From: a virus
Virus record (IMG/VR): IMGVR_UViG_3300043419_000898
Span: 1-64,000 of that record
DNA length: 64,000 nucleotides
Reading direction: 5' to 3' (one strand)
Shown: one piece after another, positions 1 to 64,000 of the stretch
How the letters are laid out: the number at the start of each line of letters is the position of its first letter
Numbering within the stretch: the first letter of the stretch is position 1
Made by a program: the position numbers and the translations under genes
The notes under the pieces: model-generated
What the model was told of the DNA's origin: nothing
The model's database searches: none
Seen by the model: only the letters and a program-made list of their open reading frames with translations

Positions 1-1
1 T

Positions 2-157
2 GGCGTGTGGAAACGAGACCATCTACCTAACCTACTCATTGAGTGGCTCAAAGGACGTGACACAGAAGGATGGAAAGGCGTTGATTCGCTTGCTTATAAC
101 ACTCTTTGGGAAGTCATGGAAAAACGTGAACAACGTGCCAAGGACAAAGAAGGATGA
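2..157 (+). CDS. 3' end of an unknown gene (partial)
   Basis: An open frame enters from the left edge and stops with TGA at 155-157, giving 51 residues that end in a charged tail (KREQRAKDKEG). It is on the same strand as the methyltransferase that follows 39 nt later, so the two are probably co-transcribed. Too little is present to assign a family. Confidence 0.6.
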   Translation, partial: GVWKRDHLPNLLIEWLKGRDTEGWKGVDSLAYNTLWEVMEKREQRAKDKEG

Positions 158-196
158 GTCCATCATTTTACTGATACACAAATTCAAGGATGTTCA

Positions 197-1777
197 ATGA
201 TATACCTATCTGTATTTAGTGGCATAGAAGCCGCAACCGTCGCTTGGAAAGACCTTGGATGGGAACTAGTCGGTCTTGCTGAGATAGAACCGTTTCCATG
301 CTCAGTCTTACAGCATCACTACCCAGACGTCACGAACTACGGTGATATCAACAACTACAAGGAGTGGAACATTGAGAGAGGTTCAGTTGACCTTATTGTC
401 GGAGGAAGCCCTTGCCAAGCCTTCTCTACTGCCGGACTCAGAAAAGGACTTGAAGACCCAAGGGGAAACTTGGCTCTCGTTTATCTCGGACTCATTGACC
501 ATCTGCGACCAGAATGGATTGTTTGGGAAAACGTGCCCGGTGTATTGTCATCTAACGGCGGAAGGGATTTTGGAACCTTCCTTGGGTCGCTTTCTCAGCT
601 CGGGTATGGGTGGTCCTACCGAATCCTTAACTCTGAATACACCGGAGTACCCCAAAGACGTCGTCGAGTCTACCTTGTCGGACATTCTTCTGGAGATTGG
701 CGACGTGCCGCCGAAATACTATTTGAGCCAGAGAGCATGTGCGGGAATCCTAAGAAGAGCCGAACAAAGAGGGCGAGAATTGCCCCCACTCCTAAAAGAG
801 GCACTATTGTCGGTGATTGCGAAGGAAGAGTCGGAAACCCAACCCTAACTTGTTCTAACCTAGCCAACATCAACAACCAGTCATTCCTAGTAGGCGAAAA
901 GGTCGTACCTTTCCGTAAGTCGTCCAGAGCACAAACAAAAGACGGGCTGGAAACATGGGTGGAAGATGAAGTATCAAACACCGTCAATTGTTACGACGTC
1001 GGTGATGTACGTTCAACTAACCTATCCGTCCACCTCTACGAGAACCATCCAAACGACTCACGGGTCAAAGAACTATTCGGCGTATGCTCCACCGTCACTA
1101 GTCGATGGGGCACGGGTGGTGGGAATGTCCCACTTGTGGGGCATGAAAACAAAACTGTTTACTCCATCCGTGAAGATGCCAAAGCAAACACATTTAGTGT
1201 CAATGAACGAACAACAGTTAATACCATACAAGCGATGCGACCAGCCGTGTCATCACATCATGCTCAGAACTTTGTTGTTCATCGACCATCAGACAACATC
1301 GCCAACACCATCGGATGTGGAAACCATATGACACCAGAAGATGTGGTTATGCTATCTATCCCCATACAAGACACCAGAGACGTCCAGAAGAGCCAGAATG
1401 GACTAGGAGTCGGTGATGTTGGCTCTCCAGCCTATACGGTCGATACACACGCCACACAAGGGGTAGCACAAGTCTTTGCGTTCAACCATCAAAGTGCCGG
1501 AGATATGAGAGGAGTTAACCTTAAGACAACCGCTCAACTTCAAGCATGTCAACAAACATCTGTGCTATACAACATGATTGTCCGAAGGCTGACACCAGTT
1601 GAGTCCCTTAGACTCCAAGGCTTTCCAGATGACTATCTTGATGTCCTACACAACAACAGAACACCGGGTGATAATGCCATCTTTAAAGCCATAGGGAATA
1701 GCATGGCTACTCCCGTTGTCGGCTGGGTTGGAAAACGCATCCAAGCATCTATAGACAGACGCCTAGGTAAAGGTTAA
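197..1777 (+). CDS. DNA (cytosine-5-) methyltransferase
   Basis: Transfers a methyl group from SAM to C5 of cytosine in a specific DNA site. The order of C5-MTase motifs is visible: motif I SVFSGIEAA (residues 5-13), motif IV GGSPCQAFS with catalytic Cys73, motif VI ENVPG (111-115), motif VIII QRRRRVYLVG (153-162), and C-terminal motifs IX/X with LTPVESLRLQGFP and AIGNS. About 300 residues lie between VIII and IX, where the target-recognition domain belongs; this part is long and repetitive. A single phage MTase without a visible restriction partner suggests self-modification against host restriction (inference). Its end overlaps the convergent tail gene by 15 nt. Confidence 0.95.
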   Translation: MIYLSVFSGIEAATVAWKDLGWELVGLAEIEPFPCSVLQHHYPDVTNYGDINNYKEWNIERGSVDLIVGGSPCQAFSTAGLRKGLEDPRGNLALVYLGLIDHLRPEWIVWENVPGVLSSNGGRDFGTFLGSLSQLGYGWSYRILNSEYTGVPQRRRRVYLVGHSSGDWRRAAEILFEPESMCGNPKKSRTKRARIAPTPKRGTIVGDCEGRVGNPTLTCSNLANINNQSFLVGEKVVPFRKSSRAQTKDGLETWVEDEVSNTVNCYDVGDVRSTNLSVHLYENHPNDSRVKELFGVCSTVTSRWGTGGGNVPLVGHENKTVYSIREDAKANTFSVNERTTVNTIQAMRPAVSSHHAQNFVVHRPSDNIANTIGCGNHMTPEDVVMLSIPIQDTRDVQKSQNGLGVGDVGSPAYTVDTHATQGVAQVFAFNHQSAGDMRGVNLKTTAQLQACQQTSVLYNMIVRRLTPVESLRLQGFPDDYLDVLHNNRTPGDNAIFKAIGNSMATPVVGWVGKRIQASIDRRLGKG

Positions 1778-4702
1778 CCCAGTATCAATAGATGTCACAA
1801 CTATCACGCTTCCAGATGTGTTTCTGTAGAACAGATAGACAACATTATCTTTGACAAAGGCGGCTAACGAGTCATCAGCCACACCAGAGGCAACAACGGC
1901 GTGGCTTGCTTGTGTATTGTTACCTTGAGGGTCACGAACTACACAGTTGATAGCACCACCAGTTGTTCGAGCAAAGATAAACTCCATACCATTGGAGCCT
2001 ACACAAGCCGTTGGCTTTGTTCCAGCCATTACTGTTACTGCCACAGAGAATGTATTCCCTTCATCATCAGAGTAAACACTGTATGTTGTTCCAGCATTAG
2101 CATATATGACGTCTAGTCGCTTTTGTGCGTTTGTTATCGTCCACCGAATCTCAAAACCACTATCACAAGCAATACCAGTATTCTTGTCTAGCCAAGTTCC
2201 GTTGTTGTGGTCATTACAAAAGTGGAGATGAATATTCCCATCAACAACATCAGCGTAGAACTTACGAAGAGATGAGTGAACATCAGCAGATAAGTCCCTC
2301 TCACCTTGTTCGGCAAACCTATAGACAACACGCTGCCTAATCGATGTGTAAGCCGGATTCCAGTTAACGGCTATCGTGTAATAGTTGATGGTGTGATTCT
2401 TAGTACCTAACCCATACGGAGTACCAGTCTCATAAACACCTTCTGTTGTGAATGTTGAATCAGTTCCACCAGAAGATGAATCAAATGTACGAACAACAGA
2501 AACAGTTCCAGTTGTTGCTATATCTCCATTGTTGTCGTACGTGATGCCATGAGCTGGAGCACGAAGGAAAGATGCACCTTTGAGATACAAGACGTGCGGA
2601 GTGCCACCATTGTGCACATCGAATGGGTCATCTAAATCTGGGATGAAGTCACCAACGATGGAGTCAAACAATGCTTGTGCTTTTACTGAGCCACCATTGT
2701 TGTCGAAACCATAGTGCCAGTCGTGACCAGTAGCTCCACCACCACCACCCTTCTTACGAGCGATAGCACCGCCACCGTGAAGCCAAGTAGCAAGACCAGT
2801 TTCACCATTGAGATAACAATCTCTAAGAGGCGGCTGAGACACGGCACATGTACCAGCACCGGGATACGGAACCGTGTTTGAAGCATTGAAACCGGGATGC
2901 CGGATAATGCCAGCATCACTTGCTAAAATCTGATTTACCAAATCAAGTATAGAAAGTGATTGTGCTGCCCAAGTGGAAACCACCGGTGTCACTGTGTTCT
3001 GGAAGTGAATGTCAGACTCTTCCTCAGTTCGTCCGTCTTGCTCTAACTGCCAAAATCTACGAGCGTAATAGTAGGTTACAGTCAGATTTGGGTCTGTTGC
3101 AACAATGTCGGCAGTTATACGTTCAGCCTTCCACTTCTTACCAGAAGGTAAAAAGTTTTGATGGGCATGCGTTACCTTATCAAGTTCAGTTGTTCCGATA
3201 TCAATAGCACCGGCAGACACACGCAGTTGTGACGCACTTGTCACACCCCAGTAGGCACTGTCTACGGACTCGGCACCAGCGTAGTCAGTAGATACAAGGT
3301 TTTTCCTTGGATATGGGTCATTCTTATTGTCATACTGAGGAAGAGCACCTACTGACCACTCATCTGGCATACAGAGGTCAAGTGTGACTACTTGGTATGT
3401 TGTTGTTGCTGCAACCACGTTCCATCGCTTTGTATTGCCATGAAAGTCGGTTATCTCAATCGTTCCGGCTTGATTTGTTCCAGATTGGCACTTTATTTGT
3501 ATCTTTAGCCATCGATAAGAACTCATGCCTTGAAGCGGAGCGTATGTCCGAGTGTTTCCAGTACCGGCTATAGAGTATGGATTTGTGAGTTGTATTTGAG
3601 CACCGTTAAACTCCCAAGAACGGAACATGATTCGCTTATCGTCTGTGTCGTCGTTACGTGACAATAAGGAACCAGTTTGTATTGCTACAGATATAGAATC
3701 TGGTATCCCATCGAGTTCTGTTGTTAGGTAATCTGATGTCGTCCCATTGTAAATCTCAGAAGTAATATAATAAAAGTAAATATTATCTGTTGCAGAAAAA
3801 CCACCAGTTCCAGTAACTGCACGGTTCCTAAGTGGAAGCACTTCATAATCAAAACCGGTAATCGTGTAGTCTAAAGAGTCTGGGTAAGAATCTTTCCACG
3901 CACGTGTGACGACATCCATCTGCACCTTCGCTGGAAGCCGACCAAACGAGTTGAGAAGAATGTACTCGTCATTGATTGCAGTTGATGAGGTTACGTCTGT
4001 AGACCAGTTTGTGGCAGTATTACCACCAAATGCATGGCTGTGTGTTGCTTCGAATGGGTCTAATCCATTACATAAGTGAACTGTGACATTACATGATGCA
4101 GTTCCAGTCCTTGCCGCATAAGCATCTTGACCCGTACCTATGATGTAGTTCATAAGGACACGGTTACCAAGAGTCACAGTAGTTGTTGATGATGCACTTG
4201 CAGCACCCAATGTAAGTAAGGCTGAAGCACTACTTCCAACACGGCTTAACTCAAACCATCTGTATCCAGTTATTGGTGGATGAGTTACTTCACCAGTAGT
4301 TGAGTTGATAGACGAGCCGGAAGTAATATCCCACAATACATCAGTACCAACACTTGCACTAAATACGCCAGTGAGTGTATTAGATACATCTACATAATCA
4401 ACCGCCGGTGTATGTGTACCAGAAGCGATAGTGGTAGTGGTTGTTACTGGAGTTCCATGACCATCATCTGCTGTTAAGATAGCAGAAATTGTGTATGACC
4501 ATGTGCCACCACGGATAGGTGTACTAGTCCATTCTAATTCCCAGTAACCTATAAATCCACCGTGACCACCTACGTTTCCATTGACACGAGCATATTTATC
4601 ATCTACTGGAGGTGAGGTTGCGGCTGGAAATACAACAAAGTTGTAAGCAGTCGTAAATTCAAAATAAACAGTTCCAGTACGTGTCGTGTCTAGATATGGC
4701 AT
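1763..4702 (-). CDS. Large appendage / tail protein with a sialidase-like Asp box
   Basis: 979 residues, rich in Thr, Ser, Gly and beta-prone segments, with no signal peptide. Near the C-terminus (about residue 885) SDDEGNTFS matches the Asp-box consensus S-x-D-x-G-x-T-F/W found in sialidase/BNR beta-propellers, followed by strand repeats such as FIFARTTGG and VYLFYRN. A stretch of Gly/Lys at about 650 (KKGGGGG) may be a hinge. Size, composition and strand fit a virion appendage or receptor-binding protein; a catalytic sialidase role is not shown. The gene starts directly after a 47-residue membrane protein whose stop lies just upstream. Confidence 0.65.
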   Translation of the reverse strand: MPYLDTTRTGTVYFEFTTAYNFVVFPAATSPPVDDKYARVNGNVGGHGGFIGYWELEWTSTPIRGGTWSYTISAILTADDGHGTPVTTTTTIASGTHTPAVDYVDVSNTLTGVFSASVGTDVLWDITSGSSINSTTGEVTHPPITGYRWFELSRVGSSASALLTLGAASASSTTTVTLGNRVLMNYIIGTGQDAYAARTGTASCNVTVHLCNGLDPFEATHSHAFGGNTATNWSTDVTSSTAINDEYILLNSFGRLPAKVQMDVVTRAWKDSYPDSLDYTITGFDYEVLPLRNRAVTGTGGFSATDNIYFYYITSEIYNGTTSDYLTTELDGIPDSISVAIQTGSLLSRNDDTDDKRIMFRSWEFNGAQIQLTNPYSIAGTGNTRTYAPLQGMSSYRWLKIQIKCQSGTNQAGTIEITDFHGNTKRWNVVAATTTYQVVTLDLCMPDEWSVGALPQYDNKNDPYPRKNLVSTDYAGAESVDSAYWGVTSASQLRVSAGAIDIGTTELDKVTHAHQNFLPSGKKWKAERITADIVATDPNLTVTYYYARRFWQLEQDGRTEEESDIHFQNTVTPVVSTWAAQSLSILDLVNQILASDAGIIRHPGFNASNTVPYPGAGTCAVSQPPLRDCYLNGETGLATWLHGGGAIARKKGGGGGATGHDWHYGFDNNGGSVKAQALFDSIVGDFIPDLDDPFDVHNGGTPHVLYLKGASFLRAPAHGITYDNNGDIATTGTVSVVRTFDSSSGGTDSTFTTEGVYETGTPYGLGTKNHTINYYTIAVNWNPAYTSIRQRVVYRFAEQGERDLSADVHSSLRKFYADVVDGNIHLHFCNDHNNGTWLDKNTGIACDSGFEIRWTITNAQKRLDVIYANAGTTYSVYSDDEGNTFSVAVTVMAGTKPTACVGSNGMEFIFARTTGGAINCVVRDPQGNNTQASHAVVASGVADDSLAAFVKDNVVYLFYRNTSGSVIVVTSIDTGLTFT

Positions 4703-4703
4703 G

Positions 4704-4847
4704 TCATCTCATTATATTGAAGTAAAGCCAGTATGCACCATAGCCCATCAAGAACACAGTAAACATAAGTGAAGCCAAGCAAATAAAACTGATGACCAGA
4801 GGTAATACACCAACTGCTAATATTCGGTTGATAAGTCCTTTTCCCAT
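4704..4847 (-). CDS. Small membrane protein (47 aa)
   Basis: Begins MGKGLINRILAVGVLPLV and ends YLYFNIMR-like (YWLYFNIMR). Nearly all of residues 8-40 are hydrophobic, which gives one long or two short membrane segments with a basic N-terminus. It lies head to tail with the 979-residue appendage gene (stop at 4704-4706, next start at 4702), so the two are probably translated together. Function unknown; a holin-like or accessory lysis role is possible but unsupported. Confidence 0.55.
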   Translation of the reverse strand: MGKGLINRILAVGVLPLVISFICLASLMFTVFLMGYGAYWLYFNIMR

Positions 4848-4899
4848 AGGGTGACTATACGGTAATAATTGCTAGTTGACAAATAATATTTTTGTACGA

Positions 4900-4928
4900 T
4901 TGACAAAGATATATAAACTTGATATCAT
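4900..4928 (+). promoter_or_regulatory. Sigma70-type promoter for the 4960-7768 operon
   Basis: TTGACA (4900-4905), a 17-nt spacer, TATCAT (4923-4928). The first gene starts about 25 nt after the expected start site and has a purine-rich RBS (AGGGGAAGAAG). A second TTGACA at 4876-4881 lacks a good -10. Confidence 0.7.
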
Positions 4929-4959
4929 AAGCACACCACGAAAGTAGGGGAAGAAGAAT

Positions 4960-5241
4960 ATGGTAGAAGTTGGCGTTGTCATTAAGTGGCACACCGGTAC
5001 GCTGAAGGGTAAGTACTCATACCCATACATTGATGTTCCAAGCATTGACGACAAGTATGTACTTGCCGAGTTATCCGAGATTATTCCGGGCAAACTTGGA
5101 GTTGACTGGGATGTGGTTTCCAAGGAAGAGTTGCGCTCAAACCACTTCAACAATGCTGGTGAGTTTACACAAGATTACTTAGCAGATAGAGCATACGCAC
5201 GTCAGCGATGGCAAATTGCTCAAGTGGAGAAGTATTCATGA
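4960..5241 (+). CDS. Unknown early protein
   Basis: 93 residues, soluble, mixed charge, beginning MVEVGVVIKWHTGTLKG; no family recognised. It is the first gene of a (+) operon with an RBS just upstream and a promoter at 4900-4928. Its stop overlaps the next start (ATGA at 5238-5241). Confidence 0.75.
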   Translation: MVEVGVVIKWHTGTLKGKYSYPYIDVPSIDDKYVLAELSEIIPGKLGVDWDVVSKEELRSNHFNNAGEFTQDYLADRAYARQRWQIAQVEKYS

Positions 5242-5813
5242 ACGATGTACTAGGCTACGAACAAGAGCCGTTTATTGTTGATGTCGAGACGGGTGAAGTT
5301 GTCAGTATCCGCCCTAACTGGTTGCCAGAGATTCTTACAACTGCTGCCGATATCGAGATGTTCATGGACAAGTTGTCCATTGAAGAAGCAAAGATTGAAG
5401 CACTTGTAGCACGACGCAAGCAAATCTTAGAGAACTTGGACGGCATGATTAACCGGCACACCAAGAAGCGTGACTACCTCATGACTCGTTACGGCTCACA
5501 ACTCCGTGATGTTGCCTTAAGGAACCTTCCACGTGACCGTAAGACATATGAAACACCATTCGGCTCAGTGACTTTCCGTAAAACTCAGCCTAAAATCATT
5601 GTCAAGGACACAGAAAAAGCCATTGATACGGTTTCTGTTGTTTGTCCAGAAGCAGTCAAGGTAGAACGGTCAATCTTGGTTTCCAAGTTGTCTGATGAAA
5701 TCAAGACAGAACTTCTTACGGATGAATCACGCAGAGAAGAACTTGGCTTTGACGTTGAGCCGGAAAAAGACTGCATCAAACTAAACATCATGCAGTGGAA
5801 AGTCGAACTATGA
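5238..5813 (+). CDS. Gp157/Gam-like protein
   Basis: 191 residues from the coupled ATGA start at 5238; an in-frame upstream start at 5208 would overlap the previous gene by 34 nt and was not used. Residues about 35-85 form a charged helix (EEAKIEALVARRKQILENL), followed by TPFGSVTFRKTQPKI and EVERSI-like segments. This layout, a coiled coil then a small domain with a TPFG-x-x-x-F-R-K core, resembles the Siphovirus Gp157 family and the Gam nuclease inhibitors. Known relatives have been linked to protection of phage DNA, so that role is inferred here. It is followed directly by dUTPase. Confidence 0.5.
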   Translation: MNDVLGYEQEPFIVDVETGEVVSIRPNWLPEILTTAADIEMFMDKLSIEEAKIEALVARRKQILENLDGMINRHTKKRDYLMTRYGSQLRDVALRNLPRDRKTYETPFGSVTFRKTQPKIIVKDTEKAIDTVSVVCPEAVKVERSILVSKLSDEIKTELLTDESRREELGFDVEPEKDCIKLNIMQWKVEL

Positions 5814-6337
5814 GTACAGAAGAAAAACAACCAACGCCTCCTAAGTTCCAGAAGGTTATAAAGAAATCGGTAGCCACTCCAGAACCTATCAAAACAGTTC
5901 TACCGGGTGCACTACCAGTTCAGATTGAACTTGGCGCAGATGCCTCCATGCCTACAAAGGCAACCACTGGTTCAGCCGGATTTGATGTGAAAGCATCCGA
6001 ACGCAAACTTATCCATGCTGGTACGGCAAAACTTGTCAAGACCGGCATTAAGTTGGCTATCCCAGCCGGTTATGAAGCACAAGTCCGCTCACGTAGCGGT
6101 ATGTCGCTCAACCACAACGTCATTGTGTTGAATGCGCCGGGGACGATTGACTCTGACTATCGTGGAGAAGTCGGTGTTATCCTTATGAATGTCGGCAAGC
6201 AAGACTATGAAGTAGAAGTTGGCGAGAAGATTGCACAACTTGTATTTGCCAAGGTTGCAGACATCGAGTTCAAAGAAGCGGTCATTGCATCTGACACAGT
6301 ACGTGGTGAAGGCGGTTTCGGTAGTACGGGAGCATAA
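5810..6337 (+). CDS. dut: dUTP diphosphatase (dUTPase)
   Basis: Hydrolyses dUTP to dUMP and pyrophosphate, which keeps uracil out of phage DNA and supplies dUMP for ThyX. The trimeric dUTPase motifs are in order: AGFDVKA (56-62), RSRSGMS (93-99), GTIDSDYRGE (111-120), GEKIAQLVF (138-146) and the Gly-rich RGEGGFGSTG (165-174). A basic extension of about 35 residues precedes the core and is not part of the family. Start chosen at the ATGA overlap with the previous gene. Confidence 0.96.
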   Translation: MSTEEKQPTPPKFQKVIKKSVATPEPIKTVLPGALPVQIELGADASMPTKATTGSAGFDVKASERKLIHAGTAKLVKTGIKLAIPAGYEAQVRSRSGMSLNHNVIVLNAPGTIDSDYRGEVGVILMNVGKQDYEVEVGEKIAQLVFAKVADIEFKEAVIASDTVRGEGGFGSTGA

Positions 6338-6339
6338 GT

Positions 6340-7479
6340 ATGCCTAAGGTCTTGAATGTCGGCACTGCTGATATAGAAATCAGTCAACTCAAGCATCATC
6401 CTAAGAATGCCAACGTTGGAAACGTTGATGCCATCAAGGAGTCACTTGCCACTAACGGTTTCTTTGGACGTGTACTGGTCAATAAGAACACCATGCACAT
6501 CCTTGCTGGAAACCACCGTGTCAAAGCAGCGAGAGAACTTGGCTGGAAGACTGTACCAGTAGAGTTTGTGGATGTAGATGCAGAAGCAGAACTCCGCATC
6601 CTACTTGTTGACAACAAGACAGCCAGAATGGGTGTTGACGACGACGAGAAACTCTTGGAGATTCTGGAAGAACTCAACACCTTCGAAAGTGGACTATCCG
6701 GAACCGGATACAACGAAGACGACTTGTCTTTTCTTCATGAAATTATCAGTGGTGAAGACGAACCACTTGAACGAAACTCTCGTGTATCTGAAGAAGAAGA
6801 AGAAGAGTACGACGCTCGTGATACCCCTTGGCACTTCATGCATACGAAGTTTCCATCCGATAACGATTACGGAATCCCCTTACTTGACTTGAACCAACAA
6901 GCACGTTCAGTTATGACACCTATCATCACTTGGGGAGCCATTAGCCGTAAGAAGCAATTTGGTGGTACGTACAACATGTACACCGAAGACAGACGATGGG
7001 AAAACCTTTGGAAAGACCCAACACCTATCGTCAAGTCTGGCTGTACTGCTGTGACTGAGTTGAACTACTCAACAAACAACGACTACGCTGACATACAAGT
7101 ACTCTACGATATTTATCGCAAACGTTGGCTTTCGAGATATTGGCAGTCGTATGGTATCCAGATTTATGTTGACCTCAACATCGCAAATGAACATTTCGAT
7201 AAGGCTCTTATTGGAGTGCCACAAGGATGGGGAGCATACGCAAGCCGATTCAACGTTATGTTTGACCGTGGAACGGACGTGATGGAGTATCAGTTGGCTG
7301 TCGCCAAAGAACGAGCCGGAACAACACCACTCCTTGTCCTACTCATTGGTGGTGGCAACAAAGCAAAAGATTACTGCCGCAAGAACGGATATGTCTGGGC
7401 ACCAGAACAGATTGAAGTCAATACCGGCAAGACAAAGAACGCCATCTTGATTGGCGATGAGGAACGAGAGAATGTTTGA
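6340..7479 (+). CDS. ParB-like nuclease domain fused to DUF4417
   Basis: 379 residues. Residues about 1-95 are a ParB/sulfiredoxin-like domain with the signature LAGNHRVKAARELG and a preceding LKHHPKNAN. An acidic hinge (SEEEEEEYD) follows at about 150. Residues about 185-370 resemble DUF4417, with WENLWKDP, YRKRWLSRYWQSYGI and VLLIGGGNK segments. The function of DUF4417 is not known; ParB-like domains in phages bind or cut DNA or hydrolyse CTP. A second ParB-like protein without the C-terminal domain lies at 41259-41879. Confidence 0.75.
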   Translation: MPKVLNVGTADIEISQLKHHPKNANVGNVDAIKESLATNGFFGRVLVNKNTMHILAGNHRVKAARELGWKTVPVEFVDVDAEAELRILLVDNKTARMGVDDDEKLLEILEELNTFESGLSGTGYNEDDLSFLHEIISGEDEPLERNSRVSEEEEEEYDARDTPWHFMHTKFPSDNDYGIPLLDLNQQARSVMTPIITWGAISRKKQFGGTYNMYTEDRRWENLWKDPTPIVKSGCTAVTELNYSTNNDYADIQVLYDIYRKRWLSRYWQSYGIQIYVDLNIANEHFDKALIGVPQGWGAYASRFNVMFDRGTDVMEYQLAVAKERAGTTPLLVLLIGGGNKAKDYCRKNGYVWAPEQIEVNTGKTKNAILIGDEERENV

Positions 7480-7768
7480 CGAGTCGAAGATTATCCCTAA
7501 GCACTACAACGACGTAAAGTCAGATATTTCAGCACGTTCTGTTTATACGAACTGGAAACTAAACGGCGACCTATCAATGGTGGTCAAGTACATCAAGAGA
7601 GCCGGAAAGAAGCCGGGTGAAGATGTATCCAGTGACTTGTACAAGTGCCTCTGGTATCTAGTTGCAACTCTTACAAATGATGAAGAGATTGCCGGAAAAG
7701 TCGTGAAGTACTGCGGTGAACTACAGTCTACTTGTCAAAAGCCGACTTCCGACGAACAGAGCGAATAG
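7472..7768 (+). CDS. DUF3310-like protein
   Basis: 98 residues from MFDESKIIPKHYND; this start overlaps the previous stop by 8 nt and has a purine-rich RBS. The features KPKHY-like start, VVKYIKRAGKK and DLYKCLWYL match the small DUF3310 family found next to phage nucleotide-metabolism genes. The molecular role of the family is uncertain. It is last in the (+) operon; its end overlaps the convergent gene by about 40 nt. Confidence 0.7.
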   Translation: MFDESKIIPKHYNDVKSDISARSVYTNWKLNGDLSMVVKYIKRAGKKPGEDVSSDLYKCLWYLVATLTNDEEIAGKVVKYCGELQSTCQKPTSDEQSE

Positions 7769-8066
7769 CACTGTCGCAGTGCATCTCAAACGTAACAGCC
7801 CATGTGCGGATTACATGGGCTACTAATTCAGTCTGGTAGTCATCCACCAACATCGAGTAAATCATCTCGTCTTCGTTGTTCTTTTTGATGACTATCTTTA
7901 CTTCTGCTCTTGTGCCGAGCGGAATCCAAGTAACAAGTACTGAGTAGTCATCGACTACCCGCTTACTTGCAGATGCAGTACCACGGAAGGCACTGCCCAT
8001 AATGCTGTCTTTCAAGCAAGGTGCTATGACCTCCTTGAACTTGTCTGATAGTTCGATGGTCAACAT
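7728..8066 (-). CDS. Unknown protein
   Basis: 112 residues starting MLTIELSDKFKEVIAPCL, soluble, alternating helix and strand, with a basic tail (RSVRRKSAFDK). No family recognised. It has its own upstream gap (8067-8171) with a possible promoter (TTCACA, 18 nt, TAGAAT on the minus strand). Its last 41 nt overlap the end of the convergent DUF3310-like gene, unusual enough to keep some doubt about its exact extent. Confidence 0.6.
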   Translation of the reverse strand: MLTIELSDKFKEVIAPCLKDSIMGSAFRGTASASKRVVDDYSVLVTWIPLGTRAEVKIVIKKNNEDEMIYSMLVDDYQTELVAHVIRTWAVTFEMHCDSAIRSVRRKSAFDK

Positions 8067-8120
8067 ATTGTTGACATTCTAGCACCTAAGACATCACTGT
8101 GTGAACAAATAGGTCGTATA

Positions 8121-8157
8121 AGCCTCCAGAATGCCCAAATAGACGACTTTGGAGGCT
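8121..8157. repeat. Inverted repeat between operons
   Basis: AGCCTCCA (8121-8128) and TGGAGGCT (8150-8157) are perfect complements separated by 21 nt. The repeat sits downstream of the last virion-operon gene on the minus strand. There is no T-tract on either side, so a classical terminator is unlikely; it could be a processing or binding site. Confidence 0.5.
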
Positions 8158-8171
8158 AAACGATAAGTATG

Positions 8172-8507
8172 TCACTTCTTTAGTTTGTCTTGCGCCCTGA
8201 GTTCAATCTCATTATTGAGACGACGGAGCGTGTCTCGGCGAGAAGTTTCACTTTCCAACTTCTTCATAAGTTGATTAGTGTTTCCACCACGACGCTGGAG
8301 ACGACGAACAGCAAGTTGGTCTTGCGGTCGAAATGTACCAGATGCTAAGCGGTTAGTAATGTCACGTGCTTTTAGTAAGTCCGTTGTGCTTACCTTACTG
8401 AACATCTGACGTTGTTTCGGGATTATAGGCTCCGGCTTAGGAGCACGTTCTGCAAGGTTTGCTTCAGCACGTGCCCTAGAACCGCCAGATGTAGGTGTTC
8501 CGCCCAT
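8172..8507 (-). CDS. Basic helical protein of the virion operon
   Basis: 111 residues, rich in Arg, Lys and Gln, with a Gly/Ser/Pro-rich N-terminus and long helical stretches (LRRLNNEIELRAQDKLKK at the end). Not recognised. It is the last gene of the long minus operon, four nucleotides after its neighbour, so it is probably a late or structural protein. Confidence 0.65.
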   Translation of the reverse strand: MGGTPTSGGSRARAEANLAERAPKPEPIIPKQRQMFSKVSTTDLLKARDITNRLASGTFRPQDQLAVRRLQRRGGNTNQLMKKLESETSRRDTLRRLNNEIELRAQDKLKK

Positions 8508-8511
8508 GATG

Positions 8512-8889
8512 TTATCTGTTTATGCCACGAGCACGGTTACTCGCTGCATTCCCACCCGGAGCCATACGTCCATAAGTTTGACCAGCCGTTCCACCAAGGC
8601 TTGCACGACGTTCAATCTCGCCAAGTTCACGTCGGATACCACCAGAGCGTGATGGAGAAAGAGCTGCACTAAGTGCACCACCAAATGCAGTATTGGAGAC
8701 ACGTTTGCGAACTTTACTGACTACATCAGCACGTTCGGCAGTCAATCGCTGTACAGTCTCTGCATTTCGATTTCTCTTTGCTGCACTAATTTGACCAGTC
8801 AGACTAGCAATCTGAAAGATGCGCTCTCTGTCTGCTTGACGCAAACCACCAGTTTCAGTCCTCAGTGGACCAATAAGTGAGTCACCCAT
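8512..8889 (-). CDS. Basic virion-operon protein
   Basis: 125 residues. Residues about 15-75 are helical and charged (SAAKRNRNAETVQRL), then comes a Gly/Arg/Ala-rich tail. It resembles the 111-residue neighbour in composition, so the pair may work together, for example as minor virion or DNA-binding proteins (inference). No family recognised. Confidence 0.65.
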   Translation of the reverse strand: MGDSLIGPLRTETGGLRQADRERIFQIASLTGQISAAKRNRNAETVQRLTAERADVVSKVRKRVSNTAFGGALSAALSPSRSGGIRRELGEIERRASLGGTAGQTYGRMAPGGNAASNRARGINR

Positions 8890-8898
8890 AATACACCT

Positions 8899-9456
8899 CT
8901 AAAAGTTGACCGTAAGCACCCCACCAAAAGTGCCTAGTTCCGACCAGTTTCGCTTCTTACGGAAGTATCCGTCACCGTCACGCTCAACAGCATATGCATC
9001 AGAAGGCTCAGGTGAAGTGTTACCTTCTACAGTCCATACACCCCAAGGGTGAACAGACTGAATGACACCTATGTGACCTATACGACCGAGTGGTTTGATG
9101 TAGAACAACACAAAGTCACCGGGAAGCACATGTCCAGTCTTATTTGCAACGCTTGCCTTAGCATCAGCAACCGATATCCAGCAACCGTTTTCCTTAGCCC
9201 AGTTTGCCCAGTCTGGCGTGTATCCACTACGTGGAAAAGTTGTGTCGTAAGTTGTTCCAAGAGCCGTAGCCGCTTGTTTCATCCTAAACCGAACAACTGC
9301 TGCACACCAAGGACTACCGGGTGGGATTGGTGGTTTACATGATGCTTGATAGGCTTCAACAGCCTCACCACGGTTGATACCAACCTCCGTAACACCTATG
9401 TTGGCAACAGCCAACTCAAGTGCCTTTAGGGCTATAGGACGATTAGTAGGTCGCAT
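8899..9456 (-). CDS. CHAP/NlpC-type cysteine peptidase, probable endolysin
   Basis: 185 residues. Cys51 in PWCAAVVRF, His128 in GRIGHIGVI and Asn146 in VEGNTS form the Cys-His-Asn arrangement of CHAP amidase/endopeptidases that cut peptidoglycan peptides. The motif PGDFVLFY before the His is also typical. There is no separate wall-binding domain, and at 185 residues it is a single-domain enzyme. ATG at 9456 was preferred over an upstream TTG (9462) because AAGG lies 7 nt before it. It could be the lysin or a virion-associated wall hydrolase; the holin-like genes lie 22 kb away. Confidence 0.8.
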   Translation of the reverse strand: MRPTNRPIALKALELAVANIGVTEVGINRGEAVEAYQASCKPPIPPGSPWCAAVVRFRMKQAATALGTTYDTTFPRSGYTPDWANWAKENGCWISVADAKASVANKTGHVLPGDFVLFYIKPLGRIGHIGVIQSVHPWGVWTVEGNTSPEPSDAYAVERDGDGYFRKKRNWSELGTFGGVLTVNF

Positions 9457-9492
9457 ATACAAACCTTACTTGATTACAGAACACTTGCCCAA

Positions 9493-9756
9493 TTACTTTT
9501 TGGGCAGATTTTTGATAACTTCAACAACAACAAACTCTAGGATTTCGTTGTCTGATGGAGTGCCCTTCTCTTTGTCTTTGATGCGGTTTGCAATAGTCTT
9601 TGTCAGCGTCTTGCCAAACTGAGGCTCTAAGGCTTTGAGCGCACTTGATATAGCAATATCTTCAGCAAGAGATACAAGTGCTTTATCCACACCTTTGATA
9701 AGGTTACGCTCTTCAATGCCAAACCATCGTTTTAACTTAGAACTAAACCAAGACAT
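9493..9756 (-). CDS. Small helical protein next to the lysin
   Basis: 87 residues from MSWFSSKLKRWFGIEERN. Start at 9756 is set by GGAGG eight nucleotides upstream; a GTG three codons earlier lies inside the RBS. The N-terminus is amphipathic and basic, and the rest is helical and charged, ending VVEVIKNLPKK. No clear membrane span. Between tail protein and lysin it may assist lysis or tail assembly; function unknown. Confidence 0.7.
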   Translation of the reverse strand: MSWFSSKLKRWFGIEERNLIKGVDKALVSLAEDIAISSALKALEPQFGKTLTKTIANRIKDKEKGTPSDNEILEFVVVEVIKNLPKK

Positions 9757-9757
9757 A

Positions 9758-12025
9758 CTAACCACCTCCGATAGTCACAGCCGGACCTATCCTTACTCCA
9801 CGGTAACGTGCTTCACGAACTTTAGGTCTACTAGATGCTTCAAAGACAAACTTGATTTGTGGTATCGCTATGATTCTGTAGTCTGAGTATTCAGTTTCAT
9901 ATTCCCATGTACTTGTATACAAGTTATGTATACGGACGACATCACCTATCCAAAGCGGTCTATCATCTGAGTCACGTATAAGAAAGTCTGATGTCCATTC
10001 AACCAAGTCACGACCCGGCGTTAATCTATCAACAAGAACTTCGAGTGCCCTTAGTGCTGCCTCATCTGTCGTAATTGACTCATTGATATGCACAACACTA
10101 CAGATGCGCCCACGCCAGTTTCTGGGGCGAAGTGCTGGTACGGTAGTCGGGTTTTGACTATCTGTGTCGTTATAACTTTTGTATATCAGTCTGTCTGTTC
10201 GTGGGTCACGACCGATGACTTGTATGTGGTTTGCTTCTGCCGCTTCGTAATGACGTGATAGTTCACGTATAGTCCTCTTACTCGTAAGCGTTTTTGGAAC
10301 AAGTGCATTAGTCGCCGCAAAATTGGCTTCGTACAAATTCATTTGCACTGTATTTGATAACACAGACGGACTTATAAAGCAGTACTTATAACCAGTTGAC
10401 GTAGGGAACCAACCACGTGTATATGTTTGAGCATAATCACTCCAAAGTTGGTTTAGCCACTTAGCAACTGTGTCACCACGCTCTGGAGCCAAACTCCATT
10501 TACCCGTCGAAATGATAGGCGAGTATGGCAACTGGAAAGCTGGAATGTTGATGTACCAATCAGAAGAGTTGTACCCACATATAGTCAATAGGTCTTTGAC
10601 TGCGTAATCTAATTCAAGTCCATCATAAGGAACTGAGTCGATAAGCATCATCAACTCAAACTCACGTGACCTATCTTTACCTTGAAAAGACATAGATGGA
10701 TACTCAAGTGCCACATCACCCTTCTCATAAGAAATCTCTGGAGAGTCTAACGTGCCACGGCATATATCTAGGTATGTACCATTACCTTTTCTGATAGCAA
10801 TCCTAAATGGTCTATCAGATTGGTACAGACTATTTTCAACAGCGGCATCGTTGTAAAGTAAGCCATATCTAGTGTCAAACTTGACAGTTTGTGTTCCATC
10901 TTCATCTACGGAACACTCAAGGCTTTGAACATAGTTAGTGATGTCTATAGAGCCGTTATAGGTGTTAACTACTGTAGGTGTTGAGTACAAGTCAATTGCA
11001 TACACACCCCAAGTGGCATTTCCATCACCAGTAAGTTCTGCTTGTGCCCTTACATCATCAACGGGGATGAGTGGGTTCCAAGCAGTCAAATCCTCCTTGA
11101 CTACACTCATGTTTGAAACAATAGTTGCCGAGTTTGGACCTATGCGGTCAGCACCAGCCGACCAACCAGTGAACGTAGTGCCAATTGGAGGCACTGCACG
11201 TAAGGTTGTGTTACCACCACGAACTATCCCAGATGTTTCAAACTTACACTTAGCAACTTGCACCATAGGATGAAAAGGTGCTGGTACATTCCACCAGAAC
11301 TTTGAACTTGGTGTAATGTCGTTAGTATTTGGGTCACCTACATCTGGGTCAAGGTCGTCAAATGTGTGAGCAAAGTTAGTTCCGTAATTGCTAAGTACTA
11401 GTAGTTCACGTTTACGACAAGGAAGCAATACAAGGTTTACATATGTATTTGCTGGCGACATTGAGTACAACTTCATGCCACCGGGACGCATGCCACCCTT
11501 TGTGGAGTCGTACTTCTCTAGTTTTTGTCCACCTTTGTAAACAACTATTGCGCCACCAGCCATGACGTCAAGTCTGACTTCGGTGGGTTGACCATAATTC
11601 CATCCACATTGGAAGGCTACGGTTTCATTTGCCTTCTTTGTTCCCGACATGAAGAATGACACATACATCGGCTGATTAGACGGAAGTACTTCACTGAGTT
11701 GACAGACTGCATTTACACCCTCAGATGCTATGTAGTAATCAGTAGGATGTAATAACTTGACTTCTTTCCACTTAGTTGGGTCAGTAAGTGTGTCGTAGTC
11801 AGTTAGGCGTTTACGGGCATAATTACCAGCACCACTTGTAATCCATGTAGGAGTAAGTGGCAAAGGAGCAAGCATTGCAGTGCCGGTTACGGCATCTACA
11901 AATATGCCATCAGTAGACTTTTCCCTACTCCACGTAGAGCCTTCACCAGAAACGCAGTACCTAGGTACAGACACACGTTTCTCTGGTACATCAATCTCAA
12001 TCTTTACTGGCCAATCTGTAGCCAT
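9758..12025 (-). CDS. Tail hub / distal tail-associated protein
   Basis: 755 residues downstream of the tape measure, the place of the distal tail or hub protein in siphoviruses. The N-terminal 330 residues are beta-rich, with a Trp- and Gly-rich part. From about 350 on, DITNYVQSLECSVDEDGTQ, RPFRIAIRKG and DICRGTLDSPEI resemble the hub domains of phage baseplate proteins, which carry a short insertion describing position and axis. The remainder includes VLVDRLTPGRDLVEW. Enzymatic activity is not seen. Assignment rests mainly on position and size. Confidence 0.7.
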   Translation of the reverse strand: MATDWPVKIEIDVPEKRVSVPRYCVSGEGSTWSREKSTDGIFVDAVTGTAMLAPLPLTPTWITSGAGNYARKRLTDYDTLTDPTKWKEVKLLHPTDYYIASEGVNAVCQLSEVLPSNQPMYVSFFMSGTKKANETVAFQCGWNYGQPTEVRLDVMAGGAIVVYKGGQKLEKYDSTKGGMRPGGMKLYSMSPANTYVNLVLLPCRKRELLVLSNYGTNFAHTFDDLDPDVGDPNTNDITPSSKFWWNVPAPFHPMVQVAKCKFETSGIVRGGNTTLRAVPPIGTTFTGWSAGADRIGPNSATIVSNMSVVKEDLTAWNPLIPVDDVRAQAELTGDGNATWGVYAIDLYSTPTVVNTYNGSIDITNYVQSLECSVDEDGTQTVKFDTRYGLLYNDAAVENSLYQSDRPFRIAIRKGNGTYLDICRGTLDSPEISYEKGDVALEYPSMSFQGKDRSREFELMMLIDSVPYDGLELDYAVKDLLTICGYNSSDWYINIPAFQLPYSPIISTGKWSLAPERGDTVAKWLNQLWSDYAQTYTRGWFPTSTGYKYCFISPSVLSNTVQMNLYEANFAATNALVPKTLTSKRTIRELSRHYEAAEANHIQVIGRDPRTDRLIYKSYNDTDSQNPTTVPALRPRNWRGRICSVVHINESITTDEAALRALEVLVDRLTPGRDLVEWTSDFLIRDSDDRPLWIGDVVRIHNLYTSTWEYETEYSDYRIIAIPQIKFVFEASSRPKVREARYRGVRIGPAVTIGGG

Positions 12026-12028
12026 TTA

Positions 12029-14329
12029 TTATCTCCGGAGCGGGTTGTTGACGTCACCCTTGCGTGACTGTTCATACATGAAAGCACGTAAACCTTGTTC
12101 TATCAAGGTTGGTGCTGTTCTTAGTCCCGGTGAGTTTATACGTGCACCACCCTTAAGTTCGGTTGCCGTAACACCAAGTTTAGCCAACTCTCCACCACCA
12201 AGAGTTTGAGTGCGAAGTTTAAGTTCATCGGCAGTTTTCTTGGTGTTATCTGAGATTTCCTTTAGCGTGTCTAGTGATTTGTTGCCGCCACCAATTGCTC
12301 CAGTCGGCTGAACTGGACGACCACCGTAATTCAAGTCAGGTGGAAGGTTTGGCAGTGCTTGCATGTTTTGTGCTATGCGACCATAAATGTCGTTAGCCTT
12401 TGTGCCAACACTACCAAATGCCGCGCCAATATTTGCTAATTCAGGAACACTGCCAATGGCACCAGTAATGCCAGAGACAAAGTCTTTACCAAGAGTACCA
12501 GCAGCACGTTGTCTTTCAAGGTCAGCAAATGCGGCCTTTGTTTTATCCTCACGACCAACTGCATCTGCCGCCGCTTGACCTATACCAGCAACTGGTGCTG
12601 CAATTCCCATGACAGTTGCACCAGCAATACCAGTTACCCCTAACCCATAATTGCCAATCGCACCGGTTATGTCGCCTTCTTTAAGTGCTTTCGTACCTTC
12701 TGCAAATCTTTTTAACGACCACATCAATACTTGGAAGGTTTGCACAAAAGGTGTCAAGAATGATTTCATACTATCGAACGCTTCTTTGAAGACTAATCCA
12801 ACATATTTAACCCAATAAATGAGTTCATTAGCCCACTTAGGACCTTGCTGCCCAAGGTAATTAAATAATGCTGTAGCACCATCCTTTAGTGCTGTATAGA
12901 TAACCGGTATTTGATGTACTGCCGCGATAATGTAACTAGATATACGTGCTGCTGCTTCTCTAAAGTTATCAACAAGCGACTTTGTGTCTACAAAGCCAAA
13001 GATGCTTGCCATCGCCTCTTGTATGACACCACTCTGACCAATGGAGTAAAACACCTCACCTATGGCAGTAGATACCTGCCTAATAATTTCTATAAGGTTT
13101 TGCATACCCGGCTGAGCGGCGGTAAACATCGCAGCAAGACCTTGACCAACCGGACGTGTAGCCTCAGCCAAATCGTCCATGACGTTTTCAAGGCTTGTAC
13201 TAACACCAGCAGAAACACTTGGTAGTTTGAGGAGTTCGTTGTTAATCATGTCAACAACATCAAAGACTGATTTCCCAGTCTGCTCCATTAACTTAGAAAT
13301 TTCTTCACCCTTGGCACTACCAAATGCTTTCAAGAGAACCATGCGAATCTGAGGAACACGCTCGGACAACTGACGGATTTCGTCACCTTCCAACTTACCG
13401 GCTGTAACAATCTGCTGAAGTGCAAGCATCGCACCCTTGAAGTCTGCTTTACCCTTACCGACCGCGGCAAGCGCACGGGCAAATCCCATAATAGACTTTT
13501 CTGCGTTCTGAGCATCAAGTCCAGCGGCACGAAGACCAGTTGTAGCCTGAATGACTTCGGGGAGAGCAAGACCCGGAAGTTTAGCGAGTTGCCTCAAACG
13601 CCCCAATGTTTCGGTTAGGGATTTAGCATTGTCTTCGTAAGCCGCAAGTCCACGTATTTGTTGTTCATATGATACATACTGTGCAAATTGCTGTTGAAGA
13701 AACATAGCTGTCAGATTTGTTGCCGCTTTTGCTGCTTCCAATCCAACACTAATAATTCCACCAGCGACATTGCCTAGGACTTGAAGTACTTCACCGGCTA
13801 CATTTACTATAGTGCCTAAGATTCCAGCAAATGCCTGAAGACCACCACCCACAAGTCCAAGTATCGCACTATTTACAACACCAAGTACACCAAGAACACT
13901 GCTGGCTATGCCTCCGAGTTTGCCAAATCCGCCAACTGCTGATGATAATCCCTTAGTAACAGTACTTCCGATTTGACCTAGCGCACCTAGTCCTTGACCC
14001 AACTTGCCTATCAGCGATATTGGATTAGCGGAAATCTTACCCATATTTGCAATGGCACCTGATACTTGATTAATACCAGTAGACAAACTGCTATATGCGC
14101 CACCACCACCACCGCCTCCACCACCAGAAGTACCACCACCGCTTCCTCCACCACCAACTCGTCCGGATATGGAAAGTTTAGGCATGGCTGCGGCACTGCT
14201 AAATGTCTTCTGGAGATTCTGAATAGCGGCGGCGGCTTTGTTTGCTTGGGCTTCGAGCTTGGCAAGGTCTTGCTCGGTACGACGAATGTTCGTACCTTTG
14301 ACTTTAATCTCAAGCTCACGTAATGTCAT
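12029..14329 (-). CDS. Tape measure protein
   Basis: 766 residues. A charged helical start (RRTEQDLAKLEAQANKAAAA), a Gly-rich linker, hydrophobic segments, and a conserved tape-measure core at about 235-370 (LRQLAKLPGL, LQQIVTAGKLEGDEIRQLSE, MEQTGKSVFDVVDMI). It sets tail length by spanning the tube during assembly. At the usual 0.15 nm per residue, the tail would be about 115 nm. Start ATG overlaps the stop of the chaperone extension (ATGA at 14326-14329). Confidence 0.93.
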   Translation of the reverse strand: MTLRELEIKVKGTNIRRTEQDLAKLEAQANKAAAAIQNLQKTFSSAAAMPKLSISGRVGGGGSGGGTSGGGGGGGGGAYSSLSTGINQVSGAIANMGKISANPISLIGKLGQGLGALGQIGSTVTKGLSSAVGGFGKLGGIASSVLGVLGVVNSAILGLVGGGLQAFAGILGTIVNVAGEVLQVLGNVAGGIISVGLEAAKAATNLTAMFLQQQFAQYVSYEQQIRGLAAYEDNAKSLTETLGRLRQLAKLPGLALPEVIQATTGLRAAGLDAQNAEKSIMGFARALAAVGKGKADFKGAMLALQQIVTAGKLEGDEIRQLSERVPQIRMVLLKAFGSAKGEEISKLMEQTGKSVFDVVDMINNELLKLPSVSAGVSTSLENVMDDLAEATRPVGQGLAAMFTAAQPGMQNLIEIIRQVSTAIGEVFYSIGQSGVIQEAMASIFGFVDTKSLVDNFREAAARISSYIIAAVHQIPVIYTALKDGATALFNYLGQQGPKWANELIYWVKYVGLVFKEAFDSMKSFLTPFVQTFQVLMWSLKRFAEGTKALKEGDITGAIGNYGLGVTGIAGATVMGIAAPVAGIGQAAADAVGREDKTKAAFADLERQRAAGTLGKDFVSGITGAIGSVPELANIGAAFGSVGTKANDIYGRIAQNMQALPNLPPDLNYGGRPVQPTGAIGGGNKSLDTLKEISDNTKKTADELKLRTQTLGGGELAKLGVTATELKGGARINSPGLRTAPTLIEQGLRAFMYEQSRKGDVNNPLRR

Positions 14330-14879
14330 TTTGCACCCAACGCCCTTGCTGTTATCATTGCTAGTTCTTCTTCACGTTTATCTAGCATTTGACCTATATA
14401 GACTAACTCGCTTAATCTATCAAAATCTAGGTCAGTCTCCGCCGGGTGCCTATGCAAGTACTTTACGGAGTAGTACAAAGCAAGTTGTGCTACTCCGCTG
14501 AGTCGTTTCCCACTTCTTTCCTACCCGTAATATCGTCTTGCGGGAAGGCTGTTCCGTATTGAGCAAGCATGTAGAAGAACAAGTCGCTATTCTCACGGGC
14601 TATATTTGCGATAGAACGCCAAGGACTAATTGCCTGACCGTTATCTGTTTCATCTGGAACATATGTTCTACCCATCACAAGAATGGACTGAAGCATTGGT
14701 TCCTTGAACTCAGGAAACTGAATCTTTGCATCACGCAACTCGTTAGCATCTGGAAAGATATCCGCTGCTTTAGGAGCACGAAATGTAAGTGTTCCTTCTC
14801 CATCAAACTCCGATAAATCAATGACCAAGTTAGGCTGTACAGCCTTTGGCTTTACTGTTTTAAGACTCTGTAATCCCAT
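14326..14879 (-). CDS. Tail assembly chaperone GT fusion made by -1 frameshift
   Basis: The 129-residue G-like frame (14490-14879) carries G GGA AAC at 14505-14511, the canonical X XXY YYZ slippery heptamer, seven codons before its stop. A -1 shift there opens a frame without a stop down to 14326, adding about 60 residues (for example VAQLALYYSVKY and DRLSELVYIGQMLDKREEEL). The product would be about 184 residues. This copies the gpG/gpGT scheme of lambda and most siphoviruses, in which both forms fold the tape measure. Frequency of slippage cannot be read from sequence. Confidence 0.88.
14490..14879 (-). CDS. Tail assembly chaperone G
   Basis: 129 residues, MGLQSLKTVKPKAVQPNL at the start, ending REVGNDSAE-like (KEVGNDSAE). 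It lies between tail tube and tape measure, the normal site of the chaperone. Contains FRAPKAADIFPDANELRD, a pattern common in such proteins. Makes the short form; the long form is the frameshift product ending at 14326. Confidence 0.82.
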   Translation of the reverse strand: MGLQSLKTVKPKAVQPNLVIDLSEFDGEGTLTFRAPKAADIFPDANELRDAKIQFPEFKEPMLQSILVMGRTYVPDETDNGQAISPWRSIANIARENSDLFFYMLAQYGTAFPQDDITGRKEVGNDSAE

Positions 14880-14887
14880 AGTATTCC

Positions 14888-15331
14888 TTAGATAAAGCCA
14901 CCAAGTCCAGCGACACCATAAGTGCCCAATGCAATAGTGACTGTTTCAGTGAGGATACCATCTAGGTCTTGCGATAGCGAAACCTCACTTATTACGCCTT
15001 CGTCTTGCCAGTTTGTTTCAGTACCAAGGTAGGGTATAGTTGCTGTCACTTTACAGTATCTATAAAGTTGCTCTTGAAATGCTAAACCAGTTGTATTGTC
15101 AACGTAGATATCAATCTCTACAGTTCCACTCTGGCGAGTGAAATATAGCTTTTCTTCAACATCAGCGATACATGCCAAGTCAAGAGACGCTAACTTGACT
15201 TGTCTTTTATAAGACCTAGCAAGACAGTTAATGCTTTGATTAGGTATCGTAACATATGTTGGCAAACCGTCTTGATAACCGTCAGATAACTGTATAGATA
15301 TGACGATATTATTTGCTGTTATAGCAGACAT
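14888..15331 (-). CDS. Tail tube paralog 3
   Basis: 147 residues. Shares with its two neighbours the pattern C-L-A-R-S-Y-x-R near 35 and R-x-S-G-T-V/I-E-I/M in the middle (TRQSGTVEIDIYV), and the ending VTIALGTYGV-GLGGF. It is the most diverged of the three; the AGAFCDTEMK segment is replaced by ACIADVEEKLY. Overlaps the next paralog by one nucleotide. Probably a tail tube-related protein or a special ring at one end of the tube (inference). Confidence 0.7.
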   Translation of the reverse strand: MSAITANNIVISIQLSDGYQDGLPTYVTIPNQSINCLARSYKRQVKLASLDLACIADVEEKLYFTRQSGTVEIDIYVDNTTGLAFQEQLYRYCKVTATIPYLGTETNWQDEGVISEVSLSQDLDGILTETVTIALGTYGVAGLGGFI

Positions 15332-15783
15332 TACACTCCGCCGAAGCTTGTAATTCCAGTGACTCCAAGGATGATTGTGACCGTCTCAGAAATGTATCCG
15401 TCAACCTCAGCAGTGATACCAGCAGAAGTGATGACGCCAAAGTCTGTGTATGTTGCAGGTCCAACGTCAGCAGTCACTTTAACGTAGAAGCCTTCTTTAT
15501 CAAAGAACATAGCCGCTGTTCCAACTGGGAGCAACAGCTCCATCTCAATGGTACCTGACTTACGAGTTGGGCTAACCTTCATTTCAGTGTCGCAGAATGC
15601 ACCGGCTTCTACAGTACCAATCTCAAGGGAGCGGCTGTATGTACGAGCAAGGCATCGCTTTTCAACGACAGTGCCAACTGCGGTCGATGGGTCACCGGGA
15701 GTTGTTCCACTACCTTGCGAGTTTGCACCAAGATAGATGCCAACACTAATATTCTGTGCTGTTTGGATTTGTGCTGATGGCAT
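15331..15783 (-). CDS. Tail tube paralog 2
   Basis: 150 residues. GTVEAGAFCDTEMKV and TRKSGTIEMELLL are almost identical to the matching parts of the 151-residue neighbour, so they arose by duplication. AGGAG lies upstream of the ATG. Position after tail terminator and before the chaperones is that of the major tail (tube) protein. Which of the copies builds the tube cannot be told from sequence. Confidence 0.78.
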   Translation of the reverse strand: MPSAQIQTAQNISVGIYLGANSQGSGTTPGDPSTAVGTVVEKRCLARTYSRSLEIGTVEAGAFCDTEMKVSPTRKSGTIEMELLLPVGTAAMFFDKEGFYVKVTADVGPATYTDFGVITSAGITAEVDGYISETVTIILGVTGITSFGGV

Positions 15784-15795
15784 TATATTCTCCTA

Positions 15796-16251
15796 TTACG
15801 CTACTGCATCGTGGAACGAGTCAATGCCGCTCACACCAAGAGTAATCGTGACGTTCTCTGTGACAATGCCATCAACTTCTGAACCTACAGAAGCGGCAGT
15901 AATCAAACCAAAGTCTAAGATGGTTGTGGACGAGTTGATGACAGCCTGAACTGAAACGTAGTAGCCGATTGAACCTTGGAAGATTGGGTATGAACCAGTT
16001 GTTGGTACAAGCACTTCCATTTCAATGGTTCCGGACTTACGGGTCGTAGCCATTTTCATTTCCGTATCGCAGAAAGCACCAGCCTCAACTGTTCCGATTT
16101 CTGTCGAACGTGTATAAGAACGAGCAAGGCAGTTCAACTGGGTAGCCGGACTATCAGCACTTGTACCAATAGCCGTTCCAGCCTGAGCATCTGCTCCGAT
16201 TTTGTAAACAATGCTAATGTTGTTAGCACGTGTAACTTGTGCTGAAGGCAT
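15796..16251 (-). CDS. Tail tube paralog 1
   Basis: 151 residues, starts MPSAQVTRANNISIVYK, nearly the same as MPSAQIQTAQNISVGIY of the next paralog. Contains RSTEIGTVEAGAFCDTEMKM and TRKSGTIEMEVLV. GGAG six nucleotides before the ATG. Candidate major tail protein together with its neighbour. Confidence 0.78.
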   Translation of the reverse strand: MPSAQVTRANNISIVYKIGADAQAGTAIGTSADSPATQLNCLARSYTRSTEIGTVEAGAFCDTEMKMATTRKSGTIEMEVLVPTTGSYPIFQGSIGYYVSVQAVINSSTTILDFGLITAASVGSEVDGIVTENVTITLGVSGIDSFHDAVA

Positions 16252-16252
16252 C

Positions 16253-16738
16253 CTACACTCCTATTTCAACCGTGACCATCGTTTGGTACGTTGCTGTAAT
16301 TCCGTAATCAGTAATACCACTTGACGGGTCAGGCATGATGACATCACTACCATCCCGCCTAATCCAAAAGTGTGGAGTAGTAAATGACTGCTTGTTGTCT
16401 ATCAGTTCATCAACCCTATCCATAATTGGTTTTATCCGAGCGTAGGACACACTTCCACTTTGTCTATCCCAAGCAGTTATCCTTATAGATGGACTAGCCA
16501 AGAAGCGTGTTCCACAGAGTGACCGCTCATCAACACCACCATCTGCAAGAGACACTATGACGAAGGGGGCAAGTGGGCTTTTCCCACTTATAGGGTCAAC
16601 TTGTGGTGCCATATCGGTGTAGACACCTTGTTGATAACCTCTTACCTTTGACGTACCAGCAATCAAATCTTGTAAAACACTATCCTCAGATAATGTCTGA
16701 TAAATCCAAGATATAACGTCAACCCATTCGATAGCCAT
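16253..16738 (-). CDS. Tail terminator / completion protein (DUF3168-like)
   Basis: 161 residues. Segments ISWIYQTLSEDSVLQDLI, FVIVSLADGG and RITAWDRQSGSVSYARIKP fit the gpU/DUF3168-type proteins that cap the tail tube. Position between the gp10-like gene and the tube genes agrees. Overlaps the previous gene by one nucleotide. Confidence 0.72.
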   Translation of the reverse strand: MAIEWVDVISWIYQTLSEDSVLQDLIAGTSKVRGYQQGVYTDMAPQVDPISGKSPLAPFVIVSLADGGVDERSLCGTRFLASPSIRITAWDRQSGSVSYARIKPIMDRVDELIDNKQSFTTPHFWIRRDGSDVIMPDPSSGITDYGITATYQTMVTVEIGV

Positions 16739-17049
16739 TAGAGTCTATTCAAAGTCCTAGTCACATGGTAAGACACACGAGTAAATGCTGGTGCCATAAA
16801 TGGTTGTGCTGGTTGATGTGGTGTGCCAAGTTCAACCATTGGAGCGTATGACAAACGTGTGTACACTGCCGCTTCTATAGCATCTGGATTAGCAACAGAT
16901 GAACTAACCTTGATAGAGTTCTTTAGTTTGCCAGACGCAACCGGAGCCTTCTGCTGTGCAACAGATTGCCCAATCTTACATGCTTCATAAGGCAAGCGTT
17001 CCAGTGTTCGGAACATAGCCTTCAGTTGCCTATCTTTTACTCTTGACAT
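16738..17049 (-). CDS. HK97 gp10-like tail completion protein
   Basis: 103 residues with the family core APVASGKLKNSIKV, followed by YAPMVELGTPHQPAQPFM at about 68-85. In HK97-like phages this protein works at the head-tail joint. Here it is unusual in being about 15 kb from the head-closure gene because of the spike and holin-like genes in between. Confidence 0.85.
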   Translation of the reverse strand: MSRVKDRQLKAMFRTLERLPYEACKIGQSVAQQKAPVASGKLKNSIKVSSSVANPDAIEAAVYTRLSYAPMVELGTPHQPAQPFMAPAFTRVSYHVTRTLNRL

Positions 17050-17088
17050 AGTGAAATCATACGTCTTTTGTTGTCAGTAAATAAACAA

Positions 17089-17325
17089 CTAATCTGTGTC
17101 TTCAACCTTAGCCTTTAGCATATCCACGCAGTATCTTGCATCGTTGACATGAGCCATAGCCTGAAGCAAGTCTTGGTACAACTGCTCAGTGTCTTGGTTA
17201 CCGTACTCAAACTCACGACGTGATGCTAAACGCTGCATCTCACGGATAGTCAAAGTAAGACTAGTATCAGCCGCCGTCATGACCAACAGTATCGCCGTTG
17301 ATAAGTTGTTTACGCCGTCTTTCAT
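17089..17325 (-). CDS. Small helical protein at the end of the spike array
   Basis: 78 residues, MKDGVNNLSTAILLVMTA at the start, then charged helices (TREFEYGNQDTEQLYQDL-like) and an acidic end. Start overlaps the end of the first spike gene by 4 nt. Unknown; may be a chaperone or a trimerisation helper for the spikes (inference from position). Confidence 0.65.
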   Translation of the reverse strand: MKDGVNNLSTAILLVMTAADTSLTLTIREMQRLASRREFEYGNQDTEQLYQDLLQAMAHVNDARYCVDMLKAKVEDTD

Positions 17326-19115
17326 AGGTTGCTTACCACTAGTTTCATTGGACCGTACAAGACCGTGTCAGAGCCACCATTGTTACGTACAACATAGATG
17401 TTATACGAACCGGGCGTATTGGTAACAGTCGTATCTAAAGTAAAGGTCAACTCACCATTTGACTGATACTGGATGACTGTTGGATAGGATTCAACAAGGT
17501 TATTGAGCGAGTAGACTTCTACTGTACATGCTGCTGTTCCGATAGGCACTGGTTTATTGTGTACATCCACCATCTGTAGTTTGACGGTAATTGACGAACC
17601 TTTGATTACATCGAGTATTCCGTTTGCGCCCATCTGGTCAGATATGAGCTTGTATCCAGTGGTTGTTACGAACGTATAGTTGCGTAGGTCAATAGTTATG
17701 ACCGCACCATTAGTACCAGACGCTCCTCTAACAACAACAGTACAGTCGTCAGCACCACCAACAAGTGCTTCGTCAGGTATGTCTAGACGATATACACCGG
17801 GCATTCCAACTGGGTCTACTTCAGCAAACCCACCAGCAACCCACGGCTGAGTTATCGTACGGGCTACCAGCGGGATTGATACGCTTGCTGTGCGTGTACG
17901 GTTGTAGCGGGCTGATAGACCAGAGGTAGAGGCGGTTAGACCGGTAGCACCGAGATAGAGTTCGATGGATTGGGAGGTGCTTCCGGGAGCGATTGTGATG
18001 GTTGAGGCGTTGCGTTCTGTTGGAGTGTAAAAAGATGCTCCTACGATAGTTTGTCTTGCCAACGCTCCAATATCAGTCCCTGATGTCCAGTTATACCCAT
18101 ATTGGTCTGTAGTAGGCGCACCAGATGATGTGCCAGCACCAATCAATGGACTATTGAGATAAGGACTAAAGAATGCAGTTGGAATAGCAGCGGTCAACAT
18201 TGTTGCCCCTAAATCTAGTCCTGTTAAACCTGTTCGTGAATTGACACCAACATCAACTCCGCTTCTTGTGATGGTTGATGCAATCCGATTGTAGTCTTCA
18301 ATAAGTCTGCCGGTTGCATTAGATGCAAGTGATGTTCCACCGTAAATCTGAAATAAAACGCAGTTTCGTATATTTGATGGATTTGTTGTATTCGACGACC
18401 GAACACTAACACCTAGGTCTTGATGTAAAAATACAGAGTTATAGATTGAGACTCCGTTACCAACTGTAATGGTGTTATACGTTGGACCATCAACTATTAT
18501 GCCATTGTTGCACAAGAACAAGCAATCGGTTACCGATGTATTAAAGTTATAAGCCGAACCTGTTGTTTGACCTTCAATATATAATCCAACATCGCCATAA
18601 AAAATACATTTACTTATTGTTGAATCTAGAGGATTATTAGCAGATGTAGCTAATCGCACAATCCCTCTAGCACCACCACTTTGCGCAGACCACGTTGAAA
18701 ACACGCAGTTTTGCAATGTTATATTTCTTGCACTTGTAAATTGCGTATAACCATTACCAACTATATGCACATTTTGTAACGTCACATAAGTTTTAGCGCA
18801 GGTTAATATATTCCCAAATGTCGGAACAACATTGTCTGATGCAAAATTTGTCATCAAAACAATGTTTGGAGTTACTCCAGAAAATTGTGATGCGACAGGG
18901 TCTCCAGAGATTACGAGCGTTTGACTAACTGATGGCGTAACCGTCACTGTAGGAGATTCTCGGTAGATACCGGGCGCAATATATAAATAATTCGCACCAC
19001 TCGTTAAAACCATATTGGCTAATGCATAAGTAATAGTTTGCCACGCCTGATTTGCAGCTGAACCAGTGCCTGCGTTGGCATTATTGCCGTCTGTCCTAAC
19101 GTAATAAGTCGCCAT
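17322..19115 (-). CDS. Beta-helix spike-like protein 1
   Basis: 597 residues, one of seven paralogs. Domains: DUF1565-like entry (YYVRTDGNNANAGTGSAANQ, then LYIAPGIYRES; residues 1-55), a right-handed parallel beta-helix of variable sequence with Asn-rich turns (about 60-345), a conserved beta domain from ERNASTITIAPGSTSQSI (about 368) to VVRGASGTNGAV (about 480), and a C-terminal Ig-like domain of about 95 residues ending YGPMKLVVSNL. The variable middle between conserved ends fits a receptor-binding spike or a set of virion decorations. Overlaps its neighbours by 1-4 nt. Confidence 0.75.
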   Translation of the reverse strand: MATYYVRTDGNNANAGTGSAANQAWQTITYALANMVLTSGANYLYIAPGIYRESPTVTVTPSVSQTLVISGDPVASQFSGVTPNIVLMTNFASDNVVPTFGNILTCAKTYVTLQNVHIVGNGYTQFTSARNITLQNCVFSTWSAQSGGARGIVRLATSANNPLDSTISKCIFYGDVGLYIEGQTTGSAYNFNTSVTDCLFLCNNGIIVDGPTYNTITVGNGVSIYNSVFLHQDLGVSVRSSNTTNPSNIRNCVLFQIYGGTSLASNATGRLIEDYNRIASTITRSGVDVGVNSRTGLTGLDLGATMLTAAIPTAFFSPYLNSPLIGAGTSSGAPTTDQYGYNWTSGTDIGALARQTIVGASFYTPTERNASTITIAPGSTSQSIELYLGATGLTASTSGLSARYNRTRTASVSIPLVARTITQPWVAGGFAEVDPVGMPGVYRLDIPDEALVGGADDCTVVVRGASGTNGAVITIDLRNYTFVTTTGYKLISDQMGANGILDVIKGSSITVKLQMVDVHNKPVPIGTAACTVEVYSLNNLVESYPTVIQYQSNGELTFTLDTTVTNTPGSYNIYVVRNNGGSDTVLYGPMKLVVSNL

Positions 19116-19342
19116 TATTCGGCATCTCCACTAATAATCTGTTGAGCCATAATCACTGCGAACTGTTGCACGATGCCATACTGAAACTGCTCATCCTGCA
19201 TCACCCACCAGACGTTGACCGATGTTCCATCATGTCCAAACGCTCCAAGGATGTTTCCAGCATCGTCTTCAATGTCACCAAATACACGCCAATCAGTAGA
19301 CGGTGCAGGTTCCTTTTCAATGCGGAAGTTTTGCAGGTTCAT
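19115..19342 (-). CDS. Spike-satellite module (75 aa)
   Basis: MNLQNFRIEKEPAPSTDW, then VFGDIEDDAGNILGAFGHDG, a Trp-Trp pair (VWWVMQDEQFQYG) and QQFAVIMAQQIISGDAE. The same module occurs at 25274-25564 and twice in tandem at 31012-31458, always beside spike genes, so it probably serves them, as a chaperone or linker (inference). No family recognised. Confidence 0.7.
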   Translation of the reverse strand: MNLQNFRIEKEPAPSTDWRVFGDIEDDAGNILGAFGHDGTSVNVWWVMQDEQFQYGIVQQFAVIMAQQIISGDAE

Positions 19343-19488
19343 TTGCCCACCTTCAAAGCACTTGCCTGAACACCCTTGAAAGGCATCGTGAGGAACGCCA
19401 GCACACTAGACACCGCAGCGGAGACTCCAGCCGCTACAGCCTTGCTCCCATATACCGCCATCACTGCTCCGTAGACCGTAGTATTCAT
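19339..19488 (-). CDS. Small hydrophobic protein between spike genes (49 aa)
   Basis: Starts MNTTVYGAVMAVYGSKAVAA and ends QASALKVGK. Residues about 4-35 are small and hydrophobic, which may form one membrane span. Its start overlaps the upstream spike stop (TAATG at 19486-19490) and its stop overlaps the next start (ATGA at 19339-19342), so translational coupling supports it as a real gene. Function unknown. Confidence 0.65.
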   Translation of the reverse strand: MNTTVYGAVMAVYGSKAVAAGVSAAVSSVLAFLTMPFKGVQASALKVGK

Positions 19489-21512
19489 TACCGTCTCCTA
19501 ACCCTTAGCATCATAGGTCCATGTATAGCAGTATCAGCACCGCCATTATTGCGCCTTGCGTATACCTTGTAATCGCCAGCCGTAGTAGTCACTACAGTAT
19601 CGAGAATAAACGTCATCTCACCGTTTGACTCATACTGAATTGTCGGCGTATAGGTAGATATAAGGTTCCCAGATGAGTACACCTCTACGGTACACGTAGC
19701 GGCTCCTATAGGCACTGCTGTGTTGTACGTATCAACTATCTGCAACTTTACAGTTGTTGATGTACCTTGGATGATATCTAGTTCACCGTTTGCACCGAGT
19801 TGGTCAGATATCAACTTGTAGCCGGGAGTACTGATAAGCATAGATGCTTGGTCAAACTCTACGGTCACATATGCACCGTTAGTGCCAGATGCACCCTTGA
19901 TAGTAAACGATGCTGTAGTAGTGTTGGCGGCTATCATCGCATTAGGAATATCGAACCTATAAAGTCCCGGCATCCTAACTGCATCTACTTCACAGAAGCC
20001 ACCAGATACCCACGCTCCAGTTGGTGTCTGAGCAACCAGCGGTACGGTCACTGTAGCACTGTTGTTTCTGACGTAGTAGCAAACTAAGTTAGGCGTGTCG
20101 AATGATATGCCCGTAACACCTAGGAAGACATAAGTTGACTGACTTTGCGAACCGGGTGTAGTCCTGAATGTCGTTGTCTGTCGTTCTGATGGTATGTACT
20201 GTCCAATAGTAGATAGGTCAACTCTGTTAGCCATACCGACAGTTGGTGCGGAACCAGTTGGATATGCAGTGCCAAACGCATCTGTTGTGTATCTAAATCT
20301 ACGATGCTGGATAGTTCCAGCAGTGGATGGAGTAAGACCAGTACAAGTGAAGGATGTAGTTCCGGTGACTGTTGCTACAGTGTATGTTTGCAGAGCAGTG
20401 ATGTTGCCGAGTGTAGTCAAGAATTGAATCTTGTCACCAACAACATAGACGTTTCCACCAAGCGGAATTTCGGCAGAACCAGCAGTGATTCCAACAGATA
20501 GAGAGTTTGGAGTGCCGGATGAGATGAGGTTACTACCAAGGCGTGGTGCATACCAGTCGTTTACACCAAGACCAAATAGTCGTTCCATACCGTGAGATAG
20601 TGTTGGGTTACATATAACATTATTACTACCTACCGCTGTATTGAGTGCTACATTTGCGTAACCACTTTGAATCATACTTGATTTGTTGTAATCCGCATAA
20701 ATAGCATTAGCGATATTTGCTTGACAGTAGTTAAATGTAATCTGTTGTGCGTAGTTGTTGTAGTATTTTGCTTGCAATGTTGCATCAGTTACACCGGACA
20801 CTTCTAAGCACCTGTGTACTTGGTGAAACGTATTATTAAATACAAGCGTATTTGCAGGAGTATATCCAGTTAAGAATATTGCCCCGTTTCCAGCACCATT
20901 TGCGTTTCCACCACCGGTGAAATAATTGTTGGCAATGACTGTATTTGACTCTATTGCTGATGAGCCAGCATGAGTAACTTGTAATATCACACTACCTACA
21001 GCCGTCCTGCATAAGACTATGTTGTCAGTGAAAATAAAATTTAATGCCACATTGTTTGGGCTGCCGATAGTGCCAACATTACTCCAACAAATAAATGCAC
21101 ATTGGTCTACAATCCAGTTTGTACAAGTAGTTGCACTAAAACCGGTGTTCCAGTTTTCAAACAACAACTTACGAAAAGTTAAAAAGTTCTTTGATGTAGC
21201 AGTAAGAGCAGTTCCACTATAGTTAACTTGTGCGTTATCAGCCGCCGTAGATGTAATACGGACTACACCCGGTGTGATGTCGCTAAACTGAGTACACGTA
21301 GGGTCACCAAGTATGTTTGTCTGAACAGTAGCCGAAATCATAGCGACAGTCAACGTCTCGTTGTATCGACCCGGTGCAATGTAAACCGTATCACCGGACG
21401 AGATACCAGCCGCTCCTAGTGCCTTCTGTATAGTCTGCCAAGCCTGAAGCCGACCGGGTCCTAAACCAGTGTTAGCATCACTACCATCGTTACGGACATA
21501 GTATGTAGGCAT
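19488..21512 (-). CDS. Beta-helix spike-like protein 2
   Basis: 674 residues, the longest paralog. The extra length comes from an insertion at about 345-425 (AGSAEIPLGGNVYVVGDKI, TYTVATVTGTTSFTC) that is not in the others. Entry motif YYVRNDGSDANTG, beta-helix, conserved domain with WVSGGFCEVDAVRMPGLYRF, and an Ig-like end (HGPMMLRVRRR). Other features as for paralog 1. Confidence 0.75.
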   Translation of the reverse strand: MPTYYVRNDGSDANTGLGPGRLQAWQTIQKALGAAGISSGDTVYIAPGRYNETLTVAMISATVQTNILGDPTCTQFSDITPGVVRITSTAADNAQVNYSGTALTATSKNFLTFRKLLFENWNTGFSATTCTNWIVDQCAFICWSNVGTIGSPNNVALNFIFTDNIVLCRTAVGSVILQVTHAGSSAIESNTVIANNYFTGGGNANGAGNGAIFLTGYTPANTLVFNNTFHQVHRCLEVSGVTDATLQAKYYNNYAQQITFNYCQANIANAIYADYNKSSMIQSGYANVALNTAVGSNNVICNPTLSHGMERLFGLGVNDWYAPRLGSNLISSGTPNSLSVGITAGSAEIPLGGNVYVVGDKIQFLTTLGNITALQTYTVATVTGTTSFTCTGLTPSTAGTIQHRRFRYTTDAFGTAYPTGSAPTVGMANRVDLSTIGQYIPSERQTTTFRTTPGSQSQSTYVFLGVTGISFDTPNLVCYYVRNNSATVTVPLVAQTPTGAWVSGGFCEVDAVRMPGLYRFDIPNAMIAANTTTASFTIKGASGTNGAYVTVEFDQASMLISTPGYKLISDQLGANGELDIIQGTSTTVKLQIVDTYNTAVPIGAATCTVEVYSSGNLISTYTPTIQYESNGEMTFILDTVVTTTAGDYKVYARRNNGGADTAIHGPMMLRVRRR

Positions 21513-23374
21513 TACAGTCTCCTAACCTTCAAAGCAAGCGGTCCATAAACAACACTATCTGAAGCACCAGCAGAGCGTACACAGTAAACATTGTAGTCGC
21601 CAGCAGTAGCCGTTACAGTGCTTGTAAGAACAAACGACAACTCACCGTTACCAGCATACTGAACAACCGGCGTATATGTTGCTACTAAGTTGTTGTTGCT
21701 ATTGTAGACTTGCACAGAACATGTTGCAGTACCAATATTGACTGGAACATCATACATATCCAACAACTGAATCTTAGTGGTTACCGTAGAGTTCTGATTG
21801 AGTTCAAGAATGCCGTTGTTTCCACTGTCTTCTGAGTACAACTTAAACTCATTGGTTGATACTAGTGATGATGTTGCTGGATTCTCGATGTTGACGTTTA
21901 CGAATGCACCATTGAAAGCGTTAGCACCACGTAGCATGATAGACGCTGATTTAGCACCAGCAAGCATCACGTCGTTAGGGATGTCGAACTTATAAACACC
22001 GGGCATTGTTGTTGATGACACTTCGAACAAGCCACCAGATACCCAAGTAGAAGCGTTACCAGCAACTAGTGGGACGTATACGGTAGCACCATTGTCACGA
22101 GCGTAGTAGCACGTCAAGTTAGGCGTTTGATAGTTTACGCCAGTGGAACCTAGGTAGACGTGTACTGAGACTCCAGTGGAGCCTGATGTGACTGTGATTG
22201 TTTGGATTGCTCTGTCTAGAGGTACGTAGCCAGCAGTTGATGGGATAGTAGATACTTGCCTGTTATCCATATATCCAATAGTCGGATTTGCTTGATTCCA
22301 AATATTGTTACTGAAATCATATGTAGGCGTACTGAAATTACCAAATGTTGTATTCGCACCAGCACCAATTATCGCAGAACCAAGTAAAGGTGTGTATGGT
22401 AAGTATTGATATACACTCTCCTTGTATCCTTCTTGTATATCAACTGGCATCGAGTTCAATGTTACGTTTCCAGTACCGGGTCCAAAACTGTTATTACTTA
22501 AAACAAATCCTGCATTATATGATTGCTGAACTTGATTACTAAAGTCATTTGTAAATGTGTTTGTGACCGGAACACTTAATATTAAACAGTTCGTAACCGT
22601 CATGGCTGGTCTACCACTCCATGCGTTGCAAGCAAAAATATAATTAGGTTGATTTCTGCCGGGGGCAAGTGTACAGTTCCAATAGTTTGACATATATGTG
22701 TTATTGGAATTGGCTTTACTTGCTTGAAGATGATAGAAATTTGTAACAGTACCACCAGAGTTAGTGTGTGATGCTCTATCTGCATTTATACATGCAGTCA
22801 TAAAACATGATGCAAATAAAACAGTACAAGCAACAGGGTAGTTTGCATTATTGAAATATGCTGGAAATTCAAATAAAGAACAACGCCTAAACGAAACCGT
22901 CATAACTGGGCTTTCATTAATTTGTGTAAATGACGATTCCTTACAACCAGCATACACAACGCAATCATCAAAAAATACGGACGGACTACTAGTAAATGTC
23001 ATCCACCCGTCAAATCTAAGATTCCTGAACGTATAGAATCCCTTTGAAGAAAGCGTCAATACTGCGCCAGATGGAGCAGTGGCGTCATTCGTCAAGTTAT
23101 TACTTATTCTGACAACACCGGCAGTGAGACCCGTTCCCCACGCAACTTGAGTTAGTGATGCATCACCACGAACATCAATATTCAATGACTGCAATGTAAT
23201 AGTCGGAGATACATTCTCTCGATACACACCCGGTGCAATCCAAACTGTATCTCCGCCAACTGCTACAGATAACGCTTTGTTGACAGTCCTAAATGCACCA
23301 GTGCCACTCGCATTAGTAGGTGCTAATCCTGTATTAGTATCGTTGCCATCAGGTCTTACATAATATGTAGGCAT
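21512..23374 (-). CDS. Beta-helix spike-like protein 3
   Basis: 620 residues. The first 55 residues (YYVRPDGNDTNTG, FRTVNKALSVAVGGDTVWIA) and the last 250 are close to those of paralog 4, so the two are a recent duplicate pair. The helix part (about 60-330) differs strongly. Ends YGPLALKVRRL. Joined to its neighbours by single-nucleotide overlaps. Confidence 0.75.
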   Translation of the reverse strand: MPTYYVRPDGNDTNTGLAPTNASGTGAFRTVNKALSVAVGGDTVWIAPGVYRENVSPTITLQSLNIDVRGDASLTQVAWGTGLTAGVVRISNNLTNDATAPSGAVLTLSSKGFYTFRNLRFDGWMTFTSSPSVFFDDCVVYAGCKESSFTQINESPVMTVSFRRCSLFEFPAYFNNANYPVACTVLFASCFMTACINADRASHTNSGGTVTNFYHLQASKANSNNTYMSNYWNCTLAPGRNQPNYIFACNAWSGRPAMTVTNCLILSVPVTNTFTNDFSNQVQQSYNAGFVLSNNSFGPGTGNVTLNSMPVDIQEGYKESVYQYLPYTPLLGSAIIGAGANTTFGNFSTPTYDFSNNIWNQANPTIGYMDNRQVSTIPSTAGYVPLDRAIQTITVTSGSTGVSVHVYLGSTGVNYQTPNLTCYYARDNGATVYVPLVAGNASTWVSGGLFEVSSTTMPGVYKFDIPNDVMLAGAKSASIMLRGANAFNGAFVNVNIENPATSSLVSTNEFKLYSEDSGNNGILELNQNSTVTTKIQLLDMYDVPVNIGTATCSVQVYNSNNNLVATYTPVVQYAGNGELSFVLTSTVTATAGDYNVYCVRSAGASDSVVYGPLALKVRRL

Positions 23375-25272
23375 TAGAGATTATTTACCTTTACAGCAAG
23401 CGGTCCAAATACGGCTCTGTCGGTAGTACCACCAGCACGTATTGCATACACGTTGTAGTTACCAGCCGTATTCGTAACAGTGCCGTCAATCACAAAGGTT
23501 ACCGCACCGTTTGACGCATACTGCACAGTCGGCGTGTACGAACCTATCAGCACGTTAGCAGAAGAGTAAACTTCAACGGACATCGTTGATGAACCAATGT
23601 TTACGGCAGTTCCGTTAGTATCTGCTATCTGACACTTGATTGTTGTTACTGTTCCTTTATTGACTGTAAGTACACCATCAGAACCAGCATATTCAGACAA
23701 CAACTTGTACCCAGTTGTAGATAAGTAAGCCGACTGAGCCGGTTGCTTGATATTGATGTTGACATACGCTCCGTTGAACGCATTAGCACCACGCAGCATT
23801 ATGGATGCAGTAGACGCACCAGAAGATATGACTTCGTTAGGTATGTCGAACTTGTATACACCGGGCATCGTTACGGCAGATACTTCGTAGAGGCTACCAG
23901 AGACCCATGTAGAGGCGTTACCAGCAACTAGCGGTATGTTTACCGATGTGCCGTTATTACGTGCGTAGTAACAAGTAAGGTTAGGTGTCTGGAAGGTTAC
24001 TCCGGTGGAGCCTAGGTAGACGTGTACTGACTTGCCGGTTTCAGCCGCTGTGACCGTGACTGTTTGGATAGAACGGTCTAAAGGTACGTAGCCACCTGCT
24101 CCCGGTACAGTTGCTATAACCCTGTTATCCATATACCCAACAGTTGGGTTAAGTTGATTCCACAGATTGTTAGAAAAGTCAGTTGTTGGTGTTGTCCATG
24201 TTGTCGTACCAACTGTTACGGACTGTGTACCAGCACCTATGACTGGACTAGCCGGTAGTGGTGTATGTGGTACGTAGTTAAATACACCTTGACTGTATCC
24301 GTCATTTATGTCTATTGGTGCATATTGAAGTGTGACAGAGTTAGCACCAGATGCAACACTAGACCGGGTTATGTTGATACCGTAATTGTAATTCTCAACA
24401 ATTCCTGAAGCCACAGACCTAAATGTAGCAGTAGTTGCAGTAGCAAGTATTAGGCAGTTGATTACTATGAAATTACCTGTCGTCCCACCAACGTTGTCAT
24501 TCCATATGTACGAAGGAGTTGTGCGCCCCGGTAAAACAGTGCAGTTAAAGAAACGTACATGCGTAGTTCCCTGAGCACCTGCACCAGCCTCCATACTCCA
24601 ATAAAAAGTACCAAGTACTGCTGGGCTTTCACAGACATAAAACAAGCAATCTACAAAAGACAGACGTTCATCAACACTTACATTTAACTGCGCACGACCA
24701 AATCTCATAGGCACGTTACTGAACGTACATCGAAGGAATTCTATATTCCAAACATACCGGTCACCCAGATTGCTATATCCAAAAAATTCAGTAAGTTGAC
24801 CATTCCCAGCAAACTGACAATCAGTAAATCTATGTCCTGAACCACGAGTGTTATCAGTCGTATCCCAAAATGCTACACATCTAAATGAGCCATCTATGCG
24901 TATCTTTGAGAAGTCATAAAACCTTCTAAGTGTTGCATAGTTAGTACCTAAGTCTAATGTAACACCGGAAGGAGTTGATGAGTCGTTTGTTAGTTGGTTC
25001 GTAAGCCTAATCACACCAACGGTCAACCCAGAACCCCAAGGAACTTGAGTAAGCGTCGGGTCGCCTTTGACATATATGTAAGTGTTTTGAGCCGCAGTTG
25101 TAGGATAAACATTCTCCCTATACGTACCGGGAGCAATCCAAACCGTATCACCGCCAACCGCTACACTAAGTGCCTTGTTGACAGTCCTAAACGAACCAGT
25201 ACCAGCGGCGTTAGTTGGAGCAGTGCCGACGTTTAGGTCGTTGCCGTCTGGTCTTACATAGTAAGTAGGCAT
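23374..25272 (-). CDS. Beta-helix spike-like protein 4
   Basis: 632 residues, partner of paralog 3. Its helix part carries different strands (for example YDFSKIRIDGSFRCVAFW). Conserved domain from VPLDRSIQTVTVTAAETG with YEVSAVTMPGVYKFDIP, and Ig-like end FGPLAVKVNNL. Preceded by a satellite gene at 25274-25564. Confidence 0.75.
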   Translation of the reverse strand: MPTYYVRPDGNDLNVGTAPTNAAGTGSFRTVNKALSVAVGGDTVWIAPGTYRENVYPTTAAQNTYIYVKGDPTLTQVPWGSGLTVGVIRLTNQLTNDSSTPSGVTLDLGTNYATLRRFYDFSKIRIDGSFRCVAFWDTTDNTRGSGHRFTDCQFAGNGQLTEFFGYSNLGDRYVWNIEFLRCTFSNVPMRFGRAQLNVSVDERLSFVDCLFYVCESPAVLGTFYWSMEAGAGAQGTTHVRFFNCTVLPGRTTPSYIWNDNVGGTTGNFIVINCLILATATTATFRSVASGIVENYNYGINITRSSVASGANSVTLQYAPIDINDGYSQGVFNYVPHTPLPASPVIGAGTQSVTVGTTTWTTPTTDFSNNLWNQLNPTVGYMDNRVIATVPGAGGYVPLDRSIQTVTVTAAETGKSVHVYLGSTGVTFQTPNLTCYYARNNGTSVNIPLVAGNASTWVSGSLYEVSAVTMPGVYKFDIPNEVISSGASTASIMLRGANAFNGAYVNINIKQPAQSAYLSTTGYKLLSEYAGSDGVLTVNKGTVTTIKCQIADTNGTAVNIGSSTMSVEVYSSANVLIGSYTPTVQYASNGAVTFVIDGTVTNTAGNYNVYAIRAGGTTDRAVFGPLAVKVNNL

Positions 25273-25273
25273 A

Positions 25274-25564
25274 CTAACCCTCCTGCGGTGGAACTGGGTT
25301 CAGGATAGCGTCAGCCATATGTTGAAGGAACATATCAACCCAGCCTGACTGCTTGTCCAATGGTTGTGTAGTAAAGAACTGAAACAACGAAGTACCTTGT
25401 GGCACTCCTTCAGCGTCTGGATTGTTGAATGTCCCTAAGATGTAGGCAGGGTCAGGATTTTGCGGGTCGTAAAACTCGCTGACAATATCTCCAAACACTT
25501 TCCAGTCGTTTGTTTCTGGTACGTGTTCTTTTCGGATGTTTGCGAAACTGTTATTGAGACCCAT
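25274..25564 (-). CDS. Spike-satellite module, longer form (96 aa)
   Basis: MGLNNSFANIRKEHVPETND, then WKVFGDIVSEFYDPQNPDPA with an insertion compared with the 75-residue form, LGTFNNPDAEG and a hydrophobic helix (MFLQHMADAILNPVPPQEG). Diverged homolog of the 19115-19342 product, judged by DW-x-VFGDI and LG-x-F. It lies 17 nt from the neighbouring spike gene. Unknown function. Confidence 0.6.
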   Translation of the reverse strand: MGLNNSFANIRKEHVPETNDWKVFGDIVSEFYDPQNPDPAYILGTFNNPDAEGVPQGTSLFQFFTTQPLDKQSGWVDMFLQHMADAILNPVPPQEG

Positions 25565-25581
25565 AGTAATTTAGTCTAACC

Positions 25582-27360
25582 TTATGGCGATAACACTTCA
25601 AGTTTCATACGACCAAAGACGTTTATCTCAGAACCTATCTGCCGTGAAATATTGATGGTGTACATACCAACAACATTAGTCACCGTAGCGTCTATAGCAA
25701 ACGAGTATCTGCCGTCTTCAGCGTATTTAGCAGTACAAGGGTACGAGTCAACCAAGAAGCCAGCACTGTTGTAAGCATTAGCAGTAACGACTGTGCCTGT
25801 ACCATCTACGCCTGTGCCGTACTGGTCAACCATCTTGAAGTCGATTGAGTGGATAGAACCCTTGAACAGTTTGAGGCGTTCGTCTGTGAGTACACCATCT
25901 GCTTGTACGGTAAATGGACCCATACGTACTTGTGAACCAAGGATAGGTGGTTCTTGAATAACAACAACTGCACCGTTAGTTCCTGATGCACCTCTAACCG
26001 TAACCACTGTCTGGGTGTATGCGGCAGATATTGCTGCGTTAGGTATGTCTAGTCGATACACGCCGGGTTGATTAGCCGCACTGACTTCTGCAAAACCTCC
26101 GGATACCCATGCGCCTGTTGTTGTTTGTGCTACTAGTGCAATAGATACTGGAGCGGCATCTTCCTTAGTGTAATAGGCTTGAAGACCGGCGGTTGTAGCA
26201 GTAAGACCTGTAGCACCTAAATATAGGTAGAGTGAGCGGGATGTTGAGCCAGCGGTGATACTGATTTGGGTAGTTTCATCTAAGTTAGGTAAGTATGTAC
26301 CGATACCTGTGAGTGTTCTGTATTTTGCAACTCCAATATCAGGATTAGTGCCCCATGCTTGACCATACATATCGACAGTTGGTGCACCTGAAAGCAATCC
26401 AGCAAGAGCATTGGGGCTGTTAAATGTATTTCCAAATATCTGTACTGGACCATAGCCTTGAAGTAGGCTTTGACCAAAATCCAGACCAGACCATGATGCA
26501 ACTGTTGTATTTGCACCTTGAGCCACATTTAGTCTATTATTAACACCGTAAACACGGTTAAAGTTTTCGGTTACACCTAAGTTTAGGTTAGATTGAAACG
26601 CATATGTGCCTGTTGCATAAATTAGACAATTGTAAATATTTATAACTCCTGAGCCTGAAATATGAGCCTGCGAAGTCCTAAATGGTGTTGAACCCATTAG
26701 TACACAGTTATAAATATTCACACCCGACAAAAGATAAGGATTGTATCCAGTATTTTGGTCTGTAAGAAAAATTGCGTTTTCACCTGTTAGGACACAATCA
26801 CTTAAAGCAAAACCAACATTTTGTGCTGACCCTAAATTCCTATAGTTGTATTGAATCCCGTTCACTGTCCCAGTGAAAACACTTTGCTTGACAACTGTAT
26901 TGAAGTTTGAATTGGTAGTACCGCTAAACGTAAATGCCGATGTTGTTGCCGATGTACTAAAACATAAACACCTTTCAACCGTTAAATTAGTACTAGTTGC
27001 TATGTTTAATCCACCAATAATTAAGTCTCTGAATGTCAGGTTATTCTTACTTGTTCCAGTAATAGCGTCGGATGTTGACACAGTGTTGTCATTAATCGCT
27101 GGGGTAATTCTAACTTCACCTGCCGATACACCAACAAACTGTGAAGCAGTTGGGTTACCGTAGATATTCGTCGCTGATGCGTACGTGCCACCAATCGTAA
27201 CTGTTTCCCTATACGTACCCGGTGCTATCCACAACGTGTCCCCACTAGTTATGCCACTTGCACTTAGTGCTTTTGCTATAGTTCGCCACGCTGTAGATGC
27301 AGTTGAACCTAAGCCCGTATTAGCGTCGTTGCCATCCGGTCTTACATAATACGTAGCCAT
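25582..27360 (-). CDS. Beta-helix spike-like protein 5
   Basis: 592 residues. YYVRPDGNDANTGLGST and LWIAPGTYRETVTI entry, helix to about 340, conserved domain with YYTKEDAAPVSIALVAQ and WVSGGFAEVSAANQPGVYRL, and Ig-like end ending FGRMKLEVLSP. Its conserved part is closest to that of paralog 6 (both have LQAYYTKED), which suggests a second duplicate pair. Confidence 0.75.
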   Translation of the reverse strand: MATYYVRPDGNDANTGLGSTASTAWRTIAKALSASGITSGDTLWIAPGTYRETVTIGGTYASATNIYGNPTASQFVGVSAGEVRITPAINDNTVSTSDAITGTSKNNLTFRDLIIGGLNIATSTNLTVERCLCFSTSATTSAFTFSGTTNSNFNTVVKQSVFTGTVNGIQYNYRNLGSAQNVGFALSDCVLTGENAIFLTDQNTGYNPYLLSGVNIYNCVLMGSTPFRTSQAHISGSGVINIYNCLIYATGTYAFQSNLNLGVTENFNRVYGVNNRLNVAQGANTTVASWSGLDFGQSLLQGYGPVQIFGNTFNSPNALAGLLSGAPTVDMYGQAWGTNPDIGVAKYRTLTGIGTYLPNLDETTQISITAGSTSRSLYLYLGATGLTATTAGLQAYYTKEDAAPVSIALVAQTTTGAWVSGGFAEVSAANQPGVYRLDIPNAAISAAYTQTVVTVRGASGTNGAVVVIQEPPILGSQVRMGPFTVQADGVLTDERLKLFKGSIHSIDFKMVDQYGTGVDGTGTVVTANAYNSAGFLVDSYPCTAKYAEDGRYSFAIDATVTNVVGMYTINISRQIGSEINVFGRMKLEVLSP

Positions 27361-29183
27361 CAGTTAGCCCTCACCAAACATCTCAGCGGTCCAAACACAA
27401 CTATATTCCCACCAACCTGACGTGTAACAGTCACCGTATAGTGACCACTATTATCCGTTACCGTCGTATCCAAGTTGAACGAACAACGACCATCTAACGC
27501 ATAGGTTGGAGTACAAGTATACGTGTCTATCAACTGACTAGACGCATTGTAGATTTTAGCAGTAACACTAGCACCAGTAATATCTACACCACCACCGCTA
27601 TTATCAACCAACTGAAGGTCTACAGGTGCTTGTACGCCTTTGAGTACTTCTAGTGGGTTGTCTGCACCCATATGGTTGGATATCAGTTTGTATGGACCCA
27701 TGTAGATTTGACTGCCACGTTCCGGTGGGTCTTGGATGGTTACGACTGCACCGTTTGTTCCAGATGCTCCTCTGACGGTCACGACTGTTTGGTTGTATCC
27801 AGCGGATATAGCGGCATCTGGAATATCAAGTCTATAGATACCCGGCTGATTGATAGCACTGACTTCAGCAAATCCACCTGCTACCCATGCACCCGTTGGA
27901 GTCTGAGCGACTAGCGGTATTGATACTGGAATGCCGTCTTCTTTAGTGTAGTAGGCTTGTAATCCAGTTGTTGAAGTTGTTAAACCAGTAACGCCTAAGT
28001 AGACGTAGATTGAGCGTGATGTAGAACCCGCTTGCATAGACATAACAGAAGCGTTGCGTTCGGTTGGTTGGTAATAACTTGTGCCAGTCAACTGGATTGA
28101 TGTAAGTGCGCCTGCATCTGGGTCGGCTCCACCGTTGAACCAAGTCTGTCCAAATAGGTCTGTTGTCAACGCTCCAGTCGGGTCACCGAAGCCTATGTTA
28201 AGACTTCCCGGTAAAGCACTAAACCACGTCTGCTTTGCTGACAAACCGAACAATTGAGACATTCCAATATCAACCATAACAGGACCAACCGTGACGGTAT
28301 TTGCACCAGTCGCCACACTACTAAGACTAGCCGTGCAACCTATGATGCGATTGTAGTCTTGAATATTCACTGTTGATGAACGTCCAGCAATACCTGTACC
28401 ACAGTTAGTAATGATGCAGTTTTGTACGTTAGTAGGGTATGTTGGATTACCACAATCAAAATTTATACCAATCACTGCTGATTGAATATAGCAGTTGTAG
28501 ATATTGATTCCACCCGCTAGTAATCCTGCTCCTGTAGTTCGATAAAAACCTATTGCAGGAGTACTTGCAGTAACAGGGGAAGTGCCAACGAAAGCACAGT
28601 CTTGAATTGTATACCCTAGAGACCAATCAGATGTATGATTTCCACCTACATCGGCATATATACCAGTACCACCAGTCATAAAAATACATCGTCTTACTGT
28701 ATTGTTTACAGTAATACCGGTATTGAATGAACTAACAATACCTTTTGATAATGTAAGGCTTGAACCAATAAATGCACAATTTTCAATAAGCCAATTAGTG
28801 CCAGCAAAGTTAGACAATATCGTTGCCGACCCATCAAAATACAAATAACTTATATTTATATAGTTTTTTCCACTACCAGAAATAATTGACCCAGATGGCG
28901 ATGCAGTATCCGTTGTCAAGTAATTTGTGAGGCGGACAAGACCTTGTGGAACATTTGCAAACCGTGCTGCGGTCGGGTCTCCGATAATGTATGTAGCCGC
29001 TGTATACGTTCCACCTATCGTGATGTTTTCACGATACGTTCCCGGTGCGATGTAAACAGTATCGCCTGAACCAATACCAGTTGTACCAAGTGCCTTTTGA
29101 ACTGTTCTCCACGCCTGAGCCGCACTGCTACCTAAACCCGTATTAGCGTCGTTCCCGTCAGGTCGAACATAGTAGGTAGCCAT
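27360..29183 (-). CDS. Beta-helix spike-like protein 6
   Basis: 607 residues. Entry YYVRPDGNDANTGLGSS, helix with SFNTGITVNNTVRRCIFM-type rungs, conserved domain from YQPTERNASVMSMQAGST, Ig-like end with VDITGASVTAKIYNASSQL and FGPLRCLVRAN. The last 12 residues are almost the same as in paralog 7. One-nucleotide overlaps on both sides. Confidence 0.75.
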   Translation of the reverse strand: MATYYVRPDGNDANTGLGSSAAQAWRTVQKALGTTGIGSGDTVYIAPGTYRENITIGGTYTAATYIIGDPTAARFANVPQGLVRLTNYLTTDTASPSGSIISGSGKNYINISYLYFDGSATILSNFAGTNWLIENCAFIGSSLTLSKGIVSSFNTGITVNNTVRRCIFMTGGTGIYADVGGNHTSDWSLGYTIQDCAFVGTSPVTASTPAIGFYRTTGAGLLAGGINIYNCYIQSAVIGINFDCGNPTYPTNVQNCIITNCGTGIAGRSSTVNIQDYNRIIGCTASLSSVATGANTVTVGPVMVDIGMSQLFGLSAKQTWFSALPGSLNIGFGDPTGALTTDLFGQTWFNGGADPDAGALTSIQLTGTSYYQPTERNASVMSMQAGSTSRSIYVYLGVTGLTTSTTGLQAYYTKEDGIPVSIPLVAQTPTGAWVAGGFAEVSAINQPGIYRLDIPDAAISAGYNQTVVTVRGASGTNGAVVTIQDPPERGSQIYMGPYKLISNHMGADNPLEVLKGVQAPVDLQLVDNSGGGVDITGASVTAKIYNASSQLIDTYTCTPTYALDGRCSFNLDTTVTDNSGHYTVTVTRQVGGNIVVFGPLRCLVRAN

Positions 29184-31012
29184 TAGTTAGCCCTCACTAT
29201 CATCTTCATAGGTCCAAACACCACTATGTTGCCACCTATCGTCCTAGTCAACGTCACGTTATACACACCAGCCGTATTCGTTACACTAGTCGTCAACTGG
29301 AACGTACATCTACCATCAGCGGCGTATACAGGCACACAACTATACGTAGCAATCAACGAGCCTATAGCGTTGTACACCTTAGCCTCTACAGTCGCTCCTG
29401 AGATATCTACACCGTTTTCGTTAGCATCTACCAACTGAACAGATACAGGTGCTTGTACGCCTTGCACGATGTCTAATGGCTGGTCAGAACCTAGTCCATC
29501 AGCGATGACTTTGAAAGGTCCAATATGCACGATGTTTCCTGCTATGCCTTGCATATTACAAGTAACAACTGCACCGTTCGTCGTGTTAGCACCACCTACA
29601 AAGATGGTCACGTCATCAGCACCAAAGTCGAATGCGGCGTTAGGTACGTCTAGCCTGTATGTGCCACGAGCGTATGGAGCAGATACTTCACAGAAGCCAC
29701 CAGAGACGTAAGAGCCAGTCGGTGTTTGTGCTACTACAGTGATAGGTACTGATGCTTGACCATTGCGTGTGTAGGACGCTGTGAGGTTTGTTGTTGTGTG
29801 TGTAAGACCAGTCGCTCCTAGGTAGAGGTAGAGAGAGCGAGAAGTTTCACCGGGCGCAATTGTGATGGTGCTGGAGTTGCGCTCTGTTGGGACGTAACGA
29901 CCTGTAGATACACTATCGGAATATTCAATCGCACCGATTGTTGGAGTAGATGGAGCAAGCCACGTTACACCATAGATATCAGTGGCAGGTGCGCCTGTTG
30001 ATGTACCAGCGTTCTGCGATGCACTGCTTGAATGGTTAGCCCAGAATGGGAAGTTTCCCCACCCTGTGACCCGGCTTAGGTTGTAGTCAGGAGATATAAA
30101 CGCTCGAGTGGTTGACCCTGTTCCTGTTCCAACATTATTCCTAGGAGTGCCGCAATTAAAAATGTTATACGATTCAACTATTTGACCATTATTTGTATTT
30201 GAAGTAATGCCAGTTGAAGTTTCAAAAATACAATTTCTGATTAATGTTGGATATGTTGTTGTTAGGTTATTGCCCGGATATGGAGCAATTCCAATATATC
30301 CTATAAACCTACAGTTTTGAACTGTAATTCCACCTAAAAACGCACCTCCAGAACTAAAAAACTGAAGACACGTGGATGGCGTATATACAGATGGATTTAT
30401 AAAAACACAATCCTTAAAAGACGACTGTGAATCAAACGCAGATGTTAATTGACTACTACCAAGCGTAACCGGTGCAAGAAATATACACTTAGATACTGTA
30501 AATCCAGCAGTACTTTGTATTGGTGTAAGCCTTACAGCAAATGAAAAATCAACATTATTTGCTGGTGTGTAAAAACCACACGCTGTGACAACATTAGATG
30601 TTCCAACAAACTGAAAGATAGTTCCATAAAGTGGGTCACCTCCAGTTCTGTAACCTGTTATATGTAAATTTTGCAATGTTACATATGATTTATTGATTTC
30701 CAATACCCCAGATGAGTTAGCACTAGTATTTGTTACGTAGTTAGTTAACACTACAGGGCCAGCAGAAACACCGGTAAATTGTGACGCTGTAGGGTCACCA
30801 GATATTGTAATTCGCTGTCCTTCTGATGTTGGGTTTGTAAATGCCGCTGTGACCGACTCACGATAAACACCGGGAGCAATATACAATGTGTCTCCGGGAG
30901 CAATCCCTGTTGCGCCGATGGCTTTTGTTATCGTCTGCCACGCCTGATTAGTAGCAGGACCAGTGCCAGCGTTTATGTCACTGCCATCAGTCCTGACGTA
31001 ATACGTTGCCAT
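29183..31012 (-). CDS. Beta-helix spike-like protein 7
   Basis: 609 residues, first spike gene in the direction of transcription. Entry YYVRTDGSDINAGTGPAT and LYIAPGVYRES, helix part about 60-350, conserved domain with YVPTERNSSTITIAPGETSR, Ig-like end VDISGATVEAKVYNAIGSL and FGPMKMIVRAN. Begins directly after the double satellite gene. Confidence 0.75.
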   Translation of the reverse strand: MATYYVRTDGSDINAGTGPATNQAWQTITKAIGATGIAPGDTLYIAPGVYRESVTAAFTNPTSEGQRITISGDPTASQFTGVSAGPVVLTNYVTNTSANSSGVLEINKSYVTLQNLHITGYRTGGDPLYGTIFQFVGTSNVVTACGFYTPANNVDFSFAVRLTPIQSTAGFTVSKCIFLAPVTLGSSQLTSAFDSQSSFKDCVFINPSVYTPSTCLQFFSSGGAFLGGITVQNCRFIGYIGIAPYPGNNLTTTYPTLIRNCIFETSTGITSNTNNGQIVESYNIFNCGTPRNNVGTGTGSTTRAFISPDYNLSRVTGWGNFPFWANHSSSASQNAGTSTGAPATDIYGVTWLAPSTPTIGAIEYSDSVSTGRYVPTERNSSTITIAPGETSRSLYLYLGATGLTHTTTNLTASYTRNGQASVPITVVAQTPTGSYVSGGFCEVSAPYARGTYRLDVPNAAFDFGADDVTIFVGGANTTNGAVVTCNMQGIAGNIVHIGPFKVIADGLGSDQPLDIVQGVQAPVSVQLVDANENGVDISGATVEAKVYNAIGSLIATYSCVPVYAADGRCTFQLTTSVTNTAGVYNVTLTRTIGGNIVVFGPMKMIVRAN

Positions 31013-31458
31013 TACTCAGCCACACCTTGAATAATTTCATACGCCATCTGAATAGCGAACTGCATTACATACCCATACTGAAACTGCTCATCCTTACTGA
31101 GCCAGAATTGGTTGATAGACGTGCCATCTTCACCGTACGTATCAAGCACGTTGCCTAAGTCATCTTCGATGTTGCCGAACACTAACCAGTCGTTGTTAGG
31201 CTCATCCTTGTCGATATGGAAGTCCTGTAGGTTGATACCGCTACGCCCTACCTTATCGGTTGCTATGACGATAGCAAACTGCTGTGAGATACCCAACTGG
31301 AACGCATCATCCTGTCGGAACCACCACTGCATGACCGTAGTGCCATCTTCGCCAAACGTGCCAAGAAGATTACCGGCATCATCTTCAATATCGCCAAAGA
31401 TAATCCAGTCACCGACGTTCTGTGGATACGGTTCTATACGAAAGTTTTGTAGGTTCAT
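31012..31458 (-). CDS. Tandem-duplicated spike-satellite protein
   Basis: 148 residues from MNLQNFRIEPYPQNVGDW; this start makes an ATGA overlap with the gene upstream and matches the start of the 75-residue form, so the in-frame start seven codons earlier was rejected. Two copies of the module follow each other: FGDIEDDAGNLLGTFGEDG...WWFRQDDAFQLG and FGNIEDDLGNVLDTYGEDG...FWLSKDEQFQYG. A fusion of two units suggests the module works as a dimer (inference). Confidence 0.72.
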   Translation of the reverse strand: MNLQNFRIEPYPQNVGDWIIFGDIEDDAGNLLGTFGEDGTTVMQWWFRQDDAFQLGISQQFAIVIATDKVGRSGINLQDFHIDKDEPNNDWLVFGNIEDDLGNVLDTYGEDGTSINQFWLSKDEQFQYGYVMQFAIQMAYEIIQGVAE

Positions 31459-31742
31459 AGTTTCACTGCCTGCTTCCATCTCATTCTATGCCAAAAGAAT
31501 GCCCATGAAAACAAACCCGCCAAGCCCATATTCAAGACGATTTCTGACCAAGCCGGTGTTGATAATGACAGTACGTTCATCAGTGCACCAGCGGCTACAA
31601 CAGCCAAAGATATCTTTATCCAACCACGAACAACGAAAGGCATACGGGTGATTGGATTACCCTCTGCTTGCAACATGGCTATAAAGCCTGTTATGGATAC
31701 TGCGATAATGCCAGACGCTACGGCATTAAGGAGTGTTGCCAT
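31455..31742 (-). CDS. Holin-like membrane protein A
   Basis: 95 residues with three hydrophobic segments at about 5-24, 43-60 and 66-85, and a short basic tail (HRMRWKQAVKL). Size and topology fit class I holins, which open the inner membrane for the lysin. It is one of three consecutive membrane genes; which is holin, antiholin or spanin-like is not clear. Confidence 0.6.
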   Translation of the reverse strand: MATLLNAVASGIIAVSITGFIAMLQAEGNPITRMPFVVRGWIKISLAVVAAGALMNVLSLSTPAWSEIVLNMGLAGLFSWAFFWHRMRWKQAVKL

Positions 31743-32037
31743 CTTTCTCTACCTTCGTTGTTTTTAGTTGCAACTTCTCGGTAATCAGTTCGACTCCACG
31801 TAGTCCAAGCGTACCCATCAAGAAACTCAGTCCAAGCATATACTTAGGCTCAGTTATCTTGAGCAAGTCAGCGATAATAGGTGTCAGGTAAGTAGCACTA
31901 GCCGTACCAGACATAACTGCTATCACTAGACCGCCGATGTTCTTGTGACTTTGGCGTGAGACCCCAACGAGACTACCGAAAAATCCCGCTACAATCTGTT
32001 GTATCTCGTCTGAGCTCAGACCTCTATCAATTGACAT
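31726..32037 (-). CDS. Holin-like membrane protein B
   Basis: 103 residues. Charged N-terminus (MSIDRGLSSDEIQQIVAGFF), two hydrophobic segments at about 33-60 and 66-85, and a polar tail (QLKTTKVEKDGNTP). Overlaps the next gene by 17 nt and the previous by 11. A holin or holin partner by size, topology and company. Confidence 0.58.
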   Translation of the reverse strand: MSIDRGLSSDEIQQIVAGFFGSLVGVSRQSHKNIGGLVIAVMSGTASATYLTPIIADLLKITEPKYMLGLSFLMGTLGLRGVELITEKLQLKTTKVEKDGNTP

Positions 32038-32383
32038 CTTCTGTATCCCGTGTCGCTTTATTACGGCTCAATACCGCTCCGACTGTGCTTATCTTCATCT
32101 CATCTTCGAGTTGCTGAATAGCAGACTGCTTAGCACTCGCAAGTTGAAACGTTGGGGTGTCAGCATCCTGACGCATGAAGAAGGCGATACAGGCACTGAT
32201 ACACGCAGGTACACCACCTTGCAGTCCTTCAATACAAGACACTGTAAAGGCTTTCATGACCATACCGAACGATGCTGTGTCAGGGATATGTTGCGTCTTC
32301 CAACTAGCATCAAACTCAGGTCCAAAGCCAGCCATAAAGGCACCTAGTGCGACTAGGACAAGACGACCATAGGCTATGTTCAT
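32027..32383 (-). CDS. Membrane protein C of the holin-like cluster
   Basis: 118 residues. Hydrophobic segments at about 5-22 and 39-70 (with three Cys: VSCIEGLQGGVPACISACIAF), then a charged tail of about 45 residues. Overlaps the head-closure gene by 4 nt and the next membrane gene by 11 nt. Possibly an antiholin or membrane-anchored lysis factor; unsure. Confidence 0.55.
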   Translation of the reverse strand: MNIAYGRLVLVALGAFMAGFGPEFDASWKTQHIPDTASFGMVMKAFTVSCIEGLQGGVPACISACIAFFMRQDADTPTFQLASAKQSAIQQLEDEMKISTVGAVLSRNKATRDTEDVN

Positions 32384-32772
32384 AGGGCATCAACTCCGTT
32401 ATCAACAACGACATCTCCCTTTGCTATCAAAAGGATTGCATCTGACCTACCGTAGTCAACTGAGGTGATATTGAAGACACGAGACCTCATCGCCCCATTA
32501 GTCACTTTTACTCTGTCCTTGGGCAATACAGAGGTTTCTACGGGCATATAAATCGTCCAGTCGCTTCTTGCCTGTAGTACTCCGCCTTCCAAAGTCTCAG
32601 CACCGTCGTCGAAGACTATACGGGCTTTTGTTGTTTGTGTGATTCTCCAGTCAGATGTGATTCCACCCATGCCGTCAGATTGCGGTAAGTCACGCAAAAT
32701 CTGCACATCCGTAGAGCAAGCACGGCGTGTCATCTCGGCACGTATAGGCGACATAGCATCTGGATTAATCAT
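32380..32772 (-). CDS. Head closure / head-tail adaptor
   Basis: 130 residues from MINPDAMSP (ATG at 32772; a TTG two codons earlier is possible). Core CSTDVQILRDLPQSDGMGGI and RSDWTIYMPVETSVLPKDRV fits head-closure proteins of the SPP1 gp16 / Hc type, which start with a small beta barrel. No good Shine-Dalgarno is seen. It follows the connector gene after a 130-bp gap holding a unit on the other strand. Confidence 0.7.
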   Translation of the reverse strand: MINPDAMSPIRAEMTRRACSTDVQILRDLPQSDGMGGITSDWRITQTTKARIVFDDGAETLEGGVLQARSDWTIYMPVETSVLPKDRVKVTNGAMRSRVFNITSVDYGRSDAILLIAKGDVVVDNGVDAL

Positions 32773-32822
32773 ATACAAAGATGTTGTACATAAATGATTG
32801 TCAGGAATCTATGATTGTTGCG

Positions 32823-32851
32823 TTGACAAGACTTAATGACGGCTGTATGAT
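32823..32851 (+). promoter_or_regulatory. Near-consensus promoter antisense to the virion operon
   Basis: TTGACA (32823-32828), exactly 17 nt, TATGAT (32846-32851), on the plus strand inside a minus-strand operon. The only feature it can serve is the terminator 30 nt downstream. Confidence 0.7.
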
Positions 32852-32857
32852 TCCGCT

Positions 32858-32907
32858 GAGTGTGTTCGAGCGAAAAGCAGAAGACCAACCTTTCGGTTGG
32901 TCTTTTT
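32858..32907 (+). ncRNA. Candidate small RNA of about 50 nt
   Basis: From the predicted start near 32858 an RNA would run to the intrinsic terminator at 32881-32907: a perfect 10-bp stem (AAGACCAACC / GGTTGGTCTT) with a TTTC loop, then TTTTT. There is no room for a protein gene; the one frame through it has no RBS. The RNA is complementary to the 3' end of the connector gene mRNA and its spacer. No known family recognised; a regulator or a decoy is possible. Confidence 0.5.
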
Positions 32908-32909
32908 GT

Positions 32910-33386
32910 TTAGAAGATGTTGTACGGTCGATATCGTTCGGCAGTCTTCATACAGTTGTCATACAACTGATTCATCTTGATATCTACAGAACCATCAGTA
33001 GAGTCAGCAAACTCAGTACATCGTTGAGCCTTTAGTAGCCAACCACGCCAAGCGGCTCGCTTGATATCGTAACGCTCAGTCCAAGCGGCTCCATCGTCAG
33101 CCCACTCACATGTGCCATCAGTTTGGAGTTTTCCTTTGTATGGGTTTGTTGTCCAAGATGGCTCAGTTGCCCCTGTAATACCGGGGACAACACATACATA
33201 GATTCTGCCCGAGCGTGTAGCAGGAAATACTATGTCATCTACATCGTATGCGGTTTCTGGTTCCCAGAGTAGTCCACGCCTACTCTCATCTACAAGAGCA
33301 AGCAGGTCATCGGAAGACAGTGTTGGTTGTCTTTCCGCACTGCACATACGTGCCAAGTCTAATGCTATTTCTTCTCTTGTTTTCAT
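32910..33386 (-). CDS. Head-tail connector with inserted beta module
   Basis: 158 residues. The helical N-terminal part (REEIALDLARMCSAERQPT) and the C-terminal part (AAWRGWLLKAQRCTEFADS, MNQLYDNCMKTAERYR) resemble gp6/Ad-type connector proteins. Between them, residues about 40-95 hold AYDVDDIVFPATRSGRIYVC and a T-G-A-T-E-P-S-W motif, a short carbohydrate-binding-like beta module seen inserted in other phage virion proteins. Confidence 0.72.
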   Translation of the reverse strand: MKTREEIALDLARMCSAERQPTLSSDDLLALVDESRRGLLWEPETAYDVDDIVFPATRSGRIYVCVVPGITGATEPSWTTNPYKGKLQTDGTCEWADDGAAWTERYDIKRAAWRGWLLKAQRCTEFADSTDGSVDIKMNQLYDNCMKTAERYRPYNIF

Positions 33387-33397
33387 AGTTGCCTATC

Positions 33398-33443
33398 AAA
33401 AAAGTGACCCGGCTGTTTGAGCATATACAGAGGCTTGCCGGGT
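33398..33443 (-). terminator. Rho-independent terminator in the head operon
   Basis: On the minus strand ACCCGGC and GCCGGGT pair (33437-33443 with 33407-33413) around a 23-nt loop and run into CACTTTTTTG. It lies between the decoration and connector genes and would reduce transcription of the genes downstream. Confidence 0.5.
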
Positions 33444-33455
33444 TCTTTGACGAAG

Positions 33456-33482
33456 ACTAGGTGGATGGTTAGTCCACCTAGT
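33456..33482. repeat. Perfect 10-bp inverted repeat in head operon
   Basis: ACTAGGTGGA (33456-33465) and TCCACCTAGT (33473-33482) with a 7-nt loop, right after the decoration gene stop. No T-tract. Probably an mRNA hairpin that protects the 3' end or marks a processing site (inference). Confidence 0.55.
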
Positions 33483-33492
33483 AATTTACCGA

Positions 33493-33927
33493 TTACAGAA
33501 TTACTTCGTAACCAGTTGCACCACGGGTAGCAGCCGTAAACGGTGCTTCCTTTGCACGGCTGAGTACACAGGTAACAGCGGCAAGCAGACCTGTCGAAGT
33601 GCCAGCGAGTGAGAAGCGAAGATAACGACGACGCTTGCGTACATCCAACTGATAGATGTACAACTTGCCGTTGTCAGTTGTTGCAGTGATAGCTGCGACG
33701 TTTGACGTGCCAGCAACGTCAACCCACGTGGAGTTGTCATCAGATTCCTGAAGTTTCAGTCCACCGATTGCAACCGTTGTAGAGATGACACCAGCCTGAA
33801 CATAGATAGAAGCCCAGTCGAACTTCGTACCAGTCTGCACGGTGTCAACAGCCGTACCGGTAACAGTTGCGGTAACTGCTACTGGTGCAAGCATTTCGAT
33901 GACTTTTGCATCCATGAGTTTAATCAT
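33493..33927 (-). CDS. Capsid decoration / head-associated protein
   Basis: 144 residues, Thr/Val/Ala-rich and beta-prone, directly downstream of the capsid gene. Contains LQESDDNSTWVDVAGTSN and YIYQLDVRKRRRYLRFSLA, patterns typical of beta-sandwich head proteins. No enzyme motif. The role is inferred from position and composition. Set off by hairpins on both sides, as expected for a gene made at its own level. Confidence 0.65.
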   Translation of the reverse strand: MIKLMDAKVIEMLAPVAVTATVTGTAVDTVQTGTKFDWASIYVQAGVISTTVAIGGLKLQESDDNSTWVDVAGTSNVAAITATTDNGKLYIYQLDVRKRRRYLRFSLAGTSTGLLAAVTCVLSRAKEAPFTAATRGATGYEVIL

Positions 33928-33939
33928 GTTGTTTCTCCT

Positions 33940-33965
33940 CTAGAGGGGTTTCTCAACCCCTCTAG
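33940..33965. repeat. Hairpin between capsid and decoration genes
   Basis: CTAGAGGGG (33940-33948) and CCCCTCTAG (33957-33965) form a 9-bp stem with an 8-nt loop. On the minus-strand mRNA the stem ends directly before the GGAGA ribosome site of the decoration gene. No T-tract, so RNA stability or processing is more likely than termination. Confidence 0.55.
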
Positions 33966-33979
33966 TATTTCAGTGATTA

Positions 33980-35341
33980 CTACGAAGCAGCAGTAATCAG
34001 ACCAACGATAGGACCGGGCTGGCGGTTAGCCGCTACGGACGAAGCGTTTCCAACGTCATGGACGTTGATATCGTAACGCTGTGTACCACGGAGCGTCAAC
34101 TCATCAGTCGTGAAGGCAGCATGCTCGGAGAGAGCAAGCGTAACGTCACGGCGGTCACCAAGCATGGAGCCAAGGCGAAGGTCGCCAAGGAGACAACATA
34201 CCTGTGAGTTAGCCTCATCCTTAGGCATGACCTGTGCAAACTCCACTGGGTAACCCATGAAGTACTGGCGTGGGATGCCGTTGATGATTTCGGTCGAAGT
34301 AACACCACCGGTTGCTTCAGCCAACTTACACATGACCTCATGGTAGAAGGAACGATGAACAATCCATCGTGCACCAGCACCGTCAGCGTACTGTGGAAGA
34401 CGACCGATGACCTTGCGGAAGTCGGAAAGAATCAACTCGGAGTAAGCGTTTCCGGTTCCAACAACGAGACCAGCGATGTTACCGATGGTGCCATCAAGAC
34501 CCTTGAGTTTTTCACGGACACCAACGATACCACCGTATGTGGAGGTGCCGTCACCGTTGAAACCAGCGTTGTCTTCAGCGTTTGCAAATGCATATGCGAT
34601 TTCGTCGGAAACCGTGTTTGCAATTTCAATCGTGGAGTCTTCGTTGAGTTCAGCAGTCAACTTAGCAATAACGCCAAGTTTCTTGGTTACCAAGCGAACA
34701 CGGTCCCAGTTGAGTTCGGACTCGTTGATGGTTGCGCCTTCTCCAACGTAGAAAGCGGTAAGACCACCACGGCGACGTGGGCGGGACTGAGTATCGGACG
34801 TCATTGGGACAACACGAGTCAGGCGGCGGAATACACCGTACTGCTCACGAAGGTCGATGAGGTCGTTGAGGAACTCTTCAGGAACAAGGAATCCACCAAC
34901 TTCGTTCTCGAACTCGTTGTGACCCTTGATTTCAATACCACGCTCACGGCACCATGATGCAGCCTTAGCGTTTCCAGCAGGTCCACCAAGGAACCACTGT
35001 CCAAAGCGGTATGCCTTGAGTGCTCGCTCTTGCTGAGTAGCACCAGCAAAGTTGGTGACACGGTTGCCAGCAGGGAGGCGGATAGCCTTAAGTGCATCTG
35101 CTTCAGCACGGTCGGAAACCGACTTGGTTGCTGGCTCAGGCTTAGGTGCTTCATATGGAAGAGCACTTGTCTCAGAGATGGTACGTAGGGATTTGATACG
35201 AGCGGCAATGCCTTCGTTCTCTTCAATCAGCGTAGCAGCATCTGCTGGGTCAAGGTTCATGTCTGCGAGAATAGCCTGAGCGGTTGCCTTGTTGGCTTCC
35301 ATCTTGGACTCAAGCGAGTTGATACGGGAAATAATATCCAT
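33980..35341 (-). CDS. Major capsid protein, HK97 fold
   Basis: 453 residues. An N-terminal helical delta-domain of about 105 residues (INSLESKMEANKATAQAILA) is expected to be removed by the prohead protease. The shell part begins near GGFLVPEEFLNDLIDLREQY and includes VAKLTAELNEDS-like AKLTAELNEDS, ANAEDNAGFNGDG and WIVHRSFYHEVM, all usual in the HK97 family. Protease and portal genes directly precede it. Confidence 0.92.
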   Translation of the reverse strand: MDIISRINSLESKMEANKATAQAILADMNLDPADAATLIEENEGIAARIKSLRTISETSALPYEAPKPEPATKSVSDRAEADALKAIRLPAGNRVTNFAGATQQERALKAYRFGQWFLGGPAGNAKAASWCRERGIEIKGHNEFENEVGGFLVPEEFLNDLIDLREQYGVFRRLTRVVPMTSDTQSRPRRRGGLTAFYVGEGATINESELNWDRVRLVTKKLGVIAKLTAELNEDSTIEIANTVSDEIAYAFANAEDNAGFNGDGTSTYGGIVGVREKLKGLDGTIGNIAGLVVGTGNAYSELILSDFRKVIGRLPQYADGAGARWIVHRSFYHEVMCKLAEATGGVTSTEIINGIPRQYFMGYPVEFAQVMPKDEANSQVCCLLGDLRLGSMLGDRRDVTLALSEHAAFTTDELTLRGTQRYDINVHDVGNASSVAANRQPGPIVGLITAAS

Positions 35342-35353
35342 ATCTCTACCTTT

Positions 35354-36934
35354 CTAGATTTGCATTCTCTGTGCGAGAAGTTTGCGGGTTAGTTCATCTC
35401 GAACACGACGAGCTTCCTCATCGTCATACGATTTGACATCCTCTTGAACTGGTTCTTCTGTTGCTTCTTCTGCTGGTGCTTCTGCATCAACAACTTCTAC
35501 TTCTTCGGAAACCACTTCTTCAGCGGTTTCAGCAACAACCTCTCCAGTTGCTGCTGGCTCAGCGTCATCGGTTGTTTGTTCAACAACTTCTTCCACTGAT
35601 TGGACATCTGCTGACTTAACGTCAACTTCGTCCATTTCGGCTTCTTCCACTGCATCGCACAGTGCCTTCCACCCATGGGATGCAAGCATTTTTGCTTCCC
35701 GGCGAGAAAGACTGAGTGCTTCACGCACCCGTCGCTCGAATTCAGTAACGCTCGTTGGTTTTGACTTAGAGAACAGGACGTTCATCTCATGAACTTCCTT
35801 CATAGGTCTCTTCTTCTTACCCATGTAACCAACAAGCATTTGACCAAATGAATCAACATTACTCATCAATGCCGAGTGATATTGGTCAATATCATCTTCT
35901 TCAACTTCACCATCGTTCAATGCACTAAGCATTTCCTGATAAGCCATCATCAAGTGTGACAGAATCAAAGAAAGAGTTGCAGGACTAATCTCTGGACCTT
36001 CGTTCTCATCTTCCATGTCTGGCTGCATTGGCATACCCGGTTGCATCGGCATGTCATCTTTAGCCATAGCCATGCATGTTGGACAGTCTTCGTTTGAACC
36101 AAGAACATCTCCACATGTTGGGCACATACTCTTCATGCGATGTGTGATGCATCCCTTACAGGTCATATTCGACCCGATTACACCTTTACACATGGGACAT
36201 TCAGAATCTAACTTAAATGCTGACTGTCGCTTCTTCTTTGGACCACACATGTCAATGTTGCTGTTCATTGAATAACTATCCACCATATCTTCATCCATTT
36301 TTCGCTTACGTTTTGGCATCCAACTGTATGTATTAATCTCAGGCATTGACATACGCATCTTCGGCTTTATGGATGGCAATGGCATCATGTTAGGGATACC
36401 GCATTTTGCTTCATTAGGTGTAATCAATGGTGCGAAGTCAGAAAGTGACTTTGCGAAAGCCAAGTTACGTGGTTCAGCAGGACGTGGTGTAAGACTTGCT
36501 TCAGCAAGTGGCCATACAGTCAGAAGGTTTGTATCTTCATTGTATGACTTTTCACGAACAACAAGGTGACCAGCCGCACCAGAAGAGAATCCAAGGCGTC
36601 CCTCAACAGCGAGACGCTTAATCATCTCACGGTACTGGTCAGAAACCTGAATCTGACCTTCATACCAAAGACCGGCTTCTTTGACAACGATACGTCCAGT
36701 CCCGACTGCCTTCTTGCCAATGACTGGGTCCATGCCATGAGCATAGTAAAGGTTCATTGGAACCGAGTCACCAATCTTCATCGGGCGTCCAAAGTCACAC
36801 TGAGGTGAAAAGACATCACCCTCTAGGTCTTGTCCACCGAAACGGACAAGGTACCCACGGACTTTACCGTCGGTCGTTGCTTTCACTTCGTCGCCGAAGC
36901 GAATCACGATTTCGTTGTCGTTATCTACTGACAT
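35354..36934 (-). CDS. Prohead protease fused to zinc-ribbon and acidic domains
   Basis: 526 residues. Residues 1-160 are the HK97-type serine protease: VRGYLVRFGG, His66 in YYAHG, Ser117/118 in GFSSGA, and LAEASLTPRPAEPRN. It cuts the capsid delta-domain during maturation. Residues 246-287 hold two zinc-ribbon-like units with the same spacing, C-x2-C-x9-C-x2-C (Cys 246/249/259/262 and 271/274/284/287). After this come a Met-rich stretch and a long Glu/Val-rich acidic tail, which may act as scaffold. The zinc units are not usual for this family. Confidence 0.85.
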   Translation of the reverse strand: MSVDNDNEIVIRFGDEVKATTDGKVRGYLVRFGGQDLEGDVFSPQCDFGRPMKIGDSVPMNLYYAHGMDPVIGKKAVGTGRIVVKEAGLWYEGQIQVSDQYREMIKRLAVEGRLGFSSGAAGHLVVREKSYNEDTNLLTVWPLAEASLTPRPAEPRNLAFAKSLSDFAPLITPNEAKCGIPNMMPLPSIKPKMRMSMPEINTYSWMPKRKRKMDEDMVDSYSMNSNIDMCGPKKKRQSAFKLDSECPMCKGVIGSNMTCKGCITHRMKSMCPTCGDVLGSNEDCPTCMAMAKDDMPMQPGMPMQPDMEDENEGPEISPATLSLILSHLMMAYQEMLSALNDGEVEEDDIDQYHSALMSNVDSFGQMLVGYMGKKKRPMKEVHEMNVLFSKSKPTSVTEFERRVREALSLSRREAKMLASHGWKALCDAVEEAEMDEVDVKSADVQSVEEVVEQTTDDAEPAATGEVVAETAEEVVSEEVEVVDAEAPAEEATEEPVQEDVKSYDDEEARRVRDELTRKLLAQRMQI

Positions 36935-36959
36935 AGTCTTTTCATATCCTCTGCAAACG

Positions 36960-37856
36960 TCACGCTTGTTTCGAATCGCCTTCGTCTACAGTTAGTAATA
37001 CATTTAGTGAATCACCTTTCAACCACTTCGCATACTTGTCGTCACCAAGGACGGCTTTTGCTTCGTATGTTGGCAGCAATTCAAACATCTCATCTGCTGA
37101 CATGATGCCTTTGACATCATTCACAGCAACATCTGTATAAAACAACGGAACACACTTGCAGTCACTTCCGTGAACAACAAACGAGTTAGTCAGATTAATA
37201 TCTGTTCCGTGTACAAACCAGCATTCTGCTTTTGTCGTCACATCGCAAGGGCTTACAGTCATACATTTGACTTGTTTGTCCCGTACGGTCAATCTAACGA
37301 CATCAACAAATAGGTTTTCTACAGACTTTTCGAACAGATTTATTATGTCAGACATAAACATCTCGTCTGCGTCATAAATAGCCGACATGAGCAAATCTGG
37401 ACGTGCGTTGTATGATTTACCAATCTGATTTCTTTGTGAATCAACGATATCGGATATCGCACATTCCATTTGATAGTCAAAATCAGAAGTGAATAACTGG
37501 CTCAACATTGAGTCTATTTCTTCGTCACTGACCAGCGTTTTACCGTTCAGGACTTCCGAACTTTCGTTCAGTTCTTCCACAATCATCTTGACAAAGGTTG
37601 CCTTAGTTTCATCAAACTTGTCAAGCATCAACGATGCGGTCATCAATGTCACAGTGTGTAGACGGCGATGCAGGATAGCAAGCGTCGTTTCATCTGCACC
37701 ACTCATCTTGACCATTGAGCCGATGGACTCTAGCGTCTTTCGTTGTTTCTTGTATTTCTCTTGCAGTGACTCAACCGCTTTTTTCATGCTTGACTTGTAC
37801 TCACGGCGGAGTTCCGTCATGATTAAAAGCGATTCATCAAGGGACTCTAAACTCAT
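36960..37856 (-). CDS. MuF-like minor head protein
   Basis: 298 residues, mostly helical, between portal and protease genes. HGSDCKCVPL at about 229-238 resembles the H-x-x-C-x-C motif of Mu gpF-like minor head proteins, and CDVTTKAECWF precedes it. Such proteins bind the portal and may enter with DNA. Similarity is weak outside the motif, so position carries much of the call. Overlaps the portal gene by 4 nt. Confidence 0.6.
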   Translation of the reverse strand: MSLESLDESLLIMTELRREYKSSMKKAVESLQEKYKKQRKTLESIGSMVKMSGADETTLAILHRRLHTVTLMTASLMLDKFDETKATFVKMIVEELNESSEVLNGKTLVSDEEIDSMLSQLFTSDFDYQMECAISDIVDSQRNQIGKSYNARPDLLMSAIYDADEMFMSDIINLFEKSVENLFVDVVRLTVRDKQVKCMTVSPCDVTTKAECWFVHGTDINLTNSFVVHGSDCKCVPLFYTDVAVNDVKGIMSADEMFELLPTYEAKAVLGDDKYAKWLKGDSLNVLLTVDEGDSKQA

Positions 37857-39622
37857 TTGCCTTCACGCTCCCTCATGATGCGGTCACGTATCTTCTTGCT
37901 CCAAGAAGCACCAGCATCACCGCCCCACAAGTCCCAAGCAACTCTACCCTTTGACGGGAATCCATCTTCACCGCTATTGAAACCAGTTGCTTGTTTATCT
38001 ACTTCATGGCGACTGAAGAATGAGTACATGCGAAGCACTGTGCTATCCGATAAGTTCTCACCATTGACCAACTGGTTAGCACGTGTCAAACCTACGAGAG
38101 TGCCACCACCCTTGCCTTCTTTCTTCCATTGAAGAGCACGTCTGGCAGCGGACTGCATACCAGACGTGGGTTTATGACCGTCTGATTTGACTTCCTCCGC
38201 TACTATTTCTGTAGCCTTTTGTTCTGGCTGGTTTTCTGTAGGTGCGGGAACCGGTTGCGGTTCTGGCGTTGGTTGTTCTGGTGTTTCGGCTGGGATGGCG
38301 TTTGCTTCAACGCCCACTCCAGTCTGTGAGTTGATGCCTTCATCTTCACTTCGTGCAACCTCTCCAATCATCTTTCGGGCTTCAGCCTTGTCGATGATTC
38401 CAGCAGCATACAAGGTTGTTGCTCGCTGTACACGAAGGGTTTCGTCTTCTTGCAGGGCAGGTACTTCAGTGTTGTCAAATGCAACAATGTCGTCGTCTTG
38501 CAGGTCAGTGTATTCAGGCACCATAGCCATCGTGATTTGGGCACAGAGTTGTTCCTGTAGAGGAATCATTCCGTCTTCCCAAGCAGCACGACGTGCTTCA
38601 GCATAGTTGGAGTAAGTGTTACGCTCAAGTCCAGCACCAAGACCAAGAACCATACAGTTCAAGCCAAGTGCGGAAGCAATACGCTCTTCAGGCTTACGTC
38701 GAAGGTCATCCAGACTTAGTTCTGATGGAGAGAGCGACATACGGCTCACTGAGTAAGGAGCAGTTGATACGGCGATACCACCTGCATTGTCACCGCAGAA
38801 GTCTTCTTGCAGACGCTTCTTTAGAACACGTGCATCTTCTTCCATGATTTCAACCATCATGTCGCCAGAAGAAGGTCCAACCATCATCGATGGCATAGCG
38901 TTGTTCTTCAGAAGCGAATAACTAACAGTTGAACTCTGGTTATCAGCGGCTACTTCTTTTAGTACAGAGGCTATCGTAGAGCGTCCTACACGGATGTCGT
39001 TAGGGTCACGCAGATACCGCCAATGAATGATGTCTTCTGACGGGATGTCATACTGCACACCATCGACCATGTAGATGTATTCCTTGACGACAAGCTCAGG
39101 CTCGCCTTTAGGTGTAATCATGTCGCAAGGAAGAAATTGTAGGTAAACAACTTCACTACGTCGTCCACCCTTACGAACCTTACGTGCATAGGCGTTGCCT
39201 TGCAGTTTTAGGTCTTGTGTAATCCAACCATAGAATGTGTTTGCTGGTACGCCGGGACTTGGGTTTCGCAGAAGGTCAAGAAGTGGATGTGTATCAATGA
39301 TTTCAAACTTGTCAGACTTTGTGTCTTGGACGTTTCGTTGAATCACCAACTTGCCGACGTTCAGGTTGCGGATGTACCAGTCAAGACCGATGGCAATAAT
39401 AGAGTTAAGTCCAAGGTCACCGGCTTCTTTAGCCCAGTCCAACTTACTCGATGGCAGTTTAGTTGTGATGATGCTTTCAAGCCCACCATTGCCAGCACGT
39501 GCAACAGCACGAGTTCGGTTTCGTGGTTGTGGTGCTTCAGCATTAGGGCGAAGAGCAACTTTAACAGCATCTTGACCCGTCAGGGCTGACCAAGCGTCAG
39601 AGAAACGGCTTAACAAGCCCAT
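37853..39622 (-). CDS. Portal protein, HK97 type
   Basis: 589 residues. SIIAIGLDWYIRNLN, LQGNAYARKVRKGGR and HWRYLRDPNDIRVGRSTIAS are usual in HK97-type portals, the dodecameric ring through which DNA passes. After about residue 420 a Pro/Glu-rich linker leads to a separate C-terminal domain (PTSGMQSAARRALQWKKEG, STVLRMYSFFSRHEVDK, GRVAWDLWGGDAG) of about 105 residues that is found on various phage virion or nuclease proteins and has no known role. Confidence 0.9.
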   Translation of the reverse strand: MGLLSRFSDAWSALTGQDAVKVALRPNAEAPQPRNRTRAVARAGNGGLESIITTKLPSSKLDWAKEAGDLGLNSIIAIGLDWYIRNLNVGKLVIQRNVQDTKSDKFEIIDTHPLLDLLRNPSPGVPANTFYGWITQDLKLQGNAYARKVRKGGRRSEVVYLQFLPCDMITPKGEPELVVKEYIYMVDGVQYDIPSEDIIHWRYLRDPNDIRVGRSTIASVLKEVAADNQSSTVSYSLLKNNAMPSMMVGPSSGDMMVEIMEEDARVLKKRLQEDFCGDNAGGIAVSTAPYSVSRMSLSPSELSLDDLRRKPEERIASALGLNCMVLGLGAGLERNTYSNYAEARRAAWEDGMIPLQEQLCAQITMAMVPEYTDLQDDDIVAFDNTEVPALQEDETLRVQRATTLYAAGIIDKAEARKMIGEVARSEDEGINSQTGVGVEANAIPAETPEQPTPEPQPVPAPTENQPEQKATEIVAEEVKSDGHKPTSGMQSAARRALQWKKEGKGGGTLVGLTRANQLVNGENLSDSTVLRMYSFFSRHEVDKQATGFNSGEDGFPSKGRVAWDLWGGDAGASWSKKIRDRIMREREGK

Positions 39623-39846
39623 CTATTGAATTCCTTCCGCATGAGTTCATCCGTCTTCGCCGACAAAAACTTTATACGCCGGGAAGCATCACGCATCTTC
39701 ACTATAATGGGTTTTGCTTCATCAGTCGTCAACTGTACACAATATCCACGATTACACAAATAGGTAAAGCAGTCAAACTTTACCAACTGACCATCAACAT
39801 TTGCTGTTAAATCATAGCCTTCTAGTTGTTTGTCATTTGCATTCAT
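39610..39846 (-). CDS. Unknown protein before the portal
   Basis: 78 residues, MNANDKQLEGYDLTANVDGQ at the start, a Cys-containing beta part, then a basic helix (DASRRIKFLSAKTDELMRKE). First gene of the long minus operon; overlaps the portal start by 13 nt. Not recognised. Confidence 0.6.
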   Translation of the reverse strand: MNANDKQLEGYDLTANVDGQLVKFDCFTYLCNRGYCVQLTTDEAKPIIVKMRDASRRIKFLSAKTDELMRKEFNRWAC

Positions 39847-39864
39847 CTCGTTTTATCACCAGTG

Positions 39865-39893
39865 TCAACAGTACAGGTATTTGATTGTACAAT
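39865..39893 (+). promoter_or_regulatory. Promoter for a leaderless mRNA
   Basis: TCAACA (39865-39870), 17 nt, TACAAT (39888-39893), then 5 nt to ATG at 39899. No Shine-Dalgarno precedes the ATG. Confidence 0.5.
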
Positions 39894-39898
39894 GTCCC

Positions 39899-40153
39899 AT
39901 GCTGTTCTCATCATACAAACGACTTACACGGGTCAACGGCTTTCATAGGTTCTGGTATCTGAAGGCGGATGTTTGTACCTACGAAGGCATCTGCGTCAAC
40001 TGCGGTAGACGCATCACTGTCAACATCGACCTACATGATGACATCTACAAAACAGACGATGTTATGACCGCTATGACAGAGCACTGCCATAAGACAAAAA
40101 TAGATGGCTGGAATCGAAATGATATTTGGGATGATGTTGACAAAGTAGAATAG
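39899..40153 (+). CDS. Small protein with a C-x2-C pair
   Basis: 84 residues from MLFSSYKRLTRVNG. CTYEGICVNCGRRI and EHCHKTK supply Cys and His that could bind one zinc ion. The start is placed next to the promoter at 39865-39893 (leaderless). A longer frame upstream has no RBS and runs into the promoter. Function unknown. Confidence 0.55.
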   Translation: MLFSSYKRLTRVNGFHRFWYLKADVCTYEGICVNCGRRITVNIDLHDDIYKTDDVMTAMTEHCHKTKIDGWNRNDIWDDVDKVE

Positions 40154-40165
40154 TGGTAGTAACAT
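40137..40165 (+). promoter_or_regulatory. Promoter for a leaderless mRNA
   Basis: TTGACA (40137-40142), 17 nt, TAACAT (40160-40165), then 6 nt to ATG at 40172, with no ribosome-binding site between. Confidence 0.72.
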
Positions 40166-40171
40166 AGGCAC

Positions 40172-40924
40172 ATGAACCCACGTGAAATGTCTATCAAAAT
40201 GTGGAAGGCAGTGATGTCCGACCTTGCACGTCTCTCCGGTATCGAGATGGATGAAATGGATGCGAAGGAGTACACCAACGCTCTTCGTCCACTCCAGCAA
40301 GCCATCATCAATCAGCGTCTCAGTGAGACAAAACAACCTTTGAATGACGAGAGTCCAGAAGTCTGGAAGTTGCGATACTGGATTCGAAATCAAAAGTATC
40401 GACCCAACTACGAAGAGGTTGCCAACAAAGTCTTAGATGTACTTGGTATGCCGAAGACTCACGGCGTACCGGGACACGTCATTGATGCACAGAAGGTTTA
40501 TCGTGCAGAGCCATTGCCTCCATCACGTCAGTTGTCCGACAAAAACTACGACTTGTTTAGTTGGACTGAAGAACTGAAGCCTTCGGGCGATGATAGCCGT
40601 GACGAGATTGTTGCAAAAATGCTCACGACAGTTGAGGGTATCTATGGCTCAGCAGAAGCAGTCAACGTAGCCAAGTCCATCAATGCCAACAACATGCTTA
40701 TCCGTGCTGAAGAAGAGGAAATGCTTCAAGCGGTTCTTGAGAAGATACCTGCTGAAGAGCGTGACACTTGGATTAACAAGGCTGGTGGCTTCGGAAACAA
40801 GAGGCACTTCGTCAAGTTAGGAGTCGCTCGTGAGGCACTTGCTCAGTACACAAAGTCAAATCGAACAGCGAACTCTGAACAAGGTATGGCGGTCTGGAGA
40901 AAACGCTGGGGAAAACCAGCATAG
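40172..40924 (+). CDS. Unknown protein of the packaging operon
   Basis: 250 residues, hydrophilic, mostly helical. Starts MNPREMSIKMWKAVMSDLAR and ends WRKRWGKPA. Contains IADAEEEEMLQ-like acidic helices (RAEEEEMLQAVLEKIPAEER). It heads a short (+) operon that goes on to ParB-like protein and terminase. No family recognised. Confidence 0.72.
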   Translation: MNPREMSIKMWKAVMSDLARLSGIEMDEMDAKEYTNALRPLQQAIINQRLSETKQPLNDESPEVWKLRYWIRNQKYRPNYEEVANKVLDVLGMPKTHGVPGHVIDAQKVYRAEPLPPSRQLSDKNYDLFSWTEELKPSGDDSRDEIVAKMLTTVEGIYGSAEAVNVAKSINANNMLIRAEEEEMLQAVLEKIPAEERDTWINKAGGFGNKRHFVKLGVAREALAQYTKSNRTANSEQGMAVWRKRWGKPA

Positions 40925-40933
40925 GAGCGTGAG

Positions 40934-41290
40934 ATGTTTGAGCAAGTAACGTATTTAACTTTCGGTGTGACCGTAGCGTCATCTATCTTCATCGGTATGG
41001 TGCTTGGGTATCAACTTAAGTACATGGGTGAGCAGAAGTCAGATGACATAGTTCCTGCTGGGACAAAGGTTAGGTTCATGACACGAGCCGGTCACTACTC
41101 ATATGGAATTGTTCTTGAAGACTTTGTTGAGACAAAGAGTAAGTTCATCGTCGTTCGAAACGTAGAGTGGAAGATGAACGAGTCAAGTGTTGAGGCACAT
41201 GAAGGATACAGAATCTTCCCTATCCGTATCAAAGAAGGCGTGACACTACTCGGCACCGGTGAATGGACAACCGAAGACTACCTTGGTTAA
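40934..41290 (+). CDS. Membrane-anchored small beta protein
   Basis: 118 residues. One N-terminal membrane span (FGVTVASSIFIGMVLGYQL, about 10-28), then a soluble part with GTKVRFMTRAGHYSYGIVL, like a small SH3-type barrel. Unknown role. RBS GGAGCGTGAG upstream. Its end overlaps the ParB-like gene by 32 nt. Confidence 0.65.
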   Translation: MFEQVTYLTFGVTVASSIFIGMVLGYQLKYMGEQKSDDIVPAGTKVRFMTRAGHYSYGIVLEDFVETKSKFIVVRNVEWKMNESSVEAHEGYRIFPIRIKEGVTLLGTGEWTTEDYLG

Positions 41291-41879
41291 ACGACTCACC
41301 GTTGCAACAGAAGATGTAGATGTTGCATTACTTAAACAGCACCCAAGAAACGTCAATCAAGGCGACTTGGGTGCTGTCATTTCGTCTATCCAAACTAATG
41401 GCTTCTACGGTCGCCTAATCGTCAACAGGCGTAACAATCACGTCCTAGCGGGGAATCATCGTCTGATGGCGGCAAAGTCGCTACAGATGGAAACTGTGCC
41501 CGTAGAGTGGGTTGATGTTGATGAAGACGCAGAGATTCGCATCTTACTTGCAGACAACCGTACGACTAGGTTGGGTCTTGATGACAACGTCGCATTAACT
41601 GCCTTACTTGCCGAGTTGGCGAACACAGAAAAGCAGTTAGACGGTACAGGCTATGACTTTGACGACTTGAATAATTTCATATCAGACATAGCAAGAGAAG
41701 AACTTCAACTAACAACAGACACCTATGACAAACTAGTCCCACGGATAGCACATCAAGGTCAGACGTGGGAATTAGGCGACACGCTTTTAGTTGTTGGTTT
41801 CAATGAAGAAGACTGTGACCGATTGATAGTCACTTGGGAAAAACTAACTAAAGGAAAGGCAGTTCTGAAAGATGGATGA
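41259..41879 (+). CDS. ParB-like nuclease domain protein
   Basis: 206 residues. Residues 15-110 match the ParB/Srx domain: LLKQHPRNVNQGDL, GFYGRLIVNRRNN and LAGNHRLMAAKSL. VEWVDVDEDAEIRILLADNR is almost the same as VEFVDVDAEAELRILLVDNK in the 6340-7479 protein, so the two are paralogs. No DUF4417 part here; instead a short C-terminal domain (GQTWELGDTLLVVG). Upstream of terminase it may bind the packaging site, as in other phages with ParB-like genes there (inference). A TTG at 41283 is an alternative start. Confidence 0.78.
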   Translation: MNGQPKTTLVKRLTVATEDVDVALLKQHPRNVNQGDLGAVISSIQTNGFYGRLIVNRRNNHVLAGNHRLMAAKSLQMETVPVEWVDVDEDAEIRILLADNRTTRLGLDDNVALTALLAELANTEKQLDGTGYDFDDLNNFISDIAREELQLTTDTYDKLVPRIAHQGQTWELGDTLLVVGFNEEDCDRLIVTWEKLTKGKAVLKDG

Positions 41880-42450
41880 AGATGAAGTCACACCAATAGA
41901 CTTATCTGTTCCTGAGAGCCGAGACTCTATCAGGGAACAACTTACCGCTCCGCTATTTGACGAGTATCACGCCAGACGTAAAGCACTCGTCAGTAGTGCT
42001 AGACCAGATGGTCACGCATACGGCGGAAACCCACTCTCTATTGACGATGAAAAGATGAAGGTTATACTTGACGCTATCCTTGCAGGTGCTTCGCACTCAG
42101 TAGCGGCTCAGGTAGCAGGTGTGCCTGTAAGGCGATTGAAAGACTGGATTCAGCGTGGAGAGAGCGGTGACCTAAACGTACCTACGGAGCTTGTAGAGTT
42201 TGCACGTCGTGTACGCATGGCTGAGAGCCGTGGAGAGTTAGGTTTGATAGTTCGCATCCGTCGTGCTGCGGAAGAGAACTGGGGTGCTGCTGCGTGGCTT
42301 CTTGAACGCAGACATAGCAAGCGTTGGGGCAAGAAAACTCAAGTTGATGTGAGGCAGATGACAGATGAGCAAATTACAAGACTCCTTACGGCAGAAGCTG
42401 ATGGAGGAAGCGATACGGCGGGGCTTGAGGATTCCGGGGACGACGAGTGA
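41872..42450 (+). CDS. terS: Terminase small subunit
   Basis: 192 residues. A helix-turn-helix at about 65-95 (ILAGASHSVAAQVAGVPVRRLKDW, split by turns) and a C-terminal region WLLERRHSKRWGKK usual in small terminases. It recognises the packaging site and hands DNA to the large subunit. Overlaps the ParB-like gene by 8 nt and the large subunit by 86 nt. Confidence 0.82.
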   Translation: MDEDEVTPIDLSVPESRDSIREQLTAPLFDEYHARRKALVSSARPDGHAYGGNPLSIDDEKMKVILDAILAGASHSVAAQVAGVPVRRLKDWIQRGESGDLNVPTELVEFARRVRMAESRGELGLIVRIRRAAEENWGAAAWLLERRHSKRWGKKTQVDVRQMTDEQITRLLTAEADGGSDTAGLEDSGDDE

Positions 42451-43816
42451 TATCTACAACCCTTACAAGGATGGTGTTGAGAAAGGCTCGATGGAGTCCT
42501 TTCATGAGTATCTAAAACTTACACTCCCAAAGGGATGGACTGCTGAACCAGCACACATCAAACTCATCGCTGAGCATCTCGATGCAGTAGACCGTGGACA
42601 GATTGACCGTTTGGCAATCTCAATGCCCCCTAGACATGGCAAAACCGAGACCACTACTGTCCGTTACGGTGCATATGCGTTCGAAAGAAATCCTAGGGAC
42701 AACGTCCTTGTAACCGCATACAACGAACGTATTGCACGTCGTTTTAGCCGTAAGGCAAGAGCGATTGTGGAAGCAAGACGTCAACTCATGACTAGCAGTC
42801 GTGCTGCAGACGAATGGGGCATGCCAGAAGGCGGCACATTTATGAGCCGTGGTGTTGGTTCTCCTCCTACTGGTGTAGGTTTTAAGAGAATCATCATTGA
42901 CGACCCTATCCGCCGACGTGAGGACGCTGAAAGCGTAAACCTGCGTGAGAAGGCTTGGGACTGGTTCACTGACGATATCTATACTCGTTTGGAGCCGGGT
43001 GGGGCAATGATTATCGTTGCTACTCGATGGCATCACGACGACATCATCAGCCGTGCCATTGACTCTGAGGCTAACAAGTGGGTTGTTCTAAAACTCCCTG
43101 CAATCGCAGAAGAGGCTGACCAGTTAGGACGACAACCGGGTGAGTCACTTTGGCCAGAGCGTTACTCCGTGGAAGACTTGATGCGTATCAAAGCCGTCAT
43201 GCTTCAGAACGAAGGTGAGTACGGCTGGCAAGCGTTGTATCAACAGTCACCAACCCAGCGTTCTGGTGCGATGATACGCCAAGACCGAATCTCTGCATTC
43301 CAAGAACTACCACTTTCGGTGGGACGGTTCCGACGTGTTGTACGTGCTTGGGACTTGGCATCTACTCGTGGTGCTGGAGACTACACCGTTGGAGTCAAGG
43401 GTGCTCTTGATAACATCGGACGCTTCTGGATACTCGATGTAGTTATCGGTCAATTCGACGTTGATGAGCGTGACAACATCATCTACAGAACTGCTGAGAT
43501 GGATGGTAAGGATGTCACTATACGGCTTCCACAAGACCCAGCACAGGCAGGAAAGAGTCAAGCCAGATACTTACTCAGAATGCTTCATGGATACCGTGTA
43601 AGCATCCAAAGTCCATCTGGAAACAAGACGCTAAGGGCTGAACCGTTTGCGGCTCAGGTAAACAACTTTAACGTCAATATGATAGCCGCCGCATGGAATA
43701 CACCTGTTCTCGATGAGTTCAGACAATTTCCTATGGGGCGGCATGATGACATCGTTGATGCAGCAGTTGACTGCTATGACGAATGTACAAAAAAGAGGAC
43801 TATGTCTTTCGCTTAG
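42365..43816 (+). CDS. terL: Terminase large subunit
   Basis: 483 residues. Walker A-like SMPPRHGKTE (86-95), Walker B IIIDDP (176-181), and the RNase H-like nuclease domain with Asp330 in VVRAWDLAST and DD461-462 in GRHDDIVDA. It drives DNA into the prohead and cuts concatemers. The ATG at 42365 lies inside terS; a later Met (42401) would shorten the overlap. Both ends of the gene overlap neighbours. Confidence 0.94.
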   Translation: MSKLQDSLRQKLMEEAIRRGLRIPGTTSDIYNPYKDGVEKGSMESFHEYLKLTLPKGWTAEPAHIKLIAEHLDAVDRGQIDRLAISMPPRHGKTETTTVRYGAYAFERNPRDNVLVTAYNERIARRFSRKARAIVEARRQLMTSSRAADEWGMPEGGTFMSRGVGSPPTGVGFKRIIIDDPIRRREDAESVNLREKAWDWFTDDIYTRLEPGGAMIIVATRWHHDDIISRAIDSEANKWVVLKLPAIAEEADQLGRQPGESLWPERYSVEDLMRIKAVMLQNEGEYGWQALYQQSPTQRSGAMIRQDRISAFQELPLSVGRFRRVVRAWDLASTRGAGDYTVGVKGALDNIGRFWILDVVIGQFDVDERDNIIYRTAEMDGKDVTIRLPQDPAQAGKSQARYLLRMLHGYRVSIQSPSGNKTLRAEPFAAQVNNFNVNMIAAAWNTPVLDEFRQFPMGRHDDIVDAAVDCYDECTKKRTMSFA

Positions 43817-44022
43817 TAAGCGTTATCAGACAAGTACTTACGCAATGCATCTACGCACGATTCGGCTGTCACCTTGGTGTTTTGTTTCGTGCGTAGGTTT
43901 GTAATTAGGAAGTGGTCTTTCTTCTGATTCCAAGCAAGTCCTGCCTTGGCTGCATAACTGAACACAGATTTGTCATCCACAAACTGCAATAAATCCATTT
44001 CGGCAATGTTGCCTATCTTCAT
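43813..44022 (-). CDS. Small unknown protein
   Basis: 69 residues, MKIGNIAEMDLLQFVDDKS at the start, basic in the middle (NQKKDHFLITNLRTKQNTKV). Last gene of the 47158-43813 operon; its end overlaps the end of terL by 4 nt. Not recognised. Confidence 0.65.
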   Translation of the reverse strand: MKIGNIAEMDLLQFVDDKSVFSYAAKAGLAWNQKKDHFLITNLRTKQNTKVTAESCVDALRKYLSDNAY

Positions 44023-44588
44023 TCAATCACCATTAATTCTTTGTTATTTGATGCATCTTCAGTCGGTGCATCGGACGCCCATTCCATCATATGTGCCGCC
44101 ATAGCGTCAATCTTTGCGATTGTGTTTGCATGGGCTACATTCCGCTTTGTCTCGTGCTTCTTCGGAGTGCTGATACCGTTCATCCATTTGTTGAGCACTG
44201 CAAGACGCCACGCTCCGACTAGTATAGGTTTTGACTTGTGCTCCTGAGCCGATAGGCAACTACGCCAATGGCTCCTGATAGGGTCTTCGTCAGCCTCACA
44301 AAGCAACTTCTCAGCAGTCTGGATGCACTGGGTCTCATTATCAACAGTAAGCCCAACGATAGTAAAAGAACCATCTTCAAAGTACATCAGTCCTGAATCT
44401 ATCAACTCGTATGCATGTTCTTTAGTGACCGCACACGTGAGCATGATTTCAAGCATCTTTTGCTTCGACACTTGACCAAGCGTTCGATTTGACCGTGACC
44501 AACATTCGGATGCAATCAAAAGGTATCGTGCAGAAGCACTAATACTTCCAAGCCGACTATCAGTGAACCAGCCATAAACTAATCTCAC
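44019..44588 (-). CDS. Unknown protein, possible winged-helix region
   Basis: 189 residues. The N-terminal half (QVSKQKMLEIMLTCAVTKEH, AYELIDSGLMYFEDGSFTI) has the look of a winged-helix as in phage replication or replisome-organiser proteins, followed by a Lys-rich linker (PKKHETKRN). Overlaps its neighbours by 4 nt each. The replication link is a guess from company. Confidence 0.6.
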   Translation of the reverse strand: MRLVYGWFTDSRLGSISASARYLLIASECWSRSNRTLGQVSKQKMLEIMLTCAVTKEHAYELIDSGLMYFEDGSFTIVGLTVDNETQCIQTAEKLLCEADEDPIRSHWRSCLSAQEHKSKPILVGAWRLAVLNKWMNGISTPKKHETKRNVAHANTIAKIDAMAAHMMEWASDAPTEDASNNKELMVIE

Positions 44589-44971
44589 GTCTTCTTCCCA
44601 CCGTCGTAAGGTTTCGCTATCCCCTTATCTACTAGATACTGATTTAGCGTAGCCCCGTCCTTCCCATAGACTTTGGCTAAGATGCGACCATACTTATCAG
44701 GTTTGTCGCTTAGTGTTTCGAATGTAACATAGGTTATAGACTCTGTCAACTGCTTTTTTGAAATAGTGTTTTCTTTTAACCAGTCGGTCGTAACCTGTTT
44801 TGCGTACTTGCCTTCATCGGTCTTGATTTCAGGTGTGTCCAGTTCTGCAAGGCGGAGTTTCCGCTGCCCTAAAAGGACGTTAAATCCAAGGTCGATGTCA
44901 ACTTCGATAGTATCCCCGTCAACAACTCGTATAAGCCTTCCACGGTACGTGTAGAGGCTCACAGAGTCCAC
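44585..44971 (-). CDS. Staphylococcal nuclease-like (thermonuclease) protein
   Basis: 128 residues. VVDGDTIEV (Asp20), RLAELDTPE (Arg40, Asp45, Glu48) and DKYGRILAKV (Arg96) match the calcium and catalytic residues of the SNase family, and LNQYLVDKGIAKPYDGG is the usual end. No signal peptide, so it acts in the cell. It may degrade host DNA to supply nucleotides, which fits ThyX and dUTPase. Confidence 0.9.
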   Translation of the reverse strand: MDSVSLYTYRGRLIRVVDGDTIEVDIDLGFNVLLGQRKLRLAELDTPEIKTDEGKYAKQVTTDWLKENTISKKQLTESITYVTFETLSDKPDKYGRILAKVYGKDGATLNQYLVDKGIAKPYDGGKKT

Positions 44972-45591
44972 TCCAATGCCTTAGCAGTAATAGGAAAATG
45001 CTTGATGAAAATCTCTTTGACTTGCTTGGCTAGTTCTTCGTGTTCACCCTGAGCATCCTTGTTTGCACGGGCTTCAATGTAGTGAATCCAAGAGCGGATG
45101 TTTCCATTTGCATAGATGTGTGTAGGTGCACAGATAGGCAGTACTGAACGAGCACATTCTTTGGCTACGCCTTGCTCAAGAAGATAGTCGTAGACTTCTT
45201 GTTGTTTTTCAAAGAGCTCGGCAATCTTTTCTTTGGCAATGTCTTTCTCGGCACAATCTTCCCAAGGATTACTCGCTTGACGATTCTTTGCGTCTTGGAG
45301 TCTTAGGTCTGGTAGTTCTATCTCTTCAGTAACCTTTGCATAACGCTGGCTGAACTCTTGGATTCGGATAGAACTATGTCTTGCAAACTGTGCTGAGATG
45401 TCACGGCGAGTATGTATGTCAAGACACATATTGCACATCTCAAAGATAGACCAATGCTTCTTTCGGATGCAGTAAGCAATCAGCCTGTCTGGTGGTGCAT
45501 TTTGGTTGTCTGGGTTCGACACACGTGCCATCTTGGCAATCTTTATCTCTGCGTCTGGTGTCAACCAAACAACGCTAACCGATGAACTCAT
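44959..45591 (-). CDS. thyX: FAD-dependent thymidylate synthase ThyX
   Basis: 210 residues. Makes dTMP from dUMP with methylenetetrahydrofolate, FAD and NADPH. RHSSIRIQEFSQRY at 71-84 is the ThyX signature (usual form RHR-x7-S): Ser81 is in place but the third residue is Ser rather than Arg. The C-terminal LPICAPTHIYANGNIRSW and EARANKDAQGEHEEL are also usual. Works after dUTPase in thymidine supply. Overlaps the SNase gene by 13 nt. Confidence 0.92.
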   Translation of the reverse strand: MSSSVSVVWLTPDAEIKIAKMARVSNPDNQNAPPDRLIAYCIRKKHWSIFEMCNMCLDIHTRRDISAQFARHSSIRIQEFSQRYAKVTEEIELPDLRLQDAKNRQASNPWEDCAEKDIAKEKIAELFEKQQEVYDYLLEQGVAKECARSVLPICAPTHIYANGNIRSWIHYIEARANKDAQGEHEELAKQVKEIFIKHFPITAKALEWTL

Positions 45592-45811
45592 TTTCGTAGT
45601 ATTTCCTATGGACGTTATTCACGACGTTGGTTTTTTGCTTTGCGTCAAGACAGTACCAGTCAACTCCAAACATGGCAAACGACTCACGCTTGCATAGAAT
45701 TGTGAGCCGTTCGTCATTTGTAAGTGGAGAAGTGACTATATCGTAGTCACTTTTGCAGGTTTGTGTCCGATATGACCAAAGTGCTAAAAACTCTGATTCA
45801 CTGAGTGTCAT
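45575..45811 (-). CDS. Small unknown protein
   Basis: 78 residues from MTLSESEFLALWSYR; ATG at 45811 preferred to the in-frame TTG at 45826. Contains two Cys and an aromatic C-terminal half (VHRKYYENEFIG). Overlaps both neighbours by 14-17 nt. Not recognised. Confidence 0.6.
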   Translation of the reverse strand: MTLSESEFLALWSYRTQTCKSDYDIVTSPLTNDERLTILCKRESFAMFGVDWYCLDAKQKTNVVNNVHRKYYENEFIG

Positions 45812-46286
45812 TACTTTCAGACTCAAAAGGCGAGACTTTGATATCTAGATAATCACAAATACGCTTGGCTGCGTCATGCCACGTATAGCACACAGCCCAA
45901 GCGTATTCTGCTTCACATTCAGATAGGATTTCTTTGAAGTTCTTCTGTTCGTTTGTTAGACGATTTTTACCAGCCTTCATCTCTATCCACATTCCAAGGT
46001 ACACAAGTTCTCCATCTAAGAACTTAGGATGAGGAATGAAGATATCCCAGACTCCTGCCTTCTGACCTTCTCGTTTCATGTTTACCGCAGTGGTTTTACT
46101 GCGATACCCGCCATTCGGTACAGCAAAGATTCCTCTAAGCTTCGGATGGCGGGGTTCGTTGTACTTTATCCAGTTGAACAGGTTGACCTGTTCGTCATGC
46201 TCAGGATTCTGTCGCTTGGACTTTACGTGGACGACCCCTAGGTCTTCCAGTAGGGATATACGTCGCTTTCTTCTCAGGTCGGTCAT
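45798..46286 (-). CDS. VRR-NUC domain nuclease
   Basis: 162 residues from MTDLRRKRRISLLEDL, with AGAGG seven nucleotides upstream. The domain includes EQVNLFNWI, AVPNGGYRS, GVWDIFIP and MWIEMKAGKNRLTNEQ, which give the catalytic Asp and E-x-K of the PD-(D/E)XK-like VRR-NUC fold. Relatives are Holliday-junction or structure-specific nucleases; in this operon it would serve recombination or packaging. About 86 nt overlap the end of the AT-hook gene in another frame. Confidence 0.85.
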   Translation of the reverse strand: MTDLRRKRRISLLEDLGVVHVKSKRQNPEHDEQVNLFNWIKYNEPRHPKLRGIFAVPNGGYRSKTTAVNMKREGQKAGVWDIFIPHPKFLDGELVYLGMWIEMKAGKNRLTNEQKNFKEILSECEAEYAWAVCYTWHDAAKRICDYLDIKVSPFESESNDTQ

Positions 46287-46599
46287 TGACAGCCTCTTGC
46301 CATAGATTACGCTCACTCATGAACCGCTTGAGCGACTCAATCGTTACGTAAGTGTATCTGTCTTTGCCTTCAGACTTCACAAACTCTAAACGACCCTTAC
46401 CGTTGAGTACATAAACACGTGCACGGCTGATACCAAGGATTTCTTGTGCAAGAGGCAGTGGGACAGAACCAAGGTCACGTCCCTGTTCAATACGAATATT
46501 TCCCTGCAACTTCATACGCTGAATGGCTCGCTCGATGGCTTGCTCAACTAACTCATCTGTGTATACATTAACCGGCAACTTCTTGCTCCTTACTATCAA
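46201..46599 (-). CDS. DNA-binding protein with MerR/excisionase-like HTH and AT-hook
   Basis: 132 residues. PLPLAQEILGISRARVYVLN (about 48-67) reads as a helix-turn-helix of the excisionase/MerR-like type, followed by GRLEFVKSEGKDRYTYVTIES. The end has an AT-hook, TGRPRGRPRKVQ (about 117-128). Overlaps the annealing-protein gene by 32 nt and the nuclease gene by 86 nt. Probably a regulator or accessory DNA-binding protein. Confidence 0.7.
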   Translation of the reverse strand: MIVRSKKLPVNVYTDELVEQAIERAIQRMKLQGNIRIEQGRDLGSVPLPLAQEILGISRARVYVLNGKGRLEFVKSEGKDRYTYVTIESLKRFMSERNLWQEAVNDRPEKKATYIPTGRPRGRPRKVQATES

Positions 46600-47158
46600 T
46601 AATCAATGCTTCTAAAGCAACGATGGCTTTGTTCCAGCCCTCAGGACTTACATCCTTGGAACCAACTAACTTCTCAAACAACTCAGCACGTTCGGCTGTT
46701 GTGTGATTTTCGCCGAGATAAGCACGTGCCATGTCACCAAAGATTTTTGCAGGTGATGGCGCACTAGGTGCTTGAGCCTTTGGCTTAGGTTGGTTGATAG
46801 GTGCATCTACGATGCGTGGATTAGGCGAACTAACATCAACTTCATCGAACTCTGGTGCGAATTGCGTTCCATAACCCAAGATTCCGAGAGCACGTCCGAT
46901 AGAGCCAGTCTCAGCCTTTTCCATGTAGTCAGCAAAACCACGAGCGTCTTCCATCTTCGTGCCTTCGGCTACAACGATGCCATTCTCGTTTGCGATGATT
47001 GCCTTGAAAACTGCGTACTTTTGCTCAATATTCAGGTCAACAATCTGTGTCCGAATGCTCCAATCAGGATGCTCTTGACGGAACCAAACTAGACGCCACT
47101 TGACCTCCAAGTAGGCTTTACCCTTCAGATTCATCAAGTGGTCATTTGGATTAAACAT
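46568..47158 (-). CDS. Rad52/Erf-like single-strand annealing protein (probable)
   Basis: 196 residues. YLEVKWRLVWFRQEHPDW, AVFKAIIANENGIVVAEGT and EKAETGSIGRALGILGYG are the signature parts of a phage protein family related to Rad52/Erf annealing proteins. A Pro-rich linker and a C-terminal helical domain follow. It would anneal complementary strands after resection by the YqaJ-type exonuclease, with SSB coded on the opposite side of the control region. First gene of its operon, with GAGGGAGGG as RBS. Confidence 0.7.
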   Translation of the reverse strand: MFNPNDHLMNLKGKAYLEVKWRLVWFRQEHPDWSIRTQIVDLNIEQKYAVFKAIIANENGIVVAEGTKMEDARGFADYMEKAETGSIGRALGILGYGTQFAPEFDEVDVSSPNPRIVDAPINQPKPKAQAPSAPSPAKIFGDMARAYLGENHTTAERAELFEKLVGSKDVSPEGWNKAIVALEALIIDSKEQEVAG

Positions 47159-47187
47159 AACTTCCCTCCCTCAGTTGAGTTGACATA

Positions 47188-47216
47188 TAGTATCTCCCTA
47201 ACTACGTTTTGTCAAG
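47188..47216 (-). promoter_or_regulatory. Promoter of the recombination/nucleotide operon
   Basis: Minus strand: TTGACA (47211-47216), 17 nt, TACTAT (47188-47193), about 30 nt before ATG at 47158. Confidence 0.78.
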
Positions 47217-47427
47217 ATTACAAAAAGATTTCTTTTTCTATAGACAGATTGAGAAAGTGGTGGTATCACGCACGTGCGCCTACGTCGTACGCGAATAGTT
47301 ACGTATAGATTTGCAATACGTTTCTGACTAAATCATTAGGTATTTGTTGTTTGTAATTACATAAACAACTACTACGTATAGATTTGCAATACGTATTGCA
47401 AATCCACGTGCGTACGGAAAATTACAC
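47217..47427. promoter_or_regulatory. Palindrome-rich divergent control region or origin candidate
   Basis: No coding frame is convincing here. A direct repeat with core TTTGCAATACGT occurs at 47300-47321 and 47373-47394 (22 bp each, 73 bp apart). The second copy extends into a perfect 24-bp palindrome at 47381-47404 (half-site GATTTGCAATAC). CGCACGTGCG and CACGTGCGTACG lie nearby. The region separates divergent promoters and could hold operators for a dimeric regulator or an origin. Confidence 0.65.
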
Positions 47428-47457
47428 TTGACATGTTGGCAATGATGGTTGTAACAT
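47428..47457 (+). promoter_or_regulatory. Promoter of the ssb operon
   Basis: TTGACA (47428-47433), 18 nt, TAACAT (47452-47457), with GAGGTG as RBS before ATG at 47476. Confidence 0.72.
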
Positions 47458-47475
47458 GACGACCTGAGGTGAAAC

Positions 47476-47922
47476 ATGAATGTTGTTTGTTTAGTGGGTC
47501 GTGTCGTCGCTGACCCTGAAGTAAAAACACTATCGTCGGGTTCTATCGTCGCCAGCATGCGTATTGCTGTTGACCGTCCGGTCGCAAAAGATGCAGAAGT
47601 GACCGCTGACTTTATCAGCCTGAGTGCTTTTGGTAAGACTGCCGAGTTTGCGTCTAAGTACATCACGAAGGGTCAGAAGATTTCCGTTCAAGGTCGTCTT
47701 CAAATCCGTGACTACACGGACAAGGACGGCAACAAGCGAACTGCAGCTGAAGTGCTGGTTAATGACCTCCGTGGCGTAGACCGACCCTCTGGAGGCGGAA
47801 ATGCACAAGGTGGCGTAAACTACCAGCCAAATGGAAATCGGTTCCAGAATAAGGCACAGAACGCCACACAGCGGGTTTCCCGCCCATTTGATGAACCTAT
47901 CACTGACCCATTTGCGGAGTAG
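47476..47922 (+). CDS. ssb: Single-stranded DNA-binding protein
   Basis: 148 residues. The OB fold starts MNVVCLVGRVVADPEVK and continues with ADFISLSAFGKTAEF and GQKISVQGRLQIRDYTDKDG, close to bacterial SSB. A Gly/Asn/Gln-rich linker leads to the acidic tip PITDPFAE, which usually binds partner proteins. It covers single strands in replication and recombination. First gene after the promoter at 47428. Confidence 0.95.
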   Translation: MNVVCLVGRVVADPEVKTLSSGSIVASMRIAVDRPVAKDAEVTADFISLSAFGKTAEFASKYITKGQKISVQGRLQIRDYTDKDGNKRTAAEVLVNDLRGVDRPSGGGNAQGGVNYQPNGNRFQNKAQNATQRVSRPFDEPITDPFAE

Positions 47923-47928
47923 TTATAG

Positions 47929-48195
47929 ATGAATCCATTTCGAAAGATGTATATGGATGCGGCACGTGCTAAGGGAGCGTCACACAGTGACGTTCTCTTT
48001 GTGCTTCAACGGTCAGGATATGACTCTATGACCTATCACGCATTTATGATGAGACTGAACCGGGGTACGATTGACCAGCAATTTGTCAACACATTAGCCC
48101 TGATTGTTGATGTTGATGCTGCTCAACTTTACACAGAAGCGTCAACAAGATACGAGTTTTACAAGAGCCGATATGCCAATAGCGATAATCCTTAA
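47929..48195 (+). CDS. Small HTH-like protein
   Basis: 88 residues. ASHSDVLFVLQRSGYDSMTY and MMRLNRGTIDQQFVNTLALI look like a lambda-repressor-like helix bundle. It lies six nucleotides after ssb. Might be a regulator of the divergent region; weak evidence. Confidence 0.6.
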   Translation: MNPFRKMYMDAARAKGASHSDVLFVLQRSGYDSMTYHAFMMRLNRGTIDQQFVNTLALIVDVDAAQLYTEASTRYEFYKSRYANSDNP

Positions 48196-49138
48196 TAACC
48201 AATCCGTAGGTAAGAACTGCCCTGAGATAGCAGCAGTACGCAGTGGAAACGTAGAGCAAAACGTCATAGGTGAAGCGTGGGTTATAAAGCCCGAAAACAT
48301 CACTTCTGTATGGCGTCCTGAGTGTGAAGTATGGGAAGTAGCCATACAAGGCGAAGGCACATATGCTGGCTCACACAAGGTCAAGTATCTACGTCAGGCA
48401 AGTGACATTCAACTGAATCAGTTAGGTGTCTACACTGCTGGCGTGACAGGTTCTGACTACGGAGGAACCAAAGTTGTCAAAGATACAGGCTACGTAGTAG
48501 GTGCAAGCCCTGCGATAAACATAAGTGCTGAGAATGCTGCAATCAGATGCGACAGTGGAAGTTCTGGGACTATCACTGCATATAAGTCAAAGATACACAT
48601 TGACGAAAACACAAACATCATCCTTCATGCAACTGACTGCACAATTACCGCTTCTAGTGGAACTATATTTGCGGAAAACTCTAAAGTCACTGCTACAGGT
48701 CAAACAATCGTCAATTGCGTGAACTGTACTGTAGAAGCACATGACTCAGTGGCTGTAAAGTCATCTGGTTCTAAGTTGCAGGTTGACGGCAATGTTTTTG
48801 TTAATCCAAATTCATGCGTTGTTGTAGCCAAGTGTCAAAGCATTATTAGTTGCAATGATAACAAGGTAAAAGTCACTGCATCTGAAAGTGTTATCTGTAT
48901 TGTGAACGACATCGAGCAAGCACACGCCACAGGCTCTATGGCTGAGTCATTTGCGAAGCAGAAGTTCATCTTGAGTGATAACGCCATAGTTGTATCAAGG
49001 ACGCTAGGTGACTACGTGTGGACGCCTACAGGCAAGTACTACGCATCTGCAATCAAGGGTGCACCACAAGACTTACCTAAATCAACTGGACGCCCAAGAA
49101 AACAACCAAGACCTGAAGATGAGGTTGCACTAGACTAA
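48173..49138 (+). CDS. Beta-solenoid-like protein with AT-hook-like end
   Basis: 321 residues from MPIAIILNNQSVG; ATG at 48173 chosen because the earlier in-frame start lies inside the preceding gene. Residues about 105-260 repeat short strands of the kind V-x-A-x-x-S/C (TIFAENSKVTATGQTIVNC, CTVEAHDSVAVKSSGSKLQV), the pattern of a small beta-solenoid. It ends STGRPRKQPRPEDE, which looks like an AT-hook. Proteins with such repeats occur among actinobacteriophage genes, without a known role. Its gene lies among replication genes, so it is not an obvious virion protein. Confidence 0.62.
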   Translation: MPIAIILNNQSVGKNCPEIAAVRSGNVEQNVIGEAWVIKPENITSVWRPECEVWEVAIQGEGTYAGSHKVKYLRQASDIQLNQLGVYTAGVTGSDYGGTKVVKDTGYVVGASPAINISAENAAIRCDSGSSGTITAYKSKIHIDENTNIILHATDCTITASSGTIFAENSKVTATGQTIVNCVNCTVEAHDSVAVKSSGSKLQVDGNVFVNPNSCVVVAKCQSIISCNDNKVKVTASESVICIVNDIEQAHATGSMAESFAKQKFILSDNAIVVSRTLGDYVWTPTGKYYASAIKGAPQDLPKSTGRPRKQPRPEDEVALD

Positions 49139-49581
49139 TGGCTTCCAGACAACCACGCAAAGCAGTTTATGTTGCAGTGTTCTTAGACGGCTCAGAGCCA
49201 AACAAAGTCTATACACGGTTTGAAAATGCCAACCGTACTCACTATGGCAATGACAATGTAGAAATCTATCGTCACAAAGTATTAGAAGATGGGGATTATA
49301 CTTGTGTGCCAAATGAAGACAGTTCGAAGCAGGCAAAGCGATACGTTAGCGAAGATGTAAAGCAACGCCAATCTGAATACATGAAGGAGCACTATAGACG
49401 ATATGTCTACTTAGCCTTCAATGAAGCAACAGGCGAGTATCGTGACTTTACACGCAAGCAAAACTGCATCATATTCTGTAGTTCAAACTCTGAGTACATT
49501 CCGTATCTGATGCTAAGAACAGATTGGGATGAACATGGTCAGTTGTTCGATGAAACAATAATCGATATGAGCCAGACATAA
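49138..49581 (+). CDS. Unknown protein
   Basis: 147 residues, basic and aromatic, MASRQPRKAVYVAVFLDGSE at the start, with YMKEHYRRYVYLAFNEATGE in the middle. One-nucleotide overlap with the gene before (TAATG). A strong terminator follows. Not recognised. Confidence 0.68.
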   Translation: MASRQPRKAVYVAVFLDGSEPNKVYTRFENANRTHYGNDNVEIYRHKVLEDGDYTCVPNEDSSKQAKRYVSEDVKQRQSEYMKEHYRRYVYLAFNEATGEYRDFTRKQNCIIFCSSNSEYIPYLMLRTDWDEHGQLFDETIIDMSQT

Positions 49582-49595
49582 TGTCTGGCTCTTTT
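49570..49595 (+). terminator. Intrinsic terminator of the ssb operon
   Basis: AGCCAGACA (49570-49578) and TGTCTGGCT (49582-49590) form a 9-bp stem with a 3-nt loop, then CTTTT. Its first bases lie within the end of the gene before it. Confidence 0.85.
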
Positions 49596-49631
49596 GTTTG
49601 CATACCTCACTGATATACTTGACCCATTGAC

Positions 49632-50204
49632 ATGAACTTACCAGATAAAAAATACGACGTTGTCTTGATGGACCCACCTTGGTACTACGGTAACAAGACT
49701 GGTATGGCTGCGGCTGAAAAGCATTACCGAACCATGAAGGATGACGACCTAATGGCTCTTGATGTCCCATCGTTACTAAAGCCTACGTCAGTAGTTTTCT
49801 GTTGGGCTACGGGTCCACGCCTTGACTTTGCTATGCAACTCATGGCTCACTGGAATCTGCATTATCGCTGCATGGCTTTTGTATGGGTAAAGACTACGAA
49901 AGCGGGTGTGCCGTACGGAGCTAGGGGCATACGACCAACAATAGTAAAACCAACAACTGAGTTCGTGTTGGCATGCTCACCTATGAGGAAAGGACGACCT
50001 ATGCAACCACAAGACCTAACTGTCCCACAAGTCCTTATGGCGTCTCCCATGGAGCACTCACGCAAGCCAGAAGATATCCACGAACGTATTGACCGTTTGT
50101 ATCCCGATGCAACAAAGCTGGAGATGTTTGCTAGGCGTCCATATAAGAACTGGGACATATGGGGAAATGAAGTTGGTTATATAAGCGAAGAGGCTCCTGA
50201 ATAG
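49632..50204 (+). CDS. MT-A70 family DNA adenine methyltransferase
   Basis: 190 residues. DPPW at 14-17 after YDVVLM is the catalytic motif for N6-adenine methylation; CFWATGPRLDFAMQLM and RPYKNWDIWGNEV are family features, and EHSRKPEDIHERIDRLYP is typical of phage forms. It would mark phage DNA against host nucleases. It is a separate unit between two terminators. Confidence 0.92.
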   Translation: MNLPDKKYDVVLMDPPWYYGNKTGMAAAEKHYRTMKDDDLMALDVPSLLKPTSVVFCWATGPRLDFAMQLMAHWNLHYRCMAFVWVKTTKAGVPYGARGIRPTIVKPTTEFVLACSPMRKGRPMQPQDLTVPQVLMASPMEHSRKPEDIHERIDRLYPDATKLEMFARRPYKNWDIWGNEVGYISEEAPE

Positions 50205-50217
50205 GAGCCTCTTTTTA
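50189..50217 (+). terminator. Intrinsic terminator after the adenine methyltransferase
   Basis: AGAGGCTCCT (50189-50198) and AGGAGCCTCT (50203-50212) with a GAAT loop and TTTTT. It lies between convergent genes; the minus side has only a short T-rich stretch. Confidence 0.85.
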
Positions 50218-50619
50218 CTTACGGATTGGTTTGTTCCAGTCAGGGTCTTCATAGAACATACGACGTCCAACGTAGAAGACTTGACCAATATCTCCTGCAC
50301 CTTCGGCTCTCCATGTTCCATCAGGATGCCTGATGATACTTACAATTTCACCTTTGGTGTCACGTACCATCTTGGCAACTCCGCCCTTCATAAGAACTTT
50401 ATCTGACTGGATGGTCAGTTTAGAGAAACCAGTCTTCAAGTTGACTGGATACTTCTTGATTACAGTGTATGGAATAAGGTCAGTATAAAGAACTTCCGTA
50501 ACACCTGAAAAACGGTCGGCAGTGAATGGACCAGACTCTTTTACGAGTGCAATATTTCGTGCTGAACCGTAATAATCTTCAGCCCATTCATAAACTGGTT
50601 TGACCTTAGGGATTGTCAT
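50215..50619 (-). CDS. Unknown protein
   Basis: 134 residues, MTIPKVKPVYEWAEDYYGSA at the start, beta-rich, with VRDTKGEIVSIIRHPDGTW. Co-transcribed with the exonuclease (4-nt overlap). Not recognised. Confidence 0.68.
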   Translation of the reverse strand: MTIPKVKPVYEWAEDYYGSARNIALVKESGPFTADRFSGVTEVLYTDLIPYTVIKKYPVNLKTGFSKLTIQSDKVLMKGGVAKMVRDTKGEIVSIIRHPDGTWRAEGAGDIGQVFYVGRRMFYEDPDWNKPIRK

Positions 50620-51263
50620 TCGCTAAAACTCTTTTCAATAACTTCACACCAAGTTCTATCTACTGCATCTGCCAGAGCCTGTTGGGTTTGTTTGTCAGCG
50701 GTTATCTTGACTAAGAATGGACCGCCTCCCCACTCGGCTACAGTAATACTCTTGACTGAAAGTTCCTCTTCAAATTGCTTAGTGCCAACATTGTCGTGAA
50801 AAAGAATGAGGTGCATTTCATCTATTCCCAAGACGAGTAGTTGGTACTGCATTTGATTGTACACAGACTGAGGAATGGACTTACTGTTTTTATAGTCAGA
50901 AACGTATCTAAATCCACATTTACATTCGATGGCATACACTGAGCCATCTTCTGCAATATGCAGTCCATCAAGCGATACACGACGCCAAGGGTGCTCCACT
51001 GACTGTATGCACTCAGGCTCAAACTTCATCTGCAACTTATCTTCAGCTATGGCACGTGCGTATGGTTCAAGAATATGACCAAGCTGCATAGCCTGTGTTG
51101 ATGGACTACTTGCCATGTCAACAGCCTGAAGTTTTTCACTGATGAATCTAGCCTTACTACCGGGCATCAATAGACGCCCGGCTTCAGTGGCAGTTATTCC
51201 GCCTTTACGCCAGTTCAGCCACTCTTCTGTGCCTTGCTCCATGGCAACTACCGTGAACTTCAT
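50616..51263 (-). CDS. YqaJ-type (lambda exonuclease superfamily) recombinase nuclease
   Basis: 215 residues. GTEEWLNWRKGGITATEAG is the usual start, with Glu66 (GHILEPYAR), Asp99 (SLDGLH) and Glu113/Lys115 (ECKCG) as the metal-binding set, and MQYQLLVLG after. It resects DNA 5' to 3' to give single strands for the annealing protein. Last 4 nt overlap the next gene. Confidence 0.88.
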   Translation of the reverse strand: MKFTVVAMEQGTEEWLNWRKGGITATEAGRLLMPGSKARFISEKLQAVDMASSPSTQAMQLGHILEPYARAIAEDKLQMKFEPECIQSVEHPWRRVSLDGLHIAEDGSVYAIECKCGFRYVSDYKNSKSIPQSVYNQMQYQLLVLGIDEMHLILFHDNVGTKQFEEELSVKSITVAEWGGGPFLVKITADKQTQQALADAVDRTWCEVIEKSFSE

Positions 51264-51514
51264 ACGCCTACTGCTTCCCTTAATTTTGCCATCACTGACG
51301 TGTTTTCCTGAGGTAGAACCTTGTTCAGTGTGACTATAAGGTCAACAATGTCACCTACTGTCTGGAAAAGACGGTCGTCTATGGAGTCCATATGAACGAT
51401 GCCGTCACGGACGTTTCTTGTTTCATCGTACTGTGCTAGTTCAATGAAACGTGCTCTTTGAGCATTTACGCTGAATCTGATGTTATTTAGGTCTTCTACG
51501 TAACCACGTAGCAT
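51260..51514 (-). CDS. Small helical protein
   Basis: 84 residues from MLRGYVEDLNNIRFSVNA. The frame is open further upstream to 51670, but that part lies inside the next gene in another frame, so the Met at 51514, eight nucleotides after its stop, was chosen. Charged helices, no family recognised. Sits before the exonuclease. Confidence 0.6.
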   Translation of the reverse strand: MLRGYVEDLNNIRFSVNAQRARFIELAQYDETRNVRDGIVHMDSIDDRLFQTVGDIVDLIVTLNKVLPQENTSVMAKLREAVGV

Positions 51515-51521
51515 CTGTACA

Positions 51522-51839
51522 TCAGCCGCTGATAGGCTTGTCCGATTCTTGTTTGACTTCTTCAACTTCTTCCCCTTTGAACGTGTGTTTGACGCCAGCC
51601 TTCCACTGCTTGTCAATGCCAGCAACGGCGTCACTGAAGTCCTTCCACGAGTCAAACTTAGCGTCAACAATGAACGTCACGACACGTGTGTCTTCACCGT
51701 CAATACCGACGCAGTCTACATAGAAGATGACCGACTTTTCCTTGCTGGCTTTTATTCCAGTCAAAGCAAACCAGCCTTCAGTTAAACCCTGCTGCACAGC
51801 CGCAGTCACGACTTGCTCATGTAATTGCTTGTATGTCAT
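51522..51839 (-). CDS. Unknown acidic protein
   Basis: 105 residues, MTYKQLHEQVVTAAVQQGL at the start, and an acidic end (EEVEEVKQESDKP). First gene of the exonuclease operon, with a promoter at 51882-51910. Not recognised. Confidence 0.68.
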   Translation of the reverse strand: MTYKQLHEQVVTAAVQQGLTEGWFALTGIKASKEKSVIFYVDCVGIDGEDTRVVTFIVDAKFDSWKDFSDAVAGIDKQWKAGVKHTFKGEEVEEVKQESDKPISG

Positions 51840-51881
51840 GCATTCATTCTAGAACGCTTCATAACACCGAGCAATGAACAC

Positions 51882-51910
51882 TTTATATTAGATAGTCTTC
51901 AGTTTGTCAA
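51882..51910 (-). promoter_or_regulatory. Promoter of the exonuclease operon
   Basis: Minus strand: TTGACA (51905-51910), 17 nt, TATAAA (51882-51887). The region between 51840 and 52019 holds this and the divergent promoter at 51947, and no genes. Confidence 0.75.
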
Positions 51911-51946
51911 TAGTAAAAAACACAAATAAAATAAATAAAAAACAAC

Positions 51947-51976
51947 TTGTACGTTTTGATTTACCGTGGTTATAAT
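51947..51976 (+). promoter_or_regulatory. Promoter at the left edge of the accessory region
   Basis: TTGTAC (51947-51952), 18 nt, TATAAT (51971-51976), with GGAAGGG as RBS for the TTG start at 52020. Confidence 0.72.
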
Positions 51977-52019
51977 GTAACCGACGGAAGTCAAACACTA
52001 AAAGGAAGGGTAAAAAACA

Positions 52020-52205
52020 TTGGCTAAAGTAAAAACAGCAACAACAGAGACGCTTTCTATCGTCTTGTCTGGTGATGCAGTCGAAGAAGCAGTAGCAGCC
52101 CGTGATACATTGACCAAGAAGCTCGGATTTGTTCCGACTTGGCGTCAGGTTGTTTCACTGACTCTCAATCAGTTCAACAAGATTCAGCGCACAGAATCTG
52201 AATAA
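52020..52205 (+). CDS. Small protein, possible ribbon-helix-helix
   Basis: 61 residues from a TTG start. TETLSIVLSGDAVEEAVAAR and TWRQVVSLTLNQF would suit a short strand followed by helices, as in ribbon-helix-helix regulators. It is the first gene after the promoter at 51947. The fold is a guess. Confidence 0.6.
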   Translation: MAKVKTATTETLSIVLSGDAVEEAVAARDTLTKKLGFVPTWRQVVSLTLNQFNKIQRTESE

Positions 52206-52218
52206 AGGTAGGCTACTG

Positions 52219-52491
52219 GTGCAAGAACAACCTCAGTTCAGCATATGGCGTGTCATAACAAGGGCATTTGTAGTGGTTATAGGCTTAGTGATGTTGCCTG
52301 TAATCTTAGTGCTCGCATTGATATCAATAACAATGTCTATCTTTGGAGTGGTACTCGCCGAACTAGGTAAGTTGTTATTGGTGCCAACGAACGACATGGT
52401 GTGTGCCATCTTTGCACCTCATCAAAGTCAGTTGTTCCGTGTGTCTGGTCAAACAGAAATCACAGAACGTACAGACGAAGACCAAGAGTAG
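52219..52491 (+). CDS. Small membrane protein
   Basis: 90 residues from GTG, with AAGGTAGG upstream. One long or two close membrane spans at about 10-55 (VITRAFVVVIGLVMLPVILV, ALISITMSIFGVVLAELG) and an acidic C-terminus (ERTDEDQE). Unknown. Confidence 0.62.
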   Translation: MQEQPQFSIWRVITRAFVVVIGLVMLPVILVLALISITMSIFGVVLAELGKLLLVPTNDMVCAIFAPHQSQLFRVSGQTEITERTDEDQE

Positions 52492-52505
52492 TCAACACTA
52501 AAGTC

Positions 52506-52543
52506 GCCCCATACTGCGTGGTTATCGCTACGCTGTGTGGGGC
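52506..52543 (+). repeat. Long hairpin before the Tad2-like array
   Basis: GCCCCATACTGCG (52506-52518) pairs with CGCTGTGTGGGGC (52531-52543) with one mismatch and one wobble, and a 12-nt loop. It lies in the spacer upstream of the first Tad2-like gene. There is no T-tract directly after it, so a leader structure is more likely than a terminator. Confidence 0.6.
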
Positions 52544-52586
52544 ATAGTTGTCTCTAGTGGTCATACAATAATGATGGAGAGCAAGC

Positions 52587-52889
52587 ATGACATTCACTGA
52601 GATTTCCGATTTTGTCGCCAACGGACGAACTGTATACAGAACGTCTGAGCCTGAGCAGATGTACTTCATCTTTTCTGGTCGTATTGCAAACGTCGTTATC
52701 TTTACTGCTGATACTGAGTATCTTCCTGAGCCGGGTAACGGATACTGCGTGTATACGCACGATGTAGAAGGAGTTGAGTACAAGATTATTGACGACTGGG
52801 TAATCTCAACTGACATGCTTGGTGCTGATGACTGGGAAGTTGTGCCAGATATGTCCATTGAATGGGGAGATAGAAATTCTGAGCGATGA
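52587..52889 (+). CDS. Tad2/DUF2829-like protein 1
   Basis: 100 residues. MTFTEISDFVANGRTVYR at the start, a beta-rich middle and DMLGADDWEVV at about 80-90. This is the DUF2829 plan: short N-terminal helix (T-F-x-E), G-R-x-V-x-R, and the end acidic-D-W-E-V. The family includes Tad2, a phage protein that traps the Thoeris signal gcADPR. Whether this member binds a nucleotide is unknown. It overlaps the next gene by 4 nt; RBS ATGGAGAG. Confidence 0.6.
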   Translation: MTFTEISDFVANGRTVYRTSEPEQMYFIFSGRIANVVIFTADTEYLPEPGNGYCVYTHDVEGVEYKIIDDWVISTDMLGADDWEVVPDMSIEWGDRNSER

Positions 52890-53518
52890 CATTCAAAGAC
52901 ATATTGCCACACCTTGAGTTAGGCTTATTCTGTCGTCGTAGGTCAGACTTGAATTACTACTACTTTATCTACGACGGAAAGAACTACAACTATCAAGTGG
53001 GGCTTGAGCCTGAAAATGGAAAGCCAGCACTTGGAAACGGATATAGAATTTCATCTAAGCCGGTAGTTGTCAACGGCTATTGTGGGTACACCTTAGATGA
53101 CTGGGAGCCTAACGAGCTCGACATGAGTGTGTCTGACTGGGAGGTTCCAGCGGTTGACCTTTTGCTACCTGAAGTAGTAATGGAGAAACAAGAAGTGGCA
53201 CCAGTGGAAATCAAGAGGCTTGACACAAGCAAGCCGATATCAAAGCGACCACCACGGCAAAGAGAGCCAAAGAGCAACATAGACTTTGATGTAGCACTTC
53301 TTCACCTAAAGAAGGGTGGCATCACTGAAGTGCCAACATACGAGCAAGGCGACATACTCGCTGTTCAGTACCAACTATTCAACAACATTACACTGATGAC
53401 TCGCAAGCGGTTATACGACAAAGTCTATGACGCATGGGTGCCATATCAGTGGCAAGCAAAAGACTTTGCCTGTATTGATTACAGGCTACTGAAAGCAAAG
53501 GATAAGAATGACTCCTAG
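52886..53518 (+). CDS. Tad2/DUF2829-like protein 2, apparently two-domain
   Basis: 210 residues. The first 85 match the small family (MTFKDILPHLELGLFCRRR, then DMSVSDWEV). A linker with Pro, Arg and Lys (PISKRPPRQREPKS) follows, and the C-terminal 80 residues start again with DVALLHLKKGGITEVPTYE and end AKDFACIDYRLLK, a diverged second copy. A covalent pair would fit a family that works as oligomers (inference). Confidence 0.55.
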   Translation: MTFKDILPHLELGLFCRRRSDLNYYYFIYDGKNYNYQVGLEPENGKPALGNGYRISSKPVVVNGYCGYTLDDWEPNELDMSVSDWEVPAVDLLLPEVVMEKQEVAPVEIKRLDTSKPISKRPPRQREPKSNIDFDVALLHLKKGGITEVPTYEQGDILAVQYQLFNNITLMTRKRLYDKVYDAWVPYQWQAKDFACIDYRLLKAKDKNDS

Positions 53519-53756
53519 AAAACGATACATCTACATGCTGAAGGCTGATGGTCAAAACGACAATCGTGTCTTTTACATCACAACAAAAGCAAAGTATGTT
53601 ATCTGTGAGATGCTAAAGAAGGGTGCTACTGAAGTCACCGTACTGCGAGCAGAACACGATGAGTTTAAGGCAAATCCTAACTGCGAAATGGAAGTAGTCA
53701 CTGTGTGCGACAAGGTTTGGTGGAACGACTACTTGCAAGGAAAACGTGGATGGTAA
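53508..53756 (+). CDS. Unknown small protein
   Basis: 82 residues, MTPRKRYIYMLKADGQNDNR at the start, ending WWNDYLQGKRGW. Basic N-terminus with aromatic strands. Overlaps its neighbours. Not recognised. Confidence 0.65.
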   Translation: MTPRKRYIYMLKADGQNDNRVFYITTKAKYVICEMLKKGATEVTVLRAEHDEFKANPNCEMEVVTVCDKVWWNDYLQGKRGW

Positions 53757-54142
53757 TCAACCTTTTGCCGACTGGTCACAAAGAGCAGTTCAGAGAGTCT
53801 TTTGTTTCTGAGGTAATCAGTGCCCTAAGAGAGCCTAATGAGACAACACATGAAGTCTATCTAGGTGACTACTACCTAAAAGTAGATAAGAAGTTCATCA
53901 CTGACATCGACTCAACAGATAAGAACTGGGAGCACGGTGTAATCAACTACGAGTTTGGATACACAGACAACAGCATTGAAGTGAATCCTATCAAGGGGCG
54001 TTTTGTTGGCGTAACTTTAATCTTTGCTGCACATCCGGAAATCATGATTGCTGATAGGTTTGACTACATCTACACACGATTAATCAACAACGTGTTGACA
54101 CAGGCAGAAGCAAAAGAATATTACGACGAACTTGACTACTAG
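53750..54142 (+). CDS. Unknown protein
   Basis: 130 residues from MVINLLPTGHKEQFR; this start overlaps the previous stop by 7 nt. Acidic, with YYLKVDKKFITDIDSTDKNW and a helical end (TQAEAKEYYDELDY). Not recognised. Confidence 0.65.
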   Translation: MVINLLPTGHKEQFRESFVSEVISALREPNETTHEVYLGDYYLKVDKKFITDIDSTDKNWEHGVINYEFGYTDNSIEVNPIKGRFVGVTLIFAAHPEIMIADRFDYIYTRLINNVLTQAEAKEYYDELDY

Positions 54143-54145
54143 TAG

Positions 54146-54174
54146 TTGACAAAGTACATGATAAGTGGTAAAAC
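54146..54174 (+). promoter_or_regulatory. Promoter for a leaderless mRNA
   Basis: TTGACA (54146-54151), 17 nt, TAAAAC (54169-54174), then 6 nt to ATG at 54181. Confidence 0.65.
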
Positions 54175-54180
54175 ACTTAC

Positions 54181-54450
54181 ATGGAAAACAATAAGAATAA
54201 TGCACCACTTTGGTTTATCGGTGGGCTACTTTTAGGCGGTACTCCGATATTCCCATTTGCGTTCGGTTGCCTTGGATTGGTTTCAGTAATAGTCGTATTT
54301 TCTATTGGTTCTGTTCTAAGTGCTCTGACTTATGCAGTAGTGCTGCACTGGAAGACGCTTTTGTTGTTTGTGATATTTGGCTCAGTATTCGCACTTCTCG
54401 GATACATGTACATGCTAGAGGAGAAGAAGAAGCGTGAAAATAAGGGCTAA
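54181..54450 (+). CDS. Small membrane protein
   Basis: 89 residues with two or three hydrophobic segments (WFIGGLLLGGTPIFPFAF, LGLVSVIVVFSIGSVLSAL, TLLLFVIFGSVFALLGYMY) and a Lys/Glu-rich end. Read from the ATG six nucleotides after a -10 box. Unknown role. Confidence 0.62.
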   Translation: MENNKNNAPLWFIGGLLLGGTPIFPFAFGCLGLVSVIVVFSIGSVLSALTYAVVLHWKTLLLFVIFGSVFALLGYMYMLEEKKKRENKG

Positions 54451-54769
54451 CTATATTGACGTCACATGTGACCAGTATGTTGCTTGCCACATGTTGGTCA
54501 TGTTCTACGAAACAAACGTCGTATCAGACTTCATCAAAATCACCGTATCTGACGTGCTTTCAAACGATGTGGGCATGGAACCGTTGGTTATGTATCCATC
54601 TATTGACGATGAGGCTTGTACGTACAAAGTACGGATGATTCTTCGTGGCGTTGAAGAAATCAAAGTTTATCCATACGACATGCTTCATAAGATGTTGAAT
54701 AATCGTCTAATACCTTTTTGGATGACCGAGATTGACAAGTGTGTAGCGTCCATGAAGGGGCTAAACTGA
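54434..54769 (+). CDS. Unknown protein
   Basis: 111 residues from GTG, MKIRANYIDVTCDQYVACHM; two Cys and a beta/helix mix; not a clear family member. Overlaps the membrane gene by 17 nt and the next by one (TGATG). Confidence 0.6.
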   Translation: MKIRANYIDVTCDQYVACHMLVMFYETNVVSDFIKITVSDVLSNDVGMEPLVMYPSIDDEACTYKVRMILRGVEEIKVYPYDMLHKMLNNRLIPFWMTEIDKCVASMKGLN

Positions 54770-55011
54770 TGACGCTTGAAGAAGCACTCTTCTGGATGCG
54801 TGATGGTAAAGCCGTTGTTTCCAAGAAGATGATGATGAAGTTCAAAATGGAGAGACGTCCAGTCAACCTAGGAGGCTCTACAAAGACATACTGGTTCATA
54901 GAGTTTCAGCACATGAATACTAAGTTTCCAGAAGAATGGATACGGTGGCATAGTGCAAATGATGACTTCTTCGACTTGATAAACGACGATACGTGGGAGT
55001 TAGTACCATGA
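54769..55011 (+). CDS. Tad2/DUF2829-like protein 3
   Basis: 80 residues. MTLEEALFWMRDGKAVVSKK at the start and DLINDDTWELVP at the end. The Arg-x-x-Trp part is replaced by basic/Met residues, so it is diverged. Coupled by overlap to both neighbours. Confidence 0.55.
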   Translation: MTLEEALFWMRDGKAVVSKKMMMKFKMERRPVNLGGSTKTYWFIEFQHMNTKFPEEWIRWHSANDDFFDLINDDTWELVP

Positions 55012-55199
55012 CAATCAATGATGCACTGCCGTTGCTTGATGAGAGAAAAATCATCTGTACGGCTTCACATCGTTTCAGGAAGAGCCGAATTGGCTACGAG
55101 TGGACGAACGTAGGTGAGCCAGATATCTGGTGGCCAGTACAAGCAAAACTTGAGTTCATAGACATAACCGATGATTGGGTTTTAGAGGTAACAGAATGA
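55008..55199 (+). CDS. Tad2/DUF2829-like protein 4
   Basis: 63 residues, shorter than most. MTINDALPLLDERKIICTAS at the start and DITDDWVLEV at the end, with W-x-N and WWPV in the middle. ATGA overlaps on both sides support its start. Confidence 0.52.
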   Translation: MTINDALPLLDERKIICTASHRFRKSRIGYEWTNVGEPDIWWPVQAKLEFIDITDDWVLEVTE

Positions 55200-55471
55200 C
55201 ATTTCCAGAAGCACTAGCACACTTACTTGACTACAGAGTAATGCAACGAGTTGATGATGGCCAGACATTCAACTTCTGGTTCAACAAAGATACCGGAAGC
55301 GGCATGTACGAAGAAGATGAGTTTATGTTTGCAAGCATGTGGTTTGTTTCTATTGACGACTTTACTGACGAAAACTGGGAGTTTACAGATAAAGCAACAG
55401 AAGCACGTATCAAAGAGAAGTATAGTGCGAATCACAAGTATGTAAAAGGCATTGGCTTAGCACGTAAGTAA
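55196..55471 (+). CDS. Tad2/DUF2829-like protein 5
   Basis: 91 residues. MTFPEALAHLLDYRVMQRV at the start and DDFTDENWEFTDK at about 60-72, then an extra basic tail (KEKYSANHKYVKGIGLARK). Followed by a terminator, so it ends this part of the operon. Confidence 0.55.
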   Translation: MTFPEALAHLLDYRVMQRVDDGQTFNFWFNKDTGSGMYEEDEFMFASMWFVSIDDFTDENWEFTDKATEARIKEKYSANHKYVKGIGLARK

Positions 55472-55489
55472 GCCAATTAACGAAATGTA

Positions 55490-55517
55490 GGCACCATGAA
55501 AATGGTGTCTTTTTTTA
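55490..55517 (+). terminator. Intrinsic terminator
   Basis: GGCACCAT (55490-55497), loop GAAA, ATGGTGTC (55502-55509), then seven T. Followed within 40 nt by a new promoter. Confidence 0.85.
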
Positions 55518-55526
55518 TTTGTACTA

Positions 55527-55555
55527 TTTACAATCTGACAACAAGGATGTATAGT
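55527..55555 (+). promoter_or_regulatory. Promoter for a leaderless mRNA
   Basis: TTTACA (55527-55532), 17 nt, TATAGT (55550-55555), then 6 nt to ATG at 55562. Confidence 0.7.
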
Positions 55556-55561
55556 GACTAC

Positions 55562-55753
55562 ATGAGATTTGCTGAAGTTATAGATGCTTTGATAAATGGG
55601 AAGAAGGTTAGACGGGCTTCTTGGCAGCAAGTAGGCGGATGTGTCACGTGTGACTTTACACAGATGACCATCTCCATTGGCGGTGTTGACAGTCCATTCA
55701 GCCTAAACACAATTTCTTTACTTGCTGATGACTGGGAGGTGCTTGATGACTAG
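55562..55753 (+). CDS. Tad2/DUF2829-like protein 6
   Basis: 63 residues from MRFAEVIDALINGKKVRRAS; an upstream in-frame start would lie across the terminator and promoter. The classic parts are clear: NGKKVRRASW and SLLADDWEVLDD. One of the best matches to the DUF2829 pattern, and probably the first gene of a new leaderless mRNA. Confidence 0.7.
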   Translation: MRFAEVIDALINGKKVRRASWQQVGGCVTCDFTQMTISIGGVDSPFSLNTISLLADDWEVLDD

Positions 55754-56090
55754 TCAAGAGTTAGTGGATTGTTTGCTTGATGGCAAAACGTTGACTCATT
55801 CTTTCTTTGGAAGGAACGGTCGTGTTCACATATTGAACGTAGCAGAAGAGCACGATGCTTACCAACGTCTTGTTGTTGTTTATAGGGATGGAGAGATTGG
55901 CTGGAATCGACAGACTTATAAAGAGACGCTTGAACGCTCAAAGTTAGAGAACTTCTTAAAGCACATCTACATAGACACACTGAACATATACCGTGATAAC
56001 ACGCTTATGATGCCAGAGCAGTATCAACTATTCAAGAAAGCATATAACGAGTCAGATTGGTCAATCTGGGAGCCTACAGATGAAGTTTAG
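55746..56090 (+). CDS. Tad2/DUF2829-like protein 7 (with insertion)
   Basis: 114 residues from MTSQELVDCLLDGKTLTHSF. The start is family-like and the end ESDWSIWEPTDEV recalls DWEV, but about 40 more residues stand in the middle (RSKLENFLKHIYIDTLNIY). Overlaps the previous gene by 8 nt. Confidence 0.48.
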   Translation: MTSQELVDCLLDGKTLTHSFFGRNGRVHILNVAEEHDAYQRLVVVYRDGEIGWNRQTYKETLERSKLENFLKHIYIDTLNIYRDNTLMMPEQYQLFKKAYNESDWSIWEPTDEV

Positions 56091-56346
56091 AGCAAAGCCT
56101 TCTGGCTGCAAGTACTTGTCAAAAAGAGACCAAGAAGCAATACGGTTCTGCATGAACTACTTCAGGGAGAATCCAACAGAACTTTCATGCACGTTGTACG
56201 AAGTGCTTGAAGATGGTACTGAGCAGATAGTCGGAAATATCGCAAACCCTGAGTTTGAAAAACTGGAAGAAGACGTCGTAAGACTCATGTCTATCTATAC
56301 GCACTTCAAGAAAAAGGGTGAGCCTACACCAGAGATGTGGCAATAA
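56080..56346 (+). CDS. Unknown small protein
   Basis: 88 residues, MKFRAKPSGCKYLSKRDQEA at the start, basic then acidic and helical. Not the Tad2-like family. Overlaps the gene before by 11 nt. Confidence 0.62.
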   Translation: MKFRAKPSGCKYLSKRDQEAIRFCMNYFRENPTELSCTLYEVLEDGTEQIVGNIANPEFEKLEEDVVRLMSIYTHFKKKGEPTPEMWQ

Positions 56347-56347
56347 G

Positions 56348-56539
56348 ATGCTTTTCAGCACATTAACAGACTTGCAGAACGTAGTGTTAGGACTACCTCA
56401 GTATGCAACTGAGCCTCCTAAATGGTTTATACATAGGGAGCATTACGCCTTGATTATAAAGTCACAGTACAAGTATGCAAAGGCTATTCGCAAAGCCAAG
56501 GCACGTAAAAAGCGTATCAATTCGAAGTGTGGAAGGTAA
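56348..56539 (+). CDS. Unknown small basic protein
   Basis: 63 residues from MLFSTLTDLQNVVLGLPQ, with a strongly basic end (AKAIRKAKARKKRINSKCGR). The Met at 56348 directly after the previous stop was preferred to one inside that gene. Could bind nucleic acid. Confidence 0.58.
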   Translation: MLFSTLTDLQNVVLGLPQYATEPPKWFIHREHYALIIKSQYKYAKAIRKAKARKKRINSKCGR

Positions 56540-56542
56540 TCA

Positions 56543-56776
56543 ATGACTGGACTTGAAGCACTTGAATTATTGCGGAATAGCGACACTAAAGTCAAACGTG
56601 CCGAATGGAGAAGTGATGAATACCTAAGAGCATATGGCAACGGTCAGGGTATATGTCCATCATTAGGCTACCACCGTAAACGGGGAGAGGACTGTTACTA
56701 TCCAGAGGATGCTGTTACTTTAACCGATGACATTTTAAACGACTTTACAGCAGACGATTGGGAGGCAGTGGAATGA
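56543..56776 (+). CDS. Tad2/DUF2829-like protein 8
   Basis: 77 residues. MTGLEALELLRNSDTKVKRA, then E-W, and a clear end NDFTADDWEAVE. Good match to the family pattern. Confidence 0.68.
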   Translation: MTGLEALELLRNSDTKVKRAEWRSDEYLRAYGNGQGICPSLGYHRKRGEDCYYPEDAVTLTDDILNDFTADDWEAVE

Positions 56777-56994
56777 CAATACACGAAATAAGCCCATCTG
56801 TTTCCAAAGGCTTTCCATTTAAACGTGATGTCTGGCCACAAAAGCTTTACTACTACTACGACAGAGATGACCAGTGGTTTATCCAAGTTAACTCAGAGAC
56901 TGGATGCGAAATCATCATGTACACACTTGACCTAAATCTTGAAGACTTGATGGCTACTGACTGGAGTGTTGACGAGTGGGAGGTAGAAGAATGA
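56773..56994 (+). CDS. Tad2/DUF2829-like protein 9
   Basis: 73 residues from MTIHEISPSVSKGFPFKRDV (ATGA coupling). KRDVW stands for R-x-x-W, the middle has YYYYDRDDQWF, and the end DLMATDWSVDEWEVEE has the acidic motif twice. Confidence 0.62.
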   Translation: MTIHEISPSVSKGFPFKRDVWPQKLYYYYDRDDQWFIQVNSETGCEIIMYTLDLNLEDLMATDWSVDEWEVEE

Positions 56995-57200
56995 GTGGAG
57001 TGGAGGCACTAGCCTTAGCCAAGCACGGCATGAAGGTAACTTGTCACAACTGGTACGACAAAGATAATCCTTGGGACTACTCCGCATGGATTGAAGAAGG
57101 ATGTATAGTGAATAGCCCGTACGAAGGTATGAGTGCATACGACGCCACAAACGCCTTTCTGGCAGACCTACTACATCAAGAATGGGAAGTACTTGAGTAA
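56991..57200 (+). CDS. Tad2/DUF2829-like protein 10
   Basis: 69 residues from MSGVEALALAKHGMKVTCHN, with W following (NW), and the end DLLHQEWEVLE. ATGA and TAATG junctions on both sides. Confidence 0.62.
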   Translation: MSGVEALALAKHGMKVTCHNWYDKDNPWDYSAWIEEGCIVNSPYEGMSAYDATNAFLADLLHQEWEVLE

Positions 57201-57529
57201 TGGAGCACGACTCATACAAGTGGATTATGGAGCAGTATCCAAAGACATCTGAAACGCTGGTCTTTGAGAGAGTCTGTGATGCACTACATGCACGTAAGTC
57301 ATATGACAGAACGCTAGACACAGACGAAGACATCGTCAAGGTTGCAATCAAAGTCAGCCCTATTTCAAAGCAAGTGCGGGTAGGCATTAAGTTCAAAAAC
57401 CCAGATGTCTGGATAAGTGACGCTGCCCCTACGGAGCCGTATAAGTATTCATACATGTATATGGGACTTCTGGAGAGCATTATTTGCTCTTATCAATTGT
57501 GCAAGAAGTTTGACGCTGAACAACTATGA
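57200..57529 (+). CDS. Unknown protein
   Basis: 109 residues, MEHDSYKWIMEQYPKTSETL at the start, with VKVAIKVSPISKQVRVGIKF. Not recognised. Overlaps its neighbours by 1-4 nt. Confidence 0.65.
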   Translation: MEHDSYKWIMEQYPKTSETLVFERVCDALHARKSYDRTLDTDEDIVKVAIKVSPISKQVRVGIKFKNPDVWISDAAPTEPYKYSYMYMGLLESIICSYQLCKKFDAEQL

Positions 57530-57828
57530 AGATAACACTCAAACACCGTGTGTACACGCACGACGACGGCACTAAAACAGACGTCTATGACCCAGAGGTT
57601 GAGGGCAAAGATGTAGGAATGCTCGTCCATGGGTTTAAGTTGGACTATGAAGTCTGGCGTCCACTAGGCTCTGAACTGGAATTCGTCATAAGGAAACTAG
57701 TACGTGACGAAGAGAACCCACGACAGTATTTGACAGACGAAAATCTCAAGCCACTCAACGTTGATGTGCATATGCATGTCAAGTCAGTGACCATAGAGTT
57801 TGAAGAAATTTATCCACCAACTGGATAG
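57526..57828 (+). CDS. Unknown protein
   Basis: 100 residues, beta-rich, MKITLKHRVYTHDDGTKTDV at the start and VHMHVKSVTIEFEEIYPP at the end. Last gene before the tRNA unit. Not recognised. Confidence 0.65.
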   Translation: MKITLKHRVYTHDDGTKTDVYDPEVEGKDVGMLVHGFKLDYEVWRPLGSELEFVIRKLVRDEENPRQYLTDENLKPLNVDVHMHVKSVTIEFEEIYPPTG

Positions 57829-57877
57829 ATATTATCCACCAGTTTCCTGACTGACCGTTTGAAAATTAACTTGTACT

Positions 57878-57896
57878 AGATATCCTTTGGACATCT
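57878..57896 (+). repeat. Leader hairpin 1 (AGAT...ATCT family)
   Basis: AGATATCC, loop TTT, GGACATCT (one mismatch), then TTAGGGGG. It lies 36 nt before the tRNA. Confidence 0.55.
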
Positions 57897-57931
57897 TTAG
57901 GGGGTATGAGTAATGTCGGTTAGGATTTTTT

Positions 57932-58003
57932 GGGCAGTTAGCTCAACGGTTGAGCAGCAAACTCATAATTTGTTGGTTAGGGGTTCGAATCCCTTACTGC
58001 CCA
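57932..58003 (+). tRNA. tRNA with CAU anticodon (Met, or Ile2 if modified)
   Basis: A complete 72-nt cloverleaf: acceptor GGGCAGT/ACTGCCC, D stem GCTC/GAGC, anticodon stem GCAAA/TTTGT with loop CTCATAA (anticodon CAT), five-base variable loop, T stem AGGGG/CCCTT with TTCGAAT, discriminator A. CCA is not encoded. CAT may read AUG or, with lysidine at position 34, AUA. The TTGGTT stretch and the C-G pair at 4-69 recall tRNA-Ile2, but this does not decide it. The unit has its own terminator at 58069. Confidence 0.93.
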
Positions 58004-58004
58004 T

Positions 58005-58023
58005 AGATGTTTGAAAGACATCT
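58005..58023 (+). repeat. Leader hairpin 2 (AGAT...ATCT family)
   Basis: AGATGT, loop of seven, ACATCT, two bases after the tRNA. May guide 3' processing of the tRNA. Confidence 0.5.
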
Positions 58024-58068
58024 TCCATACGATACAATAGGACTTCCATTACAAAACTCCTTACTCTA

Positions 58069-58107
58069 AACCCAGATGCATCTCCCGCATCTGGGTTCTT
58101 TTTTTTT
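58069..58107 (+). terminator. Strong terminator after the tRNA
   Basis: AACCCAGATGC (58069-58079) and GCATCTGGGTT (58087-58097) with a 7-nt loop, then C and nine T. Confidence 0.92.
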
Positions 58108-58115
58108 GTGGTAGG

Positions 58116-58232
58116 ATGAAATTGCCACCGAAAGGTGAGCATTTGAACGAAAGACCAGAGAAATCTGGGCTACGTCCGACAAACACATACTCTGCAAACA
58201 GAAAGACCAGTTCTCCAGACTGGTCTTTTTTG
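58116..58232 (+). ncRNA. Candidate structured small RNA or attenuating leader
   Basis: Between two terminators lie two hairpins capped by GAAA: CACC-GAAA-GGTG (58126-58137) and CCAGA-GAAA-TCTGG (58155-58168). The strong terminator at 58202-58231 follows. GAAAGACCAG occurs twice (58150, 58201). The same stretch also has a frame of 43 codons (MKLPPKGEHLNERPEKSG) that crosses the terminator and overlaps the next start by ATGA, so it might instead be a leader peptide. No clear promoter seen. Confidence 0.42.
58202..58231 (+). terminator. Intrinsic terminator before Tad2-like gene 11
   Basis: AAAGACCAGT (58202-58211) and ACTGGTCTTT (58219-58228), loop of seven, and TTTTTT overlapping the stem end. 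It lies 12 nt before an ATG, so that gene must have its own start, or be reached by read-through. Confidence 0.88.
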
Positions 58233-58243
58233 TTAGGTGACCT

Positions 58244-58480
58244 ATGACCGGTGAAGAAGTACTACCACTCTTACGTAAAGGCAAACTGATGAGGCGAAAA
58301 GCATGGAGTCCAAAGCTGCATGTCTTCATGAGGCAGATGGGTGATACCTACTACCTATTCGCTCAAGGGGCTGATGTCTTTGACCTTATGGACGACAAAA
58401 TCAAACTGTCCGACTTCTTCTATGACGACTGGGAAATATATGTTGATATAGTTGACAACAGTAAGCCATCAGATGTATAA
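58244..58480 (+). CDS. Tad2/DUF2829-like protein 11
   Basis: 78 residues. MTGEEVLPLLRKGKLMRRKA, then W; end LSDFFYDDWEIYVDI. Strong match to the family (T-G-E-E, G-K-x-M-R-R-x-x-W, DDWE). The stop codon overlaps the -10 box of the next promoter. Confidence 0.72.
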   Translation: MTGEEVLPLLRKGKLMRRKAWSPKLHVFMRQMGDTYYLFAQGADVFDLMDDKIKLSDFFYDDWEIYVDIVDNSKPSDV

Positions 58481-58481
58481 T
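58452..58481 (+). promoter_or_regulatory. Promoter that starts at a hairpin leader
   Basis: TTGACA (58452-58457), 18 nt, TATAAT (58476-58481). The RNA would start near 58488, a few bases before hairpin 3. It lies within the end of the previous gene. Confidence 0.78.
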
Positions 58482-58494
58482 TTACTCAATGGGT

Positions 58495-58512
58495 AGATAC
58501 TCAAGAGTATCT
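58495..58512 (+). repeat. Leader hairpin 3 (AGAT...ATCT family)
   Basis: AGATACT, loop CAAG, AGTATCT, then TTAGGAG, which serves as RBS. It would be at the very 5' end of the mRNA made from the promoter at 58452. Confidence 0.65.
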
Positions 58513-58524
58513 TTAGGAGTAAGT

Positions 58525-58743
58525 ATGCTGGATATGTCGTTTGACCCTATATGGGCATTGAAGCAAGGGTATACAGTTGTTACTGAGTATCCAAACAACA
58601 CGTCATTTCACTACAAAATCATCGACGGGAAGTTAAAGTCGAAATGCACTTTCTATGTAGATGACTTCTGGAAAGATGCTGGTTATTTCGTACTTGGTGT
58701 AGACGTTAAGTGCTCACTTATCCCACCGGAGCCACCAATTTGA
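58525..58743 (+). CDS. Small protein in the array, weakly Tad2-like
   Basis: 72 residues from MLDMSFDPIWALKQGYTVVT, with TTAGGAG nine bases upstream; the ATG at 58489 in frame could give a leaderless form with 12 more residues that would be coded by the hairpin. IWALKQGYTVV recalls the start of the family, but the DWEV end is missing. Confidence 0.5.
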   Translation: MLDMSFDPIWALKQGYTVVTEYPNNTSFHYKIIDGKLKSKCTFYVDDFWKDAGYFVLGVDVKCSLIPPEPPI

Positions 58744-58961
58744 CAGTAGATACAGCAATCAAAAGTATCCTTGAGGGACATCGAGTAATCAACGACTCAA
58801 GCATGAGTTTTACTGAGATTCACTACGACAAAGAGTCTAAGTACTTCATATACTCCATCCAAGGGGTTGAGTCCATGAGGGATAGGAAGTTAATGCTGGC
58901 GTTATCTGATTTAAAAAGTAAGGACTGGAAGATAGTTGACATTCGGACAAGCACTACATAG
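58740..58961 (+). CDS. Tad2/DUF2829-like protein 12
   Basis: 73 residues from a TTG overlapping the previous stop: TVDTAIKSILEGHRVINDSS and, at the end, LKSKDWKIVDI. Diverged, with no R-x-x-W. Confidence 0.5.
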   Translation: MTVDTAIKSILEGHRVINDSSMSFTEIHYDKESKYFIYSIQGVESMRDRKLMLALSDLKSKDWKIVDIRTSTT

Positions 58962-59151
58962 TTTGAAAAAAGGTTTCACTGTGACTCGTACATACGTTGA
59001 GTCCGACGCTGTTGTTGTTGTGTTTTGTAAATTCACAAACAACCAAAGACTGGTTAGAAAGAAAGTCACAAGTAGACATCAGTCCGACTGGAGGCTTTCT
59101 GGTTGGTCACTCAAGGATATGTCCGCAACTGACTGGATAGTCGCTGGATGA
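58936..59151 (+). CDS. Tad2/DUF2829-like protein 13
   Basis: 71 residues from TTG at 58936: TFGQALHSLKKGFTVTRTYV and, at the end, SLKDMSATDWIVAG. The overlap with the previous gene is 26 nt. Family pattern is clear at both ends. Confidence 0.6.
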   Translation: MTFGQALHSLKKGFTVTRTYVESDAVVVVFCKFTNNQRLVRKKVTSRHQSDWRLSGWSLKDMSATDWIVAG

Positions 59152-59330
59152 CAGCCACAGAGGCTTATGACTGGGTTATATCTGGCGGCAAAGTTAGACA
59201 TGCTACTTGGTCTATGGACACATACGCTTTCCTACATCATGGAGTAGTCAGTTATACGGATGGAACGTATCTGACAACTTGTCCGCCGTTTGAATTCTTT
59301 TCAAATAACTGGCAGATATATACAAAGTAG
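59148..59330 (+). CDS. Tad2/DUF2829-like protein 14
   Basis: 60 residues, the shortest. MTATEAYDWVISGGKVRHAT, then W, and FEFFSNNWQIYTK at the end. ATGA coupling to the gene before. Confidence 0.6.
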   Translation: MTATEAYDWVISGGKVRHATWSMDTYAFLHHGVVSYTDGTYLTTCPPFEFFSNNWQIYTK

Positions 59331-59350
59331 GATACACTTATCATGAACGT

Positions 59351-59368
59351 AGATGCCTTATAGCATCT
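59351..59368 (+). repeat. Leader hairpin 4 (AGAT...ATCT family)
   Basis: AGATGC, loop CTTATA, GCATCT, then TTAGGAAAG. First of two hairpins in one leader. Confidence 0.62.
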
Positions 59369-59388
59369 TTAGGAAAGTAAGGGAAGAT

Positions 59389-59406
59389 AGATATCCAAGG
59401 ATATCT
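59389..59406 (+). repeat. Leader hairpin 5 (AGAT...ATCT family)
   Basis: AGATATC, loop CAAG, GATATCT, then TTGAAGGG before ATG at 59423. Same loop as hairpin 3 but another stem sequence. Confidence 0.62.
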
Positions 59407-59422
59407 TTGAAGGGAAAACAAC

Positions 59423-59800
59423 ATGGACTTTGTAACGATTATCGGTTTGACGTTTGGGCATTGGTTTGCTGACTTTGTGTTGCAGACACGTAAGATTGCA
59501 GAAACCAAGTCAAAGAGTTTTCGGTCGCTGTTTACTCACGTAGCCTTGTATACAGCCGCACTTGCTTGTGTGATGGTGCCTATCCTTATCCGACAGTATG
59601 ACTGGAGGTTGATTGTGTCTTTCATCCTTCTCAATGGTTTCTGCCATCTGGTCACTGACTTTGGAACATCTAAGATGTCAGCCGCCGCATACAAGGACGA
59701 AGACAAGAGCCAGTTCTGGCAAATCATCGGCTTTGACCAGTCTATCCACTGGAGTCACTTACTGATTACTTACTTTGGCTTCTTCGTATGGGGTAACTAG
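59423..59800 (+). CDS. DUF3307-like membrane protein
   Basis: 125 residues. GHWFADFVLQTRKIAETKS near the start and DFGTSKM, FDQSIHWSHLLI later match the DUF3307 pattern of a membrane protein with a His/Asp-rich face. Segments at about 35-55, 60-78 and 105-122 are hydrophobic. Family function not known. Its leader has two hairpins of the recurring type. Confidence 0.75.
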   Translation: MDFVTIIGLTFGHWFADFVLQTRKIAETKSKSFRSLFTHVALYTAALACVMVPILIRQYDWRLIVSFILLNGFCHLVTDFGTSKMSAAAYKDEDKSQFWQIIGFDQSIHWSHLLITYFGFFVWGN

Positions 59801-59801
59801 T

Positions 59802-60263
59802 ATGTGGGATAACAGTAAGCGAGTGAAACCATCCTATGAAGAGATATACCAACGAACAACAAAAGACGTTCTTGACTTAGTAGTCTCTCTTAGAGAGAAG
59901 CGTTACTCGTTTGACCGGATAGCCGGATACCTACATGAGAATGGTTATCAATCACCTCATGCTAAGTGGAATCCACATACGCTTAGTCGGCTGATGAAGA
60001 TTCACGGGTTAGAGGAAAAGCAACTTTACAAGGTGCCAGACTACCGGCATATCAATGAGATACTTGAACTAAAAGAGTCGGGTATGTCTTTTAGGGATAT
60101 TGTTTCCCATCTAAACAATACCGGCAAGCGTAGACCGAGTGGTTTACCGTTTTGTGTCCATAGGCTTAGGGTTTACATACGGCAGTATCACATACTGAAA
60201 GAAAGGTATGGGGCTGAGATGGACAAGTACACCGTAGCGAGAGAGGAAGAAGATGACATTTGA
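59802..60263 (+). CDS. Tandem recombinase-type HTH protein
   Basis: 153 residues from MWDNSKRVKPSYEEIYQR, starting directly after the gene before. Two related units follow: LREKRYSFDRIAGYLHENGY and LKESGMSFRDIVSHLNNTGK, each with a P-x-x-x-W/L-x-x-x-x-L part after. This is the plan of the DNA-binding recombinase domain of large serine recombinases, but no catalytic serine domain is present. Probably a DNA-binding regulator. Confidence 0.65.
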   Translation: MWDNSKRVKPSYEEIYQRTTKDVLDLVVSLREKRYSFDRIAGYLHENGYQSPHAKWNPHTLSRLMKIHGLEEKQLYKVPDYRHINEILELKESGMSFRDIVSHLNNTGKRRPSGLPFCVHRLRVYIRQYHILKERYGAEMDKYTVAREEEDDI

Positions 60264-60504
60264 AGAAGCAGTCAAAGCCATGGATAACGGGGCTTTTGTT
60301 CGAAGGGCTGGTTGGTCTAAGAACATCAAGTTGTATGCCGCGTATCCAGCAGAAGAAGATGCTGAGCCGATAAACAATAAGCGGCATATCTTTGCACAGA
60401 TTGACTCATACGAGCCAGAGTATGCCATATTTCGGTTATCCGATATCTATGGCGATGACTGGTACGTAGTAAACGACGACAACACTACAGACGACGAGTT
60501 ATAG
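60253..60504 (+). CDS. Tad2/DUF2829-like protein 15
   Basis: 83 residues and the closest match to the family consensus: MTFEEAVKAMDNGAFVRRAG, then W, a middle with NIKLYAAYP and the end DIYGDDWYVVND. Both the N-terminal helix with basic R-R-x-x-W and the D-D-W end are in place. Overlaps the HTH gene by 11 nt. Confidence 0.78.
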   Translation: MTFEEAVKAMDNGAFVRRAGWSKNIKLYAAYPAEEDAEPINNKRHIFAQIDSYEPEYAIFRLSDIYGDDWYVVNDDNTTDDEL

Positions 60505-60512
60505 GAGACAAC

Positions 60513-60803
60513 ATGAAAAAGACGTGGGAAGAGAAGTTCGATGCGGCTTGTCAGTATAGTTACAATGACTTAATCATTGATGGTCAATGTACATATCCAG
60601 AGGCACTTATCAACGGATATAGAGCCATCATTGAAATGGTCACGACTGAGAAAGCTTGCAGTTTCTCGTACAACTGTGGCGGTTGGCATATCTTCTACAC
60701 AAGGAAAAAGAAGAAGTTTTCTCCTAAGGAAGAGTTCTTGCTGGAAGTTATCAAGAGTGCCAAACATGGTTACTCTAGTTACGACACGGAGGATTATAGA
60801 TGA
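60513..60803 (+). CDS. Unknown small protein
   Basis: 96 residues, MKKTWEEKFDAACQYSYNDL at the start, with a Lys-rich loop (YTRKKKKFSPKEE) in the middle. RBS TAGGAGAC. Not recognised. Confidence 0.65.
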   Translation: MKKTWEEKFDAACQYSYNDLIIDGQCTYPEALINGYRAIIEMVTTEKACSFSYNCGGWHIFYTRKKKKFSPKEEFLLEVIKSAKHGYSSYDTEDYR

Positions 60804-61000
60804 CGTTTGGTCAGATTTACGGGTTAGTCAAAAAGGGACGCTGGTTTGGTCGTAGTAGCCAACCAAAGAGTCGGACATGCATGGTAGCGGATACATTCCT
60901 TATCCACGACTTGTCGGAAGATGGAAGCATCATCAAGTGGAATGTTCTTTCACTAACAACAGAAGACATGATGGCTGATGACTGGGAAGTCTACAGTTAA
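60800..61000 (+). CDS. Tad2/DUF2829-like protein 16
   Basis: 66 residues. MTFGQIYGLVKKGRWFGRSS at the start and LTTEDMMADDWEVYS at the end, a full match to the terminal motif. ATGA coupling to the gene before. Confidence 0.7.
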   Translation: MTFGQIYGLVKKGRWFGRSSQPKSRTCMVADTFLIHDLSEDGSIIKWNVLSLTTEDMMADDWEVYS

Positions 61001-61241
61001 CGATAATCAGTTCAAGAGACACATAACGCTTCTCTGTAAACGGCTTGATAAGGGCTACACCATAGAGTGTGCTTACGTGAAGTCACGTACAGCCAACATG
61101 GCTGCTAACGGTCGTAACAGAGAGGCGTTACGCTTGCATATCAAGTACTGCGAGAAGCGTGGTCTTGACTGGGAGAAGTACTGGAAAGGTGACCCGTACT
61201 TTACCAAGAGCATTAGTATCCGTGACTATGGTAGTTTGTAA
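60978..61241 (+). CDS. Unknown basic protein
   Basis: 87 residues; ATG at 60978 lies inside the end of the previous gene. Basic (KRHITLLCKRLDKG, NGRNREALRLHIKYCEKRG) with a end WEKYWKGDPYFTKS. May bind nucleic acid. Not recognised. Confidence 0.58.
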   Translation: MTGKSTVNDNQFKRHITLLCKRLDKGYTIECAYVKSRTANMAANGRNREALRLHIKYCEKRGLDWEKYWKGDPYFTKSISIRDYGSL

Positions 61242-61274
61242 TGTTTACATTGTAATGAGTGTAGTCACCAGAAC

Positions 61275-61291
61275 AGATGCTTGTCGCATCT
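61275..61291 (+). repeat. Leader hairpin 6 (AGAT...ATCT family)
   Basis: AGATGC, loop TTGTC, GCATCT, then TTGGG. Lies 30 nt before ATG at 61321. Confidence 0.6.
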
Positions 61292-61320
61292 TTGGGATTT
61301 ATGATAATGGGAGTTAGTGA

Positions 61321-61713
61321 ATGTTTGAAAGCGTGAGTGAACATCCGTCTAATTGGCAAGCAGTTGGGTCATACGAAGAAGTGGTAGCGGGTATCAAGAA
61401 TGTAGTCGGCGATGTGGAGAACATTGGCGTATTCGCTGAGATATATCCATGCATCTTTGAGATGGCTGATAAAGATGTCGTAGATGGCTGGTGTTCCATT
61501 GATAAGGTGGCGTTTGCCGCCGCTATAGGCTTCTATACGGCTACTGCTGTTCAGTCGCTATACAAGACGGTATCGCATCGGATGATATCGGCGATAACGG
61601 TAGCACCGGTCATCGACTTGATGCAAGCCGGACTATTACGAGTAGAGGCTGATGCCGTTTACCTACGGCATGTAGATGGCATTGAGTTGATACCGGAATC
61701 TCCTTATGAATGA
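61321..61713 (+). CDS. Unknown protein
   Basis: 130 residues. Starts MFESVSEHPSNWQAVGSYEE, hydrophobic helices in the middle (AFAAAIGFYTATAVQSLY), ends ELIPESPYE. No family seen. Follows hairpin 6 and GGGAG as RBS. Confidence 0.66.
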   Translation: MFESVSEHPSNWQAVGSYEEVVAGIKNVVGDVENIGVFAEIYPCIFEMADKDVVDGWCSIDKVAFAAAIGFYTATAVQSLYKTVSHRMISAITVAPVIDLMQAGLLRVEADAVYLRHVDGIELIPESPYE

Positions 61714-62140
61714 TAGGGAAGATTATTCACAGTACACAAAAGGTCTGAAGTCTTACAAGACTCACGGACGGATACAGTTACCACCACACGATGACTCGTT
61801 ACTGCGTGACTACTGTGCGAAGAAGAGGCTTCTAAACGGCTGGACATACGCTTACGTCGGTAGGCAAGTATTGCAACGTAACGGTAAGCCATACTCACGG
61901 ATGAACATCTATAACTGGGTCACTGGTCGGATTAAGTTTGGACCAACGTACTCCTACAAGATGGCAGAAGCATTTCGTGTGCATCCTATATACGCCGCGT
62001 TTCTCATGAAGCGGTTTCCAGACTACGAGTTAATCGATGAGTATCCGGAAGAGGCGGAAGTAGTTCACTTCATGCTAGATGCTATGAGACGGTTTGGTTT
62101 CAAGGTAGATAAAGGGGATAAGAAGTATGAGATTATCTGA
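61706..62140 (+). CDS. Possible HTH DNA-binding protein
   Basis: 144 residues, basic. TYAYVGRQVLQRNGKPYSRM and NIYNWVTGRIKFGP read like a helix-turn-helix with a long turn, as in Cro/CI-type proteins that use a host-like context; the end is helical and charged. It overlaps the unknown gene by 8 nt and the XRE gene by 14 nt. Confidence 0.55.
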   Translation: MNDREDYSQYTKGLKSYKTHGRIQLPPHDDSLLRDYCAKKRLLNGWTYAYVGRQVLQRNGKPYSRMNIYNWVTGRIKFGPTYSYKMAEAFRVHPIYAAFLMKRFPDYELIDEYPEEAEVVHFMLDAMRRFGFKVDKGDKKYEII

Positions 62141-62420
62141 TTTCATAAGGCGGCGACGCAAAGAACTAAACATGACGCAGAAGCAACTAGCCAAGGAAGT
62201 AGGACAGAATCCCGGCTGGATATGCATGTTAGAGTCTGGTCTAAGGATGCCGGGAGCAGTCACTATGCCCATACTTTCCGCTGCCTTAGAGGTGCCAGAG
62301 GCTATGCTATCGATTATGTCTGGTCATTCACCGGTTACCGACTTCAAGGACGACCTAACCATCGAGCAGCTTGAGGCAGCAGTGAAAGAGTTTGTTGCTA
62401 AAGTGGGTGCTGATATTTAG
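62127..62420 (+). CDS. XRE-family HTH regulator
   Basis: 97 residues. RRRRKELNMTQKQLAKEVGQ and NPGWICMLESGLRMPG are the helix-turn-helix of the Cro/CI (XRE) family; a short C-terminal helix follows. No cleavage or oligomer domain like CI, so it is more like a Cro-type repressor. Last gene of the (+) region. Confidence 0.85.
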   Translation: MRLSDFIRRRRKELNMTQKQLAKEVGQNPGWICMLESGLRMPGAVTMPILSAALEVPEAMLSIMSGHSPVTDFKDDLTIEQLEAAVKEFVAKVGADI

Positions 62421-62507
62421 CAGGACTGGACTGCCATCGTCATGTCGTTTGCTGGTAAAGCCACGACTCATCAGTCCTGTGGTGGTTCTGGTTGTTTGAT
62501 TAATCAA
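62421..62507 (+). other. Structured noncoding element after the XRE gene
   Basis: CAGGACTG (62421-62428) pairs with CAGTCCTG (62472-62479), and inside it GTCGT pairs with ACGAC. A perfect 12-bp palindrome, TTGATTAATCAA, follows at 62496-62507. There is no T-tract for the plus strand. Could be a 3' mRNA structure and a regulator site. Confidence 0.5.
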
Positions 62508-62519
62508 CAAAGTATAGGC

Positions 62520-62549
62520 AAAAGAAAAGCCGGTATTTCTACCGGCTTG
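62520..62549 (-). terminator. Terminator of cassette A
   Basis: AAGCCGGTA (minus strand, 62541-62549) and TACCGGCTT (62528-62536), then CTTTTCTTTTGC. Core is like that of cassette B. Confidence 0.82.
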
Positions 62550-62573
62550 ATGCCTACGATGGAATGGTGCTGA

Positions 62574-62906
62574 CTAGTCAGCGTATATACGCTGACCTTT
62601 TAGCGTATACAAAACGCTATTTCCTAGCGTGATGTAGGCATTGAATTCATAGCACATATTAGAGCCTTGCACGTGCACAGAGTCGATGCCATGCATCAAG
62701 GCTTCGGATGCAAGAGCGAAACCGAATTCGGTTTCAGTTTGAAACCACTTGATTTCGTTACCGTCACGGCTTCCACCAAAGTACTTGATGGTATTGGCTT
62801 CGTTTACGATGGAAGTAGGATTATCTTTGTAATCCATTGTTTCAGCACGTACGATGCCATCGGCATATCCGGCTTTTGCGATAAGTGTAAGAAGAAGTGA
62901 TTTCAT
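62574..62906 (-). CDS. Cassette A small protein
   Basis: 110 residues, MKSLLLTLIAKAGYADGIVR at the start (perhaps a weak signal or membrane helix), then a beta-rich part with ETEFGFALASEALMHGIDSV and LYTLKGQRIYAD. Not recognised. Follows the 39-residue membrane protein with AGAGGGAACC before the ATG, like in cassette B. Both share L-x-x-x-x-E-F-G-(F/L) parts, so they may be distant relatives. Confidence 0.68.
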   Translation of the reverse strand: MKSLLLTLIAKAGYADGIVRAETMDYKDNPTSIVNEANTIKYFGGSRDGNEIKWFQTETEFGFALASEALMHGIDSVHVQGSNMCYEFNAYITLGNSVLYTLKGQRIYAD

Positions 62907-62928
62907 TTTGGTAGGTTCCCTCTTGTGA

Positions 62929-63048
62929 TTACTTGACTAGATTGCCAAGTGTAACGATAACAGCGACGATGATAGAGAAGGACAAAAGTCCACCGATGAT
63001 AAGAGCAAGGTTGATTGCTTCGGCTTTTGTTGTTTGTGGAAGTTCCAT
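62929..63048 (-). CDS. Cassette A small membrane protein (39 aa)
   Basis: MELPQTTKAEAINLALIIGG at the start and VAVIVTLGNLVK at the end: a polar N-terminus and one membrane span of about 24 residues. Near twin of the 38-residue protein at 63762-63878 (both have TTKAE-x-INLAL and TLGNLVK). Start agrees with a leaderless promoter. Confidence 0.75.
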   Translation of the reverse strand: MELPQTTKAEAINLALIIGGLLSFSIIVAVIVTLGNLVK

Positions 63049-63054
63049 GCCTCA

Positions 63055-63083
63055 ATACTACAGCAGATTGTATACGTATGCAA
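63055..63083 (-). promoter_or_regulatory. Leaderless promoter of cassette A
   Basis: Minus strand: TTGCAT (63078-63083), 17 nt, TAGTAT (63055-63060), then 6 nt to ATG at 63048. Confidence 0.68.
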
Positions 63084-63302
63084 GACATTTTCCAGATATA
63101 TTTTCCTATCCTAAATGCCTTATTTGCATCAGTTTGCCTACCATGCATAGCATTTATGAAATGCCTCTGTAGGCTCAAATTTGGCGATTCTACGGACTTT
63201 GTATACGTTATGGCATAACTTATCGATTTGACGTCAAAACGGCTCTATTTAGGCAAATCTAAGAGTCCGCCCAATGCAGGCTTTGAAGTAGCGTTACTGA
63301 CA

Positions 63303-63438
63303 GTCACCATTCATGGTGACGTATAGTCACATCGGACTTTACAGGAGTTAGTTGCGTAGTCAACAATTGATAAATCAACTACTTGTGGCAACTACTCAAA
63401 TAACCTGCCGTAGCTGCTAGGTGTGACTATTAGTCACA
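63303..63438. repeat. Cluster of inverted repeats between the two cassettes
   Basis: No gene is seen in 63084-63453. GTCACC/GGTGAC (63303-63308, 63315-63320) and GTGAC/GTCAC (63316-63320, 63326-63330) share bases and so exclude each other. A nested stem follows: TAGTTGC/GCAACTA (63349-63355, 63388-63394) around GTAGT/ACTAC (63356-63360, 63378-63382). TGTGACT/AGTCACA lies at 63422-63438. The recurring GTGAC/GTCAC unit suggests operators, an origin or a structured RNA. Confidence 0.6.
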
Positions 63439-63449
63439 TGCCAGTGATA

Positions 63450-63480
63450 AACAAAAGCCGGATGATTTCTCATCCGGCTT
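63450..63480 (-). terminator. Terminator of cassette B
   Basis: Minus strand AAGCCGGATGA (63470-63480) with TCATCCGGCTT (63455-63465), loop of four, then TTTTGTTT. Confidence 0.85.
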
Positions 63481-63498
63481 GATGCAACCGTGGTAGGT

Positions 63499-63738
63499 TT
63501 ACTCGGTTATGTAATCCGAGTAATTCCAAACCTTGACTTTGTAGGTTTGACCCTTGAAGTTTGTCAATTGCCAAACCTCATTGAGTCCCCAAACCTTGAT
63601 AAGTTTCGCACTTATCAATTCTGGATGCATGATATCCAAGCCGAATTCACGGCTGTAGAAAATCTCGATACGAGCCTTATTAAGGCTTGCCTCACGGGTG
63701 AGGCTTTCAGCGAGTGCGATTTCTTGTGTCTTAGTCAT
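63499..63738 (-). CDS. Cassette B small protein
   Basis: 79 residues, MTKTQEIALAESLTREASLN at the start, then beta-rich with YSREFGLDIMHPELISAK and YKVKVWNYSDYITE. Same place in its cassette as the 110-residue protein of cassette A. AGGGAACC lies before the ATG. Not recognised. Confidence 0.68.
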   Translation of the reverse strand: MTKTQEIALAESLTREASLNKARIEIFYSREFGLDIMHPELISAKLIKVWGLNEVWQLTNFKGQTYKVKVWNYSDYITE

Positions 63739-63761
63739 TTTTGGTTCCCTATACTTTCCGA

Positions 63762-63878
63762 TTACTTTACGAGATTTCCAAGCGTTATCAGAACGCCTAC
63801 GATGATTGCAAAGGATGTAAATCCGCCGACGATGAGTGCAAGGTTGATTACTTCAGCCTTAGTGGTTTGAGGTTGCAT
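63762..63878 (-). CDS. Cassette B small membrane protein (38 aa)
   Basis: MQPQTTKAEVINLALIVGG at the start and VLITLGNLVK at the end; one membrane span. Paralog of the 39-residue protein at 62929-63048. Leaderless start. Confidence 0.75.
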   Translation of the reverse strand: MQPQTTKAEVINLALIVGGFTSFAIIVGVLITLGNLVK

Positions 63879-63884
63879 GTAAAG

Positions 63885-63914
63885 ATACTACAGCCAAGCG
63901 TTAGAGAATGTCAA
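63885..63914 (-). promoter_or_regulatory. Leaderless promoter of cassette B
   Basis: Minus strand: TTGACA (63909-63914), 18 nt, TAGTAT (63885-63890), then 6 nt to ATG at 63878. Confidence 0.72.
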
Positions 63915-63921
63915 TAGGGTA

Positions 63922-63966
63922 TTTGCATATTCAACAAAAATAGTTTTGCATATCCTAAAAATAGTT
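63922..63966. repeat. Imperfect direct repeat upstream of cassette B promoter
   Basis: Two copies of about 22 bp follow each other: each begins TTTGCATAT and ends AAAAATAGTT. They lie just upstream of the promoter at 63885-63914, as operator or activator sites would. TATTTGCAT is also found upstream of cassette A (63119-63128 area). Confidence 0.55.
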
Positions 63967-64000
63967 TGAAGGTATACAAATGCCATCATTTCCGCCTATA

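Follow-up and report, generated by a model that had tools for sequence, protein, structure and literature searches.

The window, the 64-kb stretch analysed here out of an 82.5-kb virus record, carries on its plus strand a gene with an ATG start (6340..7479) whose 379-residue product joins a ParB-like domain to DUF4417. The ParB-type module occupies residues 1-140 (6340..6759) and includes a Pfam match to ParB_N (PF02195, residues 25-92, 27.2 bits against a cut-off of 26.3, E 4e-6). The DUF4417 domain, predicted to fold as a TIM-type barrel, covers residues 171-379 (6850..7479), with a Pfam match far above its threshold (PF14386, residues 172-302, 77.4 bits against 28.9, E 1.3e-21). With both domains above their cut-offs, the ParB-DUF4417 fusion described in the initial annotation is confirmed. 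It is the single DUF4417 match in a six-frame search of the whole record, and PHROG 940, a family labelled nuclease, spans its residues 11-348. Upstream, in the same gene run and on the same strand, Pfam identifies a Mu Gam-like protein (5208..5813) and, directly before the fusion, a dUTPase (5795..6337). Directly downstream lies a DUF3310-like protein (7451..7768, +), which scores 22.0 bits, below the cut-off of 24. A near-identity search with 8 kb gave no match in phages.

In the ParB module, Box II, which contains the GxxR known as the P motif (PMC12704722), reads GNHR (residues 57-60, 6508..6519, +). In an alignment of the window protein with 54 of 56 non-redundant relatives (A3; L050 and L020 stayed outside), the glycine is present in 47 of the 47 rows with a letter at this place and the arginine in 40 of 45. 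In the full-chain AlphaFold2 model (pLDDT 84.0, pTM 0.59), the ParB part aligns with KorB/ParB structures with Z values of up to 11.4 (KorB 8qa9, rmsd 3.2, 128 aligned residues). The N-terminal fold and GxxR are thus common to the fusion and to canonical ParB, KorB and Noc. Unlike these proteins, the fusion has no HTH family listed by Pfam, carries Box II in the form GNHR and remains below the TIGR00180 cut-off (ParB scores of 23.2 and 21.8 bits against 58.45).

Fusions of ParB to DUF4417 are among those that Kaljevic et al. (PNAS 2025, PMC12704722) report to be commoner in phages than in bacteria, so the architecture itself, with the same two Pfam domains, is not new. The window copy is found in an early-type gene run and is accompanied by a lone paralogue before terS. 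In the accessible text of PMC12704722, DUF4417 is called a domain of unknown function, and the NTP binders named there include no DUF4417 fusion. In the accessible parts of the literature searched, publications naming the domain give it no function, and a transglycosylase reading of it was not found. The fusion therefore belongs to a published architecture, and what is new is the transglycosylase-like lead on DUF4417 developed below.

A second ParB-like protein (206 residues, GTG start, 41259..41879, +) precedes the terminase genes, as had been noted initially. Its 3' end overlaps the start of terS (41872..42450, +; PHROG 4102, E 7e-22), which is followed by terL (42365..43816, +; family matches including PHROG). 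The ParB parts of the two proteins are identical at 70 of 140 residues (50%, E 5e-42), a likeness far above chance and longer than the motif on which the initial annotation had based their relationship. ParB_N scores 22.5 bits in the lone protein, under the Pfam cut-off of 26.3, and Box II is again GNHR, so that this key ParB motif is kept in both proteins. Both are also encoded on contig IMGVR_UViG_3300027193_000013 (L009, with 94% identity across its DUF4417 part; L192, 83% identical).

The C-terminal region of the lone ParB consists of the segment GQTWELGDTLLVVG (residues 167-180, 41757..41798, +) followed by 26 residues. This segment resembles the linker, or entry segment, of phage ParB-methyltransferases: for each of two such proteins, whose genes also directly precede terminase genes, none of 1000 shuffles reaches the score. 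The tail itself shows no such likeness: against the same two proteins its score is matched by 573 and 447 of 1000 shuffles, and searching phages with it yielded just one hit, to a RusA gene at a weak E of 4. Since the tail fails despite the matching entry segment, the idea that the lone ParB is an internally deleted ParB-methyltransferase was rejected, and just half of it stands. Four related contigs encode it at 83% identity and two short contigs at 100%, with the frame unbroken, so the lone ParB does not look like decay. It belongs to the same ParB group as the fusion and, lacking a methyltransferase domain, carries the seeming start of a ParB-methyltransferase linker. It could act as a partner or be a remnant of a ParB-methyltransferase.

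Other features of the phage were recorded alongside. The window encodes a C5 cytosine methyltransferase (197-1777, +), an MT-A70 methyltransferase (49632-50204, +) and one tRNA-Met gene (57931-58004, +). On the minus strand, 17322-31012 holds seven near-tandem paralogous genes of about 600-670 residues, perhaps tail-spike-like, whose products all start with YYVRxDG and are 30-51% identical pairwise, some over about 260 residues only. Beyond the window, on the minus strand of the record at 67804-79896 (L169), ATGGAAAACACTAC (Met-Glu-Asn-Thr-Thr) occurs ten times directly after a TAAGATATAGAC-like stretch, with an exact TTGACA upstream in six of the ten. From their sequence, these places look like leaderless promoters with common first codons.

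The ParB group of the fusion is found next to, or joined with, several DNA-modifying enzymes. The two ParB parts of the window match PHROG 723 (9e-41 for the fusion, 1.6e-38 for the lone protein), as does the ParB part of a phage methyltransferase (9e-47), whose gene is located directly before terminase. These ParB-N6/N4 methyltransferases (PHROG 498; prophiT46-2 gp50, Elener gp1) resemble the fusion in combining the same ParB group with another domain, the enzyme half being a methyltransferase in the PHROG 498 proteins and DUF4417 in the fusion. According to the accessible text of PMC12783734, DNA methyltransferases are frequent fusion partners of ParB domains, which also often lie near a phage cytosine carboxymethyltransferase.

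A comparable association concerns DpdA. In bacteria, the ParB-like ATPase DpdB works with DpdA, though some Dpd clusters can reportedly do without it (PMC12839542, accessible text), and mycobacteriophage gene 1 has been suggested to be a dpdB homologue (PMC6392294, accessible text). Among 15 phage dpdA loci, a ParB-like gene was found beside dpdA or one gene away in seven, a proportion from loci hand-picked by feature names, partly for the ParB name, and thus from no random sample. The annotated ParB-like gene is adjacent in Quesadilla, Finch, Lephleur, phiSM and Sour, and one gene away in Hilltopfarm and Funsized. In 9g, Dp-1, R5C, Yong-L2-223, Baskent_P4_1, ART, PaMx25 and RHph_Y1_1, no ParB-like gene is annotated in the stretch around dpdA. 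The five of the seven partners that were scanned all match PHROG 723: those of Quesadilla, Finch, Lephleur and Hilltopfarm at 1e-51 to 4e-65, and that of phiSM at 5.7e-9, with PHROG 6392 being the best family for the Quesadilla protein. Of four scanned actinophage partners, the three from Quesadilla, Lephleur and Finch have no Pfam match at 0.01, and a Mic1 gene recorded as ParB has none in Pfam or PHROGs. DpdA itself is a separate gene of 240-430 residues in the 16 used, the longest being the dpdA-like gene of phage vB_DshS-R5C (L182 2683-3975, 430 residues), and differs in this from DUF4417, which is fused here. Since PHROG 723 proteins occur beside or within DpdA and methyltransferase systems, this ParB group accompanies differing DNA-modifying enzymes. 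In the fusion, DUF4417 stands where the enzyme would be, from which we infer that it may be such an enzyme itself.

DUF4417 is common in phages. A scan of viral contigs for the branch of the window protein (clade A) gave 155 places encoding a relative, and the 80 best loci were used. For the sister branch (clade B), a scan starting from proteins of Gordonia and Streptococcus phages gave 183, and 37 loci were extracted from the best 80; the two sets of places may overlap. Among the 80 clade-A ORFs, DUF4417 is preceded by a part with a loose GxxR pattern in 53 and by a long part lacking this pattern in 11; 15 ORFs are standalone DUF4417 and one is open at its start. In clade B, 33 of 37 are standalone and four have a ParB part, so that fused and separate forms exist in both branches. 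The pattern behind the GxxR count is permissive; by phmmer with the ParB parts of the window, 49 of all 117 DUF4417 ORFs are recovered. For conservation, 73 of 86 prepared rows were aligned (A7; 50 from clade A, 23 from clade B; L139 was dropped as short). Asp217 of the fusion (6988..6990, +) is invariant in all 73. In clade A, several polar residues are invariant (Asp217, Glu240, Asn242, Arg262 and Asp278); clade B does not share the clade-A residues E240, D278 and R303. Strand ends show only a mild rise in conservation (11 against 6.7 expected, P 0.04).

The initial annotation had suggested a link to packaging, which fits the wider family. In 57 of 80 clade-A loci (45 of the 61 with enough DNA; loci not dereplicated), the same strand carries a terL gene no more than 4 kb downstream, and in four of 80 it lies upstream. 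On the other hand, the sister branch shows it downstream in just 8 of 37 loci and upstream in one, and in the window phage about 35 kb separate the fusion from terL. These counts come from a terL search that grew from 47 to 83 hits over three rounds and was unconverged. A RuvC-like gene is located upstream in 26 of 80 clade-A loci, 25 of them at 0.46-0.59 kb, and in none of 37 clade-B loci. Neighbour genes could be read in 51 of 55 loci, four being missed by the simple ORF caller. The neighbours depart from the arrangement with RuvC-like and terL genes in the window, where they are dUTPase and a DUF3310-like gene, and in one relative (L010), which has ThyX and a DUF3310 gene. Near the fusion of Bacteroides phage Versailles there is a radical-SAM-like gene (20.7 bits, cut-off 29.5), and in Gordonia phage JSwag a standalone DUF4417 gene at the left genome end overlaps a gene for a VIP2-like ADP-ribosyltransferase (L008 430-1985).

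Modelled on its own, the DUF4417 domain is predicted by AlphaFold2 to form a TIM-type barrel (pLDDT 93.1, pTM 0.90). All 50 matches listed by VIA for this model are TGT (best 5lps, Z 9.0, rmsd 3.6, 172 aligned residues); these span Z 8.2-9.0, seem by titles and numbering to be nearly all one protein, and, since VIA re-ranks Foldseek matches and shows none below Z 8.2, they do not give the margin over the next barrel. The full-length model likewise matches TGT (5lpq, Z 9.1; human TGT 7nq4, Z 8.7). Foldseek with the DUF4417 domain against the PDB gave no match at E 0.001 or better. Its mixed and weak list opens with a designed aldolase (E 0.033) and includes aldolases, malyl-CoA lyase, EAL and xylose-isomerase-like barrels, the best TGT being at E 0.12 (prob 0.85). 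Against viral models, two strong nameless matches (E 2e-9 and 3e-7), taken as DUF4417 kin, are followed by a phage queuine tRNA-ribosyltransferase (prob 0.91, E 0.013). On fold alone, the TGT likeness of the predicted barrel is a lead.

Profile comparisons point weakly in the same direction for clade B. With hhalign, its 23 A7 rows align to 10 phage DpdA rows over 94 columns with a score of 26.75 (E 0.0076, prob 5%). None of 200 column shuffles reaches this value (best 25.6), and the reversed profiles score 18.6 and 21.1. Remade alignments with 36 clade-B and 16 DpdA rows gave 23.8 (reached by one of 100 shuffles) and 24.1 (by none of 100), with 20.0 and 20.1 upon reversal; in that comparison, clade B scores between 10 and 19 against the controls QueC, QueE, FolE and QueD. 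The DpdA sets exclude L175, which has a stop in the matched stretch, and L171-L174, which are 95-100% identical to 9g. At the same setting, DpdA and bacterial TGT, accepted homologues, score just 23.5 and 26.5 over 22 columns. Rotation of the DpdA profile keeps the score (mean 26.4, n=50), as expected since the matched stretch is left whole, and rotation is thus no control. The split into clade B was tried after the whole-set comparison had failed: all 73 A7 rows against phage DpdA gave a prob of 0.3%, and the rerun scored 17.7, which one of 60 shuffles reached and the reversed DpdA profile exceeded (18.1). Clade A, the branch of the window, scored 20.3 against DpdA, a value reached by 4 of 100 shuffles and close to that of its QueC control (20.4). 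No direct match of clade B to bacterial TGT was seen (14.5 to 16.3); one TGT set was shallow, containing only near relatives of E. coli TGT (69-98% identical, 21 rows used). A sequence search of the PDB with A7 returned one row (E 2.1), a result that says little since the DpdA profile likewise misses TGT there. Found after several comparisons, the clade-B/DpdA profile match amounts to weak evidence of kinship. By comparison, DpdA2 was assigned to the TGT family by HHpred at 100% from deep alignments (PMC6884629, accessible text), a signal to which nothing among the DUF4417 comparisons here is comparable.

The clade-B/DpdA match is collinear. It pairs residue 216 (Asp in clade B, Glu in the window) with DpdA Asp72 and the invariant Asp217 with Ser73; a GL/GI-x-VIPT stretch falls opposite GV-x-x-LPC of DpdA. 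In Zymomonas TGT, the catalytic Asp residues are D102 and D280, and DpdA keeps Asp72, Asp114 and Asp215 (9g numbering). At residue 356 of the fusion, the place of the second catalytic Asp, the TGT nucleophile, inferred from spacing, no invariant residue is present: clade A has E in 23, D in 13 and Q in 8 of 50 rows, and clade B has gaps.

The two families also differ in their surroundings. DpdA has adjacent preQ0 genes in the loci read, and none were found near DUF4417: QueC, QueD, QueE and FolE have no match at E 1e-3 in 160 DUF4417 loci, the window and L169, in a scan run without a positive control. DpdA likewise has no match in the 160 loci. The virus record contains no TGT match, and the 25 of 31 Pfam families listed for 81 of its ORFs include no preQ0 family; on these grounds, preQ0 modification by the window phage is not supported.

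Taken together, we tentatively favour, at somewhat less than an even chance, a reading in which the fusion is a ParB plus DpdA-like protein that modifies DNA, or otherwise handles DNA bases; its DNA target, nucleotide binding, catalysis and base exchange are presumed. The ParB-type module, probably nucleotide-binding, would load or gate the fusion on DNA, and DUF4417 would be a divergent barrel, fold kin of TGT and of its DNA version DpdA. The fusion would then act on phage DNA ahead of packaging, working in one chain like DpdA together with the ParB-like protein that bacteria supply as DpdB and some actinophages as gene 1. With that pair it has in common a ParB of the PHROG 723 group and would share a TGT-like barrel, predicted in DUF4417. 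A bolder form of this reading, which we consider rather unlikely, is that DUF4417 belongs to the transglycosylase superfamily as a branch so far unrecognised, ParB-DUF4417 being a fused DpdB-DpdA-like machine, swapping a DNA base for one from outside the preQ0 pathway and marking DNA shortly before packaging.

The same gene order could be read in another way, doubtful but still to be reckoned with, in which the barrel is non-catalytic and the fusion binds DNA in an accessory or regulatory role between replication and packaging, in the order resolvase, ParB-DUF4417, terminase. The downstream terL genes and closely spaced upstream RuvC-like genes of clade A fit such a role, as does the absence of E240, D278 and R303 from clade B. 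However, the several polar residues invariant in clade A seemingly go beyond the needs of a scaffold, and terL is remote from the fusion in the window phage and seldom downstream in clade B. Less probable is that DUF4417 is an enzyme with some other base or nucleotide chemistry, whose TGT resemblance is merely barrel-like. It would agree with the aldolase heading the weak Foldseek matches and with the other barrels among them, and the neighbours (dUTPase and a DUF3310-like gene here, ThyX and DUF3310 in the relative) would suit it; yet DNA and TGT are what the ParB partner and the weak profile match between clade B and DpdA suggest.

The remaining two explanations appear improbable. The initial annotation had proposed that both ParB-like proteins mark the same DNA sites for different tasks, i.e. 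that they bind one site and recruit different machines. Their ParB parts are indeed 50% identical and both proteins recur on the related contig, but no HTH family was found in either, the same ParB group elsewhere accompanies different enzymes, and the proposal is not supported. We know of no DNA site shared by the two proteins. That the fusion is a ParB-type nuclease is slightly more improbable still: the label of PHROG 940 and the Versailles and JSwag records say nuclease, but neither Pfam nor NCBIfam lists a nuclease family in the fusion, for which reason this was dropped as the lead reading. Furthermore, since the JSwag gene (of which L089 is a copy) has no ParB part, the nuclease label may be an annotation carry-over.

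If the favoured reading is correct, DUF4417 as a transglycosylase-like DNA enzyme would extend phage DNA modification by one family. It would also give this ParB group a common role as the partner of DNA-modifying enzymes, be they methyltransferases, DpdA or DUF4417.
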